Assembly (NCBI RefSeq): GCF_000230695.2 | Contig: NC_020541.1 | Coordinates: forward strand, 682,001-746,000 | DNA from: Rhodanobacter denitrificans | GTDB lineage: Bacteria; Pseudomonadota; Gammaproteobacteria; Xanthomonadales; Rhodanobacteraceae | Length of the DNA: 64,000 bases | Reading direction: 5' to 3' | In this document: piece after piece, positions 1 to 64,000 of the stretch | How the letters are laid out: every line of letters starts with the position of its first letter | Position numbering within the stretch: the first letter of the stretch is position 1 | Program-made: the position numbers and the translations under genes | The notes under the pieces: model-generated | What the model saw: the letters and a program-made list of their open reading frames with translations, nothing else | Databases searched by the model: none | What the model was told of the DNA's origin: nothing

Positions 1-1590
1 CACATATTTTTGCCGGTTCAGGCTTTCGGTCATCTCGCGCAATTCCTCGTTCGACGCCTGCAGCTCGCCGGCCTGGATGCGCAGCTCCTCCTCGGAGGCG
101 ATCAGCCGCCGCGATTGTTCCTCCAGCTCTTCCGTCTTCGCCTGCAGCGCGTCGTTGTTGTCGCGCAGCACTTCCTTCTGCTGGCGCATCACCAGTTCGG
201 ACACGCGCAACTCGTCGGCCTGTTCCTGCGTGCGCAGCAGCAGCCCCTGCACGCTGGCCGTGCGGTTGAGGTTCTCCAGGCTCAGCGCCACCACGGGCAG
301 CAGTTCGTCCAGCAGCTGCCGTATCAGCGGGGTCGACGGGGTGAAGCCGGCCAGTTCCAGCACGCCGATCAGGGTGTCGCGATACAGCACCGGCAGGATC
401 GCGAGGTGGCTGGGCAGGGCCTCGCCGCTGCCGGAGTCGATGTGCAGGTAGTCGGCCGGCACGTCGTCCAGGATGATTGCCTTGCGCTCGATCGCACACT
501 GCCCGACCAGGCCTTCGCCCGGCAGGTACTGGTCGGCCGAGCGGTGGCTCAGGCGCAGGCCGTAGCTGCCGATCAGGTCGAGCCGCTGGCGCGCATCGTC
601 GTACGAGTAGAACAGGCCTACGCCGGCCTTGCACAGCGGCACCAGCGCGCTGGTCAGCCATTGCGCGAACTCCTTGTGCGTGGTGGCCTGCAGCAGCAGG
701 TGGGAGATGGACGACACCTGTTCCTTGATCCAGCTCTGTGCCTGGGTGTCCACCGACATCTGCCGGAACACCTGCAGTGCGCGGGCGATCTCGCCGATTT
801 CGTCGCGGCGGTCGATCCGGCGGATCTCGAAATCATGGTCGTGGTTCGCCAGCCGGGTCAGCTGATCCGTCAGGCTGCGCAGCGGGCGGGTGACCAGGCG
901 CAGGGTCAGCCGGATCACCGTCACGCCGAGCAGGATGGCGAGCAGCGCCGCCACGAAATTGACTGCGCGGGTGATGGCGAGGGTCCGGTCCAGACGCTGG
1001 TTGCGCGTGGCCAGGAGCCGCTCCTCGTCGAGCGTCATCTGCCCGATGACGTCGCTGATCTCCTGCACGCTGACGCTGCGGTGCTTCAGGTAGTCGGACT
1101 GGATGCGCAGCCGCTGCAGCGCGGCCTGCGCCGGATCGTTCGCGTCCAGGCCGGCGAGGGTGTCGATCACCCCCCTGCGGAACTCGCGCTGCCACAGCGC
1201 CGCCATTTCCTCCACCTTGTCGATGCGCGACAGCTGCAGCGGGTTGTCCGACATCAGCTCGCGCAGCCGGGCGATATGGGTGCGCAGATCCTGGTTGGCG
1301 CTCTCGAAGGCATCGCGCTGCGCGGCGTCCTGGGTCAGCAGGTAGCCGCGGGCGCCAACCTGGCTGGCCTGCATCGTCTGCAGCACGTGGTCCAGCTGCA
1401 GCAGCACCTGATAGGTATGCGTGGCCCAGCGGCGGTCCTCGTCCTGCTGACGCAGCGAGTACAGGCTGATCGCGCTGGCCAGCAGGAACAGCCCCAGCAG
1501 CAGGCCGATGGCCAGCACGATCTTGTGCTGCAGCGGCCGGTCGGCCAGCCAGGAGTTGGACGTTTGGGTCAGGGGCATGCGGATCATCAT
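1..1590 (-). CDS. Sensor histidine kinase / hybrid kinase, CHASE3-HAMP-GAF N-terminal part (3' end outside window)
   Basis: Open frame reading leftwards with no stop before base 1, so only the first ~530 residues are visible. An N-terminal membrane helix (about 24-45) precedes a CHASE3-like extracytoplasmic helical region. A second membrane helix (about 207-228) leads into a HAMP domain (RLVTRPLRSL, RRDEIGEIARALQVF), then a GAF-like domain (about 300-450) and a Glu/Gln-rich coiled coil that would lead to the kinase core. The catalytic His and ATPase domains lie outside. ATG codons at 1590 and 1587 are adjacent; neither has a strong ribosome binding site, and an internal ATG at 1578 is possible. 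The family resembles large hybrid kinases with CHASE3-GAF sensors; the signal is unknown. Confidence 0.85.
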   Translation of the reverse strand, partial: MMIRMPLTQTSNSWLADRPLQHKIVLAIGLLLGLFLLASAISLYSLRQQDEDRRWATHTYQVLLQLDHVLQTMQASQVGARGYLLTQDAAQRDAFESANQDLRTHIARLRELMSDNPLQLSRIDKVEEMAALWQREFRRGVIDTLAGLDANDPAQAALQRLRIQSDYLKHRSVSVQEISDVIGQMTLDEERLLATRNQRLDRTLAITRAVNFVAALLAILLGVTVIRLTLRLVTRPLRSLTDQLTRLANHDHDFEIRRIDRRDEIGEIARALQVFRQMSVDTQAQSWIKEQVSSISHLLLQATTHKEFAQWLTSALVPLCKAGVGLFYSYDDARQRLDLIGSYGLRLSHRSADQYLPGEGLVGQCAIERKAIILDDVPADYLHIDSGSGEALPSHLAILPVLYRDTLIGVLELAGFTPSTPLIRQLLDELLPVVALSLENLNRTASVQGLLLRTQEQADELRVSELVMRQQKEVLRDNNDALQAKTEELEEQSRRLIASEEELRIQAGELQASNEELREMTESLNRQKYV

Positions 1591-1637
1591 CGCAGTTTGC
1601 CGCCGCGCCTGCCGCAGGTCGGGTGGCGCTCGCCGAC

Positions 1638-2534
1638 TCAGCGGCGCCAGACCGGCGGCACGATCGAGCCGCGCCGCCGCGCCACCACCAGCAGGCCGAG
1701 CGTGCACAGCGAGCACAGCACCAGCGCGACCACCGAGGCCTCGGCGCCGAACGCGCCGCCGCTCAGCCAGTCCGGGCCGCTGCGGGTGGAGATCAGCCAG
1801 CCGTCGGCGTCGCTGCCGGAAACCGGGATGCCGTAGACCGTGCCCTGGGCGAAGTTCCACGCCGCGTGCAGGCCCATGCAGGCCGCCAGCGAGCGGGTGA
1901 CGTGGTAGAGCATGCCGAACAGCAGGCCGGCCTCGATCGCGATGGCCGCCGAGCTCCACAGCGTGGCGCCGGGGTTGGCGATGTGCGCCGCGCCGAAGAA
2001 CAGCGCCGAGATCAGCAGCGCCCACCAGCTGCCCAGGCCTTCCTCGACGATGCGGAAGATCACGCCGCGGGCAATGATCTCCTCGCCGATGCCGGCGCCC
2101 AGGCCGACCACCAGCAGGGCATTCACCCATGCGGCGTCCGGGTTGCTGCCCGTCACGCGGTAGCTGCCCAGCAGCCACAGCGTGGCCACCACGGCGCTGA
2201 ACAGCAGCAACCCGAACAGCACGCCGGACAGGCCCTGCGGCAGCAGCCGGCGTGGCGCCAGCTCGGCGAGCGGGCGGCGTTCGACGCCTTTCACCAGCAG
2301 CAGGTAGGCGGCCAGCGGCACCAGCGCACGGGCGACGAATTGTGCGATGGCCAGTTGTGGCGCCGGCGTGCCCTTGCCCCAACCCAGCAGATGAAAACCG
2401 AACTGTGCCAGCATCATGAGGCCGACGAACCAGGCCGCGAAAATCACGATCCGCGCCAGCGGCGAGAACAGCAGCCAGCGCTGCCAGCGCGGCGCCGCGG
2501 ACGGCGTGGTGAAGGCGATGGCCTGCTCGTGCAT
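1638..2534 (-). CDS. CPBP-family intramembrane metalloprotease
   Basis: A 298-residue multi-pass membrane protein. It carries the three CPBP (CAAX protease / Abi) motifs: EE..AR in GIGEEIIARGVIFR (about 149-162), FFGAAH (about 180-185) and HAAWNF near 223. The glutamates and histidines are expected to bind the catalytic metal inside the membrane. Bacterial members process membrane peptides or proteins, or give bacteriocin self-immunity; the substrate here is unknown. The ATG at 2534 is preceded by GGGGAG. It sits downstream of prfC on the same strand with a gap of about 50 bp, so co-transcription is possible. Confidence 0.85.
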   Translation of the reverse strand: MHEQAIAFTTPSAAPRWQRWLLFSPLARIVIFAAWFVGLMMLAQFGFHLLGWGKGTPAPQLAIAQFVARALVPLAAYLLLVKGVERRPLAELAPRRLLPQGLSGVLFGLLLFSAVVATLWLLGSYRVTGSNPDAAWVNALLVVGLGAGIGEEIIARGVIFRIVEEGLGSWWALLISALFFGAAHIANPGATLWSSAAIAIEAGLLFGMLYHVTRSLAACMGLHAAWNFAQGTVYGIPVSGSDADGWLISTRSGPDWLSGGAFGAEASVVALVLCSLCTLGLLVVARRRGSIVPPVWRR

Positions 2535-2587
2535 GTTTGGGCTCCCCCGGCAAAGCCGTGCACGTTAGCAGCGCGGTGGCGCGGCGG

Positions 2588-4189
<1,602 letters not shown>

Positions 4190-4286
4190 GGAGGCGGGTC
4201 GGCTGGAGCGCGAACCGGCAATTGTAGCGTGGATCGGGGTGGGGCCTCTTGCTCCCTCTCCCGCGGCAACCACCTCGCGACCTCGT

Positions 4287-4310
4287 TGTAGGAGCCCGCT
4301 CGCGGGCGAT
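4287..4310. repeat. REP-like palindrome
   Basis: TGTAGGAGCCCGCTCGCGGG contains the arms GCCCGC and GCGGGC around a 2-nt centre, with the TGTAGGAGC...GCGAT context typical of repetitive extragenic palindromes in Pseudomonas and Xanthomonadaceae. It lies just upstream of the prfC start. The family assignment rests on resemblance only. Confidence 0.6.
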
Positions 4311-4370
4311 GCTGTCGCCTTTTGATGGGTGATTCAAAGCGAAGAGCTTTCGTGCGCCTGCGGCGCCCGA

Positions 4371-4638
4371 GGTACTTCTCTTTATGCTTGCCCAAAAGAG
4401 AAGTACCCAAGAGAAAACGACACCCCGCTTGGCGCTTGCCGCCCATCCATGGGCGGCAAGTCCGTGAGGCGGGCCGGGCTTTTCGACAGAACATTCCTGT
4501 GCTGGTGAAAAGGAATCGGCATCCTGCCGATTCCCCCTGCGGGGCCTGTCGTCCCCACCTCACTCCCGCACAGGGGCCTCGGGTAGAGCAGCGCGCCATC
4601 CTGGCGCGCAACTTGGTACGCCACCGCTGCGCGGTGGC
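4371..4638. repeat. Array of five perfect hairpins in the 553-bp prfC-racemase intergenic region
   Basis: Five perfect inverted repeats follow each other: 4371-4383 with 4395-4407 (13 bp, loop 11), 4435-4446 with 4449-4460 (12 bp, centre CC), 4512-4521 with 4525-4534 (10 bp, loop TCC), 4591-4598 with 4602-4609 (8 bp, loop TCC) and 4620-4627 with 4631-4638 (8 bp, loop TGC). Short ORFs on both strands cross it, but none has a domain, a ribosome binding site or steady codon use, so I treat the stretch as non-coding. It looks like a dispersed intergenic element. The rest of 4190-4742 holds the REP-like palindrome and nothing else recognisable. Confidence 0.7.
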
Positions 4639-4742
4639 GGAAGAGCCGATCGCCAGAGCCTCTCCCTTGAACGCCATTCCCAAGTGTACGGATATCTCGA
4701 TTCGGCCAAGAATGGTCGTTGGTAACTCCAACCTGGCCCCGT

Positions 4743-5441
4743 TCACTCCCGGGATAGAGCCTCGTCGGCGGCTGTGCGTGCGTGAATGGCGGTAGTGTCG
4801 AACAGAGGGACCTCGGAGTCTTGCTGGTTGACCAGAAGCGATATTTCCGTACACCCAAGAATGATGGCTTGTGCGCCCTGGGACGCGAGTATTCCCATGA
4901 TTCTTCGATATTCGCCGCGAGACTCCGACTTGATGTTTCCCAAACACAGCTCTTCGTAAATGATGCGGTGAATAGTCTCACGGTCCTCCGCATCGGGAAC
5001 GATGACCCGAAGGCCGTGACGCATACTCAAGCGGTCACGGTAGAAGGCCTGTTCCATGGTGAACCGCGTACCGATTAGGCCAACGGTTGAATGGCCCGCC
5101 CGTCTGATTTCGGCGGCCGTTGGATCGGCAATGTGAAGCAGTGGGATGGAGACGGCCGCCTCAATGGTGGAGGCCACCTTGTGCATCGTATTTGTGCACA
5201 GTATCAAGAAGGCTGCACCAGCTGCCTCAAGTGAGCGAGCAGCAGCGGCCAAAATGACTCCGGCAGCTTCCCAGTCACCGGCGCGCTGAAGTCGCTCAAT
5301 CTCGTGGAAGTCAACACTGTAGAGGACGACCTTTGCCGAATGCAGACCGCCCAAGCGCTCTTTGATCGTATCGTTGATCTGACGGTAATAGGTAACGGTC
5401 GATTCCCAACTCATACCGCCGATAAGGCCAATCGTCTTCAC
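4743..5441 (-). CDS. Aspartate/glutamate racemase-family amino-acid racemase
   Basis: A 232-residue PLP-independent racemase of the Asp/Glu/hydantoin racemase superfamily. The two catalytic cysteines are visible in LCTNTMH (about 80-86) and GCTEIS (about 194-199); the N-terminus KTIGLIGGMSWEST matches the YgeA / aspartate racemase group. The start is GTG at 5441 because AGGAG lies 6 nt upstream; the longer frame from 5486 has no such site. It probably converts an L-amino acid to the D form; the substrate is not readable. Base composition is clearly AT-richer than neighbouring genes, suggesting transfer together with the adjacent toxin-antitoxin pair. Confidence 0.85.
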   Translation of the reverse strand: MKTIGLIGGMSWESTVTYYRQINDTIKERLGGLHSAKVVLYSVDFHEIERLQRAGDWEAAGVILAAAARSLEAAGAAFLILCTNTMHKVASTIEAAVSIPLLHIADPTAAEIRRAGHSTVGLIGTRFTMEQAFYRDRLSMRHGLRVIVPDAEDRETIHRIIYEELCLGNIKSESRGEYRRIMGILASQGAQAIILGCTEISLLVNQQDSEVPLFDTTAIHARTAADEALSRE

Positions 5442-5529
5442 GAACACTCCTGTACGAGAGCTTGTGATGCCCGACTCTGGAGTCAAGCGGCAAAGAATAA
5501 AGGGGCCAAGTTCATTTAAATCGTCGACT

Positions 5530-5880
5530 TCACGCCGCCTGAATCACAAATTCGCTGGCCGTGGCGATGGGCTGCACGTTACGCAGCGTGCGGCGCATTT
5601 CGACCAGACCATAGCGTTCCATCGTCTTGAGCGTCCGTGAAAGATTGCTGGGCGCGCGCCCGGTGAACTCGGCGAGCTGGCTCAGTGATTCGGGCTTCTG
5701 CTCCCTGATCACACGCAGCAATGCGCGGTTGTCGTCGGACAGCACTTCGGCCAGCGAGCGCATGGAGGTGAACCAGATCTTCGGCTCGTTGGGGCGTGGC
5801 TGATGATCGCCGCGCGCTATGGCCAGTGCGCGGGCGCGGATGGCTTGTTGGGATGCGATGCCGATGACCAGCTTTTTCAT
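5530..5880 (-). CDS. Antitoxin-like winged-helix transcriptional regulator (partner of the TumE-like toxin)
   Basis: A 116-residue protein with a MarR-like winged helix: recognition region ESLSQLAEFTGRAPSNLSRTLKTME (about 64-88) followed by the wing YGLVEMRR. Its ATG overlaps the toxin stop codon by 4 nt, so both are made from one transcript. Families of this type are paired with TumE/DUF6516 toxins, and the regulator is expected to neutralise the toxin and repress the operon. A perfect palindrome lies immediately upstream of the toxin start. Toxin-first gene order is noteworthy. Function is by family and context only. Confidence 0.75.
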   Translation of the reverse strand: MKKLVIGIASQQAIRARALAIARGDHQPRPNEPKIWFTSMRSLAEVLSDDNRALLRVIREQKPESLSQLAEFTGRAPSNLSRTLKTMERYGLVEMRRTLRNVQPIATASEFVIQAA

Positions 5881-6242
5881 GATTTCGTTTCCTCAAGTAC
5901 GCGATCGACTTCGTTGAAGAAGTCCTCCAGCAATTGCTGCGGGCTGGTGAATTCGTACGGTATGCCCTTGTCGCTGACGTGACGATGTCGATGGTCGTAG
6001 GCCAGACGCCGGCCTGCATGGCGCTTGCGCTTCGGTGGCTTGACGACATGCGCATTGTCGAAACCGAGCAACCGCGTGCCGTAGCGATCATGCAATGTCA
6101 GCGCGTAGCGTATGCCGTGTGGCACATGCTCGTTCGCCTCGATACGCCATGCCTCGATCTTGATCCAGTAACCGTTTCCCTGATCGTAGATCTCGCCGTT
6201 GAGCAACAGCAGCGTTTCCAGTCCCACGTCTTCCTTTGACAT
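5877..6242 (-). CDS. TumE/DUF6516-family toxin
   Basis: A 121-residue protein with the family core RYGTRLLGFDNAHVVK (about 53-68) followed by a basic stretch KPPKRKRHAGRR and the His-rich motif YDHRHRH (about 81-87), typical of TumE-type toxins of toxin-antitoxin systems. It is the first gene of the pair and overlaps the regulator gene by 4 nt (ATGA). No Shine-Dalgarno sequence precedes the ATG; the palindrome at 6250-6264 occupies that space, so repressor binding would directly block expression. The biochemical target of the toxin is not evident. Confidence 0.75.
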   Translation of the reverse strand: MSKEDVGLETLLLLNGEIYDQGNGYWIKIEAWRIEANEHVPHGIRYALTLHDRYGTRLLGFDNAHVVKPPKRKRHAGRRLAYDHRHRHVSDKGIPYEFTSPQQLLEDFFNEVDRVLEETKS

Positions 6243-6249
6243 GACTATA

Positions 6250-6264
6250 TATCATCCGATGATA
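6250..6264. promoter_or_regulatory. Palindromic operator of the toxin-antitoxin pair
   Basis: TATCATC-C-GATGATA is a perfect 7+1+7 palindrome, 7 nt upstream of the toxin ATG and inside an AT-rich stretch (TATATATCATC) that could hold a -10 element for the minus strand. This is the layout expected for autorepression by the winged-helix antitoxin; the pairing is inferred. Confidence 0.55.
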
Positions 6265-6362
6265 ACTTGAATGAATTCCGCCGAGGTTCGTGGCGGCTGG
6301 TCGCATGCCGCTCCATGAGCACGGAGTCAGGTTCGGCCGTTCCGACATTTGTCCGAGATCGG

Positions 6363-6383
6363 GAGCCGGCATGACGCCGGCTC
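6363..6383 (-). terminator. Hairpin downstream of the M20 peptidase gene
   Basis: GAGCCGGC and GCCGGCTC pair around a 5-nt loop, 11 bp beyond the peptidase stop codon. There is no following T-run, so an intrinsic terminator is only a guess; it may be an mRNA-end stabiliser. Confidence 0.35.
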
Positions 6384-6394
6384 TGCCAGTTACG

Positions 6395-7792
6395 TCACTT
6401 CGCCAACTGCACCAACACCCGATGCCAGAACTCCAGCCCGGCTTCGACCTCCGAAGCGGGCAGCTTCTCGTTGAGCCCGTGGGCAAACGTGTCGTCGGGC
6501 TTGGTGAAGGCGGCATCGATGCCGTAGCTGGGCACGCCGGCGTTGCGGAAGTACATGCTGTCGGAGGCGCCGGCGGACATGCCGGGTACCACTTCGACGC
6601 CGGGGAAGCGGGCGTGCACGGCGGCGGTGACGGCGGCGATCACGTCCTGGCGCAGTGGCGAGGCGGGGCTTTCCACCGGCGGGGGCGGCAGCACGGTGAC
6701 GGTGGCGGACTGGTCGTTGATCACCTTGACCAGCGTGTCGCGCACGCTGTCGACCGGCGTGCCCGGGAAGATGCGGCAGTTGATGTTGACGCTGGCGCTC
6801 TGCGGCAGTGCGTTGAGCGCGTGGCCGCCGTTGAGCATGGTCGCCACGCAGGTGGTGCGGATCTGGCCGACGTAGGCGGGATCGGCGGAGATGGTGGCCG
6901 CCGCGGCGGCATCGTCGGGGCGGGCGGCGAAGCGGGTCATCGCCGCGCCCAGCGGGCCGGGCGTGTGGGCGCCGAGCGCACGCAGCGAGGCGAGCGTGAT
7001 CTCGTTGCTGAGCGGCGGAAACTGGTAGCCGGCGACGCGGTCGATGATGCGCGCCAGCCGGTAGATCGCGTTGTCGTTGTTCGGTTCGCTGGAGTGCCCA
7101 CCGGCCGAGGTCAGGCCGATCCGGAAGTCCGCATAGGTCTTCTCGGCGGCCTGGATCTGGTACAGCGCGGGCTTGCCGGTATCGGGATTCAGGGTGCCGC
7201 CGCCGGCGTCGGCGTTGAGCAGGAATTCGGCGTCGTGATAGCGCTTCGCCAGCTCGCGGGTCGAGGCCATGGTGGTCTCTTCGTCGCCGGACAGCAGCAG
7301 GATCAGGTCGTGGCGCGGCTTGAAACCCTCGCGCTTGAGCCGGATCAGCGTTTCGACCAGCACCACCACCGCGGTTTTCATGTCGGCGGTGCCGCGGCCG
7401 TAGAGGTAGCCGTTCTCCTCGATCAGGGTGAACGGGTCGCGGGTCCAGTCCGCGCGCTTGGCCGCCACCACGTCCATGTGCCCGGACAGCAGGATCGGCC
7501 TGCCTTCGCCGGTGCCGCGGTAGCGCGCGACCAGCGCGGCGGTTTCGCCCACCGGGATGATCTCCACGTCGCCGGCAGGGAAGCCGGCGGCCTTGAGCTT
7601 GTCCGCCAGATAGGCGGCCAGCACCGGCACCTGGTGCTCGCCCTGAACGGTGTGGATGCCGATGGCGTGTTTCAGCATGGCCATGGTTTCCGGCCGTGCC
7701 TCGGCGGCGCTGCCGGCGTGGGCCATGCCGATGCCGGCGCAGAAGACCAGCGCGGCCGCGGCGGCGGGCCCGAGTGCTCGTGGTGCTTTCAT
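6395..7792 (-). CDS. Exported M20/M25/M40-family metallopeptidase
   Basis: A 465-residue zinc peptidase. An N-terminal signal peptide (about 1-26, ending AHA) exports it to the periplasm. Two-metal ligands are visible: H105 and D107 in SGHMDVV, D138 in GRGTADMK, and the catalytic/ligand pair E171-E172 in SGDEETT, with a dimerisation-domain insert and a late SAGASDSMYF motif carrying a further ligand region. It likely removes residues from peptides or acyl-amino acids. The start at 7792 was chosen for AGGGG upstream and because the signal peptide begins there; the frame extends to 7849. Substrate unknown. Confidence 0.9.
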   Translation of the reverse strand: MKAPRALGPAAAAALVFCAGIGMAHAGSAAEARPETMAMLKHAIGIHTVQGEHQVPVLAAYLADKLKAAGFPAGDVEIIPVGETAALVARYRGTGEGRPILLSGHMDVVAAKRADWTRDPFTLIEENGYLYGRGTADMKTAVVVLVETLIRLKREGFKPRHDLILLLSGDEETTMASTRELAKRYHDAEFLLNADAGGGTLNPDTGKPALYQIQAAEKTYADFRIGLTSAGGHSSEPNNDNAIYRLARIIDRVAGYQFPPLSNEITLASLRALGAHTPGPLGAAMTRFAARPDDAAAAATISADPAYVGQIRTTCVATMLNGGHALNALPQSASVNINCRIFPGTPVDSVRDTLVKVINDQSATVTVLPPPPVESPASPLRQDVIAAVTAAVHARFPGVEVVPGMSAGASDSMYFRNAGVPSYGIDAAFTKPDDTFAHGLNEKLPASEVEAGLEFWHRVLVQLAK

Positions 7793-7935
7793 ACAAGATC
7801 CCCTGTCGACGTCATGAACGAAGCACCGAGTATGCGCGACGTCTCGCACGCCTGCATCTGCCGCGCGGGTACCGCCTGCGCTGCTGTGCTAACCTTGCCG
7901 CCGCGCTGGCGGTGCTGCCGCCAGCGCGACACCCC

Positions 7936-8035
7936 TTGGGGAGTAGCCTGCCTCGCTGCGGCGGGGCGTCTTCGTCAACATGCTCGGCCCGTGCGGCCGT
8001 GGCGAAGACACCGATCCTGGTTGGCGAGACCAACG
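7936..8035 (+). promoter_or_regulatory. yybP-ykoY manganese riboswitch upstream of mntP
   Basis: The conserved ligand-binding core is readable: GGGGAGTAGCC at 7938-7948, the second asymmetric loop region CGTCAACATGCTCG near 7973-7986, and GGCGAGACC at 8023-8031. The flanking TTGG (7936-7939) and CCAA (8030-8033) can form the closing helix. These are hallmarks of the Mn2+-sensing yybP-ykoY family, and the next gene is the Mn2+ exporter mntP, the classic target. A perfect 11-bp hairpin (7902-7912 with 7918-7928) lies just upstream. High Mn2+ should raise mntP expression. Confidence 0.88.
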
Positions 8036-8103
8036 GCTGACGGCGCCACGGCGGTGGGGCGCGCCGTCGTGCCGTTGCGCCTGGCCCGACCGAATGGCAA
8101 CCC

Positions 8104-8670
8104 ATGAATCCCATTTCCATCCTGCTGCTCGGCTTTGCCATGTCCACCGACGCGTTCGCCGCGGCGATCGGCAAGGGCGCCGCCATGACCAAGCCACGGC
8201 TCAGCCAGGCCATGCGCGCCGGAGCGATCTTCGGCGTGATCGAGGCAATCACGCCGGTGCTCGGCTGGCTGCTGGGCAAGGGCGCCGCGCGCTACATCGA
8301 GGCCTGGGACCACTGGATCGCGTTCGGCCTGCTGCTGGTGCTGGGCCTGCACATGGTCTGGGCCGGACTGAAGCCGGATTCTGGCGAGCCGGTCGACGAG
8401 GCGAAGCAGCACGGCATCGTCGGCCTCGCCATCACCGGCCTGTCCACCAGCATCGACGCGCTGGCGGTGGGCGTGGGGCTGGCCTTCGTCAACACGCCGA
8501 TCGCGGTGGTGGCGCTGGTGATCGGCCTGTGCACGTTCGGCATGGTCACGCTGGGCATCATGCTCGGCCACGTGCTGAGCGCGATGGTCGGCCGGCGCGC
8601 GGAGATCATCGGCGGCGTCATCCTGGTCGGGGTAGGCGCGGTGATCCTGTACGAGCATCTTTCCGCCTGA
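8104..8670 (+). CDS. mntP: Manganese efflux pump MntP
   Basis: A 188-residue inner-membrane exporter of Mn2+. Six hydrophobic segments form two inverted halves. The repeated acidic motifs [18 protein letters not shown] (about 14-25) and [13 protein letters not shown] (about 114-126) supply the conserved Asp residues needed for transport. Length matches MntP (about 188). It is preceded by a yybP-ykoY riboswitch, which supports both the assignment and Mn2+-dependent induction. The ATG has no strong Shine-Dalgarno sequence, in keeping with control by leader structure. A terminator separates it from the convergent receptor gene. Confidence 0.95.
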
Positions 8671-8685
8671 CGGACGCCCATGAAA

Positions 8686-8709
8686 AACCCGGGGATCGCT
8701 CCCCGGGTT
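8686..8709 (-). terminator. Intrinsic terminator of the TonB-dependent receptor gene
   Basis: AACCCGGGG pairs with CCCCGGGTT around ATCGCT. On the minus strand the hairpin is followed by a T-run (GGGTTTTTC), the pattern of a Rho-independent terminator. It lies between the convergent ends of mntP and the receptor gene. Confidence 0.8.
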
Positions 8710-8737
8710 CCATGGTCCTGCCGTGTTGCCGGACGGC

Positions 8738-11668
8738 CTACAGCTTGTAGTTCACTCCGAGCATCACCGTGCGGCCCCAGGTGTCGTACTCCAGCGGGCG
8801 TGTTACCTGCACGCCATTGGGCAGGCCGGAGATCTGCACGCTCTTGTCCGCCGTGTTGCTGAGGTTGCTGACCTGAAGCAGCAGCGACAGGCCGTTCAGG
8901 CTGCCCTCGGAGAACGCATAGCCGAGCTGCAGGTCGGTCTGCCGGTTGGCCAGGATCTTGGTGTAGCCGAGCTGGTCGAACAGCGCCACCGCCTCGCCGG
9001 TGAAGGACGAGCGGTAGCGTTCGGCCACGCGCACCGACCAGCCGTACTTCTCATAGTACAGCGCCAGGTTGGCGACCTTGCGCGACAGGCCGGGCAAGGT
9101 CGAGGGACCGCCGGGGATCGACGAGATCGAATTCTTCGGAATGTTGCTGTTGGTCAGCGAGAAGTTGGCCTGCACGCCGAAGCCGTCCAGCGCCTGCGCC
9201 AGCAGGCCGCCTTCCAGCGCACCGGACAACTCCAGGCCCTGCATCTTGCCGCCGGTGCCGTTCAGCGGCATGGTGAACGAGCCCTTGTCGCTGGTCGCCG
9301 TCAGCGTGGGGTCGTTGTTGATGTAGTTCTTGAAATCGTGGTCCAGTACCGTCTGGTTGTAGATGTAGTTCAGCAGGTTCTTGTTGAACACCGCCGCGGC
9401 GAAGTAGCTGGACTTGCCAAAGTAGAACTCGTAGGAGAGGTCGGTGCCCACCGCCACGTACGGCTTCAGCTTCGGGTTGCCGCCGCTGCCGGACCACAGC
9501 ACCTGGCCGGCGGCCGGGCCGTTCTGCACCTTCGACAGGCCGGCCGAGGTGGCGACCTTCTCGTCGTCGATGCGCCCGCGCGCCATGGTCTTGGCGAAGC
9601 CGAAGCGCAGGTACTGGCGGTCGGTAAGGTGCGCCACCAGGTTCAGGCTGGGCAGCACGTTGTTGTACTTCGTGCCGTCGTTGATGCTGCCGACCAGCGT
9701 GTCGCCATTGGTCTGCAGCGCGGTGGAGGACTGGTCGGTGCGCACGAACTGCACGCCCACGTTGCCGGTCAGCGGCACGCTGCCCAGCGTGGTCTCGATG
9801 TTGAACTTGGCGTAGGCCACCGGGACCTTCTCTTCCACCGTGTAGTTGCGGCTCCAGTCGCCCTGGCCGTTGCGCTCGGTCAGGTAGAACTGGTTCGCCA
9901 GCGCGCCCAGCACGTCGTAGCTGAGTATGCCGGGAATGCCGCCGTAGCCGAGCGAGGTCGGCGCCCACAGGAAGGCCGGGTTCACCGGCGCGCTGAAGTG
10001 GTTGTCGTAGGTGTCCCTGGTGGAGCCGTTGCCGTTCAACCAGGCGAACTGCACGTCGGCCTGCTTGGTCTTGGTGCGGTCGGAGTAGTTCACGCCCAGG
10101 TTCATGCTGCTGAAGATCCAGCCCAGCGGGTGGCTCACTTCCAGCCGCACCGCCTTGATGGTGTCCTTCTGGGTATCGAACTCCTGGCGGCCGTTGTAGC
10201 CGTAGCCATCCGGGTCGGTGAACACCACCTTGGACGGGTCGGCCAGGTTCACCGCCGGCGAGAAGTACGGGTAGCCGTTGCCGGCCGGGGTGCGGAAGTC
10301 GACGCTGGTGAACGCGCCGCCGGCCAGGCCGGTGAACAGGTAGGCGTCGTGCAGCTTCTTCTTCGCGCTGGAGTACGACAGGTCGGCGGTGGCGGTCCAG
10401 CCGTTGTCGAAGTCGTACTGGTTGTTCCAGCCGGCGGAGAACAGCTTGTCGTGTTCCTTGGTGTACTGGTTCTGCAGGATCGGCGCGATGCCGCTGATGG
10501 TGCCGGAGGTGACGATCGGGTAGGGCTGCGCCGGCGTGACGCCGACGTTAGAGTAGCTGACGTTGTCCCACGGGTTGCTCGACCACTGCGCGCCGTTGGT
10601 GAACTTCTTCTCGCCGAAGATGGAGTGGTACAGGTCCAGGGTGGAGTGGTAGTGGTCGCCCGGCGCCCACTCCAGCACGGCCATCAGGCCGCTGCGTTTC
10701 TGGTTCAGCGACTGCGCGCGCAGCTGCATGCCTTCCTGCGAGATCACGCCGTCGGGCATGCCGGGCGTGTGCGGCGCGCCCCAGTTGTCCTCGGCGCTGC
10801 CTGGGCCGTTGTTCATGCTCCACCACCAGGCCTGGTACTGCTTTTCCTGGATCGGCGAGTCGAGGTGGGCGAAGCCCACCGCCAGGCCCAGGGTGTGGTC
10901 GAAGAACTGGTTGATGTAGGAGATGCTGGCGCGGTGGCCCATGTCGCCGACGCCGCTGCCCGGGTTGAGCTTGCCGTTGGTGGTGTGCTCGCCGCGCAGG
11001 TTGACCGCGAAGGCGGGACCGGGCAGGTCCAGCGGCTTGATCGTGTGCAGGTCGACGGTGCCGGACAGGCCCTGGCCGATCAGGCTGGCATCGGGCGTCT
11101 TGTAGATCGCCACGCCGCTGATCAGCTCGGACGGGTACTGGTCGTACTCGACGCCGCGGTTTTCGCCGATGGTCGCCTGCTCGCGCCCGTTCAGCGTGGT
11201 GCCGGCAAAACCGGGGTCCAGGCCGCGGATCGAGATCATGTTGGCGCGGCCGTTCAGGCGCTGCGTGGCCAGGCCCGGCACGCGCGACAGGCTTTCGGCG
11301 ATGCTGGCGTCCGGCAGCTTGCCGATGTCCTCGGCGGAGATCGCCTCGATGATGTTGTCCGAGTTCCGCTTGGCCTTCAGCGAGTTCTCGATGCTGGCGC
11401 GGATGCCGGTAACGATGACCGCGTCGAGGTTGCTGACCGTGTTCTCGGATTTCTTGTTCTTCTTGTCGGCGACCTTGGCGTTGGGACTGGCCGGTGCGGC
11501 CTGGCTGTCGGTCGGCTGCGGCGCCGGCTGCGGCGGCACCTGCTGGGCCGAGGCCGGAGCGCTCAGTGCCAGGCCGAGCAGCACGGCGGCGCAGGAGGCG
11601 GCCAACGGCCGCTGACGGAAACGGACGAACGGCGCACGCGGCGCCTGCGACATGCGGCAAGAATTCAT
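8738..11668 (-). CDS. TonB-dependent outer-membrane receptor (Xanthomonas/Caulobacter type)
   Basis: A 976-residue receptor. A signal peptide (about 15-42, ending ASAQQ) is followed by a Pro/Gln-rich linker, the TonB-box region LDAVIVTGIRASI and a plug domain (NIIEAISAEDIGKLPD, SLSRVPGL, ISIRGL). A long beta-barrel ends in the expected aromatic/hydrophobic strand MLGVNYKL. The plug sequence is typical of receptors from carbohydrate-scavenging Xanthomonadales and Caulobacter, but no neighbouring enzymes reveal the ligand. The start at 11668 has GAGGGA upstream; an ATG at 11653 is an alternative. It stands alone on the minus strand with its own terminator. Confidence 0.93.
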   Translation of the reverse strand: MNSCRMSQAPRAPFVRFRQRPLAASCAAVLLGLALSAPASAQQVPPQPAPQPTDSQAAPASPNAKVADKKNKKSENTVSNLDAVIVTGIRASIENSLKAKRNSDNIIEAISAEDIGKLPDASIAESLSRVPGLATQRLNGRANMISIRGLDPGFAGTTLNGREQATIGENRGVEYDQYPSELISGVAIYKTPDASLIGQGLSGTVDLHTIKPLDLPGPAFAVNLRGEHTTNGKLNPGSGVGDMGHRASISYINQFFDHTLGLAVGFAHLDSPIQEKQYQAWWWSMNNGPGSAEDNWGAPHTPGMPDGVISQEGMQLRAQSLNQKRSGLMAVLEWAPGDHYHSTLDLYHSIFGEKKFTNGAQWSSNPWDNVSYSNVGVTPAQPYPIVTSGTISGIAPILQNQYTKEHDKLFSAGWNNQYDFDNGWTATADLSYSSAKKKLHDAYLFTGLAGGAFTSVDFRTPAGNGYPYFSPAVNLADPSKVVFTDPDGYGYNGRQEFDTQKDTIKAVRLEVSHPLGWIFSSMNLGVNYSDRTKTKQADVQFAWLNGNGSTRDTYDNHFSAPVNPAFLWAPTSLGYGGIPGILSYDVLGALANQFYLTERNGQGDWSRNYTVEEKVPVAYAKFNIETTLGSVPLTGNVGVQFVRTDQSSTALQTNGDTLVGSINDGTKYNNVLPSLNLVAHLTDRQYLRFGFAKTMARGRIDDEKVATSAGLSKVQNGPAAGQVLWSGSGGNPKLKPYVAVGTDLSYEFYFGKSSYFAAAVFNKNLLNYIYNQTVLDHDFKNYINNDPTLTATSDKGSFTMPLNGTGGKMQGLELSGALEGGLLAQALDGFGVQANFSLTNSNIPKNSISSIPGGPSTLPGLSRKVANLALYYEKYGWSVRVAERYRSSFTGEAVALFDQLGYTKILANRQTDLQLGYAFSEGSLNGLSLLLQVSNLSNTADKSVQISGLPNGVQVTRPLEYDTWGRTVMLGVNYKL

Positions 11669-11868
11669 GGAGTCCCTCGATCGAGATGGCGAGTGCCCCA
11701 CCCGGCACTCGGGTGCCCGCGGAGGCGGATCTACGGGCAGGCTTATGCTACCGCTCGATCGTGCCCGGGTGTGCGTGCCTGTTTTTCCTGCATACATGTT
11801 CGAGGGAGTAGGCGGCGGGCGCTGCGATGCAGCATTCCGCGGTGCGGAACGTGCCAAGGCGTGAAGCG

Positions 11869-13998
11869 CTATTTCGCCTCCTTCTCCATCAGTTTCTCCA
11901 CCATGCCGGCCGGTACCTCCTGGTAGTGGTCGAACTCCATGCTGAAGGTGCCGCGGCCGCGGGTGGCCGAACGCAGGAAGTTGATGTAGCCGAACATCTC
12001 GGCCAGCGGCACGAAACCCTGCACGAAGGCGGAGCTGCCCTTGTGGCCCTGGTCGCTGACGCTGCCGCGGCGGCGGTTGATGTCGCCGATGACGTCGCCG
12101 AGGTAGTCCGCCTCCATCACCACTTCCAGGTGCATGATCGGTTCCAGCAGCTTCGGCTTGCTGAGCTTCTGCGCCTCGCGGAAGCACTGCCTCGCGGCGA
12201 TCTCGAACGCCAGCGCGGAGGAGTCGACGTCGTGGTACTTGCCGTCGATCAGGCGCGCCTTGAAGTCGACCACCTCGTAGCCGGCGACCTGGCCCTCCTG
12301 CGCTTCGGCCTTGACCGAGTGCTCGACCGCCGGGATGTACTCGCGCGGTACGCGGCCGCCGACCACCTCGTCGGAGAACACCACGCCCGAGCCCGGCTCG
12401 CCCGGCTCGAAGATCATCGTCACTTCGGCGAACTGGCCGGAGCCGCCGGTCTGCTTCTTGTGCGTGTAGGTGTGTTCGACGGTCTTGCCGAACGCCTCGC
12501 GGAAGCTGACCCGGGGCTTGCCCATGTTCGCTTCCACGCCCAGCTCGGTGCGCATGCGATCGATGGTCACCTCCAGGTGCAGTTCGCCCATGCCCTTGAG
12601 CACGGTCTCGCCGGTTTCCTGGTCCACTTCGAGCTTCAGCGACGGGTCGGCCTTGACCATCTTGTAGAGCGCGCTGGACAGCTTGTCGACGTCGTTGCGG
12701 TTCTTCGGTTCCACCGACACGCTGATCACCGGCTCGGGGAAGCGCATGCGCTCCAGCAGCGCCGGGTGCGCCGGGTCGGCCAGCGAGTCGCCGGTCTCGG
12801 TGTCCTTCATCGAGACGAAGGCGCAGATGTCGCCGGCGCGCACCTCGTCGATCTCCCGGGTGTCGTCGGCCTGCACCTCGACGATGCGGCCCATGCGCTC
12901 CTTCCTGCCGCGGGTGACGTTGAGCAGGGTGTCGCCCTTCCTGATCACGCCGGAATAGATGCGGCAGAAGGTGAGCGTGCCGAACTGGTCGTTGATCACC
13001 TTGAACGCCAGCGCGCGCGCCGGCGCGTCGTCGGTGACGGCCTGCTCGCCGACGACGTGGCCGTCCTCGTCGACCATCGCGATGCCGCCGTTCTCGCCCG
13101 GGTAGGGCAGGTAGTCGACCACCGCGTCCAGCAGCTGCTGCACGCCCTTGTTCTTGTACGACGAGCCGCACAGCACCGGCACCAGCGCGCCGGTGACGGT
13201 GCCCTGGCGGATGCAGCGCTTGAGCACCGCCGGGTCGAACTCGCCGGTGTTCAGCAGCCGCTCGAAGGCGTCGTCGTCCAGCGCCAGCGCGGTTTCCAGC
13301 AGGTCCTGGCGCAGCTTCGGCAGGTCGGCGATCCATGCGGTGTCGGCGCTGGCGCCGAACGTCAGCCGGGCCTTGAGCTGCTCCAGCGGCACGCTTTCCC
13401 ACACGCTGTCCTTGTCGTCGGAGGCCCACAGATAGCCCACGCCGGCGACCAGGTCGGCCATGCCGACGAATTCGTCGCTGCTGCCCAGGGGGATTTGGCA
13501 CAGCAGCGCGTTGGCGCCCAGGCGCTCGCGGATGCCCTTCACGCAATGCGCGAAATTCGCGCCGATGCGGTCCATCTTGTTGACGTAGCAGATGCGCGGC
13601 ACCTTGTACTGGTCGGCCAGGCGCCAGTTGGTCTCGGTCTGCGGCTCCACTCCGGCGACGCCGTCGAACACCACCACCGCGCCGTCGAGCACGCGCAGCG
13701 AGCGGTTCACCTCGATGGTGAAGTCGACGTGTCCGGGCGTGTCGATCACGTTGATCTGGTGGCCCTTCCACTCGGCGGTCACCGCCGCCGACTGGATCGT
13801 GATGCCGCGCTTGCGCTCCTGCTCCATGTAGTCGGTGGTGGTGGAACCCTTGCCGTCCTTGGTGTCGTGCACGTCGACGATCTGGTGCTTGCGCCCGGTG
13901 TAGTAGAGGATGCGCTCGGTGGTCGTGGTCTTGCCCGCGTCGATGTGGGCGATGATGCCGATGTTGCGGTACAGGCTCAGGGGTTTCTTGCGGGCCAC
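11869..13998 (-). CDS. Elongation factor G paralogue (second-type EF-G)
   Basis: A 709-residue translocase-type GTPase. G1 is AHIDAGKTTTTE, then ERKRGITIQSAA, DTPGHVDF and NKMD; domains II-V follow (GELHLEV, GRGTFSMEFDHYQEVP). It differs from canonical EF-G in the switch I region (DVHDTKDGKGSTTTDYMEQ) and in the absence of ribosomal-protein genes or tuf around it, so it is probably a paralogue rather than the str-operon fusA. The GTG at 13998 (VARKKPLSLYRN) was chosen because it aligns with the family N-terminus and has GGAG 8 nt upstream; a longer GTG start at 14049 adds 17 residues. It may act in translocation under special conditions or in ribosome recycling. Confidence 0.9.
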   Translation of the reverse strand: MARKKPLSLYRNIGIIAHIDAGKTTTTERILYYTGRKHQIVDVHDTKDGKGSTTTDYMEQERKRGITIQSAAVTAEWKGHQINVIDTPGHVDFTIEVNRSLRVLDGAVVVFDGVAGVEPQTETNWRLADQYKVPRICYVNKMDRIGANFAHCVKGIRERLGANALLCQIPLGSSDEFVGMADLVAGVGYLWASDDKDSVWESVPLEQLKARLTFGASADTAWIADLPKLRQDLLETALALDDDAFERLLNTGEFDPAVLKRCIRQGTVTGALVPVLCGSSYKNKGVQQLLDAVVDYLPYPGENGGIAMVDEDGHVVGEQAVTDDAPARALAFKVINDQFGTLTFCRIYSGVIRKGDTLLNVTRGRKERMGRIVEVQADDTREIDEVRAGDICAFVSMKDTETGDSLADPAHPALLERMRFPEPVISVSVEPKNRNDVDKLSSALYKMVKADPSLKLEVDQETGETVLKGMGELHLEVTIDRMRTELGVEANMGKPRVSFREAFGKTVEHTYTHKKQTGGSGQFAEVTMIFEPGEPGSGVVFSDEVVGGRVPREYIPAVEHSVKAEAQEGQVAGYEVVDFKARLIDGKYHDVDSSALAFEIAARQCFREAQKLSKPKLLEPIMHLEVVMEADYLGDVIGDINRRRGSVSDQGHKGSSAFVQGFVPLAEMFGYINFLRSATRGRGTFSMEFDHYQEVPAGMVEKLMEKEAK

Positions 13999-14125
13999 GG
14001 GCTGGACTCCGGAGAGGGGCTGCGCGAAGGCAGCGAGGGGATCGTTCACATGTTGCCCGGCGCGGGCTTTTTCAATGAGGAAACGGAGGGTTCCGGCCGC
14101 CGGTTTCCGGTAGGGAGCGGGCGCG

Positions 14126-14788
14126 TTACGCCGTCAGCAGATCCTCGTGGAACGCGCCGAACGGTTCCGTCGGGTGTGCGATCTGGATTTCCAGTATCCA
14201 CAAACCGCCCGATGGCGATGCTTCCAGGTCGCCGAGATCGCCGCCCTGGTGGATCGCGTGCGGGAAGTCACCGACGCGGTGGCCCTTGATCGCGTGGTTG
14301 AGCCGCCAGCCCATCGCCTCGGCGCGTTCGCCGGCAAACGCATACAGCGCGTGGCCGCTCAGCTCTTGCGAGCGCCATGCCGTGGCCACTTCGCCGAACA
14401 GCGCACGCGCCGCCTCCGCGCAGGCCTGCCGCCCGGGAGCGTGGCCGACTATGAAGGTGTCGCCCACGTCGCCCTCGTGGCCGTCGAAGACCAGGCCGAG
14501 GTCGATGAAGTAGCTGTCGTTCTCGCCCAGCCGCACACCGGGGTCGGACGCCTGCCGGTAGGTTTTCACGGTGTTGGCGCCGATGCGGATGATCACCGGA
14601 TGCCACAGCCGCTCGCAGCCCAGCGCGCCGAGCACCTCGCGCGCGGCAGCTTTCGCCTCGATCTCGCTGATGCCCGGATGCATGCGCGCGCGGATGCCGT
14701 GCAGCGCGGCCCAGCTCTTCTCGCGGGCGCGCTGCATCAGGGCGGGGTCGAAGCGTGCGCCGACGATTTCGCGCGGAAGGGAAGTCAT
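14126..14788 (-). CDS. M24-family metallopeptidase (creatinase/aminopeptidase P fold)
   Basis: A 220-residue protein with only the pita-bread catalytic domain. Candidate metal ligands are the aspartates in YFIDLGLVFDGHEGDVGDTF-type sequence (about 107-125), a His in FPHAIHQGG, and the glutamates in WILEIQIAH and FHEDLL at the C-terminus. Members hydrolyse N-terminal peptide bonds or act on small amides. The gene follows the DUF1304 gene by 14 nt on the same strand, so the two are likely co-transcribed. The substrate is not evident. Confidence 0.8.
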   Translation of the reverse strand: MTSLPREIVGARFDPALMQRAREKSWAALHGIRARMHPGISEIEAKAAAREVLGALGCERLWHPVIIRIGANTVKTYRQASDPGVRLGENDSYFIDLGLVFDGHEGDVGDTFIVGHAPGRQACAEAARALFGEVATAWRSQELSGHALYAFAGERAEAMGWRLNHAIKGHRVGDFPHAIHQGGDLGDLEASPSGGLWILEIQIAHPTEPFGAFHEDLLTA

Positions 14789-14802
14789 CGGCCGGCGAGC
14801 CG

Positions 14803-15165
14803 TCAGGCGAGGTGGATCAGCACCAGGGCGATCGCCGCGGGCAGGGCCTGGAACAGCAGGATCTTCCGTGCCGCGGTCAGTCCGCCGTAGATGCCGGCGA
14901 GCAGCACGCAGCCGAGGAAGAACAGCTTGACGCTGAAGCCGGCGCCGCCGTTGCCGAGCAGCAGTCCCCACACCAGGCCGGCGGCGAGGAAGCCGTTGTA
15001 CAGGCCCTGGTTCGCGGCCAGCGCCTTCGACTGTTCGGCGAACTCCGCCGTGGTGCCGAACGCGCGGCGGCCGGAGGGCCGCGTCCACAGGAACATCTCC
15101 AGGATCAGGAACCAGACGTGCAGCAGCGCGATCAGGCCGATCACGAGGTTGGCGGCGACGGACAT
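14803..15165 (-). CDS. DUF1304 small membrane protein
   Basis: A 120-residue protein with four hydrophobic helices. It matches the DUF1304 family by its HVWFLILEMFLW segment and the central motif NQGLYNGFLAAGL (about 53-65). GGAG lies upstream of the ATG. Probable operon with the downstream M24 peptidase gene. Function of the family is unknown. Confidence 0.85.
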   Translation of the reverse strand: MSVAANLVIGLIALLHVWFLILEMFLWTRPSGRRAFGTTAEFAEQSKALAANQGLYNGFLAAGLVWGLLLGNGGAGFSVKLFFLGCVLLAGIYGGLTAARKILLFQALPAAIALVLIHLA

Positions 15166-15256
15166 GCGGTCTCCAGTGTGGTCGAGGCACGCGCCAGCGT
15201 AGCGCAGCTCGGAGCCGGTTCCCTATCTCCACGGGTCACGCGGAGACAGGGAGGGC

Positions 15257-15979
15257 TCAAGCAGCCTTGAACGTCACCACCAGCACGTCGCGGTGGGCCG
15301 GCCGGGTGGGGTCGAGCGGCGTGACCGGGGTGACCCCGTGGAATACGCGGCGGTCGTCCACCAGCGCCGCGTCGAAGGCGTGGGCGAGGGTGAAGCTGCC
15401 CAGCTCGCGGCCGTCCGACGCGTGGATGGTGGTGGTGCCGCGCTCGATGTTCTCGCGCTCGATCAGCAGCACCAGCACGTAGTCGACGCCGTCGCGGTGC
15501 ACGCCTTCGGGGGTGGGCTCGCCGGCCTCGCCGGCACGCGCCTCGATGCGGAACTGGTGCACCTCGACGTGCCAGCGGAGCACGGCCGGCGCCAGCGCGC
15601 CGAAGCAGTCGCGGCAGAAGCCGAGGATGCGGCGCAGGCTGGCGCCGTCGGCGAACGCCGGCAGCACCGGTTCGAACCAGCGCTGGATGTCGCCCTGCAG
15701 CGGGTTGTACTTGAGGCTCTGGTAGTGCGGCTGATGCGCTTCGCGCCGGATGCCGCCGTCGGCATCGGCGGAGAACGTGGCATGCCGGCGCCGCCGGTGG
15801 CGGCCGCTGGCGGCGAGATAGGTGTCCGGCGCCAGCTCGTTCCAGCTGGCGGCGAACGCAGGCCAGTCGGTCAGGGCCTGCGCTTGCAGCAGGTCGCGCA
15901 TGATGTCGGCGGTGACGAAGGCAAAGCCGTCGCGCTGCAGCCGGGTGTGCAGCGCGGACGTGTCGGGGTGGGGAGTCAT
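15257..15979 (-). CDS. 2OG-Fe(II) dioxygenase family protein (BsmA/isoleucine dioxygenase type)
   Basis: A 240-residue protein. The iron-binding triad is visible as HRDGVD (H-x-D, about 162-167) and the late FHGVTPV His (about 214), with an Arg in TRPAHRDVLVV positioned for 2-oxoglutarate. The layout matches the family that includes L-isoleucine dioxygenase and BsmA, which hydroxylate free amino acids or related small molecules using O2 and 2-oxoglutarate. No pathway neighbours identify the substrate. Confidence 0.82.
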   Translation of the reverse strand: MTPHPDTSALHTRLQRDGFAFVTADIMRDLLQAQALTDWPAFAASWNELAPDTYLAASGRHRRRRHATFSADADGGIRREAHQPHYQSLKYNPLQGDIQRWFEPVLPAFADGASLRRILGFCRDCFGALAPAVLRWHVEVHQFRIEARAGEAGEPTPEGVHRDGVDYVLVLLIERENIERGTTTIHASDGRELGSFTLAHAFDAALVDDRRVFHGVTPVTPLDPTRPAHRDVLVVTFKAA

Positions 15980-16074
15980 CTGATCACGTTAGCAGGACGC
16001 GCATGAAGCGGCGATGGCTGCGTGCTTGCAGGATTCGCTTGTGTGGGAGGCGTTCGGGTGCAACAACAGCACGC

Positions 16075-16157
16075 GTAGGTTGGGGTGAGCGCAGCGAACC
16101 CCAACGACCCACCCGTGAAGGTACGCGTTGGGGTTCGCTGCGCTCACCCCAACCTAC
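16075..16157. repeat. 32-bp inverted repeat, copy 1 (overlaps the 3' end of cysK)
   Basis: Bases 16075-16106 and 16126-16157 are perfect reverse complements (starting GTAGGTTGGGGTGAGCGC), with a 19-nt spacer. Each arm also contains a smaller hairpin (GTTGGGG...CCCCAAC). The right arm supplies the TAG stop of cysK. A second copy lies at 20894-20977 beyond hom. It probably acts as a 3'-end stabiliser or factor-dependent terminator. Confidence 0.9.
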
Positions 16158-17173
16158 GGCGCTGGAAACGCCCGCGCCAGCCAGTCCGGCACGGGGATGC
16201 CTTTCCCGCGCAGGAAGGCCGGGTTGAACAGCTTCGCCTGGTAGCGCGTGCCGGCGTCGGCGAGCACGGTGACGATGGTGTGGCCGGGGCCGAGTTCGCG
16301 CGCCAGGCGGATCGCGCCGGCCAGGTTGACGCCGCTGGAGCCGCCGGTGCACCAGCCTTCCTCGGCCAGCAGGCGGTGCAGCAGCGGCACCGATTCGTCG
16401 TCCGGGATCGACCAGGCCAGGTCGATCGGCGCGCTGTCGAAGTTCGCGGTGACCCGGCTGGAGCCGATGCCCTCGCTGATCGAGTTGCCGCTGGCGATGA
16501 GCTCGCCGGTGTTGACGTAGCTGGCCAGTGCCGAGCCGGCCGGGTCGGCCAGCGCGATGCGCACGCGTGGGTTACGCGCCTTCAGCGCGCGGCCCACGCC
16601 GGCCAGGGTGCCGCCGGTGCCGGCGGCGCAGACGAAGCCGTCGACGCGGCCGCCAGCGCCCTGCCAGATCTCCACCCCGGTGGTGGCCTCGTGCCAGTCG
16701 CGGTTGGCGGTGTTGTCGAACTGGTTGGCGAACCACGCGCTGCCCGGGTCGGCCGCATTCGCCGCCTCGGCATGGGCGCGGGCCTGGTGCGCGTAGTGGT
16801 TCGGGTCCTTGTACGGCACCGCGGGCACCAGCCGCACCTCGGCGCCGGCGATGCGCAGCGCGTCGATCTTCTCGCGGCTTTGCGTCTCCGGCATGAAGAT
16901 CACCGTGCGATAGCCGCGGCTGGCGCCGAGCAGGGCCAGCCCGATCCCGGTATTGCCGGCGGTGCCCTCGACGATGCTGCCGCCGGGGCGGATCCGGCCG
17001 CGCCGCTCGGCATCCAGCAGCAGGCCCAGCGCGGTGCGGTCCTTGATCGAGCCGCCGGGGTTGAGGAACTCGGCCTTGCCCAGGATCTCGCAGCCGGTCA
17101 GGGCGGAAGCGTGGCGCAGGCGCAGCAGCGGGGTGTGGCCGATGGCGGCGGAGAGGTCGGGCTGGATGCTCAT
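16154..17173 (-). CDS. cysK: Cysteine synthase (O-acetylserine sulfhydrylase), PLP-dependent
   Basis: A 339-residue fold-type II PLP enzyme that makes cysteine from an activated serine and sulfide. The PLP lysine lies in NPGGSIKDR (K about 44); the phosphate-binding loop is EGTAGNTGIG (about 69-78), and GTGGT and SSGVN follow. Length is slightly above that of CysK. It is transcribed divergently from the metX-metB-hom operon across a shared regulatory region. Its last codons and TAG stop overlap a 32-bp inverted repeat. A cystathionine beta-synthase-like specificity cannot be excluded from sequence alone. Confidence 0.88.
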   Translation of the reverse strand: MSIQPDLSAAIGHTPLLRLRHASALTGCEILGKAEFLNPGGSIKDRTALGLLLDAERRGRIRPGGSIVEGTAGNTGIGLALLGASRGYRTVIFMPETQSREKIDALRIAGAEVRLVPAVPYKDPNHYAHQARAHAEAANAADPGSAWFANQFDNTANRDWHEATTGVEIWQGAGGRVDGFVCAAGTGGTLAGVGRALKARNPRVRIALADPAGSALASYVNTGELIASGNSISEGIGSSRVTANFDSAPIDLAWSIPDDESVPLLHRLLAEEGWCTGGSSGVNLAGAIRLARELGPGHTIVTVLADAGTRYQAKLFNPAFLRGKGIPVPDWLARAFPAP

Positions 17174-17294
17174 GGATGAAGGTTTGGCGGAGGAGTGCCG
17201 ATTCTGCTCCCTTCCTGCCGCATCCCAAAGGGATTTCCTTGGGTCTCAGGGTCGCCGCGGCGGATGACACGATCGAATAAACATATATACGCCT

Positions 17295-17340
17295 AGACGT
17301 TTAGACGTCTATTGACACGGCCACGTGAAGCCATCACTAT
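17295..17340 (+). promoter_or_regulatory. Tandem met-box-like operator and promoter of the met operon
   Basis: AGACGTTT (17295-17302) and AGACGTCT (17303-17310) are adjacent 8-bp units matching the MetJ met-box consensus AGACGTCT in 15 of 16 bases; ATACGCCT at 17287-17294 is a weaker third unit (6/8). They directly abut a perfect -35 box TTGACA (17312-17317), 17 nt from a weak -10 CACTAT (17335-17340). The promoter would start transcription just before the SAM riboswitch. MetJ is not generally expected in Xanthomonadales, so the binding protein is uncertain. Confidence 0.6.
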
Positions 17341-17346
17341 CCGTCC

Positions 17347-17462
17347 CACTCATCGAGACCGGCTGAGGGACAGGCCCTTTGAAGCCGGGGCAACCTGCGG
17401 AGCGTTTCCGCCACGGTGCCAACTCCTGCGGAGGTGCTTCGGCATCCACCGGAAGATGGGCG
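17347..17462 (+). promoter_or_regulatory. SAM-I (S-box) riboswitch
   Basis: The conserved S-box blocks are present in order: CATCGAGA, GGCTGAGGGACAGGCCC, TTTGAAGCC, GGGCAACC, then CGGTGCCAACTCC and the closing GGAAGATGGG. This is the S-adenosylmethionine aptamer that lowers expression of methionine genes when SAM is high. It lies in the 5' leader of metX-metB-hom, as expected for a methionine operon. Confidence 0.93.
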
Positions 17463-17507
17463 TCATCCGGCTCGCGGCGGTCTGCCGCCGAATCCGCGGT
17501 TGGCGAC

Positions 17508-17544
17508 CTCTCCGGTACTTCGCAGGGCGATGCCGACCGGAGAG
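17508..17544 (+). promoter_or_regulatory. RBS-sequestering hairpin (expression platform of the SAM riboswitch)
   Basis: CTCTCCGGT (17508-17516) pairs perfectly with ACCGGAGAG (17536-17544), which contains the Shine-Dalgarno sequence of metX (GGAGAGAG, ATG at 17551). This would hide the ribosome binding site, pointing to translational rather than termination control. The switch between states is inferred. Confidence 0.65.
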
Positions 17545-17550
17545 AGTTCC

Positions 17551-18573
17551 ATGACGTTCCTGCCCGAAACCCGCCGTACCGAAGCCAGCCAGGCCGCCTT
17601 TCCCGTTCTTCCCGAGCCGCGCGTGCGGCTGACCGCCCAGCGCAGCACGCGCCGGCTGCGGCTCAGCCCGAAGTACGGCAGCGGTCCGCGCGAGGTCGAG
17701 GTGAGCTACCTGTGGTGCGGCGCGGCGGGTGCGCCCACCGTGATCGTGCAGGGCGGCATCTCGGCCGACCGCGACGTCACCGCGCTGGACGGCGATGCCG
17801 CGCCGGGCTGGTGGCAGGCGCTGGTCGGCAGCGGCGCGGCGGTCGACCTGGAGCGCTGGCGCGTGCTGGCGATCGACTGGCTGACCCCCGACCAGCTCGG
17901 CGCCGGCTCGGTCTCCAGCGAGGACCAGGCCGACGCGCTGGCCGCGCTGCTGCGCGAGCTGGGCATCGCGCAGGCACACGCTTTCATCGGTTCGTCCTAT
18001 GGCGCGATGGTGGCGCTGGCGTTCGCGGCGCGGCATCCGCGCAGCGTCGAGCGCCTGCTGCTGCTGGCCGGCGCGCACCGGCCGCACCCGCTCAGCACCG
18101 CGCAGCGCAGCGTGCAGCGCGGCATCGTGCGGCTGGGCCAGGCCAGCGGCCAGGCCGACGAGGCGTTGGCATTGGCGCGCCAGCTGGCGATCACCACCTA
18201 TCGCGGCAGCGCCGAGTTCGGCCGGCGTTTCGCCGGCGGCCCGGAGTGGCGCGAGGAGCGTTTCCATTTCCCGGTCGAGGACTATCTGGCACACCAGGGC
18301 CGCCGCTTCGTCGAACGCTTCGACGCGGACCGCTTCCTCGCCCTGTCCGAGTCGATCGACCTGCACGACATCAAGCCCGAGCAGATTCCCACCCCGGCCA
18401 CGCTGATCGGTTTCCCCTCCGACCGGCTGGTGCCGCTGGCCGACCTGTGCGAGCTGCAGCGCCGCCTGCATGGGCCAGCCACGCTGGAAGTGGTCGAGTC
18501 GCCGTACGGCCACGACGCCTTCCTGAAAGAACCCGAACAGCTCGCGCCGCTGCTGCGCGAAGCGCTGGCCTGA
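17551..18573 (+). CDS. metX: MetX-like homoserine (or serine) O-acyltransferase, alpha/beta hydrolase fold
   Basis: A 340-residue acyltransferase. The nucleophile elbow is G-S-S149-Y-G in FIGSSYGAM; the Asp of the triad is in FPSDRLVP and the His in SPYGHDAF. It activates the hydroxyl of homoserine for methionine synthesis, and context (SAM riboswitch, metB, hom) supports that. However, short MetX-like proteins of Xanthomonadales have been described as serine O-succinyltransferases feeding cysteine synthesis, and cysK is the divergent neighbour. The start at 17551 has GGAGAGAG upstream; the open frame extends back to 17416 into the riboswitch and is not used. Confidence 0.88.
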   Translation: MTFLPETRRTEASQAAFPVLPEPRVRLTAQRSTRRLRLSPKYGSGPREVEVSYLWCGAAGAPTVIVQGGISADRDVTALDGDAAPGWWQALVGSGAAVDLERWRVLAIDWLTPDQLGAGSVSSEDQADALAALLRELGIAQAHAFIGSSYGAMVALAFAARHPRSVERLLLLAGAHRPHPLSTAQRSVQRGIVRLGQASGQADEALALARQLAITTYRGSAEFGRRFAGGPEWREERFHFPVEDYLAHQGRRFVERFDADRFLALSESIDLHDIKPEQIPTPATLIGFPSDRLVPLADLCELQRRLHGPATLEVVESPYGHDAFLKEPEQLAPLLREALA

Positions 18574-18611
18574 TTCCCCGTCCCCGCACAACAAGCACCG
18601 GAGATCTCCCG

Positions 18612-19799
18612 ATGACCGAGCCCGCCCCCTGTACCCGCGCCGTGCGCGCCGGGATCGAGAGCGACACCCAGCACGGCGCCGTGGTGCCCGCGCTGCACCT
18701 GTCGACCAACTACAGCTTCGCCGGCTTCGGCCGCAAGCGCGCGTACGACTACTCGCGCAGCGGCAACCCGACCCGCGACCTGCTCGGCGACGCACTGGCG
18801 GAACTGGAGCAGGGCGCCGGCGCGGTGGTGACCTCCAGCGGCATGTCGGCGGTAGCGCTGGCGCTGGAACTGGTGCCGGCCGGGGCCACCGTGCTGGCCG
18901 CGCACGACTGCTACGGCGGCACCTGGCGGCTGCTCGATGCGTGGGCGAAGAAGGGCCGCTTCCAGGTCGAGTTCGCCGACCTCACCGACAGCGTGGCGCT
19001 GGCTGCCGGCCTGGCGCGCAAGCCGGCGCTGGTGTGGGTGGAGACGCCGTCGAACCCGCTGCTGCGGATCACCGACATCCGCCATGTGGCGCAGGCCGCG
19101 CACGCGGTGGGCGCCTTGATGGTGGTCGACAACACCTTCCTGTCGCCGGCGCTGCAGCAGCCGTTGCTGCTCGGCGCCGACGTGGTGGTGCACTCCACCA
19201 CCAAGTACATCAACGGCCACAGCGACGTGGTCGGCGGCGCGGCGGTGGCGCGCGACGCGGCGGTAGCCGAGCAGCTGAAGTGGTGGGCCAACTGCAACGG
19301 CCTCACCGGCGCGCCGTTCGACAGCTACCTCACCCTGCGCGGCCTGCGCACGCTTGGCGTGCGCTTGCGCCAGCACCAGGAGAACGCTGCGCGCATCGCC
19401 GAACAGCTGGACGCGCACGCGGCCGTGCGCAAGGTGTATTACCCCGGCCTGGCCGCCCACCCCGGGCATGCGCTGGCGGCGCGCCAGCAACAGGGTTTCG
19501 GCGCCATGCTGAGCTTCGAACTGGACGGCGACGTGGCGCAGATCGAGGCGTTCGTCGACGGCCTCGAATACTTCTCGCTGGCCGAATCGCTGGGCGGGGT
19601 GGAAAGCCTGATCGCACACCCGGCCAGCATGACCCACGCGTCGATGGCGCCGGAGGCGCGCCGCACCGCCGGCATCGCCGACAGCCTGCTGCGCCTGTCG
19701 GTGGGCATCGAGGATGGCGACGACCTGCTGCGCGACCTCGACGCGGCGCTGGTCCGAGCAGTAGCTGTACAGACGTCCAAACGCCGGGTGCTCGCATGA
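18612..19799 (+). CDS. metB: Cystathionine gamma-synthase / O-succinylhomoserine sulfhydrylase
   Basis: A 395-residue PLP enzyme of the Cys/Met metabolism family. The PLP lysine is in HSTTKYINGHSD (K about 202); the motifs SSGMSAV, DCYGGTWR, VETPSNP and VDNTF are all present. It condenses an acylated homoserine with cysteine (or sulfide). It follows metX by 38 nt and its TGA overlaps the start of hom (ATGA), so the three are one operon under the SAM riboswitch. Choice between cystathionine formation and direct sulfhydrylation cannot be made by eye. Confidence 0.92.
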   Translation: MTEPAPCTRAVRAGIESDTQHGAVVPALHLSTNYSFAGFGRKRAYDYSRSGNPTRDLLGDALAELEQGAGAVVTSSGMSAVALALELVPAGATVLAAHDCYGGTWRLLDAWAKKGRFQVEFADLTDSVALAAGLARKPALVWVETPSNPLLRITDIRHVAQAAHAVGALMVVDNTFLSPALQQPLLLGADVVVHSTTKYINGHSDVVGGAAVARDAAVAEQLKWWANCNGLTGAPFDSYLTLRGLRTLGVRLRQHQENAARIAEQLDAHAAVRKVYYPGLAAHPGHALAARQQQGFGAMLSFELDGDVAQIEAFVDGLEYFSLAESLGGVESLIAHPASMTHASMAPEARRTAGIADSLLRLSVGIEDGDDLLRDLDAALVRAVAVQTSKRRVLA

Positions 19800-20878
19800 G
19801 TGCGGTACTGGCCGAACGCGCGGCGAGCGCCAGGAGCGAAGCGTCCTCCGCCATCGCGATCGTGCTGCTCGGCACCGGGGTGGTCGGCGGCGCGCTGCTG
19901 AAGCTGCTCAACACCTCCGCCGCGGGTTCGCTGCGACTGGTCGGCGCGGCGAACTCGCGCCGCCAGCAGACCGATCCGCTCAGCCTGGCCCAGCGCAACC
20001 TGCGCGAACAGCTGAACCAGCACGGTGCGCCGCGCGACAACGCCAGCCTGCTCGCGGCGCTGGACGGCAGCGCCGCGGCGGCGAAGGTGATCATCGACGC
20101 CACCGCCAGCACGGTGCTGGCGGCGCGTCATGCGGAGTGGCTGGCGCGCGGCTACCACGTGGTCACCGCGAACAAGGCGCTGGCCGGCGGCGAGTTGTCC
20201 GGCTGGCGTGCGCTGCAGGCGGCGCTGGCGAATGGCGGCTGCTACGGCGACTCGGCCACGGTCGGCGCCGGCCTGCCGGTGCTGTCCACCTTGCGCCGGC
20301 TGCGCCGCTGCGGCGACGGCCTGCTCACGCTCGAAGGCGTATTCTCCGGTTCGCTGTCGTGGCTGTTCAACCAGTACGACGGCAGCCGGCCGTTCTCCGA
20401 ACTGCTGCGCGAGGCACGCCAGCTCGGTTACACCGAGCCCGATCCGCGCTCGGACCTGTCCGGCGAGGACGTGGCGCGCAAGCTGCTGATCATCGCGCGC
20501 AACGCCGGTTTCGCGCTGGGCACCGACGAGGTGCAGGTGGATGGCCTGGTGCCCGAGGCGCTGCGCGGGCTGGGCACCGAAGCGTTCCTGGCGCGGCTGG
20601 AGGAGCTCGACGCGCCGCTGGCCGCGCGCCATGCCGCCGCCAGCTCGCGCGGCTGCGTGCTGCGTTTCCTGGCGCGCCTCAACCAGCGCGGGCATGCCCG
20701 CGTCGGGCTGGCCGAAGTGCCGCTCACCCATCCCGCTGCGCGGCTGTACGGCACCGACAACCAGTTCGCGCTCACCACCACCCGTTACCACGCCCAGCCG
20801 CTGGTGATCCAGGGGCCGGGCGCGGGACCGGAGGTGACCGCGCAGGCGCTGCTGGGGGACGTGCTGGCGCTGGCCTGA
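19796..20878 (+). CDS. hom: Homoserine dehydrogenase, ACT-less form
   Basis: A 360-residue oxidoreductase that reduces aspartate semialdehyde to homoserine. The NAD(P)-binding motif LLGTGVVGGALL is near residue 24; the catalytic core has TANKALA and GGCYGDSATVGAGLPV, then GVFSGSLSWLFN and YTEPDPRSDLSGEDVARK, which hold the catalytic Lys/Asp residues. It resembles the dehydrogenase half of ThrA but has neither aspartokinase nor ACT domain, so it should escape threonine feedback and serve methionine. ATGA overlap with metB indicates translational coupling. Confidence 0.92.
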   Translation: MSAVLAERAASARSEASSAIAIVLLGTGVVGGALLKLLNTSAAGSLRLVGAANSRRQQTDPLSLAQRNLREQLNQHGAPRDNASLLAALDGSAAAAKVIIDATASTVLAARHAEWLARGYHVVTANKALAGGELSGWRALQAALANGGCYGDSATVGAGLPVLSTLRRLRRCGDGLLTLEGVFSGSLSWLFNQYDGSRPFSELLREARQLGYTEPDPRSDLSGEDVARKLLIIARNAGFALGTDEVQVDGLVPEALRGLGTEAFLARLEELDAPLAARHAAASSRGCVLRFLARLNQRGHARVGLAEVPLTHPAARLYGTDNQFALTTTRYHAQPLVIQGPGAGPEVTAQALLGDVLALA

Positions 20879-20893
20879 GCGCTGCTCGATTCC

Positions 20894-20977
20894 CGTAGGT
20901 TGGGGTGAGCGCAGCGAACCCCAACACATCGCGGCGACGTTAAGCGTTGGGGTTCGCTGCGCTCACCCCAACCTACG
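20894..20977. repeat. 32-bp inverted repeat, copy 2 (downstream of hom)
   Basis: Bases 20894-20925 and 20946-20977 are perfect reverse complements with the same arm sequence as the copy at 16075-16157, but a different spacer. It starts 16 bp after the hom stop codon. The two copies mark the 3' ends of the two divergent sulfur amino-acid transcription units. Confidence 0.9.
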
Positions 20978-20986
20978 CGTGTCCGC

Positions 20987-21586
20987 TCAAGCGGAGGGTT
21001 CGGCGATCGCCTCGACCTGGATGCGCAGCGTCACCGCCATGCTGAAGCCGTAGGGCTTGCCGGCGTCCATGCCGAACGCGTCGCGCTGGAACGTAGCCAG
21101 CGCATCGGCGCCGCACACTTCGCGTTTCAGCATCGGGTGCGGCACGCACTTGAAGCTGTCGATCTTCAGCGTCAGCGGACGGGTCACGCCGTGCAGGGTG
21201 AGCGTGCCGATCACACGGGTCGGCTTGCCGCCGACGAAATTGGCGAGCCGGCCCTTGTAGACGGCCTGCGGGTACTTCGCGGTGTCGAACAGCTCTGCAC
21301 CCTGTGCCTTTTCATTGAGCTGGTCCTGGCCGAAGTCAGCGCTCTTCATGTCCACCACGACCTCGACCGTACCGCTGCCGGCCGTCTTGTCCAGCGTTGC
21401 CGTGCCGCGGCTGTGGTTGAACTTGCCGCGCCACACCGACAGCCCGCCGAAATGGTCGGCCTCGAAGCTGGGGTAGGTGTGGTCCGGGTCCAGCTGGTAC
21501 TTCACCTCGGCGGCGTTGGCGGCGGCCAGCGACAACAGGGCGAGCAGGCCGAAGGCGTGGATGGCGGTGCGGAACGTGGACGGCAT
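20987..21586 (-). CDS. YceI-family periplasmic lipid-binding-like protein
   Basis: A 199-residue protein with a signal peptide (about 1-25, ending ANA) followed by the YceI beta-barrel: [45 protein letters not shown] and [13 protein letters not shown] motifs. Family members bind isoprenoid or fatty ligands in the periplasm. Two Cys (FKCVPHP, REVCGAD) could form a disulfide. One of three YceI proteins in this window; this one stands alone. Confidence 0.9.
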
Positions 21587-21832
21587 GGGCGGTTTCCTTG
21601 GGTGGCGTGAGGGAGGTTGTGCGGGAGCGACGAACCAGGCGCCGCGATTTCGACAAGGCTACCTCGGGCGGTGGCAATGGTTCCGCGTTGCGCCGCCGGG
21701 CGGTTGCCGCCAATACTGCGGCGCATCCGGATTCCCGGACGCAGAGGAACACGACACGATGAATTTTCGTTCACCGGCCGCGCCGGCATGCCTGCCCGGC
21801 GGCCGCGCGGTCCACCCCCGCGAGCCTCGCGC

Positions 21833-23419
21833 ATGAACATCCCGGCCAATCGCTGGTTCGCCCCCGGCGACCTCAACGGCTTCCTCGGCCTGGTGGTGGA
21901 CAACCTGTCCATCATGGGCTTCCTCGCCGCGGCGCTGATCGGCCTGTTCGGCTTTCCCGCGGACATCGTGTTCCTGCGCATGTTCCCCGGCACTGCGCTG
22001 GGCGTGCTGCTGGGCAACCTGGCCTATACCGCGATGGCGCGCCGGCTGGCCCGGCGCCGTGGCAGCAACACGGTTACCGCCATGCCGCTGGGGCTGGATG
22101 CGCCGACCAGCATCGGCATGGCGCTGCTGGTGCTCGGCCCGGCCTTCCTCGGCTTCGGGCAGGGCGGCATGGACGCACACGCCGCGGCGATCGCCACCTG
22201 GCAGCTGGGCATGGCCTCGCTGGTGGTGATGGGCGTGCTGAAGTTCGTGCTGTCGTTCTTCGGCGCGATGGTGCAGCGACACGTGCCGCGCGCCGGCCTG
22301 CTCGGTTCGATCGCCGGCATCGCGCTGGTGCTGATGGGCTTCCTGCCGCTGGTGGAAATCCTGAAGCTGCCGGTGGTCGGCTTTGCCGGTCTCGGCGTGG
22401 TGCTGTACGCACTGGTGGCGCACGGGCGGATGCCGTTCGGACTGCCGGGCGTGCTGGTGGCGTTCGTGCTCGGCGCACTGCTGTACTACGGGCTGGGCCC
22501 GCTGGGCTGGCTGGGCGCGGGCTACCACGCGCCGGCGGCGTGGCAATGGCGTTTCGCGTTGCCGTGGCCGACCCTGCAGTGGGTGCAGGGGCTTGCGTAC
22601 ATCGTGCCGTACCTGCCGCTGATCCTGCCGTTCGGCCTGCTGATGGTGGTCGGCGGCATCAACGTCACCGAGAGCGCACGCGCCGCCGGCGACGACTACT
22701 CCACCCGCGACATCCTGCTGGTCGAGGCGCTGGCCACGCTGGCGGCCGGCTTCTGCGGCGGCGTGGCGCAGACCACGCCGTACATCGGCCAGCCGTCGTA
22801 CAAGGCGATGGGCGCGCGCAGCGGCTACACCCTGCTCACCGGCATCGTGATCGGGTTGGGCGGCGTGTTCGGCTATCTGTCGAACCTGGTCGAGTTGGTG
22901 CCGCTGCCGGTGCTGGCGCCGATCCTGGTGTTCGTGGCGATCGGTATCACCGTGCAGGCGTTCGAGGCGACGCCGATGCGCTACGCGGCGGCGGTGGTGT
23001 TCAGCTTTTTTCCGGCGATCGCGCGGATGCTCACGATCAAGCTGAGCGACCCGGCCTACGTCTCGCCCGAACACTTCGCGCAGCTGTTCAACGACGGCAC
23101 GCACGGCATCTCCGAGCTGGCGGTGATCACCGTGCTGGGCAACGGCTTCATCATCACCGCGATGGTCTGGGCCAGCTTCGTGGTGGCGCTGATCGACCGG
23201 CGCCCGTTGCGCGCCGCGCTGATCCTGCTGCTCGGCGGGGCGCTGAGCCTGTTCGGGGTGATCCACTCGGTGGAACTGTCCGGTGGCATCTACCTGCCGT
23301 GGCTGCTCGATGCGGCCTCGCGCAGCATCGTGTGGCAGTTCGCCGGAGCCTACGCGGTGCTGGCGATCGTGCTGGTGTTGCTGTCACTGGGCGGCCGCGG
23401 GCGGGCGGCCGTTCGCTGA
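21833..23419 (+). CDS. Multi-pass permease, NCS2 (xanthine/uracil/AzgA)-like
   Basis: A 528-residue inner-membrane protein with about 12-14 hydrophobic segments. The N-terminus WFAPGDLNGFLGLVVDNL and later VVGGINVTESARAAGD and AQTTPYIGQPSYKAMGAR segments resemble nucleobase permeases of the NCS2/AzgA group (repeat-type transmembrane half-helices). The substrate is uncertain. The ATG at 21833 begins just before the first conserved segment; there is no strong ribosome binding site and the frame is open further upstream. Convergent with the APC permease gene, sharing a terminator. Confidence 0.75.
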   Translation: MNIPANRWFAPGDLNGFLGLVVDNLSIMGFLAAALIGLFGFPADIVFLRMFPGTALGVLLGNLAYTAMARRLARRRGSNTVTAMPLGLDAPTSIGMALLVLGPAFLGFGQGGMDAHAAAIATWQLGMASLVVMGVLKFVLSFFGAMVQRHVPRAGLLGSIAGIALVLMGFLPLVEILKLPVVGFAGLGVVLYALVAHGRMPFGLPGVLVAFVLGALLYYGLGPLGWLGAGYHAPAAWQWRFALPWPTLQWVQGLAYIVPYLPLILPFGLLMVVGGINVTESARAAGDDYSTRDILLVEALATLAAGFCGGVAQTTPYIGQPSYKAMGARSGYTLLTGIVIGLGGVFGYLSNLVELVPLPVLAPILVFVAIGITVQAFEATPMRYAAAVVFSFFPAIARMLTIKLSDPAYVSPEHFAQLFNDGTHGISELAVITVLGNGFIITAMVWASFVVALIDRRPLRAALILLLGGALSLFGVIHSVELSGGIYLPWLLDAASRSIVWQFAGAYAVLAIVLVLLSLGGRGRAAVR

Positions 23420-23427
23420 AAACAAAA

Positions 23428-23450
23428 ACGCGCGGCTGGTCGCCGCGCGT
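23428..23450 (-). terminator. Intrinsic terminator of the APC permease gene
   Basis: ACGCGCGGC and GCCGCGCGT pair around TGGTC. Read on the minus strand the hairpin is followed by TTTTGTTTTC, the form of a Rho-independent terminator. It lies between two convergent permease genes. Confidence 0.8.
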
Positions 23451-23473
23451 TCGGGTCGAGCGGATGGCCGGGC

Positions 23474-25345
23474 TCAGCGCCCGGTGATGCGCTCCGCGGT
23501 CGCTTCATCCGGCGGTACCAGCGGCGCGTTTGGGTCCACCTTCGCCTCCAGTTCCGCCGCTTCCACCGACGGCGTGCGCCAGCCGGACTTCACGCCCCAC
23601 AGGTAGAACACCAGGCCGATCGCCGCGACCACGGCCAGATCCCAGCCGTAGGACAGGTAGCCCTGGCCGCCGAAGGTGGTGCTGCCGGCCCAGGAGACGA
23701 AGGCAAGTACCGGCAAGTAACACACCAGCCACCACGCGCCACGAAGGTGATGCTTGAAACTATCCATCGCCGAGGCATCGCTGCGCATGCGAAAGACCGG
23801 TATCACAACAGCGAACATTACCCACGAATAAGCCAGCCCGGCGAGGAACAGGGGAGTGGCAATGGGTGAATCGGATGAATAGAGATAGAAAGCACCTGCA
23901 AGCATGCTCAGCAAAACAGCAGGCGCGATGCTGCTCACCAGCAGAATCATTCTTTCCAATGGCTTGAAGAAGTCATCGGCCATTGTCTGAAAATAAAAAT
24001 ACACCGGCAGCGCGACCACCATCAGCAGGATGATTTCGCCGGTCAGCGGCCACTTGGCCCAGTACAGCAACTCGGTGGACATGATGAAGGCGATCCCGGC
24101 CAGCACCGACAGGCCGCCCAGCCGCAGCGGACGGTGCAGCCCCGGCGCGGTGCGCCGCAGCGTCATCACGCTGACCGGGCCGGTAAGGTAGGAAATGATC
24201 GTGGCGACCGAGATCACCGCCGCCAGCGAACCCCAGCCGCGGAAGAAGAACAGGAACAGGAACGACACCGCCAGGTTCACCCACATCGCCGGGCGCGGAA
24301 TGCCCCACTTCGGGTGCACGCGGCCGAGGATCTTCGGCAGCGTGCCGTTGCGCTCCATGCCGTAAAGCATCCGCGCGGTGGTGGCGGTATAGGTCATGCC
24401 GGTGCCGCTGGGGCTGATCACCGCATCGATGAACAGCAGCGTGGCCAGCCACTGCAGGCCCAGGATGATCGCCAGGTCGGCGAACGGCGAGCTGAAGTTG
24501 ATCCCGTGCCAGCCGACGTTGGCCAGCATTTCCCGCGGCACCGCGCCAATGAACGCCACCTGCAGCAACACGTAGACCACCGTGGCCAGCAAGATCGAGC
24601 AGACGATCGCGAACGGGATGCTCTTGCCCGGGTTGCGCGCTTCGCCGGCCAGGTTCACCGGGCTCTGGAATCCGTTGAAGCTGAACACGATCCCGGCGAT
24701 CGCCACGGCCGTGAGGATCGAGGGGAAGTCGGTCTTGTGCAGTTCACCGTGGATGCCGACGCTGAAATTCTCGGCATGGAAACCGCTGGCGATCAGCAGC
24801 ACCGCGGTGAGCGCGGGGATGATCAGCTTGAACAGGGTGATCGCGGTGTTCGAGCGCGCGAACAGCTTGACGCTCCAGAAGTTGAACAGGAAATACATCA
24901 CCACCAGCACCGCGGCGATCAGCAGGCCGTTGGTGCTCAGCTCGCCGTGCCCGCCGGGCATCTGGCGATACAGGTCCTTCGCCCACTGCCACTTCCACGA
25001 CGACATGTACTGCGCCGAGGCCTCGGCTTCCACCGAGATCACCGAGACGATCGCGATCCAGTTCGCCCATGCCGCGATGAAGCCGACCAGCGAGCCGTGC
25101 GAGTAGTGACCGTAGCGCACCATGCCGCCGGACTCGGGAAACATCGCCCCCAGTTCGGCATAGGTCAGCGCCACCGTCATGATGATCGCCGCGCCGATCA
25201 CCCACGCCCAGATCGCCCCCGGGCCGGCGATCTGCGCGGCGCGCCACGCGCCGAACAACCAGCCGGAACCGATGATCGAGCCCAGGCCGGTGAGCATCAG
25301 GGCGAACGGGCCGACGTCGCGGCGGATCTGGCTGGCTTGGGACAT
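23474..25345 (-). CDS. APC-family amino-acid permease
   Basis: A 623-residue transporter with the APC signature near its N-terminus (GLGSIIGSGWLFGAWRAAQIAGPGA, about 21-45) and about 12-14 transmembrane helices. It is longer than typical APC carriers because of extra C-terminal helices and a soluble tail (about 590-623). The start at 25345 has AGGAG upstream. Residues about 430-545 are encoded by noticeably AT-richer DNA (about 23700-24010), unlike the rest of the gene, suggesting recombination with a divergent allele. The amino acid transported is unknown. Confidence 0.88.
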   Translation of the reverse strand: MSQASQIRRDVGPFALMLTGLGSIIGSGWLFGAWRAAQIAGPGAIWAWVIGAAIIMTVALTYAELGAMFPESGGMVRYGHYSHGSLVGFIAAWANWIAIVSVISVEAEASAQYMSSWKWQWAKDLYRQMPGGHGELSTNGLLIAAVLVVMYFLFNFWSVKLFARSNTAITLFKLIIPALTAVLLIASGFHAENFSVGIHGELHKTDFPSILTAVAIAGIVFSFNGFQSPVNLAGEARNPGKSIPFAIVCSILLATVVYVLLQVAFIGAVPREMLANVGWHGINFSSPFADLAIILGLQWLATLLFIDAVISPSGTGMTYTATTARMLYGMERNGTLPKILGRVHPKWGIPRPAMWVNLAVSFLFLFFFRGWGSLAAVISVATIISYLTGPVSVMTLRRTAPGLHRPLRLGGLSVLAGIAFIMSTELLYWAKWPLTGEIILLMVVALPVYFYFQTMADDFFKPLERMILLVSSIAPAVLLSMLAGAFYLYSSDSPIATPLFLAGLAYSWVMFAVVIPVFRMRSDASAMDSFKHHLRGAWWLVCYLPVLAFVSWAGSTTFGGQGYLSYGWDLAVVAAIGLVFYLWGVKSGWRTPSVEAAELEAKVDPNAPLVPPDEATAERITGR

Positions 25346-25490
25346 GGAATCTCCTGCGGAGGCGTCGGAGGCGCGAAAAGAGGGTGATGGTTGCAGAATT
25401 CGCTGCTCTATGTCACCCCGCAAAGGTCATGCGGGCTATCGAGGGCTCCGGGTTTTCCCTCTGCTGCAGGCGACGCAGGAAGCCTTTGCT

Positions 25491-25597
25491 CCTCCCCCTG
25501 CTTGCAGGGGGAGGCTGGGAGGGGGTGGGCTTTTCGCCCTGCTGCTTCAAGATCAAGAGCGACCCCTCCCCAACCCTCCCCTGCAAGCAGGGGAGGG
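25491..25597. repeat. GC-rich double-hairpin repeat, copy 1
   Basis: Two perfect 11-bp hairpins: 25491-25501 with 25504-25514 (CCTCCCCCTGC) and 25574-25584 with 25587-25597 (CCCTCCCCTGC). The ~60-nt middle part is similar, on the opposite strand, to the middle part of copy 2 at 33669-33775 (shared CTTGATCTTGA-type core). It fills most of the 276-bp gap between the APC permease start and the res stop. Confidence 0.85.
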
Positions 25598-25621
25598 AGC
25601 AACTTCCCCGGGAGTGCGCCG

Positions 25622-28561
25622 TCAGAGGGCCAGGCCACCTTGCGACTGCGCCGTCGGCGCGGCCCGTGCACGCGAGAACGCCAGCAGCTCGCCCAGCCGG
25701 GCGCCCTTTTCCCGCCAGTCGTAAAATAGCGATTCGCCGACCAGCGCGTAGTGCCACACGCGGCCGCCGCGCTGCTCCGCGTCCAGCGCGTTGATCCGCT
25801 CGCACCAGGTGGTGGCTGCCTTCAGCTTGCGCTGCACGTTCGGGTGCCCGACCTGCTGCTGCGCCTTGGTCTCCACCAGATAGATGGCGTCATTCGTGCG
25901 CACCAGGAAATCCGGGATGTAGAACGCGGGCAGGCCGTCGTCCTTGATGTAGCGCAGCCGCGCGAAGTCGTGGCGGTTCTCGCTGATCTTGCAGAACGCC
26001 TCGATGCCGGCGTCCGCCTGCGCCCACTCGATGAAGGCGCGCTCCAACCCGCCGCTGCGGGTCGGGTACGGCAGGCGCGTGTAGATGCACTTGGACACCT
26101 CCAGCGAAGCGCTTTCGCGCACCATCAGCTTCGTCACTTCCGAAAGACGGCGATGGTGCACCTCGGTGCTGCCGCGCACGGTGTGCTCCTCGGCGCGCAC
26201 CAGCGCCAGGGCGAAGATCTTCACGATGTGGTCGAGCACCGGCTGCAGCAGCAATAGCCGCCAGCCCTCGCCCTCGAACGGCTCGAAGACTTCGCCGAAC
26301 AGTCGCTCGCGGATGTAGTCGTCCAGCGCCGTGGCCAGCGCCGCGGTGTTCATTTGCAGATAGGGGCGGTCCAGGTGCGGGGAAACCTTGTTGCCCTTCG
26401 GCAGCGGGTGGCTCAGCGCCTGGCTCACCCGCCGGGTCAGCCTGGAGAGCAGCTCGTTGTAGCCGCTGACGTCCATCGCCACGCCGTCGACGCGGTAGTC
26501 GCCGAACAGCGTGCTGCTCTGCAGGTCCTGCGAGGTGAAGGTGTCGCCCTTGCCCAGCAGCTCGGCCAGCTTCGCGCGGCTCATCGCGCTGAAGCTCGGC
26601 AGTGCGGCGACGTCGATCGGCAGGTGTTCGACGCTGTCGTCCGCCTCGCGCAGGATGAACGGGATGGCGAAGTCATACTGCTCGTAGCCTTCGCGCAGCT
26701 CGGCGGCGACCAGGTCGCCGATGCTGCTGCCCTCGTCGTCGTCGCCGGTGCTGCCGACCAGGCCTTCGCGCATCAGCTCGTCGTAGAAGCTCTGGAACGC
26801 CGGGTGCTCGACGATGGAGAGGATGTCGATCAGCGAGCCCGGCTCCTCGCCGCGGTTGATCCGCTCGCGGTTCTCGCGCTTGATGTCGGCGTACTCCGGG
26901 TCGCGCCACATCAGGCGCAGGCCGCGGCCGATGGTCTGCTCCAGCAGGATCTGCGCCTGGCTGGAACGCAGCGGCACGATCACGCAGATGTTGTTGACGT
27001 CGAAACCCTCGCGCAGCATCAGCACGCTGACGATCACCCGCGGCTGCGCGTGCCGGTCCACGTTGAACAGGCGCTGGCGCAGCGGCGCCCAGTCCTTCTC
27101 GCCCAGTTCGGCCTTCCTGCCGGAATCGACGGTGAGCACGTCGTCGTCATGCAGCCCTTCTTCGCACAGGAACCGTGCCACCAGCGGCGACACCGTGGTG
27201 TCCTCGCACACCACCAGCATCTTCGGGTGGCGGCCGGGATCGAGCCGGGCGAAATCCGCCTCCAGCTTGCGCAGCTTCTGCAGGCCGGCGCGCAGCATCA
27301 CGCGCTGACCCTCGGCAAGCGCCACGTTGCCGTCGCCGTCGCGCTCGGCCTTGAACTCCAGCGGCAGCGCGCCGAGTTCCTTGCGCTTGTCCAGCACCAG
27401 CGACTTCACCAGGCCCAGCCGCATCGCCGCCTTCAGGTCGAAGTCCACCACGATGTGCGGGAAGTACAGCTTAGCCTTCTTCCTGCCGCTGCCGACGTCG
27501 TTGTACGGCGTGGCCGAGAAATCCATCTGCACGAAGCGGCGGCCCTTGCCCGCGGCGATGACCGACAGGCTCTTCTGCCATTCGACCTCGCTGGTCTCGC
27601 CGCCCGATTTCAATTCATGGATGTGGTGCGCCTCGTCGTTGAACACCATCAGGTCGGGCAGGTCGGCGAGATAGCTCAGCACGTTGCCACGCGCCCAGCG
27701 CCGGTCCAGCACATCGAGGCTGTTGCCGGTGGCGCGGCCCGGGGTCAGCGGCAGCACGTCGTAGGCCACGCGGGCGGCATCGGCGACCATGCCGGGCGTG
27801 TCGACCCATGCGGCTTCCTCCTGCTCCGCTTCCTCCTCGGCCTCGCTGAGCAGGTGCCAGTTGGTGATCGCGATCATGCCGTTGCCGGTGGCCTTCAGGC
27901 CGATCTCCTGCTTCTGGCACACGTTGCCGCGCACGAACTGCGCAATGCGCTCGCGCCGCGCCGGTGGGGTGAACAGCTCGGCGTAACTGGCGATGTCGGA
28001 GCTGGCGAAGTCGCGGCTCTTGTCCTCGTTCTCCTTGCCGAGGAACGCATCGAGCAGGCGCTCGTACACGATCAGCCCCGGCGCCACGATCAGGAAGCGG
28101 CGGGTGAAGCGCGGGTCGTCGCGCCCTTCGTCCAGCGCCGCGGTCTTGTTCAGCAGTTGCCACACCAGCAGCGCCTGCAGCACCCAGGTCTTGCCGGTAC
28201 CGGTGGCCATCTTCAGGCAGTACTTCGGGTGGCCGTGCTTGTCTTGCGCCACGTCGGCGAGCCGCGTGCCTTCGAGCAGCGCGTCGGCGCACACCTGCTG
28301 GTACAGGTCCTTCAGGTTCGGACTGGCCAGCACTTCGTGCGCCACGATCACGTTGAGGATCGCCTGCTTCTGGCCGGGGTGGAAATTGAACGTGCGCGAC
28401 TGGCACGCGTCCTCCCCGAACCACCAGCGCAGCAGCGCGGCGGTCACCGGCGTCACCAGCTCGTAGAGGTCGGCGATGCCCTGTTCCAGGCCGATGCACA
28501 GTTGCTCGGTGCGGCGGGTGAGCGCGGCCGCCAGCGCCAGCGGTTGAATCGGGTCAGCCAT
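25622..28561 (-). CDS. res: Type III restriction enzyme, Res subunit
   Basis: A 979-residue helicase-nuclease. Walker A is MATGTGKTW (about 118-126); the DEAH box is FNDEAHHIHE (about 313) and helicase motif VI-like QTIGRGLRL lies in the middle. The C-terminus carries a PD-(D/E)xK nuclease site: PDFLV followed by YLVETKA (about 900-918). Type III Res translocates along DNA with Mod and cleaves when two unmethylated sites are engaged. AAGGAG precedes the ATG. It follows mod on the same strand, but higBA lies between them on the other strand, so res may need its own promoter or long read-through. Confidence 0.92.
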   Translation of the reverse strand: MADPIQPLALAAALTRRTEQLCIGLEQGIADLYELVTPVTAALLRWWFGEDACQSRTFNFHPGQKQAILNVIVAHEVLASPNLKDLYQQVCADALLEGTRLADVAQDKHGHPKYCLKMATGTGKTWVLQALLVWQLLNKTAALDEGRDDPRFTRRFLIVAPGLIVYERLLDAFLGKENEDKSRDFASSDIASYAELFTPPARRERIAQFVRGNVCQKQEIGLKATGNGMIAITNWHLLSEAEEEAEQEEAAWVDTPGMVADAARVAYDVLPLTPGRATGNSLDVLDRRWARGNVLSYLADLPDLMVFNDEAHHIHELKSGGETSEVEWQKSLSVIAAGKGRRFVQMDFSATPYNDVGSGRKKAKLYFPHIVVDFDLKAAMRLGLVKSLVLDKRKELGALPLEFKAERDGDGNVALAEGQRVMLRAGLQKLRKLEADFARLDPGRHPKMLVVCEDTTVSPLVARFLCEEGLHDDDVLTVDSGRKAELGEKDWAPLRQRLFNVDRHAQPRVIVSVLMLREGFDVNNICVIVPLRSSQAQILLEQTIGRGLRLMWRDPEYADIKRENRERINRGEEPGSLIDILSIVEHPAFQSFYDELMREGLVGSTGDDDEGSSIGDLVAAELREGYEQYDFAIPFILREADDSVEHLPIDVAALPSFSAMSRAKLAELLGKGDTFTSQDLQSSTLFGDYRVDGVAMDVSGYNELLSRLTRRVSQALSHPLPKGNKVSPHLDRPYLQMNTAALATALDDYIRERLFGEVFEPFEGEGWRLLLLQPVLDHIVKIFALALVRAEEHTVRGSTEVHHRRLSEVTKLMVRESASLEVSKCIYTRLPYPTRSGGLERAFIEWAQADAGIEAFCKISENRHDFARLRYIKDDGLPAFYIPDFLVRTNDAIYLVETKAQQQVGHPNVQRKLKAATTWCERINALDAEQRGGRVWHYALVGESLFYDWREKGARLGELLAFSRARAAPTAQSQGGLAL

Positions 28562-28585
28562 GATCTGACTCCTTGTGCTTGCGAG

Positions 28586-28606
28586 CCATAAACATTTTGT
28601 TTATGG
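28586..28606. promoter_or_regulatory. Palindromic operator of higBA
   Basis: CCATAAACA and TGTTTATGG form a perfect 9-bp inverted repeat around TTT, midway between the divergent starts of res (28561) and higB (28647). It is the expected kind of site for HigA autorepression and could also affect res transcription. Confidence 0.65.
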
Positions 28607-28646
28607 TTGGTGAGCAAATATCGACCGTGCCGACAGGAGTCACCGG

Positions 28647-28928
28647 GTGATAAGGAGCTTCGCTGACAAGGAAACCGCGCGACTGTCCGCGACCGGAACA
28701 AGCCGGCGGTTTCCGCCGGACATCGTGCGGTGGGCGCTGAGTCGTCTGAAATATTTGCATCTCGCCACCTGCCCCGAAGATCTGCGCGAGCCGTTTTCCA
28801 ATCGCCTGGAAATGTTGAGCGGCAATCGCGCAGGTCAATGGAGTATCCGCATCAACGATCAGTGGCGGCTGTGCTTCCGTTTCGAGGGCGGCGATGCCTT
28901 CGACGTCGAGATCGTCGACTACCATTGA
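28647..28928 (+). CDS. higB: HigB-like toxin (RelE superfamily mRNA interferase)
   Basis: A 93-residue protein with the HigB pattern: MIRSFADKETARL at the N-terminus, the FPPDIVRWALSRLKYL helix region, then NRAGQWSIRINDQWRLCFRF and VEIVDYH at the end. HigB cleaves mRNA on the ribosome. It starts at GTG (28647) with AGGAG 8 nt upstream. Toxin precedes antitoxin, the usual hig order, with a 12-bp gap to higA. The pair sits opposite to and between the mod and res genes. Confidence 0.9.
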   Translation: MIRSFADKETARLSATGTSRRFPPDIVRWALSRLKYLHLATCPEDLREPFSNRLEMLSGNRAGQWSIRINDQWRLCFRFEGGDAFDVEIVDYH

Positions 28929-28940
28929 GGAATCAGAACC

Positions 28941-29246
28941 ATGTCCATCCCCGCCACCACGAACGGCCTGCCGCCCATTCATCCGGGGGAGCTCCTGGAA
29001 GAAATCCTGTCCGACCACGGCATGAGCCAGGCGGCATTTGCCCGGGCGATCGGCGTTTCGCCGATGCGTATTTCGCATGTCATCCGCGAGGAGCGCCCCG
29101 TCACGGCCGAACTTGCCCTGCGCTTTGGCCGCGCCTTCGGCCAGAGCCCGCAGTTCTGGATGAACATGCAGACCGACTACGACCTCAAGATCGCCGAGCG
29201 TGAACTGAAGGCGAGTTTGCGGAAAGTTCTGCCATTGGCGGCCTGA
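28941..29246 (+). CDS. higA: HigA antitoxin (XRE helix-turn-helix)
   Basis: A 101-residue protein with the HigA signature IHPGELLEEILSDHGMSQAAFARAIGVS and a helix-turn-helix (about 28-52), then FGQSPQFWMNMQTDYDL, the conserved tail. It neutralises HigB and should bind the 28586-28606 palindrome to repress the pair. GTCATTCCCGCG-type inverted repeats start 11 bp after its stop. Confidence 0.92.
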   Translation: MSIPATTNGLPPIHPGELLEEILSDHGMSQAAFARAIGVSPMRISHVIREERPVTAELALRFGRAFGQSPQFWMNMQTDYDLKIAERELKASLRKVLPLAA

Positions 29247-29257
29247 GTGCTTTTTGC

Positions 29258-29359
29258 CGTCATTCCCGCGGCTCTCAACAGCCGAATGGCTGGTCAAGCG
29301 GGAATCCAGTGACACCCAGCGGCCCAAGACGCTGGATTCCCGCCTTCGCGGGAATGACG
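29258..29359. repeat. Nested inverted repeat between higA and mod
   Basis: Outer arms 29258-29270 and 29347-29359 (CGTCATTCCCGCG) are a perfect 13-bp inverted repeat; inner arms 29298-29309 and 29332-29343 (GCGGGAATCCAG) a perfect 12-bp one. The CATTCCCGC...GCGGGAATG layout resembles widespread intergenic repeats of beta- and gammaproteobacteria. It may terminate both converging transcripts. Confidence 0.85.
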
Positions 29360-29383
29360 AGGATTGGGGCGTCCCGCGGGTAA

Positions 29384-31327
29384 TCACTTCCCACCCTCCG
29401 TCACCACCTGCACCACTTCGGCCTCGAAGCCGAACACGTCGACCACGCGCACGCAGACGCGCCGTTCTCCCTTCTTGTGCGGCACGCTGAAGCTCGCGGC
29501 GGTCACCACACGCAGCGGGTCGTCGTCGTTGGCGGTGTTGCCGCGATAGTCCTGCCACACCGAACGGAACACCGCGCCGTCGTAGTCCGGGTCCACCGCC
29601 CAGTACTCGATCAGCGCCAACGGTTCGGCGTTGGCCACCTTGAGCAGCTTCTTCCGGTTGTCCTCGTCCAGGTTGATCGCCTCGGGCGAGAGCAGCACGT
29701 AGTTGTCCAGCGTGACCTGCAACTGCTCCTCGTCGCCACTGCGCTGGCGGCGCACCGGTTTGATGGTGAGGTACTGCAGGCTGGAGAAACGCACCTGGCC
29801 GCGCAGCTTCTCGATGCCGCCCTTCTTGCGCAGGCGGTCGAGCAGGTCGGGCGGGATCACCAGCACTTCCAGCCGCGGGTCGTTCAGCGCGGTGATGCTC
29901 TGCCCGATCGACGGCTCGAAATTCCAGCCCAGCACCACCACCCGGTCCCAGCCGCCGAGCAGGTGCTCGCGCTGGGCGATCGCCTTGCGCAAGGTGGCGT
30001 CGCCGGTGAGCTTGTTCGGCGAATCCACCAGCACCAGGGTCTTCTTGCCGCCGTAGACCACCGCGCCGAGATTGCGCAGCGGGTTGTCCTCCGGCTGCAG
30101 CGGCAGCGCGCCGTACAGCGACAGCACGATCCCCGACAGGTCGCCCACGCGGAAGCTGCGTCCCAGCGAACTCTTCGCCGCCTCGACCTGGTAGTCGCCG
30201 ATGGCCTGGTACAGGAACGGCTTGGCGCCCTGGTCGATCAACCGCTTGCGCATGATCATGCAGGCCGGCTTGCCGAGGTCGGTGGTGATCCAGCGGCGGC
30301 CGAGTTTTTCGGCAACGGCGGCGGTGGTGCCGGAGCCGCCGTTGAAGTCGGCTACCAAACCGCCTTCAGGGGAGGATGCATCTATGATGCGTTCGAGCAG
30401 TCTCTCAGGCTTTTGCGTTGCGTAATCGAGCCGCTCCTTCGCCATTACATTGATGTCCGGCAATTGCCAGACAGATGTACAAGCTTTTCCCTTCGAGTCT
30501 GCCAGGTACTGTTTTCGGATGTCGGCTCCTACGCCTTGAAGTCTGTAGGGCCCCTTTCCGTCACCATCATTGTTCGTGAAGCGTTCGGCGATGTAATCAT
30601 CCGTGTAGGGTTCGTAGATCTTGTTGAAGTAAGGGTCCGGTCCCTTGTAGTAGTACAGGATGGTGTCGTGGGAATGAATCCAGTTGTTGGCAGCAGCCTT
30701 TCCCCCCGATGGATTTCCTCGATCCCAAATCACTTCACGCCGAAAGTTGTCTTTGCCAAAAATTTCGTCCAGTACGATCTTGACGTAATGGCCCACATGC
30801 CAATCCAGATGTACATAGATCGAGCCGGTGTCGGCGAGTAGCTCCCGCATCAGGATCAGCCGCGGTGTGATCATCGCCAGATACGACGCCGTGCCGTCCG
30901 ACCAGGTATCGGAATACGCGAACTGCTCGATCACCGTCGGCTTCTGCTCCAGCTCGACGCCAGGCAGCGACACCTTGGTGCGGTAGTCGGCCTTGGAGTC
31001 GAACGGCGGGTCGATGTAGATCAGGTCGACCTTGCCGCGCAGGCTGGGCGTGTGTTCGTCGCCGGCCAGCAGGGCGGCCATTGCCAGCAGGTTGTCGCCG
31101 TAGATCAGCCGGTTGGTCCAGTCGGCCGTGCCTTCGTCGCCCAGGTGCGCCTGCCGGTTCGCCGCGGTGATCCAGTCGCTGTCGCGCGTGTCCTTCGACG
31201 GCAGCACCCACTCGCGCGTCTGCAGGCTGACCCGGTGGCGTCCTTCCAGGCTCTCCAGGATCTTCTCGGCCTGCTTGCGGCCTTCCCTGATGATCTCCGG
31301 CAGCTGTTCCAGCAGTGAATTGGTCAC
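29384..31327 (-). CDS. mod: Type III DNA methyltransferase, Mod subunit
   Basis: A 647-residue N6-adenine-type methyltransferase. The catalytic DPPF lies in IYIDPPFDS (about 105) ahead of the AdoMet motif FNGGSGTT (about 330), the beta-class order of type III Mod and some solitary methylases. The target-recognition region between them (about residues 190-315, bases 30380-30760) is markedly AT-richer than the flanks. Mod recognises a short asymmetric site and is required by Res. GTG at 31327 ([12 protein letters not shown]) has GGGGA upstream; an ATG at 31342 adds five residues and lacks a site. Confidence 0.92.
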
Positions 31328-31344
31328 GCGGCCGTTCCCCATGC

Positions 31345-31363
31345 ATTAACTACAAACGTTAAT
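31345..31363. promoter_or_regulatory. Inverted repeat between mod and the divergent small regulator
   Basis: ATTAAC and GTTAAT are a perfect 6-bp inverted repeat with a 7-nt spacer, right behind the mod start in a 92-bp AT-rich divergent intergenic region. It could bind the small helix-turn-helix protein encoded at 31420. Confidence 0.45.
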
Positions 31364-31419
31364 CATAGTGAACTCTATACGTGAACCGATAGATCGGACG
31401 GCCGCTAAGTTGCCAAGGG

Positions 31420-31848
31420 ATGAGCAATGAACGCGCCGAATTCTCGAAACGCCTGGCTGCCGCGATGCTCGCGCAGGGCCATGAGCCGCGCCCGGGGGTG
31501 CTGGTCACGCAGTTCAACTTGCGCTTTCCGGGCACCTCGGTGGTGTTCCAGACGGCTTCGCGCTGGTTGAACGGCAAGGGGATTCCCGAGCAGGACAAGC
31601 TGGTCGTGCTGGCCGACTGGCTGAAGGAAAGCCCGGATTTCCTGCGGTTCGGCGATCGGGCCGTGCACGGAAAGCGTGGCGCCAGACAGGTGAAGGAAGA
31701 GGCGCCGACCTACGACGACCAGAAGGTCTTCGATATCTACCGGGCACTGCCGGCTGCGCAGCAGAAGGTCGTGTGCGACGTGATCCTTGCCTTGGCGGCA
31801 CCGCCTTCGAGACGGTCGACCTCAATCAAGCGCCGCGCTGGCGCGTAA
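31420..31848 (+). CDS. Small helix-turn-helix DNA-binding protein (putative R-M controller)
   Basis: A 142-residue basic protein. Residues about 5-75 (FSKRLAAAMLAQGHEP ... VVFQTASRWLNGKGIPEQDKLVVLADWL) have the spacing of a phage-repressor-like helix-turn-helix; the C-terminus is short and basic. No signal or enzymatic domain. It is divergent from mod across an AT-rich gap with an inverted repeat, suggesting control of the restriction system, but a solitary phage-like regulator is equally possible. Confidence 0.7.
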   Translation: MSNERAEFSKRLAAAMLAQGHEPRPGVLVTQFNLRFPGTSVVFQTASRWLNGKGIPEQDKLVVLADWLKESPDFLRFGDRAVHGKRGARQVKEEAPTYDDQKVFDIYRALPAAQQKVVCDVILALAAPPSRRSTSIKRRAGA

Positions 31849-31885
31849 GCGGATAGCCGCCGATAGCCGAGTGGCCTCAAGTCGT

Positions 31886-31952
31886 GTAGGGCGGACACTG
31901 TCCGCCGCTCTGGATTCACAAAGCAAGAGCCGGCGGGCCGTGCCCGTCCTAC
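31886..31952. repeat. REP-like imperfect inverted repeat
   Basis: GTAGGGCGGACAC and GTGCCCGTCCTAC are imperfect outer arms; inside, GGCGGACA-C-TGTCCGCC (31890-31906) is a perfect 8-bp palindrome. It lies between the convergent ends of the small regulator gene and sdaA and may end both transcripts. Confidence 0.65.
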
Positions 31953-31976
31953 GAAGCGTCGCTCACCGGCAGGGCT

Positions 31977-33359
31977 TCAGCACTCGATCACGTTGACCGC
32001 CAGCCCGCCGCGGCTGGTTTCCTTGTACTTGTCCTTCATGTCGCGGCCGGTGTCGCGCATGGTCTTGATCACCTTGTCGAGGCTGACGCGGTGCTTGCCG
32101 TCGCTCTTCAATGCCATGCGGCTGGCGTTGATGGCTTTCACCGAGCCCATCGCGTTGCGTTCGATGCAGGGGATCTGCACCAGCCCGCCGATCGGGTCGC
32201 AGGTGAGGCCGAGGTTGTGTTCCATGCCGATCTCGGCGGCGTTCTCGACCTGCATCACGTTGCCGCCGAGCGCGGCGGTGAGGCCGCCGGCGGCCATCGA
32301 GCAGGCCACCCCGACTTCGCCCTGGCAGCCCACTTCGGCACCGGAGATCGAGGCGTTTTCCTTGTACAGGATGCCGATCGCGGCGGCGGTGAGCAGGTAG
32401 TCGATGATGCCGTTCTCGTCCGCCTTCGGGCAGAAGCGCAGGTAGTAGTGGCCGACCGCGGGCACGATGCCGGCGGCGCCGTTGGTCGGTGCGGTGACCA
32501 CGCGGCCGGCGGCGGCGTTCTCCTCGTTGACGGCCAGCGCGTACAGGTTGACCCAGTCCAGGATGGTCAGCGGGTCCTTCAGCGCGGCCTCGGGCTGGTT
32601 GCGCAGTTCCTCGGCCATCGCCGGCGCGCGCCGCGCCACGTGCAGGCCGCCAGGCAGGGTGCCGGGCGAGCGCAGGCCGCGGGTGACGCAATCCTGCATG
32701 GCCTGCCAGATGGTCAGCAGGCCGGCGCGGGTTTCCGCCTCGGAGCGCCACACGCTCTCGTTCGCCATCATCAGCTGGGCGATGGTCAGGCCGTGCTGCT
32801 TGCACAGCGCCAGCATCTCGTCGCCGCTGCTGAACGGGTAGGGCTGCGCGGTGGTGTCGGCGACGATGCGGTCTTCCGCCGCCTCGTCGGTGTTGACCAC
32901 GAAGCCGCCGCCGACCGAGTAGTAGTCGCGGCTGGCCAGCTCGCTACCGTCGGCGTCGTACGCGGAAAAACGCATGCCGTTGGTGTGGAACGGCAGCTTC
33001 TGGCGCTTGTTGAAGACCAGGTCGGCCTTCTCGTCGAACGCGATCTCGCGCTTGCCGAGCAGGCGGATGCGGCCCGTGCCGCGGATGCGCTCGAGCGTGG
33101 CGGGGATCGCGTCAGGATCGACCGTGTCCGGGTGCTGGCCCTCGAAGCCGAGCAGCACCGCCTTGTCGGTGCCGTGGCCGCGGCCGGTCATCGCCAGCGA
33201 GCCGTACAGTTCGGCGTGCACGCGCACGACGCGGTCGAGCACGCCCTTCTCCTCCAGCCAGTGTTCGGCGAAGCGCGCGGCGGCGCGCATCGGCCCCACC
33301 GTGTGCGAGGAGGACGGCCCGATGCCGATCTTGAACAGGTCGAATACGCTGACGGCCAT
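31977..33359 (-). CDS. sdaA: L-serine dehydratase (iron-sulfur dependent, single chain)
   Basis: A 460-residue enzyme that deaminates L-serine to pyruvate and ammonia using a [4Fe-4S] cluster. The N-terminal beta domain has [15 protein letters not shown]; the alpha domain has the cluster cysteines in [19 protein letters not shown] and QIPCIERN. Both domains are fused, as in the E. coli-type enzymes, and the length matches. The start [12 protein letters not shown] at 33359 fits the family; the open frame extends upstream without homology. Divergent from the glutaredoxin-like gene. Confidence 0.95.
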
Positions 33360-33434
33360 GATGTGCTGCGAATGGGGAAGGGAAGCCGCTATTCTACGCG
33401 GGCCCCCTTCATTTGGCAGTCCGTTCGCCACCGC

Positions 33435-33665
33435 ATGTCCGACCTGATCCTGTACCAGCGCGACTACTGCCATCTGTGCGACCTCGCCCTGGCCGTGATG
33501 GCCGAGGCACGCGCGCCGGATTTCGACAGCGCATGGGTCGATGATTCGCCCGAGCTGGAGCAGCGTTACGGCACGCGCGTGCCGGTGCTGCGCGATGCGC
33601 GCGACGGCCGCGAGCTGGACTGGCCGTTCGACGCGGCGGCGGTGCGTGCGTTCCTCGCGAGGTGA
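33435..33665 (+). CDS. Glutaredoxin-like (DUF836) protein
   Basis: A 76-residue thioredoxin-fold protein with the redox motif CHLC (12-15) right after beta-strand 1 (LILYQRDY) and the cis-Pro region TRVPVLRD. The length and motif match the small glutaredoxin-like DUF836 family. Likely a cytoplasmic thiol/disulfide protein; partner unknown. Its start is 75 bp from the divergent sdaA. Confidence 0.85.
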
Positions 33666-33668
33666 GCT

Positions 33669-33775
33669 CCCTCCCCTGCGCAGCAGGGGAGGGCCGGGGT
33701 GGGGTTCGCTCTTGATCTTGATTGAAGGTCAAAAGCCTTACCCCCTCCTAGCCTCCCCCTGCGAGCAGGGGGAGG
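33669..33775. repeat. GC-rich double-hairpin repeat, copy 2
   Basis: Perfect 11-bp hairpins at 33669-33679 with 33683-33693 (CCCTCCCCTGC) and 33752-33762 with 33765-33775 (CCTCCCCCTGC). The order of the two hairpins is reversed relative to copy 1 at 25491-25597 and the middle part is its approximate reverse complement, so the two copies are in opposite orientation, about 8.1 kb apart. Confidence 0.85.
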
Positions 33776-33784
33776 GACATGGAG

Positions 33785-35143
33785 CTATGCGCGGCGCGAC
33801 TTCAACCGCCTGAGGATTTCCTCGCGCGCTTCGCGCAGGATCGAGTCGCGGTCGAGGCTGGCCACGACGTCGGCGACGGCGCGCTTGGCGCCGGCCTCGC
33901 CCCAGGATTTGCCGGCGACCAGATAGCGTTCGGCGGCGCGGCCGATCAGCACGGTGGCGTACCAGCCGAGCGCACCCTGCGCCGCGGCGGTGAGCACGAC
34001 CGAGAGGCCGGCGCTGACGCCTTTCAGTGCCGAGGCGACCAGTTGCATGCCCCAGATCGCGCCCATCAGCGCGGCCAGCTGCGCCGAGATCACCGCGACC
34101 AGCCGACCGGATTCGGCGCGGGTCAGCGGCAGGCCGTAGACGCGCGACAGCTGCACCACCATCGCTGCGTCCAGCCCCGCGGCGGCGAGCAGGTCGGCGA
34201 CCGGGATCGGGTTCAGCGCCACCGCCACGCCCTTGGCGATGCAGTAGTTGTGGATCAGCTTCGCCGCCACGCTCTTGCGGGTTTCGGCGATGCGCGCGCT
34301 GACCTGGTCGGTGAGCCGGCCGGCATGGAGGCCGGCATTGATCGCCGACAGCGTCTTGCCTTCGCGTTGCGCGATCGCCAGCAGGCGTTCGCGCAGGGCG
34401 GCGACGTCGGGCGCGCGCGCTTGTTCGCGCACGTGTTCGTGGCCGTGCGCATCGACCTCGACCAGCCGTTGCGGCGCGGGCCGCGCGGCCACCGCCAGCA
34501 CGTCTTCCGCGCGCACCAGCCCGGCCACGCGCTGGCGCAGGTGCGCCAGCAGGTCGGCCAGCTCGTCGGCGCCGTAGCGGTCGGCCTTGTTCAGCGCCAG
34601 CAGTAGCGGGCGCTGGGTGGCGGCGAGCGTCTTCAATGCGTCGAGTTCCTCGCGGGTGAGGTCGCCGTCGCCGACGAACACCACCAGGTCACTGACCTCG
34701 GCGACGTCGAACGCCAGCTTCTCGCGTGCCTCGCCGTCGAGCTCGTTGATGCCGGGCGTGTCGATCAGCACCAGGCCGTCGTGCTGCGCCTCGTCGAGCA
34801 CCGCGTGGTCGGCGTCGGTGGTGGTGCCGTGCAGGACGCCCACCGTGAATGCGTCGCGGCCGAGCAGGGCATTGCCCAGCGCCGACTTGCCGGTGGAGAC
34901 GCGGCCGAACACGGCCACGTGCAGCTCGCCGCGCTCGAGCCGGTCCAGCATGGCCTCGATGCGCGCGAACTCGCCGGCCAGCTCGCTGCGCACCGCGGCC
35001 GGGATGGTCGGGTCGTCCAGTAGCGCGCGCAGGCTGTCGGCCACCCGGGTCGAGCCGCTGGGCTCATCTCGCGGCGGCGTGGCCATGCGGCGGTCGGGAA
35101 CGACCCAGCCGCGCAGGCGTTGCCACAGCGTTTCGCGCGCCAT
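33785..35143 (-). CDS. Dynamin/Era-like GTPase with DUF697-type membrane C-terminus
   Basis: A 452-residue protein. The GTPase domain has G1 GRVSTGKSALGN (about 80), a Thr switch in HGTTTDAD, G3 DTPGIN and G4 NKAD. The C-terminal third has hydrophobic stretches (VAVALNPIPVADLLAAAGLD, GAIWGMQLVASALKG, ALGWYATVLIG) typical of the YcjF/DUF697 group associated with the inner membrane. The exact role is unknown; membrane-stress or envelope functions are proposed for relatives. It is followed upstream by the yceI operon on the same strand with a 10-bp gap, so it may be the last gene of that operon. Confidence 0.85.
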   Translation of the reverse strand: MARETLWQRLRGWVVPDRRMATPPRDEPSGSTRVADSLRALLDDPTIPAAVRSELAGEFARIEAMLDRLERGELHVAVFGRVSTGKSALGNALLGRDAFTVGVLHGTTTDADHAVLDEAQHDGLVLIDTPGINELDGEAREKLAFDVAEVSDLVVFVGDGDLTREELDALKTLAATQRPLLLALNKADRYGADELADLLAHLRQRVAGLVRAEDVLAVAARPAPQRLVEVDAHGHEHVREQARAPDVAALRERLLAIAQREGKTLSAINAGLHAGRLTDQVSARIAETRKSVAAKLIHNYCIAKGVAVALNPIPVADLLAAAGLDAAMVVQLSRVYGLPLTRAESGRLVAVISAQLAALMGAIWGMQLVASALKGVSAGLSVVLTAAAQGALGWYATVLIGRAAERYLVAGKSWGEAGAKRAVADVVASLDRDSILREAREEILRRLKSRRA

Positions 35144-35153
35144 CGCGGCGGCG

Positions 35154-35699
35154 TTACTTCGGTGCCAGCTGCAGGTGCGCGGTGACCTTCACGTCGCCGC
35201 CGATCACCGAGGTGTCGGCGTAGTCGCCGGTGCCCACGCCGAAGTCCAGCCGTTTCACCGTGCCGGCCACGTCCAGCGTGGCGCCGGCGGCCTGCGGCTT
35301 GAACGTCACCTCGAGGCTCACCGGCTTGGTCACGCCGCGCAAGGTGAGCGTGCCGTCGGCGATCACCTTGCCGCCGCTGCGGCGGAAGCCGGTGGTGACG
35401 AAGTGCGCCTTGGGGAATTTCGCCACGTCGAAGAAATCCGCGCCGGGCAGCGCGCCGTCGCGGTCGCGGTCGCCGGTCTTCACGCTGGCCAAGTCCACTT
35501 CCACGTCGAACTTCGAGGTGGCGAGATTGGCCGCGTCGTAGCTGATCGCGGCGGTCCAGCGGTCGAAGCGGCCGTCGAACGATTCGCCCTGGAAGGTGTT
35601 GCTGAAGCCGAGCGTGCTGGATGCCGGCTGCACGGTGTAATCGGTGGCCGCGGCGAGGCCGGGCAGGGCGAGCGCCAGCAGGATGGCGAGACGTTTCAT
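35154..35699 (-). CDS. YceI-family periplasmic protein
   Basis: A 181-residue protein: signal peptide (about 1-19), then YTVQPASSTLGFSNTFQGESFDGRF, FFDVAKFPKAHF and GTLTLRGVTKPVSLEV, the YceI barrel. Its ATG overlaps the stop of the upstream cytochrome b561 gene by 4 nt. It is the third gene of a yceI-cytochrome b561-yceI operon. Such pairs suggest binding of a quinone- or isoprenoid-like ligand next to a membrane haem protein. Confidence 0.92.
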   Translation of the reverse strand: MKRLAILLALALPGLAAATDYTVQPASSTLGFSNTFQGESFDGRFDRWTAAISYDAANLATSKFDVEVDLASVKTGDRDRDGALPGADFFDVAKFPKAHFVTTGFRRSGGKVIADGTLTLRGVTKPVSLEVTFKPQAAGATLDVAGTVKRLDFGVGTGDYADTSVIGGDVKVTAHLQLAPK

Positions 35700-36277
35700 G
35701 AGGGATCTCCTTCGGAAGGGCCGCGTTCGCGCAGGCGGCCGAACGGCAGCATCCGGCGCAGCACGTTGTCGTGGTCGAACACATGGTGCCTCAGCGCACC
35801 GCCGACGTGCGCCACCAGCACCAGGATGAGGAACCAGAACAGGTACTCGTGCACGCCGTGCGTGAGATGGCGCAGCTCGTCGTTCTTCCCGACCAGCGCG
35901 GGCAGGTTGAACAGCTTGAACCACTGCAGCGGCTTGCCGGTGACCGAGTTGAACCACCAGCCGCTGAGCGGCAGCAGCACGATCAGCACGTACAGCACGC
36001 CGTGCGCGGCACGCGCCGCGAGTTGCTGCCAGCGCGGCATGGGCGCCTCGGGCGGGCGGCGGTCGGCCCAGCGCCACGCGATGCGCAGCAGTGCCAGCGC
36101 CAGCACGGTCAGGCCGATCGACTTGTGCAGGGCCAGCCAGTTGATCTTCTGCATCGGCGAGCGAGCCAGGTCCATCAGCAGGCCGAACAGGCCGTTGCCG
36201 AGGATGCCCAGCGCGATGATCCAGTGGAAGAACTTGGCGACCGAACCCCACTGGCGGTCGTTGCTGCGCAGGCTCAT
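35696..36277 (-). CDS. Cytochrome b561-family membrane protein
   Basis: A 193-residue four-helix membrane protein. Histidines suited to ligate two b haems are seen in KFFHWIIA, WLALHKSIGL, AARAAHGVLYV, LRHLTHGVHEYLF and LVAHVGGALRHH. It likely passes electrons between quinol and periplasmic acceptors (the CybB type of superoxide:quinone oxidoreductase is one member). It overlaps both neighbouring yceI genes by 4 nt, so all three are translationally coupled. Confidence 0.92.
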   Translation of the reverse strand: MSLRSNDRQWGSVAKFFHWIIALGILGNGLFGLLMDLARSPMQKINWLALHKSIGLTVLALALLRIAWRWADRRPPEAPMPRWQQLAARAAHGVLYVLIVLLPLSGWWFNSVTGKPLQWFKLFNLPALVGKNDELRHLTHGVHEYLFWFLILVLVAHVGGALRHHVFDHDNVLRRMLPFGRLRERGPSEGDPS

Positions 36278-36891
36278 GGCGTTTCCTTGCGTGGTGGAAC
36301 GGCGTGGTCGTCGCGGATCGCTTCCAGCTCCAGCCACACGCTGACGCTGGCGCCGATCGAGTTGGGGTTGGCGGTGATGCCGAAGTCGTTGCGGTCCAGG
36401 CTGGCAGTGGCCGAGAAGCCGGCTACTTCGTGCAGCTCGTAGATGGTCTTGGCGGCGCGGTTGAAGGTGAACGCCAGGTCCAGCGGACGGCTGACGCCGT
36501 GCAGGGTCAGTTGCCCGTGCAGCACGCCGTGCCGGTCGTCCCTGCGCTCCACGCCGGTGCTGCGGAAGTGCGCGTAACGATGGCTCGCGCAGTCGAGCAG
36601 GACCGGTTTGCACACGGCCTGGTTCCAGTCGGCGTCGCCCATGTCCAGGCTGGCCAGGTCGACGTCCAGCTCGGTGGCCGCCGTGCTCCAGTCGTCCGGG
36701 TCGAAACGCAGCCAGCCGCGCGCGATGTGCAGCCGTCCGAACGGCCGCGAGTAGCCGTTGTGGCTAATGCTGAAGACGACCTGGCTGTGCACCGTGTCGT
36801 AGCGCCAGCCGGTTTCGCCGGCATGCGCCGCCAGCGGCAGCAGGATCGCCGCAAGACACCACAGCCAGCGAATTGGGCACAGTCGCAACAT
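36274..36891 (-). CDS. YceI-family periplasmic protein, first gene of the operon
   Basis: A 205-residue protein with a signal peptide (about 1-24, ending AHA) and the YceI pattern: WRYDTVHSQVVFSISHNGYSRPFGRL, GWLRFDPDDWS, LTLHGVSRPLDLAF. Two Cys (AVCKPVLLDCASH) replace part of the usual FDVxxYP region, possibly forming a disulfide. The start at 36891 was chosen because the signal peptide begins there; the frame is open to 37200 through a repeat-rich region that is unlikely to be coding. Confidence 0.9.
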   Translation of the reverse strand: MLRLCPIRWLWCLAAILLPLAAHAGETGWRYDTVHSQVVFSISHNGYSRPFGRLHIARGWLRFDPDDWSTAATELDVDLASLDMGDADWNQAVCKPVLLDCASHRYAHFRSTGVERRDDRHGVLHGQLTLHGVSRPLDLAFTFNRAAKTIYELHEVAGFSATASLDRNDFGITANPNSIGASVSVWLELEAIRDDHAVPPRKETP

Positions 36892-37021
36892 GCGGTGAAG
36901 TCTGGCCGATCGGCGGCGTGGCTGCCAGCGCTGGCGGCTGAACAATGGGTTGCCGTGGGGGATCCAATGGGGAACGGTCGGTGGATGCACGCCTCGGCCT
37001 CTGCTTTCCTTTTGAGCAGGG

Positions 37022-37205
37022 GGCTTCAGCTCGCCGGGTACCTCCGCAGGGGCGCACCTTGTGCGCGATGCTGTTGCTCTTGGCGCATTCGAAGCGAATG
37101 GCATCGGAGGCAAGAGCTTTCGCCCTCCTTCGGAGGACGAAAGCTCTTGCTCCTGCGCACCACAACCGAAGGAACCCTGCGACAGGGTGCGCTCCTGCAA
37201 GCGTA
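37022..37205. repeat. REP-like hairpin cluster between ispB and yceI
   Basis: This part of the 370-bp gap has a perfect 13-bp hairpin (37110-37122 with 37138-37150, GCAAGAGCTTTCG) whose loop holds CCTCC-TTCG-GGAGG, plus ACCCTG-CGA-CAGGGT near 37184 and GGGGCGCACC-TTG-TGCGC near 37052. GCAGGAGC-type edges resemble REP elements. No gene is supported in 36892-37261. Confidence 0.65.
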
Positions 37206-37261
37206 TTGAAGGTGGAAACTCCCCGCTTCAGAAGAGCCCCGCGGCCAAGTTCCGGCAACTG

Positions 37262-38263
37262 TCAGAACGTGCGCTGCACCGAATACTCGGCCAGGGTCGC
37301 CAGGGCATCGCGGTGGGCCGAGGGTGGCAGGGCGGTGAGCGCTTCGCTGGCGGCGCGGGCGTGCCGCAGGGCGCGGTCGCGGGTGCGTTCCAGCGCGCCG
37401 GAGTCGCGGATCGCGGCGACGATGCGGTCCAGCGAGTCCAGCCCGCCGTGTTCGATCGCGTGGCGCAGCGACTGCGCCTGTTCCGGGCTGGCCTTCTCCA
37501 GCGCGTAGATCAGCGGCAGGGTGGGCTTGCCTTCGGCGAGGTCGTCGCCGATGTTCTTGCCGAGCGTGCCGGCGTCGCTGGTGTAGTCGAGCAGGTCGTC
37601 GGCGATCTGGAACGCGTAGCCCAGCTGCATGCCGTACTCGCGCAGCGCGGCCACCCGGCTGGCGGGCAGGCCGCCGAGCAGGCCGCCCAGTTCGGTGGCG
37701 GCGGCGAACAGCACCGCGGTCTTGCGTTCGATCACCGCCAGATACGCCGCCTCGCCGACGTCGGCGTTGCCGATGTTGAGCAGCTGCAGCACCTCGCCCT
37801 CGGCGATGGTGTTGGTGGTGTCGGCCAGGATGCGCATGATGCGCATGTCGTCCAGTTCCACCATCAGCTGGAACGAGCGCGAGTAGAGGAAGTCGCCGAC
37901 CAGCACGCTGGCGGCGTTGCCCCACAGCGCGTTGGCGGTCTTGCGGCCGCGGCGCAGGTCGGATTCGTCGACCACGTCGTCGTGCAGCAACGTCGAGGTG
38001 TGGATGAACTCGATGATCGCGGCCAGCTTGACGTGATGTTCGCCGCGGTAGCCGGCGGCACCGGCGGCCAGCACGTGCAGCATCGGGCGCAATCGCTTGC
38101 CGCCGCCGGCGATAATGTGGTCGGCGATCTGGTTGATCAGTACCACGTCGGAGGACAGCCGCCGGCGGATCAGCGCGTCGACGCGCTGCATGTCGGCGGC
38201 GGCAAGTTCGCGTACCTGGGCGAAGTCGGCGGGGCGGGTGGCGTCGGCAGGCATCGAGTTCAT
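37262..38263 (-). CDS. ispB: Octaprenyl (polyprenyl) diphosphate synthase
   Basis: A 333-residue trans-prenyltransferase making the ubiquinone side chain. The two Asp-rich motifs are LLHDDVVDESD (about 90) and FQIADDLLDYT (about 215); GGGKRLRP and GKNIGDDLAEGKPTLP are also present. Length fits IspB. An internal ATG three codons downstream of 38263 is an alternative start. A perfect TATAAT for the minus strand lies at 38291-38296, 28 bp upstream. Divergent from the MFS transporter gene. Confidence 0.95.
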   Translation of the reverse strand: MNSMPADATRPADFAQVRELAAADMQRVDALIRRRLSSDVVLINQIADHIIAGGGKRLRPMLHVLAAGAAGYRGEHHVKLAAIIEFIHTSTLLHDDVVDESDLRRGRKTANALWGNAASVLVGDFLYSRSFQLMVELDDMRIMRILADTTNTIAEGEVLQLLNIGNADVGEAAYLAVIERKTAVLFAAATELGGLLGGLPASRVAALREYGMQLGYAFQIADDLLDYTSDAGTLGKNIGDDLAEGKPTLPLIYALEKASPEQAQSLRHAIEHGGLDSLDRIVAAIRDSGALERTRDRALRHARAASEALTALPPSAHRDALATLAEYSVQRTF

Positions 38264-38290
38264 GGGTGCATCGCAGCGGCGTAGGGCGTG

Positions 38291-38360
38291 ATTATAGGGG
38301 CTGCAGGAATTTGCGCCGCGACATGTCACCACAGTCGTTGCAGGTGGCGCCCTCTATAAT
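38291..38360. promoter_or_regulatory. Divergent promoter region of ispB and the MFS gene
   Basis: Two perfect -10 hexamers face away from each other: ATTATA at 38291-38296 (TATAAT on the minus strand, toward ispB) and TATAAT at 38355-38360 (plus strand, toward the MFS gene). Neither has a convincing -35 at 17 bp, so the calls rest on the -10 boxes only. Confidence 0.4.
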
Positions 38361-38381
38361 GCCGGGCATGTCTTTGGCGAT

Positions 38382-39596
38382 GTGCATCCCCCAGTGAGCA
38401 AACTCTCCAGCCTCGAACGGCGCAGCGCGTTGACGCTGGCCTGTGTGATCAGCCTGCGCCTGTTCGGGCTGTTCCTGATCATGCCGGTGTTTTCGCTGTA
38501 CGCGAAGGCGATGCCCGACGCCACCGGATTCATGATCGGACTGGCGCTGGGTGTCTACGGCATCGGCCAGGTGCTGCTGCAGATTCCGCTGGGGCTATTG
38601 TCGGACCGGATCGGGCGCAAGCCGGCGATCACGCTGGGGTTGATCCTGTTCGCCATCGGCGGGTTGATCGCGGCGATGTCGCACACGCTGGCCGGCATCG
38701 CGGTCGGCCGGGCGGTGCAGGGCATGGGCGCGGTGGCCGGCGCCGGCATCGCGCTGGCGGCGGACCTGACCGCGGAGGAAAACCGCGGCAAGGCGATGGG
38801 CATCATCGGCGTGTCGATCGGGCTGGCGTTCCTGCTGGCACTGATCCTGGGGCCGCCGCTGGAGGCCGTCGCCGGGCTGCCCGGGCTGTTCGCCGCCACC
38901 TCGATCCTGGCGCTGGCCTCGCTGGCGTTGCTGTGGCTGATCGTGCCCACGCCGACGCGTGCACGCGCGCCGGCCGCGGCGGGTGTCGCTGCCGTGCTGG
39001 CGATGCTGCGCGACGGTCGCATGCTGGTGCTGAACGGCTCCGTGTTCTTCCTGCATGCGCTGCTCACCGCCAGCTTCGTCGGTCTGCCGCTGCTGCTGGC
39101 GAACACCTTGCAGCTGCCGGTGAACCGGCACTGGGAGCTGTACCTGCCGGTGATGACGGTGGCCGCGTTCGTGATGGGCGCGAGCCTGCACCACATGCGC
39201 GAGGTCGCGCAGAGCCTGCGCATCGTGATGGTGTGCGTGGTGGCGATCGGGCTGGCGCTGCTCGGCTTCGCGCTGTCCGGCAGCCACCTGGTGGCGTTCG
39301 GCGTGGCCGCGGCGGTGTTCTTTTCCGCCTTCAACCTGCTGGAAGCGGCGCTGCCCAGCCTGGTCTCGCGGCTGGCGCCGGAGCATCTGCGCGGCGCGGC
39401 GATGGGTGCCTATTCGACCAGCCAGTTCATCGGCGCGTTCGTCGGCGGCGCGCTTGGCGGCATCGCGCTGGGCCGGCTCGGGCCGGACGGCGTGTTCGCC
39501 TGCGCCGCGGCGCTGACCTTGCTGTGGCTGCCGCTGGTGGTGGCCGGGGCGCGCCGGATCGATCGCGCCGCCGCGGTGGCGGGCGTCGCCGCGTAA
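38382..39596 (+). CDS. Major facilitator superfamily transporter (YajR-like)
   Basis: A 404-residue inner-membrane transporter with 12 predicted helices. MFS motif A is GLLSDRIGRKPAI (about 64-76); the region GRAVQGMGAVAGAGIALAADL is a drug-proton antiporter-like motif. The N-terminus LERRSALTLACVISLRLFGLFLIMP resembles YajR. Two GTG codons are possible starts, 38382 and 38394 (VSKLSSLERR); neither has a strong ribosome binding site. Substrate unknown. Confidence 0.9.
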   Translation: MHPPVSKLSSLERRSALTLACVISLRLFGLFLIMPVFSLYAKAMPDATGFMIGLALGVYGIGQVLLQIPLGLLSDRIGRKPAITLGLILFAIGGLIAAMSHTLAGIAVGRAVQGMGAVAGAGIALAADLTAEENRGKAMGIIGVSIGLAFLLALILGPPLEAVAGLPGLFAATSILALASLALLWLIVPTPTRARAPAAAGVAAVLAMLRDGRMLVLNGSVFFLHALLTASFVGLPLLLANTLQLPVNRHWELYLPVMTVAAFVMGASLHHMREVAQSLRIVMVCVVAIGLALLGFALSGSHLVAFGVAAAVFFSAFNLLEAALPSLVSRLAPEHLRGAAMGAYSTSQFIGAFVGGALGGIALGRLGPDGVFACAAALTLLWLPLVVAGARRIDRAAAVAGVAA

Positions 39597-39686
39597 GCCG
39601 GTACGGCGGCGGTTTGCAAAGGCCGCCGGGCGACCCAATCATGAGCCTCGGCGGCGTGGCCGCGGCCTGCATCGGGTACCGCTTTG

Positions 39687-40676
39687 ATGGCTCATGAAAT
39701 GCTCGCGCTGATCGCGCACTACGGCGTGCTGCTGGTGTTCCTCAACGTGCTGGTGACCCAGCTGGGCGCGCCGGTGCCGGCGGTACCGACGCTGGTGGTG
39801 GCCGGTTCATGGGCGGCGGTCGGCGGGCCGTGGGTGCTGGCCGGCACGATGGCGGTGGTGGTGGCCGGTTGCCTGCTCGGGGATTCGGCCTGGTACGCCG
39901 CCGGCCGGCGCTACGGCGCCGGCGTGATGCGCCTGTTGTGCCGCGTCTCGCTGTCGCCCGACTCGTGCGTGCAACGCTCCGAGCTGCGTTTCCAGCGCTG
40001 GCGTGGGCAGGTGCTGCTGGTCGCCAAGTTCGTGCCGGGGTTGTCGACCGTGGGCTCCTCGCTGGTCGGCGCCATGGGGCTGCGCTGGCCGCTGTTCGTG
40101 CTGTTCGACGGGTTGGGCTCGCTGCTGTGGGCCGCGCTGTGGACCGGGTCGGGTTATGCCTTCGCCGCGCAGGTCGACAAGCTGCTGTCCGCCGTGGCCA
40201 GCGCCGGCACGCTGGCGATCCAGCTGCTGCTGGTGCTGCTGGCGCTGTACGTGCTGGCGCGCTGGTGGCAGCGGCACCGCCTGCTGCGCACGCTGCGGAT
40301 GGCGCGCATCACGGTCGAGGAACTGCACCGGGCGATGGCCGCCGAACGTGCCCCGGTGGTGGTCGACGTGCGCCCGCAAGCCTCGCGCCAGCTTGACACG
40401 CGCGTCGTTCCCGGCGCACTGCTGGTCGATGCGCAAGGCATCGACCGCACCGTGCACGACATCCCGTTCGACCGCGAGCTGGTGCTCTACTGCAACTGCC
40501 CGAACGAAGTGTCCGCGGCCAGGGTGGCCAAGATCCTGATGGCGCAAGGTTACCGCCGGGTGCGCCCGTTGCTGGGCGGGCTGGAGGCGTGGGATGCGGC
40601 CGGTTATGGGGTCGACCATCTGCCGACCGCCGGCGATTCGGGCGACTCGCCGGCGGCGGGTGCGACGCTGGCCTGA
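39687..40676 (+). CDS. DedA-family membrane protein fused to a rhodanese domain
   Basis: A 329-residue fusion. The N-terminal part (about 1-205) is a DedA/VTT membrane domain with the core [20 protein letters not shown]; the C-terminal part (about 215-315) is a cytosolic rhodanese domain with the active-site loop [10 protein letters not shown] (Cys about 275) and a VVVDVRP entry. DedA proteins help move undecaprenyl phosphate or phospholipids; the rhodanese suggests sulfur transfer or phosphate binding. ATG at 39687, directly after a TTG codon. The gene precedes ssb. Confidence 0.88.
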
Positions 40677-40761
40677 AGCGTCGCCCGGTACGCACGACGG
40701 CCCGGGCAGGCACCCACGCCGGCGTCAGCTTCCGGCTGCTGGACTGGGTCCGTCCCGCGGT

Positions 40762-40767
40762 TATGAT
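40762..40767 (+). promoter_or_regulatory. Possible -10 element of ssb
   Basis: TATGAT, 72 bp before the ssb start in a 163-bp gap, matches the -10 consensus in five of six bases. No good -35 is seen, so this is tentative. Confidence 0.3.
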
Positions 40768-40839
40768 AGCCAGCCTGATCCACCACTCCGGCCGCAACCC
40801 CTCGCAGAATTTGCGGCCGGCTCAACCGAGGACATATCC

Positions 40840-41337
40840 ATGGCACGTGGCGTCAACAAAGTCATCCTGATCGGCAACCTGGGCTCGGACCCCGAGGTGC
40901 GCAGCACCGGCAGCGGCACCACGGTGTGCAGCTTCAGCCTGGCCACTTCCGAGTCGTGGACCGACAAGCAGAGCGGCGAAAAGCAGGAACGCACCGAGTG
41001 GCACCGGATCAAGATCTTCGGTCGCCTCGGCGAGATCGCCGGCGAGTACCTGAAGAAGGGCCGCCAGGTCTACATCGAGGGTTCCATCCGCACTGACAAG
41101 TTCACCGGCAAGGATGGCGTGGAGAAGTATTTCACCGACATCATCGCCAGCGAGATGCAGATGCTCGGCAGCAACGAGGGCGGCGGCGCTGGCGGCGGTT
41201 ACCAGCGCGAGCGCCCGCAGGGCGGCCAGCGCCAGGGCGGCGGCCAGTCGCGCGGCAACGACGACCGCGGTCCGTCGCGCCCCTCGCCATCGGCCCCGGC
41301 CGACAACGGTTTCGCGGATGACGAGATCCCGTTCTAG
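40840..41337 (+). CDS. ssb: Single-stranded DNA-binding protein
   Basis: A 165-residue protein with an OB-fold (about 1-110: [48 protein letters not shown]), a Gly/Gln/Arg-rich linker, and the acidic tip DDEIPF that recruits replication and repair proteins. Length is typical. GAGGA lies 8 nt upstream of the ATG. A strong hairpin terminator follows. Confidence 0.97.
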
Positions 41338-41370
41338 CGAACACCCTGCGAGGCTTGTCGCCTTTCCCTG

Positions 41371-41393
41371 ACGGCCCGCCTCTGGCGGGCCGT
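41371..41393 (+). terminator. Hairpin terminator between ssb and the protease gene
   Basis: ACGGCCCGCC and GGCGGGCCGT form a perfect 10-bp stem around TCT, 34 bp after the ssb stop, followed by TTCC. It also lies just beyond the 3' end of the convergent S8 protease gene and could serve both. Confidence 0.7.
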
Positions 41394-41398
41394 TTCCG

Positions 41399-42703
41399 TC
41401 AGGGGGCGGCCTTCTCTTCGTTGCGCAGGCGCGCCACGGCCGACGCGGCATTCACCTGCAGCGTGCCGTCGGAAAGCCGGCTGCTTTGCAGCAGCAGGTC
41501 GTGCATCGAACGCGCATCCAGTCCGGGCGCCATGGCGAGCAGCAGGGCAGCGATGCCGCTCACGTGCGCGGCGGCCATGGACGACCCGGAAGTGAAGTCG
41601 TAGCCGCCGTCCGGCTGGGTGGTCAGGATGTCGTTGCCGGGTGCGCTCAGTACCCCCGGCGGCGCTCTCGATGCGTTGCTGCTGCGCACGACGATGACTC
41701 CCGGTGCACGGTCGGGAAAGCCGGCGGCGTTGCCGTCCGGCGGCATGGCCGTGATCACGATGCGGCCCTGCTCCAGCAGCCGGGCAAGCAACTGGTCGAG
41801 CAGCGGATCAGCCGGGCCGCCCAGGCTCAGGTTGATGATGCGGGTATCGGTGTCGATGACCGCCGCCAGGGCCTTGGCCAGGGTGAAGGTGTTGCAGCGG
41901 GCACCGGCGCCGGGCGAGGGCGGATACCAGCATGCCTTGTAGATGCTGAGCCGGGCCTTGGGCGCCATCCCCACGATGCCCTGGTGGTTGTCGGCGTCGG
42001 CGGCGATGACGCCGGCGACCTCGGTGCCATGATTGTCGCGGTCGAACGCCGCGCGATCCGCGTCGACCAGGTTGCGGGTGTCGCGAATGCGTCCGCGCAG
42101 GTCGGGGTGGGTCAAGTCGACGCCCGTATCGACGATCGCGACATCGACCTCGGCGCCCTGGCTGAGGTTGTGCGCGAGTGCCGCATCGGTTTCGACGAAG
42201 CCGCGCTGCAAGTCGGCATAGGGATCGTTGTAGTGGTGGGCGTCCTGCCGTGGCGGATCGGCGTAAACGGAATAATCCTGCAGTGGCTGGGCAAGCCGCA
42301 CCCGGGCGTCTGCCGCAAGTGCCTTGAGCAGGGCGGCGCGGGGCATGCCGGGGGCCGGCGTCAGCACGATGCAGTACAGGTCGAGCGCCTTGACCGGCCA
42401 GCCGGTGACCTCCTGCCAGCCGTAGGTTCTCTTCAGCGCCGCGAGCGTCGATGCCGCCCGCTGGCCGACCCCATAGTTTGCGGACGGGACATAGCCCAGC
42501 ACGCTGGAACCGGCATGCGTGGCGGGAGGGGCCAGCGGGTTGGCGACGGCCAGCACGATGTCGCGCCGGCTGTCCATGGCGGATGCGCTGGCCACGGATG
42601 AACGGTGCGGATCGGCGGGGTCATCGGCCGGCGCCGCGGGCCGCAGGTGCGCACAGGCACTCAGGGCCATCGCCGCGGCGAATACGATGGCCCCATGCTT
42701 CAT
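41399..42703 (-). CDS. Subtilisin-like (S8) serine protease, putative lipoprotein
   Basis: A 434-residue protease. A lipobox-like LSAC (14-17) suggests membrane anchoring; residues about 85-145 look like an I9-type propeptide (LYCIVLTP ... VRLAQPLQDY). The catalytic triad is D192 (IVDTGVD), H225 (NHGTEVAG) and S375 (SGSSMAAAH), with N325 as a likely oxyanion residue. Its ATG overlaps the end of the anti-sigma gene by 4 nt, making it the third gene of a sigma/anti-sigma/protease operon. It may be a target of the sigma factor or take part in its activation. Confidence 0.9.
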   Translation of the reverse strand: MKHGAIVFAAAMALSACAHLRPAAPADDPADPHRSSVASASAMDSRRDIVLAVANPLAPPATHAGSSVLGYVPSANYGVGQRAASTLAALKRTYGWQEVTGWPVKALDLYCIVLTPAPGMPRAALLKALAADARVRLAQPLQDYSVYADPPRQDAHHYNDPYADLQRGFVETDAALAHNLSQGAEVDVAIVDTGVDLTHPDLRGRIRDTRNLVDADRAAFDRDNHGTEVAGVIAADADNHQGIVGMAPKARLSIYKACWYPPSPGAGARCNTFTLAKALAAVIDTDTRIINLSLGGPADPLLDQLLARLLEQGRIVITAMPPDGNAAGFPDRAPGVIVVRSSNASRAPPGVLSAPGNDILTTQPDGGYDFTSGSSMAAAHVSGIAALLLAMAPGLDARSMHDLLLQSSRLSDGTLQVNAASAVARLRNEEKAAP

Positions 42704-43335
42704 GGCGTGGTGGCGACGGGCTCCGCCAGGCGGATGCCGTGGGTGGCGCGCAACTGCTGCAGCACATGCTGCTCCGTCGTGGTGGTGCTTCGCGGTACGA
42801 CGGTATAGGCGCCGATGTCGTTGGGGCCATCCACCACCTGCAAGCCGAGGGTGTGCAGCAGCGCGTCCCAGTCGGACAGCTTCATGGCCGCATCAGGCAC
42901 CACGCGGATCGAACCCGGGGTGGCCGGCCGGGGCGCCTCGCTGAGGGTGCGGTAGTGCGGGCGGCCGCCTTCCGACCACAGCTTCGTGCCCAGCGCACCG
43001 ATGCCGATGGCCTGGATCAGCACCACGGCGGCCAGGGCGCGGGTCAGCCGGCTTGCCGTGCGTGAACGAAACGGCGCCTCCAGCGGAGCCGGCGCGTCGA
43101 GGCGGCCCAGCAAGTGTTTCAGCCCGACGTTGGCGTCGAGGGGGATATCGGAGGGCAGCGACATCGCCAGTTGCACGCGGCTCTGCTGCGCAAACTCGGC
43201 GCGGCACGCTTCGCAGTGCACGAGGTGGCTCATCAGCGCTTCGCCCTGCTCCCGCGGGGCGCTGCCCTGCAGCACCCAGGGCATGGCTTCCCAGGCGCGG
43301 GCGCAGTCGCGATCGGAACTCGTCTGGAACATCAT
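42700..43335 (-). CDS. Zinc-binding anti-sigma factor with periplasmic I9-like domain
   Basis: A 211-residue single-pass protein. The cytoplasmic N-terminus has the HxxxCxxC zinc site (H37, C41, C44) of anti-sigma domains, then one membrane helix (about 98-116). The periplasmic C-terminus (about 143-207) ends VLQQLRATHGIRLAEPV, which resembles the propeptide region of the adjacent protease (ALLKALAADARVRLAQPL). It should hold the ECF sigma factor inactive. Overlaps of 4 nt on both sides show tight coupling. Confidence 0.85.
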   Translation of the reverse strand: MMFQTSSDRDCARAWEAMPWVLQGSAPREQGEALMSHLVHCEACRAEFAQQSRVQLAMSLPSDIPLDANVGLKHLLGRLDAPAPLEAPFRSRTASRLTRALAAVVLIQAIGIGALGTKLWSEGGRPHYRTLSEAPRPATPGSIRVVPDAAMKLSDWDALLHTLGLQVVDGPNDIGAYTVVPRSTTTTEQHVLQQLRATHGIRLAEPVATTP

Positions 43336-43916
43336 GGCGCGCCCTCCTTGCGTATCGGCGATTCTCCAGCCAGGGAGGGAAGCACGTTACGCAGTTTCAC
43401 GCGCGCGTGGAACAGCCGCGCCTTCACCGTGCCCACGGGGCATTGCATGATGGCGGCCACTTCATCCAGGGAATGCCCCACGCCGTAGACCAGCTCGACC
43501 ACGACCCGCTGGTCCACCGACAGGCAGCCGAGGCCCTTGCCCAGCCAGTCGCGCAGTTCGCGGTCTTCGCCCGGGTCGTGGGCGGGGACGCGATCTTGCC
43601 CCAGCGTGTCTTCGGCGACGGGTTCGTCGCCATGCTGGCGCAGTGCCTTGAGCCCGCAGCGGTAGGCAATGCCCATGATCCAGGTGGAAACGCGCGAGTC
43701 GCCGTGGAAATTGTCCGCCTTCTGCCAGGCGATCCAGAAACAGTCGTTGATGACCTCCTCGATGACGTCGGGACGCCGCGTCAGTCGGGACAGGAAGCGG
43801 CACAGCCTGCCGTGGTAGCCGCGGTAGAGCACCGCCAACGCGGCACGGTCGCCCATCGACATGCGCTGGAGCAGCATGCGGTCGGTGGCGTCAGTGTCGG
43901 TATCAGCGTCGTTCAT
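43332..43916 (-). CDS. ECF-type RNA polymerase sigma factor
   Basis: A 194-residue sigma-70 family protein. Region 2 spans about 25-95 (LYRGYHGRLCRFLSRLTRRPDVIEEVINDCFWIAWQ..., WIMGIAYRCGLKALR) and region 4 about 125-178 (LSVDQRVVVELVYGVGHSLDEVAAIMQCPVGTVKARLFHARVKL). First gene of the sigma/anti-sigma/protease operon. It probably directs transcription of its own operon and envelope genes nearby; no target promoter is identified. Confidence 0.93.
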   Translation of the reverse strand: MNDADTDTDATDRMLLQRMSMGDRAALAVLYRGYHGRLCRFLSRLTRRPDVIEEVINDCFWIAWQKADNFHGDSRVSTWIMGIAYRCGLKALRQHGDEPVAEDTLGQDRVPAHDPGEDRELRDWLGKGLGCLSVDQRVVVELVYGVGHSLDEVAAIMQCPVGTVKARLFHARVKLRNVLPSLAGESPIRKEGAP

Positions 43917-43992
43917 GTGGCTTCGCGGGGTGGTCGGAACGCGGTCGGTGCATGCGTGAGTACCGTTTCGGCCGGTAAAGGTTGCCGGCGGA

Positions 43993-44724
43993 TCAGAAGG
44001 ACCGCGAGAGCGTGGCGATCCAGGGCTGCGCGCCCATGTCTCGCGTCGACCATCGCGATCCCAGGTCGGTCATGACGCGATCGAGTTCCAGCCGCCATGC
44101 GCCATCGACCCACATCAGCCCGACGTGGCCGTAGCGGTAGAAGCCTTCGCCATCGCCGGGCCGGTAATGCCCATATTGGCGGTAGTGGCTGTACCGCGCG
44201 GGCGGGACGTGGGCAACGCCCGCTCCGGCGGAAACGAAGGCATGCTCCGTCAACGGCCAGTAGAAATCGAGATCGGCGGCGGCACGCGTGCGCCGATCCG
44301 CGGAGCCGATGCTGCGGCTGGCCGACAGGCCGAACGTCAGGATGTCCCGGTACAGCCAGTTGACCCCGGCTTCGCCGCGGTCGTAGGCGGTCGAGCGGGC
44401 GTCGCCGGAATAGCGGTAGTAGAGCACGCTGGCCTGCATCTGCCAGTCGCCGGAAAGCGGCCAGTGGCGGGAACCCTGGAGCAGGGTTTGGACGATGCGC
44501 CCCGGCGAACGGACTTCGGCACTTGCGGACAGGCCCACCGACCAGCCCGTCGACGAGATCCACGAGGCAGCCGCCTGAACGGTGGGCGTGGCCGGCGTGA
44601 TCGCCAGGCCGCGGTCGACCAGCTGCGAACCGAGTGCGACCGTACCGGCCACCCTGGCCGACTGGGCGTGCAGCAGGGCGGGATGGGCTGCGGCCGCCGC
44701 CACGGCAAGCAGGCCCAGCCCCAT
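43993..44724 (-). CDS. Small outer-membrane barrel, TorF/Gcw_chp-like
   Basis: A 243-residue exported protein. The signal peptide begins at MGLGLLAVAAAAAHPALLHAQ. The mature part alternates hydrophobic and polar strands rich in aromatic residues and opens with GSQLVDRGLAITPATPTVQAAASW, similar in layout to TorF-type putative porins; it ends with Phe (SRSF), the usual outer-membrane terminus. The start is uncertain: ATG at 44724 (chosen for the signal peptide) or GTG at 44787. It lies 76 bp upstream of the sigma gene on the same strand. Confidence 0.7.
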   Translation of the reverse strand: MGLGLLAVAAAAAHPALLHAQSARVAGTVALGSQLVDRGLAITPATPTVQAAASWISSTGWSVGLSASAEVRSPGRIVQTLLQGSRHWPLSGDWQMQASVLYYRYSGDARSTAYDRGEAGVNWLYRDILTFGLSASRSIGSADRRTRAAADLDFYWPLTEHAFVSAGAGVAHVPPARYSHYRQYGHYRPGDGEGFYRYGHVGLMWVDGAWRLELDRVMTDLGSRWSTRDMGAQPWIATLSRSF

Positions 44725-45158
44725 GCGGGCAAGGCAGCGGCCGCGGGTGCCGACGTCGAGGCGGGCGGGCCGGACCCGGTGCGGCACGATTCCTGCGCAG
44801 CGTGGGCCACATGCCGCCGTGGAATCTACCTGCGGCTCGAACGCAGGCGGGCGCGCACCGTCGCGGCGACGTGCGCCAGAGGCCTTGAGCGCGGGACAGG
44901 TGAGCCACATCGCGTCATTGTTCGATTGGTCGAGTACGGCGGCGCCCCATGGCATGGCCGCACCACGAAAGGCATGCACGCCTTATAACCGAATCTGCGC
45001 GGGAAGGGGTGCCCTCTCTCCATGGACGATGCCCGGAGGTGGCACGGGTATCGTCGGCCGGTTGCGGGGACGGCGCCGGCCTCCGCACGGGCAAGGCGGA
45101 CGGCCCCGTGGGTGCCTGGCGAACGGGGCCGGCCACGCGGCAATGCTCTTGCGCGCCT
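44725..45158. other. Gap without a supported gene; hairpin at 45101-45131
   Basis: Frames on both strands cross this 434-bp stretch, but none shows a family motif or ribosome binding site. CGGCCCCGT (45101-45109) pairs with ACGGGGCCG (45123-45131), 28 bp beyond the stop of the haem-barrel gene, and may be its terminator, though no T-run follows. The start region of the TorF-like gene lies at the left end. Confidence 0.5.
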
Positions 45159-46514
45159 TCAGAACGCCGCGCTCACGGAGATCGTGAAGGCGTTCAGATC
45201 CCTCGCATTGGTCACCGGCGCCCCGGGCGGCGCGCCGAAGATGTTGTTGCGGGCGCCGTTGAAGCGGCTGAAACGGAACCAGGTGGCGTAGATCCTCAGA
45301 TTGGCCAGGGAGCTGAAGGATTCCTTGCCGAAAGGTACCCAGAACACGCTGACGAGGTTGCTGGTGGTATCGGGACTGCCGTACGGGACGTAGCGGGCGG
45401 GGTCGCGCGAACCCGTGCTCACCATGCGGGACAGCGCGATGCCGTAGCTTTGCCTGAAGGTGTAGATGGCGGTGGCGATCTGGTCGCGGGCCGAGCCCTG
45501 CGGCAGCGCGAGCAGGCCCGGAACGACGGGACTGGCAGGCGTGCTGCCGTAATCGCGCTTCTCGAGGATGTTCACGTAGCTGAGCTGCAGGATGTTCTGC
45601 CGGTTGCCCAGATACTGGTAGGTGAGGTCGTAACCCAGGTCGGTGATGTCGTCGGCGGGGCCCAGACGGGGCCGCTGGCGCCGGGTGGTCAGGCCCACCA
45701 CGCCGGCCGAGACGAACTGGGCCTTGAACTCCTTCATGTAGGCGAAGCGGAAGTATCCCGTGTCGCTGAACTTGCCCGGATCGCCGCCGACCGAATAACC
45801 CAGCCGATCCTGCACGGACGTCTGCAACGCGTTGTAGGTGCCGACTTCGCCGTACCAATCCGAGTCGTACAGGGCGTAGACCGTGGCGCCGATGACGCGG
45901 TTGGCCGGTGCGCCGGGGCTGGACAGGTTCAGCAGGGTCCCGGTGACGCCGGGTGGACCCAGGGTCGAAGCGGCCGGCAGCACGGCGAGGGGGTCGTTGA
46001 ACCCCGGATTGTTGTTGACGCTCACGCCGAGCGTCAGATCCTTGCCGCCCAGCTTGAGCGCCTTGGCGACGAAGCGCAGGTCGAGGTTGCTCAGCCTGGT
46101 GTTGTACTTGCCGTTGCCGACATTGTCGGTCTCGATCTTGACGAAGCCGCCCACGTGATCGGTCAGTCGCCCGGCCAGGTAGATGTCGGCTTCGGTCAGT
46201 CGGCTCTTGCTGTCGCCGCGCGCCGGGTTGGTGCGGGCCGCCACGAGTTGCGCGGCCACCGGCAGCGCGTCGCCGATGTTCGCGTCGGTGTATCCGTTGA
46301 GCTTGAAACGCATGCCGACCGGCGTCAGCCCCGGCCCGTTGTCGCCGCCGCCATAGGCGCTGGAGTGGCAGACCGCGCAGACGTAGCCGGTCTGCCGGGC
46401 AAACGAGGGAACCGCCTGGACGGCGTTGCTGGCGAACAGCAGCAGGATCGCGAGGCCGTGCCACAGAAGGTTCCCGCGGCGGCCGGTTTCGGGTCGGGTC
46501 GGAAAAGGCAACAT
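45159..46514 (-). CDS. Outer-membrane beta-barrel protein with an N-terminal c-type haem motif
   Basis: A 451-residue protein. A signal peptide (about 15-35, ending VQA) is followed at once by FARQTGYVCAVCHSSAYGG, a CxxCH haem-attachment site (C46, C49, H50), and a Met-containing TPVGMRFKLNGY that may give the axial ligand. The remaining ~380 residues are barrel-like and end in Phe (ISVSAAF). A haem-bearing porin-like protein of this plan suggests electron exchange at the outer membrane. AAGGAG lies upstream of the ATG. Divergent from the polysaccharide operon. Confidence 0.85.
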   Translation of the reverse strand: MLPFPTRPETGRRGNLLWHGLAILLLFASNAVQAVPSFARQTGYVCAVCHSSAYGGGDNGPGLTPVGMRFKLNGYTDANIGDALPVAAQLVAARTNPARGDSKSRLTEADIYLAGRLTDHVGGFVKIETDNVGNGKYNTRLSNLDLRFVAKALKLGGKDLTLGVSVNNNPGFNDPLAVLPAASTLGPPGVTGTLLNLSSPGAPANRVIGATVYALYDSDWYGEVGTYNALQTSVQDRLGYSVGGDPGKFSDTGYFRFAYMKEFKAQFVSAGVVGLTTRRQRPRLGPADDITDLGYDLTYQYLGNRQNILQLSYVNILEKRDYGSTPASPVVPGLLALPQGSARDQIATAIYTFRQSYGIALSRMVSTGSRDPARYVPYGSPDTTSNLVSVFWVPFGKESFSSLANLRIYATWFRFSRFNGARNNIFGAPPGAPVTNARDLNAFTISVSAAF

Positions 46515-46633
46515 GGGCTCTCCTTGGGGCCTGATCGGATGCGGCGATGCACGGGCCACGCGCCCGTCAGCGATGCTGCCCCGGCCGTACCGGCAGACCG
46601 CTGCAAGATGCGGGTAAGTGCCGGCCGGGCCGC

Positions 46634-46737
46634 CAAAGGTTGCGCACGGCGCCTGGCCGCGCCGGTGACGGCACCCGACCCGGCGGCAGGCCGTGCGGCG
46701 CCGGCGATCCGCCGCCCGCTGCCCGGCGCAACCTTTG
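46634..46737. repeat. Spaced 12-bp inverted repeat in the divergent promoter region
   Basis: CAAAGGTTGCGC (46634-46645) and GCGCAACCTTTG (46726-46737) are perfect reverse complements, 80 bp apart, between the haem-barrel gene and fdtA. The sites may bind one regulator at two places or form a long hairpin. The rest of 46515-46800 shows nothing else recognisable. Confidence 0.6.
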
Positions 46738-46800
46738 TCCAGTCGGGCGGCACTCAAGCCTGTAAGTCGCCATCCCATGATTTGCAGCCGGGTCCGACCC

Positions 46801-47238
46801 ATGGAAATCCAACGCATCCAGTTGCACAAACATGGCGACAGCCGCGGCATGCTCGTCGCGCTGGAACAGGACGGCGACGTGCCCTTCGCGATCCGGCGCG
46901 TGTACTACATCTTCGCCACGAAGAACGGCGTGCATCGCGGCCGGCACGCGCACCGCCATCTCAGCCAGCTGGCGGTGGCGGTGCGCGGAGCGGTCACTTT
47001 CCTGCTGGATGACGGCAGTGGCGCGACGGAGATCGTGCTCGACGATCCGGCCCAGGGCCTGCTGCTCGGCAGCATGGTGTGGCGGGAGCTCTACGACTTC
47101 AGCGACGACTGCGTGCTGATGGTGCTGGCCGACCACCCGTTTGATCCGGACGACTACATCACCGACTACGACCAGTTCCTGCGCGAGGTGAACGGCGCCA
47201 TGCAACTGGAGGGTGCGACGGCATGTCAAGGCCGCTAG
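46801..47238 (+). CDS. fdtA: dTDP-4-oxo-6-deoxyglucose 3,4-ketoisomerase (FdtA/QdtA family)
   Basis: A 145-residue cupin. The N-terminus IQRIQLHKHGDSRGMLVALEQ and core VYYIFATKNGVHRGRHAHRH (His-rich cupin motif), then YDFSDDCVLMVLAD, match the sugar 3,4-ketoisomerases FdtA/QdtA. It moves the keto group of dTDP-4-keto-6-deoxyglucose to C3 so that an aminotransferase can add nitrogen. It is the first gene of the polysaccharide cluster and overlaps the acyltransferase gene by 16 nt. Stereochemistry (Fuc3N or Qui3N) cannot be read by eye. Confidence 0.88.
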   Translation: MEIQRIQLHKHGDSRGMLVALEQDGDVPFAIRRVYYIFATKNGVHRGRHAHRHLSQLAVAVRGAVTFLLDDGSGATEIVLDDPAQGLLLGSMVWRELYDFSDDCVLMVLADHPFDPDDYITDYDQFLREVNGAMQLEGATACQGR

Positions 47239-47888
47239 TCCTGATCGGCGCCGGCGAGTTCGCGCAGATCGCCTGCGAGTACTTCGAGCACGACAGCGAC
47301 TACGACGTGGCGGCCTTCGGCGTCGAACGCGCCTATCTGACGCAGCCGCGGCTGGCGGGCCATCCCGTGGTGGCCTGCGAAACGCTGGAGACGGACTACC
47401 CGCCGGGCGAGGTGGAGGTGTTTGTCGCGATCCCCGCCAGCCAGCTCAACCGGCTGCGCACGCGCCTTTACCAGGAGCTGAAACGCCGGGGCTACCGCTT
47501 CGCCACCTATGTCAGCACGCGCGCGTTCGTGTGGCGCAATGCCGAAGTGGGCGAGAACAGCTTCATCTTCGAAGGCAACGTGATCCAGCCTTTCGTGCGC
47601 ATCGGCAACAACTGCATCCTGTGGAGCGGCAACCACGTGGGGCACCGCACGGTCGTGCACGACAACGTGTTCATCGCCTCGCACGCGGTCGTTTCGGGCT
47701 ACTGCGAGATCGGCGCCGGCAGCTTCGTCGGCGTGAACACCACCTTCAACGACCATGTGAAGGTGGCGCCCGACAACGTGATCGGCTCCGGCGCGCTGGT
47801 GACGCGCGATACCGAACCGGGCCGGATCTACGTCGGCTCGCCGGCGCGCGCCGTGCCGGACAAGTCCAGCTTCGACGTGAAGCTTTGA
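47223..47888 (+). CDS. PglD/NeuD-like sugar N-acyltransferase (left-handed beta-helix)
   Basis: A 221-residue protein with a Rossmann-like N-terminus (VLIGAGEFAQIACEYFEHD) and hexapeptide repeats from about 100 (VGENSFIFEGNVIQPFVRIGNNCILWSGNHVGHRTVVHDNVFIASHAVVSG). His in GNHVGHRTVV is a probable catalytic base. Given fdtA and fdtB nearby, it likely acylates the 3-amino sugar nucleotide (FdtC role). It overlaps fdtA by 16 nt. Confidence 0.85.
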   Translation: MSRPLVLIGAGEFAQIACEYFEHDSDYDVAAFGVERAYLTQPRLAGHPVVACETLETDYPPGEVEVFVAIPASQLNRLRTRLYQELKRRGYRFATYVSTRAFVWRNAEVGENSFIFEGNVIQPFVRIGNNCILWSGNHVGHRTVVHDNVFIASHAVVSGYCEIGAGSFVGVNTTFNDHVKVAPDNVIGSGALVTRDTEPGRIYVGSPARAVPDKSSFDVKL

Positions 47889-48848
47889 ATGCCCATGGCC
47901 GCGTGGAGGAAGAAAGGGCTGGTATTCGACACCGCGCGGCATGGCGTGGGCGGCTGGATGCGCCACTCGGCGCTCACGCCGACCCCGTATCGCATCGACG
48001 GCGAGCGCATCCGCGTCTACGCGGGCTTTCGCGATGGCGATGGCGTCAGCCGCATCGGTTATGTCGACGTGCGCGCGGACGACCCGGCCACGATCGTGCG
48101 CGTCAGCGCCGAACCGGCGCTCGACGTCGGTCGGGGCGGGTGTTTCGACGACAACGGCATGATCCTGGGCGACGTGGTCGACGCGCCGGGCGGCCTGCAC
48201 CTGTTCTATGTCGGCTTCCAGCACGTGGCCAGGGCCAAGTTCCTGGCCTTTACCGGCCTGGCGATTTCGACCGATGGCGGCGAGCACTTCCGGCGCGTGC
48301 AGGAGACGCCGATCCTGGATCGCGCGCCCGGCCGCAGCACGATCGGCGCGGTGCATTCGGCCATCCATGAAGGTGGCCGCTGGCGGCTGTGGTACGCCGT
48401 GGGCGACGACTGGGAAATCATCGGCGGCAAGCCGTTTCCGCGTTACCACATCCGCTACGCGGAGACCGATGATCTGCGCGCCATGCCGCACGAAGACCAG
48501 GTCTGCCTGCTGCCGCGCGGCAGCGAGTACCGGATCGGGCGGCCGCGGGTGTACCGGCTCGGCGGCGGCTACGTCATGTACTTCACGCGGGGCAACCTCA
48601 GCGGCGAATACTTTCCCGGCATGGCCTGCAGCGACGACGGCATCCGCTGGGAACGCCGCGACGATGCGCTGGGCCTGGCGCTCTCCGCCAGCGGCTGGGA
48701 CTCGCGGACCATCTGCTACCCCGCGCTGATCCGCCAGCGCGACAAGCTGCTGATGTTCTACAACGGCAACGACATGGGCGTGGATGGCTTCGGTGTGGCC
48801 GAAGCCCTCGCGTCGCACCTCGACGGTGGCGCCGATGCCCGCGGTTAG
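47889..48848 (+). CDS. Five-bladed beta-propeller protein, glycosidase/phosphorylase-like
   Basis: A 319-residue protein without signal peptide. Recurring Trp/Tyr-rich blade motifs (RIRVYAGFRDGDGVSRIGYVDV, LHLFYVGFQ, RWRLWYAVGDDWE, GYVMYFTRG, KLLMFYNGNDMG) are typical of GH43/GH32/GH130-type folds. Acidic residues occur at blade starts but no catalytic set can be fixed. Relatives are common in O-antigen loci with unclear roles. A second ATG at 47895 is possible. It ends inside the start of the next gene. Confidence 0.75.
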   Translation: MPMAAWRKKGLVFDTARHGVGGWMRHSALTPTPYRIDGERIRVYAGFRDGDGVSRIGYVDVRADDPATIVRVSAEPALDVGRGGCFDDNGMILGDVVDAPGGLHLFYVGFQHVARAKFLAFTGLAISTDGGEHFRRVQETPILDRAPGRSTIGAVHSAIHEGGRWRLWYAVGDDWEIIGGKPFPRYHIRYAETDDLRAMPHEDQVCLLPRGSEYRIGRPRVYRLGGGYVMYFTRGNLSGEYFPGMACSDDGIRWERRDDALGLALSASGWDSRTICYPALIRQRDKLLMFYNGNDMGVDGFGVAEALASHLDGGADARG

Positions 48849-49767
48849 GCGCTACGTTCCCGCCGATGCCGACGCCTGGGACGCCCTGGTCGAGCGCTCC
48901 AGGAACGGCAACCTGCTGCACCGGCGCGGCTACATGGATTACCACGCCGATCGCTTCGTCGACTGCTCGCTGGTCGTCGAGCAGCATGGCCGGATCGTGG
49001 CGGTGTTCCCGGCGGATATCCGCGACAAGCTGGTGACCAGTCATGGCGGGCTCACCTACGCCGGACTGATCAGCGGCCAGGCCCTGCGTGCCGACGCGAC
49101 GCTCGCCGTGTTCGGACAGATGGCCGATGCCTACCGTGCGCTGGGCGCGCAGCGCATCGTCTACAAGGCGGTGCCGCACGTGTTCCATGCGTACCCGGCC
49201 GAGGAGGATCTTTACGCGCTGCAGCGCATGGGTGCCCGGCTGACGCGTCGCGACCTGTCCTCGGTGATTGCGCTGCAGGAACCGTTCCAGTTCACCGAAC
49301 CGCGCCGGCGCGCGGTCAGGAAGGCGGGGCGGGCAGGCATCAGCCTGCACGTCGGCACCGATCCGGCGTCGTTCCACGCGCTGCTGTCGGAGGTGCTGCG
49401 CCAGCATCACGTCGCGCCTACCCACAGCCTGCAGGAGCTGCGCCTGCTGCAGGCACGCTTCCCGCGGCAGATCGTGCTGCACGAGGCGCGCCGGGAGGGT
49501 GTCCTGCTGGCGGGCGCCCTCATCTACGATCTCGGCCGGGTGGTGCATACCCAGTACCTGGCCGCTGCGGAGGAGGGGCGCCGGCTGGATGCGCTGAGCT
49601 TCCTGCTCGCCGGGCTGATCGGCAGCACGTATGCGGACCGGCGCTACTTCTCCTTCGGCATTTCCACCGAACAGGCCGGGGCGGTGCTCAACAGCGGGCT
49701 GGTGACGCAGAAGGAATACTTCGGCGCGCGCGGCATCGTGCACGATTGCTACGAGTGGCCGCTGTGA
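48835..49767 (+). CDS. FemAB/GNAT-type acyltransferase
   Basis: A 310-residue protein resembling the FemAB-like acyl-transfer family used in surface glycan loci: [33 protein letters not shown] at the N-terminus, a central basic [12 protein letters not shown], and a C-terminal half with [17 protein letters not shown] and [10 protein letters not shown]. It probably adds an acyl or aminoacyl group to the sugar residue. The start at 48835 overlaps the previous gene by 14 nt; the stop overlaps the next ATG. Confidence 0.75.
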
Positions 49768-50924
49768 TGGGTCCCGACGTGATGAAGAACGCACCGGTGG
49801 AAGCCGCCCCGGGTGACGTCCCGTTCCTGAGCCTCCGGGAAGTCAATGCGCGTTACGCCGACGAGCTGAAGGCTGCCGCGGCACGCGTCATCGATTCGGG
49901 CTGGTATGTGCTCGGCGACGAGCTCGTCGCCTTCGAGCGGGAGTTCGCCGGCTGGTGCGGCGTGCGCCATGCCGTGGGCGTGGGCAACGGCCTGGATGCG
50001 CTGTCGCTGATCCTGCGCGGCTACAAGGAACTCGGCGTTCTCGGCGAGGGCGACGAGGTCGTGGTGCCCGGCAACACGTTCATCGCCAGCTTCCTGGCGA
50101 TCAGCGAGAACCGGTTGGTGCCGCTGCCGGTGGAGCCCGATGCGGCGACGTTCAACCTCGATCCGGCCTGCGTGGAGGCGGCGATCGGATCGCGCACGCG
50201 CGCGATCATGGCGGTGCATCTGTATGGCCAGCTGGCCGACATGCCGGCGCTGGCGGCGCTGGCCCGGCGGCGCGGCTTGCTGCTGATCGAAGACGCGGCG
50301 CAGGCGCACGGCGCGCTGCGCGACGGGCGCAGGGCCGGCACGTTCGGCGACGCGGCGGCCTTCAGTTTCTTCCCGGCCAAGAACCTCGGCGCGCTGGGCG
50401 ACGGCGGCGCGGTGGTGACCGGCGACGTGGCGCTGGCGCGGCGGGTCGCGGCGCTGCGCAACTACGGTTCCGAGGTGAAGTACCGCCACCTCTGCCAGGG
50501 GCTGAATTCGCGGCTCGACGAGATGCAGGCGGCGATGCTGCGGGTGAAGCTGAAGTATCTCGATGCGGACGTGGCCTGGCGCCGCCGGGTGGCGCATCGC
50601 TATCGTGACGGCATCCGCCACCCGCGGATCAAGTTGCCCGGCGCGGTGCGCGAGGAACAGCACGCCTGGCACCTGTTCGTGGTGCGCTGCGCCGAGCGCG
50701 ATGCGCTGCAGCGGCACCTGCGCGCACACGGCATCCAGGCCCAGGTACATTACCCGGTGCCGGCGCATCGGCAGCCCGCGTATCCCGCATTGCGCAGTGC
50801 CCGCCTGCCGCTGACCGAGCGACTGTGCGACGAGGTGTTGAGCCTGCCGCTGGGGCCGACCCTGGGCGATGACGGCGTGGCGCGGGTGATCGATGCCTGC
50901 AACGCGTTCGGAGGCGGGGCATGA
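49767..50924 (+). CDS. fdtB: DegT/DnrJ/EryC1 sugar-nucleotide aminotransferase (FdtB-like)
   Basis: A 385-residue PLP enzyme. [31 protein letters not shown] matches the family N-terminus; the PLP lysine is in [14 protein letters not shown] (about K210), with EDAAQAHGA upstream. It would aminate the 3-keto sugar nucleotide produced by FdtA. Starts at 49767 (overlapping the previous stop) or 49782 (MKNAPVEA) are both possible. The stop overlaps wzx by 4 nt. Confidence 0.88.
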
Positions 50925-52177
50925 ACATCGTGCGCGCCGGTTTCTACACCAGCCTCGCGACCGCCGCGCGGCTGCTCGCCGGGCTGGTGGCGATCAAGCT
51001 GGTGGCGTGGTTCGCTGGCCCCGAGGGCGTCGGCCGGCTCGGCCAGTTCATGAGCCTGATGTCGCTGCTGGCGGTGCTCGCCGGCGGCGGCATCAGCGCG
51101 GCCATCGTCAAGTATGTCGCCGAGTACCGCGACGATCCGCCCCGGCTGTCGCGCCTGCTGTCCGCCGCGCTGTGCTACGCGTTCTGCGCCTCCTGCCTGA
51201 TGGGCGGCGCGGCGCTGCTGCTCAGCCGGCAGCTCGCCGCGTGGCTGCTGGGCGACCCGGGCTATGCCGGCCTGATCCGCGTGCTCGCCGTCGCGCAGCT
51301 CGGCATCGCGCTGCTCAACTACATCCTCGCGGTGGTCAACGGCTTCATGGACGTGCGCCGGCTGGCCTTCATCCAGGCGGGCGGGGCGCTGGTCGGCATC
51401 GTGATGATGATCTGGCTGGCGCGCTGGCTGCATCTGTATGGCGCGCTGCTGGCGCTGGTGCTGGGCCAGCTGCTGTGGCTGGCGATCGCCTTGCCGGCGT
51501 GGTGGCGCAGCTCGTACTTCCGCCGCCGCATGCTGCGGCTGCACTACGACCGCGAGATGACCTTGCGGCTGGCGACGTTCTCGGTGATGACCCTCGCCTC
51601 CGCCCTGCTGCCGCCGCTGGTCAACATCGCCGTGCGCGACCATCTCGCGCTGCAGTTCGGCTGGGAACGGGTCGGCTACTGGCAGGCGGTCAGCAAGGTG
51701 TCGGACGCCTATCTGCTGTTCTTCACCGCGGCCATCAACATCTACTACCTGCCCAAGCTGGCCTCGACGCACGGCCGCGAGGCGCTGCTGGCCGAGCTGC
51801 GCAGCGCCGGCCGCCACGTCCTGCCGGCGGTCATCGTGCTGGCGGCCATGGTGTATGCGCTGCGCGGATGGGTGACCTGGCTGCTGTTCACGCCGGAGTT
51901 CGCCGCCGCCAACGCGCTGTACGGCCCGCAACTGGTCGGCGACGTCATCAAGGTCGCCTCCTTCGTCCTTTCCTACCTGATGCTGGCCAAGGCGATGACG
52001 GCGCTGTTCGTCGTCTCCGAATGCGTGTTCGCGGCCAGCTACCTCGCGCTGGTCTGGGTGTTTGCCGCGCGCTACGGCCTGGTCGGCGCGATGTACGCCT
52101 TCGCGCTCAACTACCTGCTGTATCTCGCCTTCAACCTGCTGGTTGCCCGGCGTTACCTGGGAGGGCTGCGACGATGA
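50921..52177 (+). CDS. wzx: Lipid-linked oligosaccharide flippase (Wzx/WzxE-like)
   Basis: A 418-residue protein with about 12 transmembrane helices and the polysaccharide-flippase layout. The N-terminus [34 protein letters not shown] resembles WzxE-type O-antigen translocases. It should flip undecaprenyl-linked repeat units to the periplasmic face. Start and stop overlap the neighbouring genes by 4 nt each. Confidence 0.88.
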
Positions 52178-53121
52178 GCGGCGACGTACCGGCGAACACG
52201 GCGGCGCTGCCGCTGGTGTCCGTGCTGATTCCCGCGTTCAACCACGAGCGTTTCGTGCGGCGCTGCCTGGACAGCGTGCTGCAGGATCCGTACCCGGCCA
52301 AGGAGCTCATCGTCATCGACGACGGCTCGACCGATCGCACCGCCGAACGGATCGCCGACTGGGTCGCGACGCATTGCATGGATATCCCGATCGAGTACGT
52401 GCATCGGGACAACCGCGGCATCGCGGCGACGCTGAACGAACTGGCGGCGCGCGCGAACGGCGAGTTTCTGCGCCCCGGCGCCAGCGACGACTACCTGCTG
52501 CCGGGCGGTCTCGATGCCCAGGTGCGCTACCTGCTGGCGCATCCGGACAAGGGCGCGGTGATCGGCGATTCGGTCGTCGTCGACCAGGACGGCAACCGGC
52601 TGCACGACAGCGGCATGGGCCTGCTTCGCGGCGGCAGCAAGAGCCTGTACAGCTCCGACGACGGCATCCGCCGCGCGATCATCAGCCACTGGGCCATCGG
52701 CGGGCCGGTGGCCTTGATGCGGCGGAGCGCGCTGGACACCGTCGACCGCTGGAGCGAAGGCCTGCGCATCGAGGACTGGGATCTGTTCCTGCGCCTGGCG
52801 GCCCGCGACGCGCTCGGCTTCATCGACGTCAGCGTCTGCGCCTACCGCATCCACGGCGCCAACCTGAGCCGGACGCGGCACACCGCCACGCGGATCGGCA
52901 ACCTCGCCGAGTCGCGCCAGGTGGCGCTGCGCCGGGCGTGCCTGTTCGACGAGCCGTACCGGACCCTGCTGCGGGCGCAGGCGCACCACATCGGCGCCAA
53001 GATCGCGTTCCTGCAGGGACAGCCATGGTCGCTGGCGCGGCATCTGCTCGCCTGGTCGTGGCTGCGACTGCTGTCGAAGCTGCGGCCTTCATCCGGACGT
53101 CATGGCGTGGAGGCGGCATGA
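52174..53121 (+). CDS. Family 2 glycosyltransferase
   Basis: A 315-residue GT-A enzyme with VSVLIPAFNHERFVRRCLDSVL and the nucleotide-binding DDGSTDRT (about 49-56), then a DXD-like SDDYLLPGG (about 106) and a C-terminal acceptor segment with RIEDWDLFLRLA. Adds one sugar to the repeat unit on the cytoplasmic side. ATGA overlap with wzx and 4-nt overlap with the next gene. Confidence 0.9.
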   Translation: MSGDVPANTAALPLVSVLIPAFNHERFVRRCLDSVLQDPYPAKELIVIDDGSTDRTAERIADWVATHCMDIPIEYVHRDNRGIAATLNELAARANGEFLRPGASDDYLLPGGLDAQVRYLLAHPDKGAVIGDSVVVDQDGNRLHDSGMGLLRGGSKSLYSSDDGIRRAIISHWAIGGPVALMRRSALDTVDRWSEGLRIEDWDLFLRLAARDALGFIDVSVCAYRIHGANLSRTRHTATRIGNLAESRQVALRRACLFDEPYRTLLRAQAHHIGAKIAFLQGQPWSLARHLLAWSWLRLLSKLRPSSGRHGVEAA

Positions 53122-54266
53122 AACGGTTGCTGCGCCTGCCGTCGGCCTATCTCGCGCTGCCGCTCCTGTTGGCCTGCGCGCTGACCCTGCTCACCTACGA
53201 TCTCCCGGTCGACTACCTGCAGGGCCTGCTGCTGCTGGCGGTGGTTGCCGCGGCGATCGGCTGGTTCGACGTGCAGGCGCGGATCAGGATTCCGCCGGCC
53301 TCGCGCTTTCGCGCGCGCAGCTACGCCGGCACCCGCGATGCGTTCGTGGCGCTGGCCTTCGCGGAGCTGGTCGCGGCTTTCTGCGTGCTCGACCTGGCGC
53401 TGTTCCCGATTCCGCTGTTCGGCAACCCGTCGTCCTACGCCGTGATGAAGGATGGGCACGAGCACGTCCGGCACGTGTCGGACATCTGCTGGGTGCTGCC
53501 GCCGATCGGGCTGTTGTGCGCCAGGAAGCGGTGGCTGCGCAACACGCTCATCGGCATCGGCTTCCTGTTTCCGATCCTGGTGATCGACCGCAACCGGGTG
53601 TTCGCCACGGTGTTCGCGTTCGCGCTGGTGGTCCTGCTGCGCCGGGACGAGGCCAGGCCGGTGCCGTGGAAGGCCGTCGGTTTGCTCGGCTTCGCCGGCG
53701 TCAGCGTGTTCTCGCTGCTCGGCATGCTGCGCTCCGGGCCGCTGGACTACCTCACCTTGCCGTTCAGCGCGATGTACCGCGCGGCGCCGGAAGGCATCAA
53801 GTGGCTGCTCCTCTACGCCACCGCCGGGCCGTACAACTTCAGCGCGATCCTGGCCAAGCACTACGGCAACGCCAGCTTCCTCATCCACCAGGTCGTGCCG
53901 CTGAGCGGCTCCGTGGCCACCGCGGGCACGGACATTCCGCTGGATGCGCCGACCATCAACGTGGGCACGGAGTTCTTCCCGTTCCTGATGGCGTTCGGCC
54001 CGGTCGGCGCGGTGGCCGCCGCCGTCGTGCTGTACGTGATGTTGCGCTGGAGCGTGTCGCGGCTGCGCGCCACGGTGTCGCTGTTTTCCCTGCTGATCTT
54101 CCTGCGGGTTTCCTACGTCTGCGTGATGGCGCCGTTCGCGCCGCAGGCCTACACGTGGACGAACGCCGGCTTCATCGGCCTGTGCCTGGTCATGCAGGTT
54201 GTCGCGGCCGGGCTGCCGAACCGGCGGACCCGCGCGCCGATCGTGTCTCCTTCCTCTCCCCAGTGA
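53118..54266 (+). CDS. wzy: O-antigen polymerase-like membrane protein (Wzy candidate)
   Basis: A 382-residue protein with about 10-11 hydrophobic helices and a periplasmic loop between about 215 and 280 rich in charged and aromatic residues (RAAPEGIKWLLLYATAGPYNFSAI). Low similarity but topology and location between a glycosyltransferase and the chain-length gene point to Wzy, which joins flipped repeat units. Confirmed only by position and topology. Confidence 0.72.
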   Translation: MKRLLRLPSAYLALPLLLACALTLLTYDLPVDYLQGLLLLAVVAAAIGWFDVQARIRIPPASRFRARSYAGTRDAFVALAFAELVAAFCVLDLALFPIPLFGNPSSYAVMKDGHEHVRHVSDICWVLPPIGLLCARKRWLRNTLIGIGFLFPILVIDRNRVFATVFAFALVVLLRRDEARPVPWKAVGLLGFAGVSVFSLLGMLRSGPLDYLTLPFSAMYRAAPEGIKWLLLYATAGPYNFSAILAKHYGNASFLIHQVVPLSGSVATAGTDIPLDAPTINVGTEFFPFLMAFGPVGAVAAAVVLYVMLRWSVSRLRATVSLFSLLIFLRVSYVCVMAPFAPQAYTWTNAGFIGLCLVMQVVAAGLPNRRTRAPIVSPSSPQ

Positions 54267-54276
54267 GTGCCCGACC

Positions 54277-55095
54277 ATGGAACAAGACGAAATCTACCTG
54301 ATCGACCTCTGGCGGATCTTCACCCGCGGCTGGATCTGGTTCGCGGGCGTGCTGATCCTGACCCTGGCCGGCACCTATGCCTTCGCGCACCTGGTGAAGC
54401 GCCAGTGGCAGGCGACCGCGTGGATCCAGATCGCCCAGGTCGGGCAGGTGCCGCCGGGCCAGGATCCGAAGGTCGAGCCGCTGTTGCGCGTGATCGAGCG
54501 GCTGGAGCTGGTGCCGTTCGAGAACGAGATCCTGGAAGGCGCCGGCCATGCGCGCGATTCGTCCGTGGCAAGGCTTTATCGCAAGAGCCTGAAGCTGGAG
54601 CCGATGCCCTATGCCGGCCCGCTGGTCCGCCTGACAGTGCGGGCCTATTCCCGCGAGCAGGCGGCCGAACTGGCCACGGCGACGGTGGCCCGGTTGGCCG
54701 CGGTCCACCGGCGCCAGGAAGAAGCGCCGCTGCAGGCGGCGCGCGCGCGACTCGCCCGCATCGAGGCCGACCTGCAGGTCGCCGAGGGCGACCTGGCCCG
54801 CTATCAACGGGCGGCCGCACCGGGCAGCAGGGATGCGCAGGGTGCGCTGCTGGCCAGCCTGCTGCTGGCGAACAAGAACGAGGAGATCCGCGGCTTGCGG
54901 CAGGCGCGGATGGATCTCATGGAACGTCTCGGCCCGAGCTACACCTATGCGACGTCGATGATGTGGCCGGTCTACGTGCCCGACAAGCAGGCCTTCCCGA
55001 ATCCCGAACTGACCTGGGGCATCGGCCTGCTGCTGGGCTTGCTGCTGGGCGCATGCGCGGCCGTGGCGAGGGCCGGTCGACGGCAGGGGGCCTGA
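54277..55095 (+). CDS. wzz: Chain-length determinant protein (Wzz-like)
   Basis: A 272-residue protein with an N-terminal helix (about 17-38), a coiled-coil-rich periplasmic part (about 140-225) and a C-terminal helix (about 246-265) after a Pro-rich VPDKQAFPNPELTWG, the Wzz plan. It sets polymer length with Wzy. It begins 10 bp after wzy. Confidence 0.85.
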   Translation: MEQDEIYLIDLWRIFTRGWIWFAGVLILTLAGTYAFAHLVKRQWQATAWIQIAQVGQVPPGQDPKVEPLLRVIERLELVPFENEILEGAGHARDSSVARLYRKSLKLEPMPYAGPLVRLTVRAYSREQAAELATATVARLAAVHRRQEEAPLQAARARLARIEADLQVAEGDLARYQRAAAPGSRDAQGALLASLLLANKNEEIRGLRQARMDLMERLGPSYTYATSMMWPVYVPDKQAFPNPELTWGIGLLLGLLLGACAAVARAGRRQGA

Positions 55096-55115
55096 ACCCG
55101 GCGATGCATGCGCGG

Positions 55116-55201
55116 CCGGCGCCGTTCAACCAAACCGGCGCCGGCGCGCACTCACGGAGCGAATCCATGAAGTGCCGGGGCCGACCCGTGACGGGGTCGG
55201 C
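55116..55201 (+). terminator. Two hairpins after wzz
   Basis: CCGGCGCCG (55116-55124) pairs with CGGCGCCGG (55136-55144); GCCGACCC (55180-55187) pairs with GGGTCGGC (55194-55201). No T-run follows either. They fill the largest gap in the polysaccharide cluster (158 bp) and may end the fdtA-wzz transcript before the methyltransferase gene. Confidence 0.45.
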
Positions 55202-55253
55202 GCTATCGCGGTGAAGGGAAGTCTGCCTCACGGTGGGACGGAGTTCGTTCGAT

Positions 55254-56138
55254 ATGCGTGGACTGCACAAGCTGCGCCCCGGGCACCGCGCCGTGCCCGC
55301 CGGAAGCGCCCGCCAGCACCCGCGGCACTCGCCGCCGGACGAGGCACAGCTGCTCGACACGCAGCGCGCGTTCGACAGCGTCGCCGCCGACTACGACGGA
55401 CCCCGCGGCAACAACGAGCTGATCCAGCGCATGCGACTGATCCTGTGGGATACCGTGCACAGCGTCGTGCCGCCTGGCGCGCGCCTGCTGGACCTGGGCT
55501 GCGGCACCGGCATCGACGCGCTGGAGTTTGCGCGGCGCGGCTTCCATGTCGTCGCCACCGACTGGTCGCCGCTGATGGTCGAACGCACGCGGGCGCGGGC
55601 GGCGGCCGCGGCCATGCAGTCGCGCGTGACGGTCGCGCACCTCGGCATCCAGCAACTGGCCCGGCTCGACGACGAGTTTGACGGCATCTATTCGAACTTC
55701 GGTCCGCTGAACTGCGTGCCGGACCTCGGCGCCGTCGCCACCGAATGCGCGCGCCTGCTGCGCCCCGGCGGCAGCCTGGTGTTCTCGGTGATGGGCCGGA
55801 TCTGTCCGTGGGAGCTGGGGCACTACGCCCTGCGCGGCCGCTTCAAGCGCGCCGGCGTGCGCGCCGCGCGTGGCGCGACGGCGGTGGGCATGAACCGCCA
55901 CACGATCTGGACCTGCTACTACCTGCCGCGCGAGTTCTACCGTGCCTTCAGCGGGCAGTTCTCGCTGCAGGGCTATCGCGCGCTGGGCCTGTTCCTGCCG
56001 CCGCCCTACCTGGTGGACTACTACCGCCGCCGGCGCCGCTGGTGCGAGCGCCTCGGCCGGCTCGACGATCGCCTGGGCGCGCTGCCGCTGCTGCGCGACA
56101 TGGGCGACCATTTCCTGATCGTGCTGCGACGGCGCTGA
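55254..56138 (+). CDS. Class I SAM-dependent methyltransferase
   Basis: A 294-residue enzyme. The AdoMet motif is LLDLGCGTGIDALEFARRGF (about 79-98), then TDWSPLMVERTRARA and an FGPLNCVPDL segment replacing motif IV. The C-terminal ~100 residues are arginine- and aromatic-rich (FLPPPYLVDYYRRRRRWCERL). The ATG at 55254 has GGAG upstream; GTG at 55233 is possible. It starts a second sub-operon with an amidohydrolase 4 bp downstream. Substrate unknown. Confidence 0.85.
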   Translation: MRGLHKLRPGHRAVPAGSARQHPRHSPPDEAQLLDTQRAFDSVAADYDGPRGNNELIQRMRLILWDTVHSVVPPGARLLDLGCGTGIDALEFARRGFHVVATDWSPLMVERTRARAAAAAMQSRVTVAHLGIQQLARLDDEFDGIYSNFGPLNCVPDLGAVATECARLLRPGGSLVFSVMGRICPWELGHYALRGRFKRAGVRAARGATAVGMNRHTIWTCYYLPREFYRAFSGQFSLQGYRALGLFLPPPYLVDYYRRRRRWCERLGRLDDRLGALPLLRDMGDHFLIVLRRR

Positions 56139-56142
56139 GTCG

Positions 56143-57369
56143 ATGGACGTCCTGCAGGCCGCGATGGATGTCAGCTTGTGCCGGGCCGTCTCGGTCACGC
56201 CCGCGGGCCGCTCGCGCATGCCGCTGCCGATCCGGGGCGGGCGGATCGGCGCGTCGCTGGCGGCGCGGGCATACCGGCTCGACCTGCACGACCATCTGCT
56301 CTTCCCCGGCCTGATCAACGCGCACGAGCATCTGCACGTCAACACGGTGCCGCCGCTGCCAGCCCGCGCGCCATTCCCGAACAGCTACGCCTGGATCGCC
56401 GCGTTCCGGGCGCACTTCGAGGAGCCGGCGGTGATCGCCGCGCTGCGGGTGCCGAAGGCGCTGCGGCTGCGCCACGGGGCACTGAAGAACCTGCTTGCCG
56501 GCACCACCTGCGTGGCGCATCACGACCCCTGGCACCCGGCGCTCGACGAGCCGGATTTCCCGGTCGCCGTGCTGCGCGACTACGGCTGGAGCTATGCGCT
56601 GGGCTGGCCCGATTACGGCCCGCCGGCGCAGTCGAGCTTCGCCGCCACGCCTGTCGACCGGCCCTGGCTGATCCATCTGGCCGAAGGCACCGACGCGATC
56701 GCGCAGGCGGAACTGGCCCGGCTCGACGAGATGGGTTGCCTGGCGGCGAACAGCGTGCTGATCCACGGTGTCGGCCTGCGCGAGCACGACGTCGACCGGG
56801 TGATCGAGCGCGGCGCGGCGGTGGTCTGGTGTCCGACCAGCAACCGCAACCTGCTCGGGCGCTCGCTGGACCCGCGGCGCCTGTGCGCGGCCGGCCGGCT
56901 CGCGCTGGGCAGCGACTCGCGGCTCAGCGGTGCGCGCGACCTGCTCGACGAAATGCGCGGCATCGTCGCCCGCGGCGAGCTGGGCGCCGGGCCGTTGCTG
57001 GACCTGGTCACCAGCCAGGCCGCGCGCATTCTGCGGCTGCCCTCCGGCGGCAGCCTGGCGCCGGGCGCGCTGGCGGACCTGGTGATCGTCGAGGACCGCG
57101 GCGGCGACGAGCGCTGCGGCCTGGTCGGCATCGAGCGCAGCCGGATCCGGGCGGTGGTGCGCCACGGCGTGCCGCGCATCGCCGATCCGGATTTCGCCGA
57201 ATGGTTCGACGTCGCCGGCATGGACGCGGTGCCGGTGACGCTGGACGGCAGACCGAAACTGCTGGCCAGGCCGCTGGCCGACCCCGCGCTGGTGGCGCTC
57301 GAACCGGGGCTCGAACTGGCCGCCGCGCACCGCGCGCACGACCTCGCCATGGAGGCCGGCCAGTCGTGA
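56143..57369 (+). CDS. Metal-dependent amidohydrolase (deaminase/chlorohydrolase type)
   Basis: A 408-residue enzyme of the amidohydrolase superfamily. Metal ligands: H61 and H63 in INAHEHLH, then WLIHLAEG and VLIHGVG histidines, and the Asp in LGSDSRLSG. The CPTSNRNLLG motif is shared with cytosine/adenosine deaminase-like enzymes. It could hydrolyse or deaminate a small molecule attached to the glycan or its precursor. Tightly packed between two methyltransferase genes (4-bp gap before, 4-nt overlap after). Confidence 0.85.
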   Translation: MDVLQAAMDVSLCRAVSVTPAGRSRMPLPIRGGRIGASLAARAYRLDLHDHLLFPGLINAHEHLHVNTVPPLPARAPFPNSYAWIAAFRAHFEEPAVIAALRVPKALRLRHGALKNLLAGTTCVAHHDPWHPALDEPDFPVAVLRDYGWSYALGWPDYGPPAQSSFAATPVDRPWLIHLAEGTDAIAQAELARLDEMGCLAANSVLIHGVGLREHDVDRVIERGAAVVWCPTSNRNLLGRSLDPRRLCAAGRLALGSDSRLSGARDLLDEMRGIVARGELGAGPLLDLVTSQAARILRLPSGGSLAPGALADLVIVEDRGGDERCGLVGIERSRIRAVVRHGVPRIADPDFAEWFDVAGMDAVPVTLDGRPKLLARPLADPALVALEPGLELAAAHRAHDLAMEAGQS

Positions 57370-58067
57370 CGACGCGTCCGCCGATGCTGCTGCCGGCCGA
57401 GGCGTATGCCTTGTGGGCAGCCAGTTACCCCGCGCATGCGCACAACCCGGTGATGCAGGCGGAGGAGCGCGCCATGCTCGGGCTGATGCCGGCCACGCTG
57501 CATGGGCAGGCCGTGCTCGATGTCGGTTGCGGCAGCGGACGCTACATGCTGCATGCGCTGCGCCGTGGTGCGGCGCGCGTGATCGGCGTGGATCTGTCGT
57601 CGCCGATGCTCGCGCGCGCCGGCGTCGAGCTGGCCGCCTGGCAGGCCGCCGCGGACATCGACCTGGTGCAGGGCAGCCTCGAAGCGCTGCCGGTGCCGGA
57701 TGCGCGGGCGAGCCTGACCGTGTGCGGCCTGGTCGTCGGCCATCTCGACGACCTGCAGCACGCGCTGGCCGAGCTGTGCCGGGTGACCCGGCCCGGCGGC
57801 ACGCTGCTGTGCAGCGACGTGCATCCGATCGGAGATGCGCTGGGCTGGCTGCGCGACTTCAAGTCGGACGGCCGGCACTACGCCGTGCGGCACACGCGGC
57901 ACCTGTACGGCCACTGGCACGCGGCCTGCGCCGCGCTCGGACTGCGCATCGAGCAGGTGCTGGAGCCGATGCTCGACCCGGCCGACATTCCCGCCGGTGC
58001 GCGTTTCGACCGCGCCGCGCTGGCGGTTCCCGTGGCGCTGGTGTTCCGGCTGCGGCGCGAGCCGTGA
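57366..58067 (+). CDS. Class I SAM-dependent methyltransferase (UbiE-like)
   Basis: A 233-residue enzyme: VLDVGCGSGRYMLHALRRGAARVIGVDLS (motif I and acidic loop, about 49-77), SLEALPVPDARASL and LCRVTRPGGTLLCSDVHP. Start GTG at 57366 overlaps the amidohydrolase TGA. The N-terminal YALWAASYPAHAHNPVMQAEE is typical of UbiE/BioC-like enzymes. Substrate unknown; radical SAM gene 25 bp downstream. Confidence 0.87.
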   Translation: MTTRPPMLLPAEAYALWAASYPAHAHNPVMQAEERAMLGLMPATLHGQAVLDVGCGSGRYMLHALRRGAARVIGVDLSSPMLARAGVELAAWQAAADIDLVQGSLEALPVPDARASLTVCGLVVGHLDDLQHALAELCRVTRPGGTLLCSDVHPIGDALGWLRDFKSDGRHYAVRHTRHLYGHWHAACAALGLRIEQVLEPMLDPADIPAGARFDRAALAVPVALVFRLRREP

Positions 58068-58092
58068 TCCCCTCGTCCTGCAGGCCCTTGCC

Positions 58093-59610
58093 ATGACCGA
58101 TGCGGCACGCACGCTGTTGATCAACCCGACCATCACCTCGCGGCGCAGCGCGCGCTTCCCGTTGTCCCTGCTGCACCTGGCGGCCGCGCTGGAGCGCAGC
58201 GGCAACGACAGCCGGATCATCGACGGCAACGTCGACCGCGATTTCGTCAACGACGCCCTGCGCGCGCTGGAGGAGGGCGCCTTCGATGCGGTCGGCGTCA
58301 GCGTCATGGGCGGTCCGCAGCTGGCGCCGGCGATCGCCGTCTCCAGCGTGATCCGCGCACGCTTTCCAGCGGTGCCGATCGTCTGGGGCGGCTATTTCCC
58401 CACGCTCAACCCGGACGCGGCGCTGGCCGCGCCCTACGTCGACTACGCGGTGCGCGGGCAGGCCGGGGAGACCCTGCCGGAGCTGATCGCCGCGCTGGGC
58501 GGCAGGGCCGAGGCGAAGCTGGCGGCCATCGGCGGGCTGTCGTGGAAGCAGGGCGGCGCGGTCGTGCACAACCCGAACCGCCGTTTCACCCTGGCCGACC
58601 ACGGCCGGGTGCTGCCCTACGACAAGCTCGGCGACCCGCGGCGCTACCTGGCGCGCACCTATCTCGGCCGCCGCACCGTGGCGCACCAGGCGTCGGTCGG
58701 CTGCCGCTTCCGCTGCACCTTCTGCGGCGTGGCCGCGATGTTCGGCGGCACCACCGTGCTGCCGGCGGCGCAGCAGCTCGAACGCGATCTGGGCTACCTC
58801 AAGCACACGCTGGGCGCGGACTCGGTGCAGTACTTCGACAACAATTTCTTCGATCGCGAGCGGGACATGCTGCCGCTGCTCGAAGTGATGGCCCGGTTCG
58901 AGATGCCGTGGTGGTGCTTTGCCCGCGCCGACGCCCTGCTCAACCTGTCGGAACAGGCGTGGAAGCTGGTGCGCAAGAGCCGGCTGCGGATGGCGTACAT
59001 CGGCGCGGAGTCGCCCAACGGGCAGATGCTCAAGGAGATCCGCAAGGGCACGCGGCCGGACCAGACCATGGCGGTGGTGGAGTTGTGCCGCCGCCACGGC
59101 GTGATCCCCGAGCTGTCCTTCATGGTCGCGCCGCCGGAGAACACGGCCGAGGAGACCGAGCACACCTTCGAGTTCATCCGCGCGCTGAAGCGGGTCAATC
59201 CGCAGTCGGAGGTCGTCATCTACGTCTACACGCCGCTGCCGGAAAACAGCCGGCACGAGCAGGACCGCGCGCGGCGTCCGGCGAAACCGCTGTTCGGTCT
59301 CGACGGCGAACCGGTGGCGTTTCCGACCACGCCGGAGGAGTGGGCGCAGCCGCGCTGGGTCGACTACACCTGCCATGCCGACGCGCCCTGGCTCGACGAC
59401 CGGCTGCGCCGGCGCATCCGGGATTTCGTCACCGTGCTGCGCTGCCGCTTTCCCACCGTGCAGGACCTGCGCTCGCCGCCGTGGGCCAAGCGCAGCCTGA
59501 GCGCGATGGCGCTCTGGCGCTACCGCTACGGCAGGTACGACCGGCCGTGGGAACTGGAGCTGGCCAACCGGCTGGTGCGCCTGCGCATGCCGCAGGTCTC
59601 GGGCCTCTAG
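58093..59610 (+). CDS. B12-binding-type radical SAM protein
   Basis: A 505-residue protein. The N-terminal ~140 residues form a B12-binding-like fold (LLINPTITSRRSARFPLSLLHLAAALE, VGVSVMGG, VWGGYFPT); the radical SAM cluster motif is C204-x3-C208-x2-C211 (VGCRFRCTFCGVAA). Later motifs YFDNNFF, GAESPNGQMLKEIRKG and ELSFMVAPPENT follow the family. No clear cobalamin DxHxxG is seen. Such enzymes methylate or rearrange unreactive carbons. Substrate unknown. Confidence 0.85.
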   Translation: MTDAARTLLINPTITSRRSARFPLSLLHLAAALERSGNDSRIIDGNVDRDFVNDALRALEEGAFDAVGVSVMGGPQLAPAIAVSSVIRARFPAVPIVWGGYFPTLNPDAALAAPYVDYAVRGQAGETLPELIAALGGRAEAKLAAIGGLSWKQGGAVVHNPNRRFTLADHGRVLPYDKLGDPRRYLARTYLGRRTVAHQASVGCRFRCTFCGVAAMFGGTTVLPAAQQLERDLGYLKHTLGADSVQYFDNNFFDRERDMLPLLEVMARFEMPWWCFARADALLNLSEQAWKLVRKSRLRMAYIGAESPNGQMLKEIRKGTRPDQTMAVVELCRRHGVIPELSFMVAPPENTAEETEHTFEFIRALKRVNPQSEVVIYVYTPLPENSRHEQDRARRPAKPLFGLDGEPVAFPTTPEEWAQPRWVDYTCHADAPWLDDRLRRRIRDFVTVLRCRFPTVQDLRSPPWAKRSLSAMALWRYRYGRYDRPWELELANRLVRLRMPQVSGL

Positions 59611-59614
59611 CCGG

Positions 59615-60751
59615 GTGCGCGCCGTGCACGTCGCGCAGCTCAATTTCCTGCCCGCGCCGGCGGGACTGGCGCCAGCCGAGGTGCTGGAACGCTGGCACTC
59701 GCTGGTGGACATCGCCGAGGCGGCCGCCAGCGCCGGCACCCGCGTGTCGGTGATCCAGGCGGCGGCACGCGAGGAGCGGATCACGCGTGGCGGCATCGAC
59801 TATCGCTTCGTCGACATCCGCGGGCTGGCGACGGCGGCCGACCGGAGCCGCCGTTTTGCCGGCGTGCTCGCCGAGATCCGCGCCGACGTGCTGCACGGGC
59901 ACAGTCTCGGTTTTGCCGAGGACGCTTTCGCCATCGCGCAGTGCCTGCCGCGGCTGCCGATCATCCTGCAGGACCACGCCGATCGGCCGCCGCGCCGGTG
60001 GCGGCGGCCGCCGTGGCGGCGCTGGTATGCGGCACTGGCCGGCGTCGCCTTCACCGCACCCGAACTGGCGCGGCCGTTCACCCGGGCCGGACTGTTCGCG
60101 CCGCACACGCGGCGGTTTGCGATTCCCGAATCCAGCAGCCGCTTCAGTGTCGGCCATCGTGCCGACGCCCGCGCCGGAACCGGCCTGCATGGCGATCCCT
60201 GCGTGCTGTGGGTGGGGCATCTGAATGCCGGCAAGGACCCGTTGAGCGTGCTCGACGGCGTCAGCCTGGCGGCGCGGCGGCTGCCTGGCCTGCAGTTGTG
60301 GTGCGCCTTCGGCAGCGCGCCGCTGCTCGGCGCGGTGCGGGCGCGCATCGCGTGCGACCCGCAGCTTGCCGGGCGCGTGCACTTGCTGGGCACGGTGGCG
60401 CACGCGCGGGTCGAGCTGCTGATGCGCGCGGCCGACCTGTTCGTCTCGGGCAGCCGCGCCGAAAGCTGCGGCTACGCCGCGCTCGAGGCGCTGGCTTGCG
60501 GCGTCACTCCGGTGCTCACGGATATTCCCTCCTTCCGCGCGCTGATCGGCGACCGCGGCATCGGTCGCCTGTGGGCTTGCGGCGAGGCGACGCAGCTGGC
60601 CGAGGCGCTGGTCGCTGCCGCTGCCGGCCGGCCGCCGGCGGCACAGGTGCGCGCCCATTTCGACGCCGCGCTGTCGTTCGCCGCGGTGGGCCGGCAATGG
60701 GCCGATGCCTACGTGCAGGTGTGCGACGAGCGGTGCCGGAGGGCGTCGTGA
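59615..60751 (+). CDS. Family 4-type glycosyltransferase
   Basis: A 378-residue GT-B enzyme. The donor-binding half has VLWVGHLNAGKDPLSVLDGVSLA, HLLGTVAHARVELLMRAADLFVSGSRAESCGYAALEALACGVTPV; the E-x7-E motif is in this last segment. Start GTG at 59615, 4 bp after the radical SAM gene. The stop overlaps the next GT start. Confidence 0.88.
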   Translation: MRAVHVAQLNFLPAPAGLAPAEVLERWHSLVDIAEAAASAGTRVSVIQAAAREERITRGGIDYRFVDIRGLATAADRSRRFAGVLAEIRADVLHGHSLGFAEDAFAIAQCLPRLPIILQDHADRPPRRWRRPPWRRWYAALAGVAFTAPELARPFTRAGLFAPHTRRFAIPESSSRFSVGHRADARAGTGLHGDPCVLWVGHLNAGKDPLSVLDGVSLAARRLPGLQLWCAFGSAPLLGAVRARIACDPQLAGRVHLLGTVAHARVELLMRAADLFVSGSRAESCGYAALEALACGVTPVLTDIPSFRALIGDRGIGRLWACGEATQLAEALVAAAAGRPPAAQVRAHFDAALSFAAVGRQWADAYVQVCDERCRRAS

Positions 60752-61878
60752 AACTCGCGCTGGTGGTGCCGGGCGGGGTGGATCGCAGTGGCGAGTACCG
60801 GGTGATCCCGGCCTTGCTGGCGCTGATCGAACGACTGGCGCGCAGCCACGAGGTGCATGTCTTCGCGCTGCAGCAGGAAGCGGCGGCGGGCCGCTGGGAG
60901 CTCGCCGGCGCGAGCATCCACAACATCGGCGACGGCTGGACCCGGCTGCGCGCGATCGCGGCGATCCGCGCCGAGCATCGCCGCGCGCCGTTCGATCGGA
61001 TCCAGGCGATCTTCTCCGGCTCGTGCGGCCTGGTGGCCGTGGCCGCGGCCAGGCTGCTGCGGCGGCCGAGCCTGGTGCATGTCGCCGGCGGCGAGCTGGT
61101 CGCGCTGCGCGCGATCGGCTACGGCGGGCGGCTGCGATGGAAGGGGCGGCTGCGCGAGGCATGCGTGCTGCGTGCCGCCGATGTCGTCACGGCGGCCAGC
61201 GCACCGGTCATCGAGGCGCTGCGCGCACTCGGCGTGGTGGCCCGGCGCGTGCCGCTCGGCGTCGACCTGCAGGCCTGGCCGCCGCTCGCGCCGCGCGTGC
61301 GCCGCACCGGCCCGGCGCGGCTGATCCACGTGGCCAGCCTCAACCGGGTGAAGGATCAGCCGACCCTGCTGCGCGCGCTGGCCGTGCTTCGCGACGGCGG
61401 GCTGGCCTTCCGCATGGATGTGGTCGGCGTGGACACCTTGCAGGGCGAGGTGCAGCGGCTGGCCGGCCGGCTGGGGCTGGCGCACTGCGTCCGCTTCCTC
61501 GGGTTCCGGACGCAACGCGAATTGCGCCCGTTGATGGAAGCGGCCGACCTGCTGGTGATGTCCTCGCTGCACGAGGCCGGTCCGCTGGTGTTGCTGGAGG
61601 CGGCGGTGGCCGGCGTGCCGACGGTCGGCACGGCGGTCGGGCATCTGGTGGAATGGGCGCCTGCGGCGGCACGTGCGGTGCCCGTCGGCGACTGGGCGGC
61701 GCTGGCCGAGGCGATCGGGCAGCTGCTTGCCGACGAAGCGCTGCGCCTGCGACTGGCCGCGGCTGCGCAGCGCCGGGCGCTGCCGGAGGACGCCGACTGC
61801 ACGGCGCGGTTGTTCGAAGCGCTGTATCGGCACTCGCCCGCCGACGCGCAGGGTCAGGCCGGTTTGCGGGCCACGTAA
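60748..61878 (+). CDS. Family 4-type glycosyltransferase
   Basis: A 376-residue GT-B enzyme: LVVPGGVDRSGEYRVIPALLALIERLA at the N-terminus, LIHVASLNRVKDQPTLLRALAVL, and VRFLGFRTQRELRPLMEAADLLVMSSLHEAGPLVLLEAAVAGVPTVGT with the E-x7-E motif. Start GTG at 60748 overlaps the previous TGA. Its 3' end overlaps the convergent methyltransferase gene by 25 nt. Confidence 0.9.
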   Translation: MKLALVVPGGVDRSGEYRVIPALLALIERLARSHEVHVFALQQEAAAGRWELAGASIHNIGDGWTRLRAIAAIRAEHRRAPFDRIQAIFSGSCGLVAVAAARLLRRPSLVHVAGGELVALRAIGYGGRLRWKGRLREACVLRAADVVTAASAPVIEALRALGVVARRVPLGVDLQAWPPLAPRVRRTGPARLIHVASLNRVKDQPTLLRALAVLRDGGLAFRMDVVGVDTLQGEVQRLAGRLGLAHCVRFLGFRTQRELRPLMEAADLLVMSSLHEAGPLVLLEAAVAGVPTVGTAVGHLVEWAPAAARAVPVGDWAALAEAIGQLLADEALRLRLAAAAQRRALPEDADCTARLFEALYRHSPADAQGQAGLRAT

Positions 61879-62813
61879 AGTCGGAACTTCGAAGGCTCAC
61901 GCCGGCCGCGGAGCTTCGCCGCGAAGGGGCGCAACGCCCAGCGCAGGCCGTACCACGGGCGGTGCACCTCCCAGCGGATCGACAGCGCAGCGGCCATCTG
62001 CTGCAGGCGCTCGTCGGTGAGGTAACCCAGGCTGGCGAGGGCGTCGGCCGCCGTGCCGTGGCGGCGCAGGAAGGCTTCGCGACGCTCGGCCAGCATCTGC
62101 CGGCCGCTCGCGTCGCGGGCGTACCACGGCGTGTCGCTGATGACCACCATGCCGCCCTTGCGCACGCAGCGCAAAGCTTCGCGCAGGCACGCTTCGCCGT
62201 CTTCGGCGTAGTGGAAGGAGGCATTGAACACGGCGGCGTCGAACTGCGCGTCGGCGAACGGCAGGCGACGGATCTCGGCCTGGAAGCGCGCAAACAGCGC
62301 CGGCAGGCGCGCCCGATAGTGCCGGGCCGCGCCCAGCCCGTCGCGATCGTTGCCGAGCAGGTCGACCGCGGTCGGCCGATACCCGGCCAGCGCCAGGCGA
62401 AAACTCATCCAGCCGTTGCCCGCGCCGAGGTCGAGGATGCGGCCCCCTTGCGGCAGCTGCCGCACGATGCAGTCGTAGCTGCGCGCGCGCATCCGCCACT
62501 GGTCGCGATTCCTGCCGCTGGCGTCGTGGTAGGGCAGGGCGAGGTAGAAATCCGCGCTTGCGCTGCCGCGGCCTTCGGCGGCCCTGATCCGCTCGTAGTC
62601 GGCGATGAAGCGCGCGTGGCGGGCGGCCGATTCCGGCGCCAGGGCGTGCGCGATGCCGTCGTCGATCACGATGGCGAAGCCGCAGGCCGGACAATCCAGC
62701 GTGTCGATGGCGCTTCCGCAGCGAGGGCAGCGCAGCCGCAGGCCCGCCAGCGCCGCCGCGTCCGCGGCATGGCTGGCCGGTGACGGGTCCGAGGCTGGTT
62801 GCGCCCGCGACAT
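61854..62813 (-). CDS. Class I methyltransferase with N-terminal zinc ribbon
   Basis: A 319-residue protein. An N-terminal CPRCG...CPACG pair (about 29-45) forms a zinc ribbon, followed by a methyltransferase fold: GGRILDLGAGNGWMSFRLALAGY (about 122-144), AVDLLGNDRDG, FDAAVFNASFHYAED and CVRKGGMVVISDTP. Transcribed toward the main cluster, with its start 9 bp after the partial nucleotidyltransferase gene, so these two form an opposing operon. Confidence 0.87.
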   Translation of the reverse strand: MSRAQPASDPSPASHAADAAALAGLRLRCPRCGSAIDTLDCPACGFAIVIDDGIAHALAPESAARHARFIADYERIRAAEGRGSASADFYLALPYHDASGRNRDQWRMRARSYDCIVRQLPQGGRILDLGAGNGWMSFRLALAGYRPTAVDLLGNDRDGLGAARHYRARLPALFARFQAEIRRLPFADAQFDAAVFNASFHYAEDGEACLREALRCVRKGGMVVISDTPWYARDASGRQMLAERREAFLRRHGTAADALASLGYLTDERLQQMAAALSIRWEVHRPWYGLRWALRPFAAKLRGRREPSKFRLYVARKPA

Positions 62814-62822
62814 GGGCCGGCG

Positions 62823-64000
62823 CTACGGCGCGCGCGCCGGGCCTTCCAGCGCCGCGCGCACCGCGAACATGGTGTCCATCCGCGGCACCGGCCGGGTCAG
62901 CCAGGCAAGGATGCGCCGCCCGTGCGACAGGCCGGCCCAGTCCGGCCCCTGCTGCAGCCAGAGCTGCGTGCGCAGCATGTCGGCGCGCTCCCGGCTGGCC
63001 TCCCGCGTGGGCCTGATCCGCTGACCGAGGCAGCGTCCGAGCTCGCCGACGGAACGCGACCATTCGATGCCGTGCAGCGCATGCAGCCACAGATCGGAGC
63101 ACGAAACGCAGGTCAGGGTGTGGCGGCGCGACGCCATCCGCAGCAGGGCGGGGCAACCGGTGGCGAGCCGTGCCAGCACGTCCGTCGCGATCGAGTCCGG
63201 GTAGTAGCGCGCGGTCAGCAGCAGCGGCGGCAGCGCATACCAGGGAGCGTCGCCGGCCGGGTCGTCCCACAGCACGTTCCAGTCGCCCGCGGACAGGCGT
63301 GCCGACAGCAGCGCGATGTCGTGCAGATGGAGCAGGCGCAGGCTGCGGTTGCACAGGTTGCCGGCGGCATGCAGCAGCAGGTGGTTCATCAGCGCGCCGG
63401 GCGACGGGTAGGGGTTCAGTCCGGGCCGCGGCTGCGGCGGACGGATGCGCGCGGTGATGTCCACCGCGGTGACCGGCAGCCGCTCCTGGATACGCGTGTG
63501 CAGCTCGATGTTGACCGGCGTGTCGCGGTGTTCGCCGAGGCCGGCAAAGGGCGCGCCGGCCGCCGGCCTGAACACCCGGTGCTTCCACGCGACGAACGAC
63601 TCCACGTAGCCCAGTTCCTGCAGCAGCGCGATCGCCGGCGCGGCATCCTCGGCGCGGACCAGCAGGTCGATGTCGGCCATCGGTCGGTCGCCGGGCGCGT
63701 AGAGGCCGAGCGCGTGCAAGGCGGAGCCCTTCAGCGCGACGAGGGCGATGCCGCGAACGCGGGCGCCGGCATCGATGCGCTGCAGCAGCGTGGCGATGCG
63801 CCGATGGCGATGCTCGACGTGTGCGCGCTGGTCGGCCAGGAACGATCGCCAGGATGGGTGCTGCCACGCACAGCGTCGGCACAGCAGCGGCGACACCCCG
63901 TGCACGGCGGCGGCCACCGCCGCCAGCTGCCATTCGAGCGCGCTCCATGGCGGCGTGGCGCCGCCCGGCCGCGCCAGCTCCGCGGCGAGCGCCTCGGTGG
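62823..64000 (-). CDS. Nucleotidyltransferase-fold protein (NTP_transf_5-like), N-terminus outside window
   Basis: Open to the right edge, so the true start lies beyond base 64000; 391 codons are visible. The core has ALKGSALHALGLYAPGDRPMADIDLLV (G-S and D-x-D of the polymerase-beta-like nucleotidyltransferase fold), then NIELHTRI and ALMNHLLLHAAGN. Relatives sit in polysaccharide and lasso-peptide-type loci with unknown substrates. Operon with the zinc-ribbon methyltransferase. Confidence 0.8.
   Translation of the reverse strand, partial: TEALAAELARPGGATPPWSALEWQLAAVAAAVHGVSPLLCRRCAWQHPSWRSFLADQRAHVEHRHRRIATLLQRIDAGARVRGIALVALKGSALHALGLYAPGDRPMADIDLLVRAEDAAPAIALLQELGYVESFVAWKHRVFRPAAGAPFAGLGEHRDTPVNIELHTRIQERLPVTAVDITARIRPPQPRPGLNPYPSPGALMNHLLLHAAGNLCNRSLRLLHLHDIALLSARLSAGDWNVLWDDPAGDAPWYALPPLLLTARYYPDSIATDVLARLATGCPALLRMASRRHTLTCVSCSDLWLHALHGIEWSRSVGELGRCLGQRIRPTREASRERADMLRTQLWLQQGPDWAGLSHGRRILAWLTRPVPRMDTMFAVRAALEGPARAP

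Follow-up and report, generated by a model that had tools for sequence, protein, structure and literature searches.

The DNA studied was taken from Rhodanobacter denitrificans (NC_020541.1, positions 682,001-746,000, forward strand). This whole 64,000-nt stretch is referred to as the window, and its features were numbered within it (Table 1).

Table 1. Features of the locus, with positions in the window and supporting matches
Feature	Position	Strand	Match or remark
FdtA-type dTDP-sugar 3,4-ketoisomerase	46801..47238	+	PF05523 159.6 bits
NeuD/PglB/VioB-type hexapeptide sugar acyltransferase	47223..47888	+	TIGR03570 190.9 bits, above cut-off 160.8
GHlike, conserved protein	47889..48848	+	no Pfam family; NF052550 (beta-1,2-mannobiose phosphorylase) weak, 23.7 bits of 450 needed
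FemAB/GNAT-like protein	48826..49767	+	Acetyltransf_6 30.9 bits; TIGR03019 42.6 bits, below cut-off
DegT-type aminotransferase, near QdtB/FdtB-type sugar 3-aminotransferases	49764..50924	+	PF01041 360.5 bits; PDB 3frk QdtB E 1.6e-112
Wzx-type flippase	50921..52177	+	PF13440 47.4 bits
GT2 glycosyltransferase	52174..53121	+	PF00535 88.7 bits
Putative Wzy-type polymerase	53118..54266	+	TIGR04370 23.9 bits, below cut-off 40; no Pfam family; relatives in 87/233 family genomes
Wzz chain-length regulator	54277..55095	+	PF02706 33.6 bits, cut-off 25.5
Two hairpins without T-run, between wzz and MT1	55115..55201	+	
MT1, class I SAM-dependent methyltransferase	55254..56138	+	PF13649 (Methyltransf_25) 69.3 bits
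AH, deaminase-fold amidohydrolase	56143..57369	+	PF01979 (Amidohydro_1) 56.2 bits, gathering score 25
MT2, class I SAM-dependent methyltransferase	57366..58067	+	PF08241 (Methyltransf_11) 80.5 bits
RS, B12-binding radical SAM enzyme, optional member	58093..59610	+	PF02310 62.6 (32.1 required) and PF04055 54.4 (29.5 required) bits
GT4a glycosyltransferase	59615..60751	+	PF00534 52.8 bits; 40/40 loci
GT4b glycosyltransferase	60748..61878	+	PF00534 83.0 bits; 40/40 loci
MT3, methyltransferase, inconstant member	61854..62813	-	PF08241 56.7 bits; 7/40 loci
NT, PF14907 nucleotidyltransferase, extends beyond the window end	62823..64000	-	PF14907 105.3 bits (whole ORF); 34/40 loci

A preliminary description had placed four tightly packed genes (MT1, AH, MT2 and RS) after wzz and two hairpins, and the open reading frames, gaps, Pfam matches and orthologues agreed with it. 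The four genes were found on one strand, separated by 4 bp, -4 bp (an overlap) and 25 bp. The Pfam matches also bore out the family-level identities given to the methyltransferases, the amidohydrolase and the radical SAM enzyme, and the placement of the genes inside a glycan locus was likewise supported. The Wzx and Wzz matches (PF13440, PF02706) were those of a Wzx/Wzy-dependent polysaccharide locus. Orthologues of AH and RS were present in 93 and 92, respectively, of the 233 genomes of the family, which excluded chance reading frames. In MT1, the D, G, C, G, T and G of the D-x-GCGTG motif were retained in 119/119 alignment rows. Relatives of GHlike were recorded in 34 of the 40 loci fetched.

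The hairpin arms, as read by eye, were of ~10 bp and were located at 55115-55145 and 55180-55201. A 171-nt stretch here folded at -86.5 kcal/mol (z -2.33), and 4 of 200 shuffles folded equally well. No terminator-like match was found, and no riboswitch was found ahead of the block; the sole Rfam match in the window was a SAM riboswitch 38 kb away.

Conservation and export contexts of the six-gene block

The conserved unit turned out to be six genes rather than the four first described, since GT4a and GT4b could not be separated from the others in 40/40 loci. It comprises MT1, AH, MT2, RS, GT4a and GT4b, reaches position 61878 and retains its gene order in Rhodanobacter and Xanthomonas relatives. 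All six genes occurred together in each of these 40 loci, which had been fetched for having AH.

The block adjoined a Wzx/Wzy locus in Rhodanobacter, Dyella, Luteibacter, Frateuria and Xanthomonas, and Wzx, Wzy and Wzz accompanied it in 37/40 loci. Every one of the 87 family genomes (of 233) with a relative of the Wzy of this locus was among the 93 bearing AH. In 4 of the 87 (G127, G128, G137 and G183) the block and Wzy were widely separated. Together with the hairpin gap, this indicated that the block and the Wzx/Wzy part are not always a single operon.

By its own criterion, the preliminary description would be weakened if the set occurred in unrelated surroundings where the product is known. 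A second context was indeed recorded, in which an ABC exporter for polysaccharide stood next to the block in three further genomes (G060, G075 and that of locus L147), but this context was also one of glycan export and came with no known product. The exporter consisted of an ABC-2 permease (PF01061) and an ATPase with a Wzt_C domain (PF14524) in loci L105, L060 and L147, L105 and L059 being taken, by their length, as one contig. In L148, L156 and L158 neither a Wzx/Wzy relative nor Wzm/Wzt was seen among the ORFs called within ~10 kb of the block.

The protein search covered the best 120 of 8000 scored candidates and the scan of named loci the best 80 of 484, so that both show the nearer relatives. 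In whole genomes at the class and phylum levels, AH matches numbered 1/369 and 2/299 and MT1 matches 2/219, the window's own genome being counted each time. Among the best 80 of 484 loci, two were titled outside the order, an Eremiobacteraeota MAG (L102) and a Hydrocarboniphaga MAG (L152), both possibly misbinned. Plasmids yielded nine AH records (<60% identity), one RS and no MT1, and no matching gene set was seen in the annotations of the six opened of ten plasmid matches, one match (L073) being unannotated. Viral contigs gave no matches. The supposition that no described pathway has this set stood, as neither such a pathway nor a description of the gene set was found in the literature searched.

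We considered it probable that the six genes form one block for glycan building and glycan tailoring. As a single glycosyltransferase is recognisable in the Wzx/Wzy part, two more, together with their tailoring, are probably contributed by the block. The same observation, the presence of AH in 87/87 Wzy-bearing family genomes and the Wzt_C domain of the alternative exporter argue against the view that the block makes a product of its own, a glycosylated small molecule or a glycolipid, with the polysaccharide genes as mere neighbours. Such a product would agree with the hairpins that part the block from wzz, with its distance from Wzy in 4/87 genomes and with the lack of Wzx/Wzy in view in L105, L147, L148, L156 and L158. 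On balance we regarded it as unlikely.

The amidohydrolase and the optional radical SAM enzyme

The PF01979 score and the metal and catalytic residues assigned AH to the HxxE deaminase/chlorohydrolase group of the amidohydrolase superfamily. These residues (HxH, H, E, H, D) were complete in 121/121 rows, repeated genomes being among the rows. The AH tree was a quick tree. The protein remained below the NCBIfam cut-off in all 25 listed of 33 matches, the best being 57.4 bits against 362 (NF006681). The named deaminase families tested were TRZ/ATZ, MTA/SAH, guanine, HutF and 8-oxoguanine. A small nitrogenous compound, proposed earlier as the substrate, had its basis in the amidohydrolase family name only, and AH lay under the cut-offs of the named deaminases that it matched; this proposal was not upheld. 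The nearest solved relatives among the fold matches listed act on nucleosides and not on glycans, and fold likeness is silent on substrate.

A rival role for AH would be that of a by-product scavenger, which would deaminate S-adenosylhomocysteine or 5'-deoxyadenosine released by MT1, MT2 and RS and relieve product inhibition, with no part in the glycan. However, AH scored 56.5 bits against the TRZ/ATZ hydrolase family NF006549, where 540 were needed and the genome's own paralogue reached 713.1. When aligned with this paralogue, AH had V97 at the position of the WPxE glutamate and lacked the PHAPY segment, although the identity was low and the comparison is not decisive. Both elements presumably bind the nucleoside in TM0936. 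Furthermore, AH was retained where RS had been lost. Deamination of S-adenosylhomocysteine or 5'-deoxyadenosine by AH was thus disfavoured, and the scavenger role was judged quite improbable.

RS contained a cobalamin-binding and a radical SAM domain with the CxxxCxxC motif, and the cysteines C204, C208 and C211 were present in 97/97 rows. Its predicted model was the least confident (mean pLDDT 74.4, with residues 203-213 of the cluster loop below 50). RS, counted in the set by the preliminary description, is not essential to it: of 75 named loci 20 had no RS, every one of them from Xanthomonas, and it was also missing in a second genus. No remnant of the gene was seen by eye in the MT2-GT4a spacer of the Xanthomonas loci L128, L133, L138 and L145. 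RS evolves apart from the neighbouring block genes. It is an optional member of the block, lost and exchanged between lineages.

Among the AH columns conserved in RS-bearing rows (138), one switched in the RS-less Xanthomonas, namely H126Q, adjoining the invariant H127-D128. A link between residue 126 and RS loss was not supported, as the independent RS-less genome G1075 retains H126, and the change is better read as a mark of the Xanthomonas lineage.

Proposed function and comparison with known systems

Most likely, the block builds two sugars of a surface polysaccharide that has been little studied, and decorates them chemically. We infer this glycan product, the order of the steps and every substrate as follows. 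GT4a and GT4b would extend a lipid-linked glycan by two sugars, and MT1 and MT2 would O- or N-methylate one or more of them. AH would hydrolyse a group, most simply an N-linked one, on one of those sugars or its precursor; the chemistry would be that of its fold, mononuclear-metal and HxxE-assisted. RS would introduce an optional extra change, for which cobalamin- and SAM-dependent C-methylation is the likeliest form and a deoxygenation like that of AprD4 the alternative. Most carriers would place the product in a repeat unit containing a 3-amino-3,6-dideoxyhexose, with Wzx as its flippase, Wzy as its polymerase and Wzz as its regulator, and in a few a Wzm/Wzt-type transporter would export it. 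The block occurs with either of two exporters, or with no exporter in view, which would agree with decoration of the LPS core or of a protein or lipid glycan, but this was considered very unlikely given how regularly Wzx, Wzy and Wzz accompany the block (37/40 loci).

We tentatively suggest, as a possibility rather doubtful at present, that AH was recruited to a nucleotide- or lipid-linked sugar, where it exposes or deaminates a nitrogen that is then methylated by the flanking MT1 and MT2, and that RS, exchanged or lost between lineages, is a natural switch for a C-methyl (or deoxy) group on a surface polysaccharide common to Rhodanobacter, Dyella, Luteibacter and Xanthomonas. If the proposed function is true, a conserved surface glycan is common to an entire order of bacteria associated with soil and plants, not found described in the literature searched, and AH is a deaminase-fold enzyme acting on glycan precursors. 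We know of no glycan pathway to which chemistry of this kind has been assigned. Natural carriers with RS, without it or with an exchanged copy offer a ready comparison for finding its role.

The known systems closest to AH are the MTA/SAH/adenosine deaminases (4f0s, 4gbd, 4dzh and TM0936). AH falls far under the cut-offs of these families, and in a low-identity alignment it has a shorter strand 3-5 segment and no WPxE glutamate. For RS, the closest are the cobalamin-dependent radical SAM methyltransferases (CysS, TsrM, OxsB-fold, MgmA and TokK) and the AprD4 diol dehydratase; unlike these, RS reaches no NCBIfam cut-off (best BchE, 94.1 of 481.35 bits) and is naturally lost or exchanged inside a glycan block. 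The locus as a whole resembles Wzx/Wzy loci with an FdtA/FdtB-type 3-amino-sugar pathway, with which it shares FdtA, the aminotransferase, the sugar acyltransferase, the flippase, glycosyltransferases and Wzz. It differs from them in its fixed tailoring block, where two methyltransferases accompany a deaminase-fold hydrolase and the B12 radical SAM gene is exchangeable, and in being conserved across genera and not strain-variable.

Extent of the block and its surroundings

The six genes form a real, conserved block, read as a glycan block, in which the radical SAM gene is optional. The preliminary description of four tightly packed genes (MT1, AH, MT2 and RS) was confirmed: Pfam returned a methyltransferase, an amidohydrolase, a methyltransferase and a B12-binding radical SAM protein in that order, and the genes lay on the same strand with gaps of 4, −4 and 25 bp. 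Wzz was, as described, the gene before MT1, with two hairpins in between; a terminator-like site was looked for in the hairpin stretch and none was found. The window was located at 682001-746000 of a complete 4.23-Mb genome. The genes 5' of the block encoded, in order, FdtA, a NeuD-type acyltransferase (score above the family cut-off), a protein without a Pfam family and a FemAB/GNAT-like protein. Next, towards the block, came genes for a QdtB-like aminotransferase, Wzx, a GT2 glycosyltransferase and a putative Wzy scoring under the family cut-off.

The members of the proposed four-gene unit were genuine, but the true unit also included the glycosyltransferase genes GT4a and GT4b. In 40 loci of ~20 kb around AH, taken from 40 of the 93 AH-bearing Rhodanobacteraceae genomes, all six genes were present every time, in a single order and on a single strand. 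Less constant neighbours were Wzy (37 loci), NT (34) and MT3 (7).

Features and their positions, with median identity to the window across the 40 loci
Feature	Sequence	Positions	Strand	Assignment	Median identity
SAM-I (S-box) riboswitch	window	17347-17462			
Subtilase group	window	41399-43916			
ORF with CxxCH-type motif	window	45159-46514			
Wzz	window	54277-55095			
MT1	window	55254-56138		methyltransferase	76%
AH	window	56143-57369		deaminase-fold amidohydrolase	73%
MT2	window	57366-58067		methyltransferase	72%
RS	window	58093-59610		B12-binding radical SAM	76%
GT4a	window	59615-60751		GT4 glycosyltransferase	66%
GT4b	window	60748-61878		GT4 glycosyltransferase	75%
MT3	window	61854-62813	−	methyltransferase	
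NT	window	62823-64000	−	PF14907 nucleotidyltransferase	
Second conserved group	window	62823-64000			
Second conserved group	L072	3324-10064			
FolE2-type gene	L105	4340-5245			

A second conserved group was observed past the block, in the window and at locus L072. Its members were the PF14907 nucleotidyltransferase, an additional radical SAM protein of the B12-binding type, a protein resembling HPr kinase (under the Pfam cut-off) and an ABC exporter; in Dyella (L110) the block was likewise followed by a nucleotidyltransferase gene, one for a similar radical SAM protein and an HPr-kinase-like one. Elsewhere in the window, a SAM-I riboswitch (81 bits versus 44.4) preceded an alpha/beta-hydrolase-fold gene, which may, at a guess, encode a methionine-pathway acyltransferase. 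A subtilase and an ECF sigma factor enclosed a protein read as an anti-sigma factor, and a subtilase (Pfam) with ORFs resembling ECF sigma and anti-sigma factors was also seen near the block at L148. One conserved-looking ORF with a CxxCH-type motif close to its start matched no Pfam family.

Distribution and export contexts

Across 233 genomes of the family, AH was found in 93, RS in 92 and Wzy in 87, and a comparison of the lists placed all 87 Wzy genomes among the 93. The six genomes with AH and without Wzy (G060, G065, G071, G072, G073 and G075) belonged to a single genus, g20; G073, 73% complete and with AH at a contig edge, was the sole family genome with AH and without RS. An order-wide sample of 328 genomes contained AH in 65, all within two families. 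Beyond the order, AH was not seen in class-level and phylum-level genome samples, and likewise MT1 was not seen in a genome sample. Close relatives of AH, among the best 120 of 2622 proteins, bore Rhodanobacter names. The best 80 of 484 relatives were mostly from Rhodanobacter, Dyella, Luteibacter, Frateuria, Xanthomonas and Pseudoxanthomonas; MAGs were also among them, two with titles outside the order. Pair counts gave Wzx and Wzy relatives in view at 68 of these 80 loci, a set sharing many genomes with the 40 loci and hence not independent of them. Distant amidohydrolases (26-30% identity) were noted on plasmids L075, beside genes annotated as a restriction endonuclease and AbiH, and L077, beside genes annotated as Fic and HNH proteins, possibly a defence-type context.

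In G060 (loci L059 and L105, one contig judging by length), G075 (L060) and the L147 genome, no relatives of Wzx and Wzy were in view around the block. On its 3' side lay genes for an ABC-2 permease and for an ATPase carrying a Wzt C-terminal domain, with an additional methyltransferase between block and exporter in two of the three. No locus-type Wzy was detected genome-wide in G060 and G075 at E 1e-20. At L148, L156 and L158, MT3 and NT came next after the block, and the ORFs called within ~10 kb showed no exporter of either type. Further, judging by their coordinates, block and Wzy lay 8.8-14 kb apart or on separate contigs in G127, G128, G137 and G183, four of the 87 Wzy genomes; G002 was split between contigs. 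Because of the two export contexts, the exporter-less loci and these wide separations, it was concluded that the block is its own unit, travelling with glycan export genes.

An MtrB/PioB-family outer-membrane porin gene was observed 5' of the block at L105, L147, L148, L156 and L158, and at L148 a multihaem cytochrome c gene as well. Both are of a type associated with extracellular electron transfer, and the Wzx/Wzy part was not in view in the genomes concerned. L105 also carried, 5' of the block, a gene for a FolE2-type GTP cyclohydrolase I.

RS as an exchangeable member

RS was surveyed at the 75 loci, among the best 80 of 484 AH relatives, that had both MT2 and GT4a in view. It was missing from 20, every one titled Xanthomonas, and present in the 21st Xanthomonas locus, that of X. 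bonasiae. Genome-wide, none of the 11 genomes of genus g459 had RS, and in g468 one genome of six (G1075) lacked it; hence, if ancestral, it was lost at least twice. Pairwise distances at RS-bearing loci correlated with those of AH at r = 0.40 for RS versus 0.74-0.82 for eight other genes. In the trees, the 16 Rhodanobacter rows called for at least five changes along well-supported branches for RS versus two for AH, the AH tree being a quick version. The simplest reading of these sequences is that RS would have been exchanged in place through recombination. A gene behaving in this way fits a peripheral decoration more readily than a step in the backbone.

At residue 126 of AH, 101 rows carried H and 20 carried Q, the switch matching the RS-less Xanthomonas and suggesting at first a functional link. 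A coupling to RS loss was unsupported, because the independently RS-less G1075 retained H.

Proposed function and described systems

A repeat unit usually requires more than one glycosyltransferase, and one, GT2, was recognisable in the Wzx/Wzy part. Judging by gene content, the block would contribute two GT4 enzymes to repeat-unit assembly, which would explain why Wzy genomes of the family were never without AH, yet the block managed without Wzy. We proposed glycan building and tailoring, at that level, as the rather probable function, with a putative chemistry.

No paper on the six-gene set was found in the open-licence full text of PubMed Central; most subscription papers lie outside this scope, and an existing description is possible. 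In the parts of the sources consulted, the amidohydrolase of PMC6337780 was an allantoate amidohydrolase, an X. hortorum Tn-seq study (PMC12573098) named the wxc LPS cluster, and a Xanthomonas review (PMC8042644) covered xanthan, LPS and cyclic glucans.
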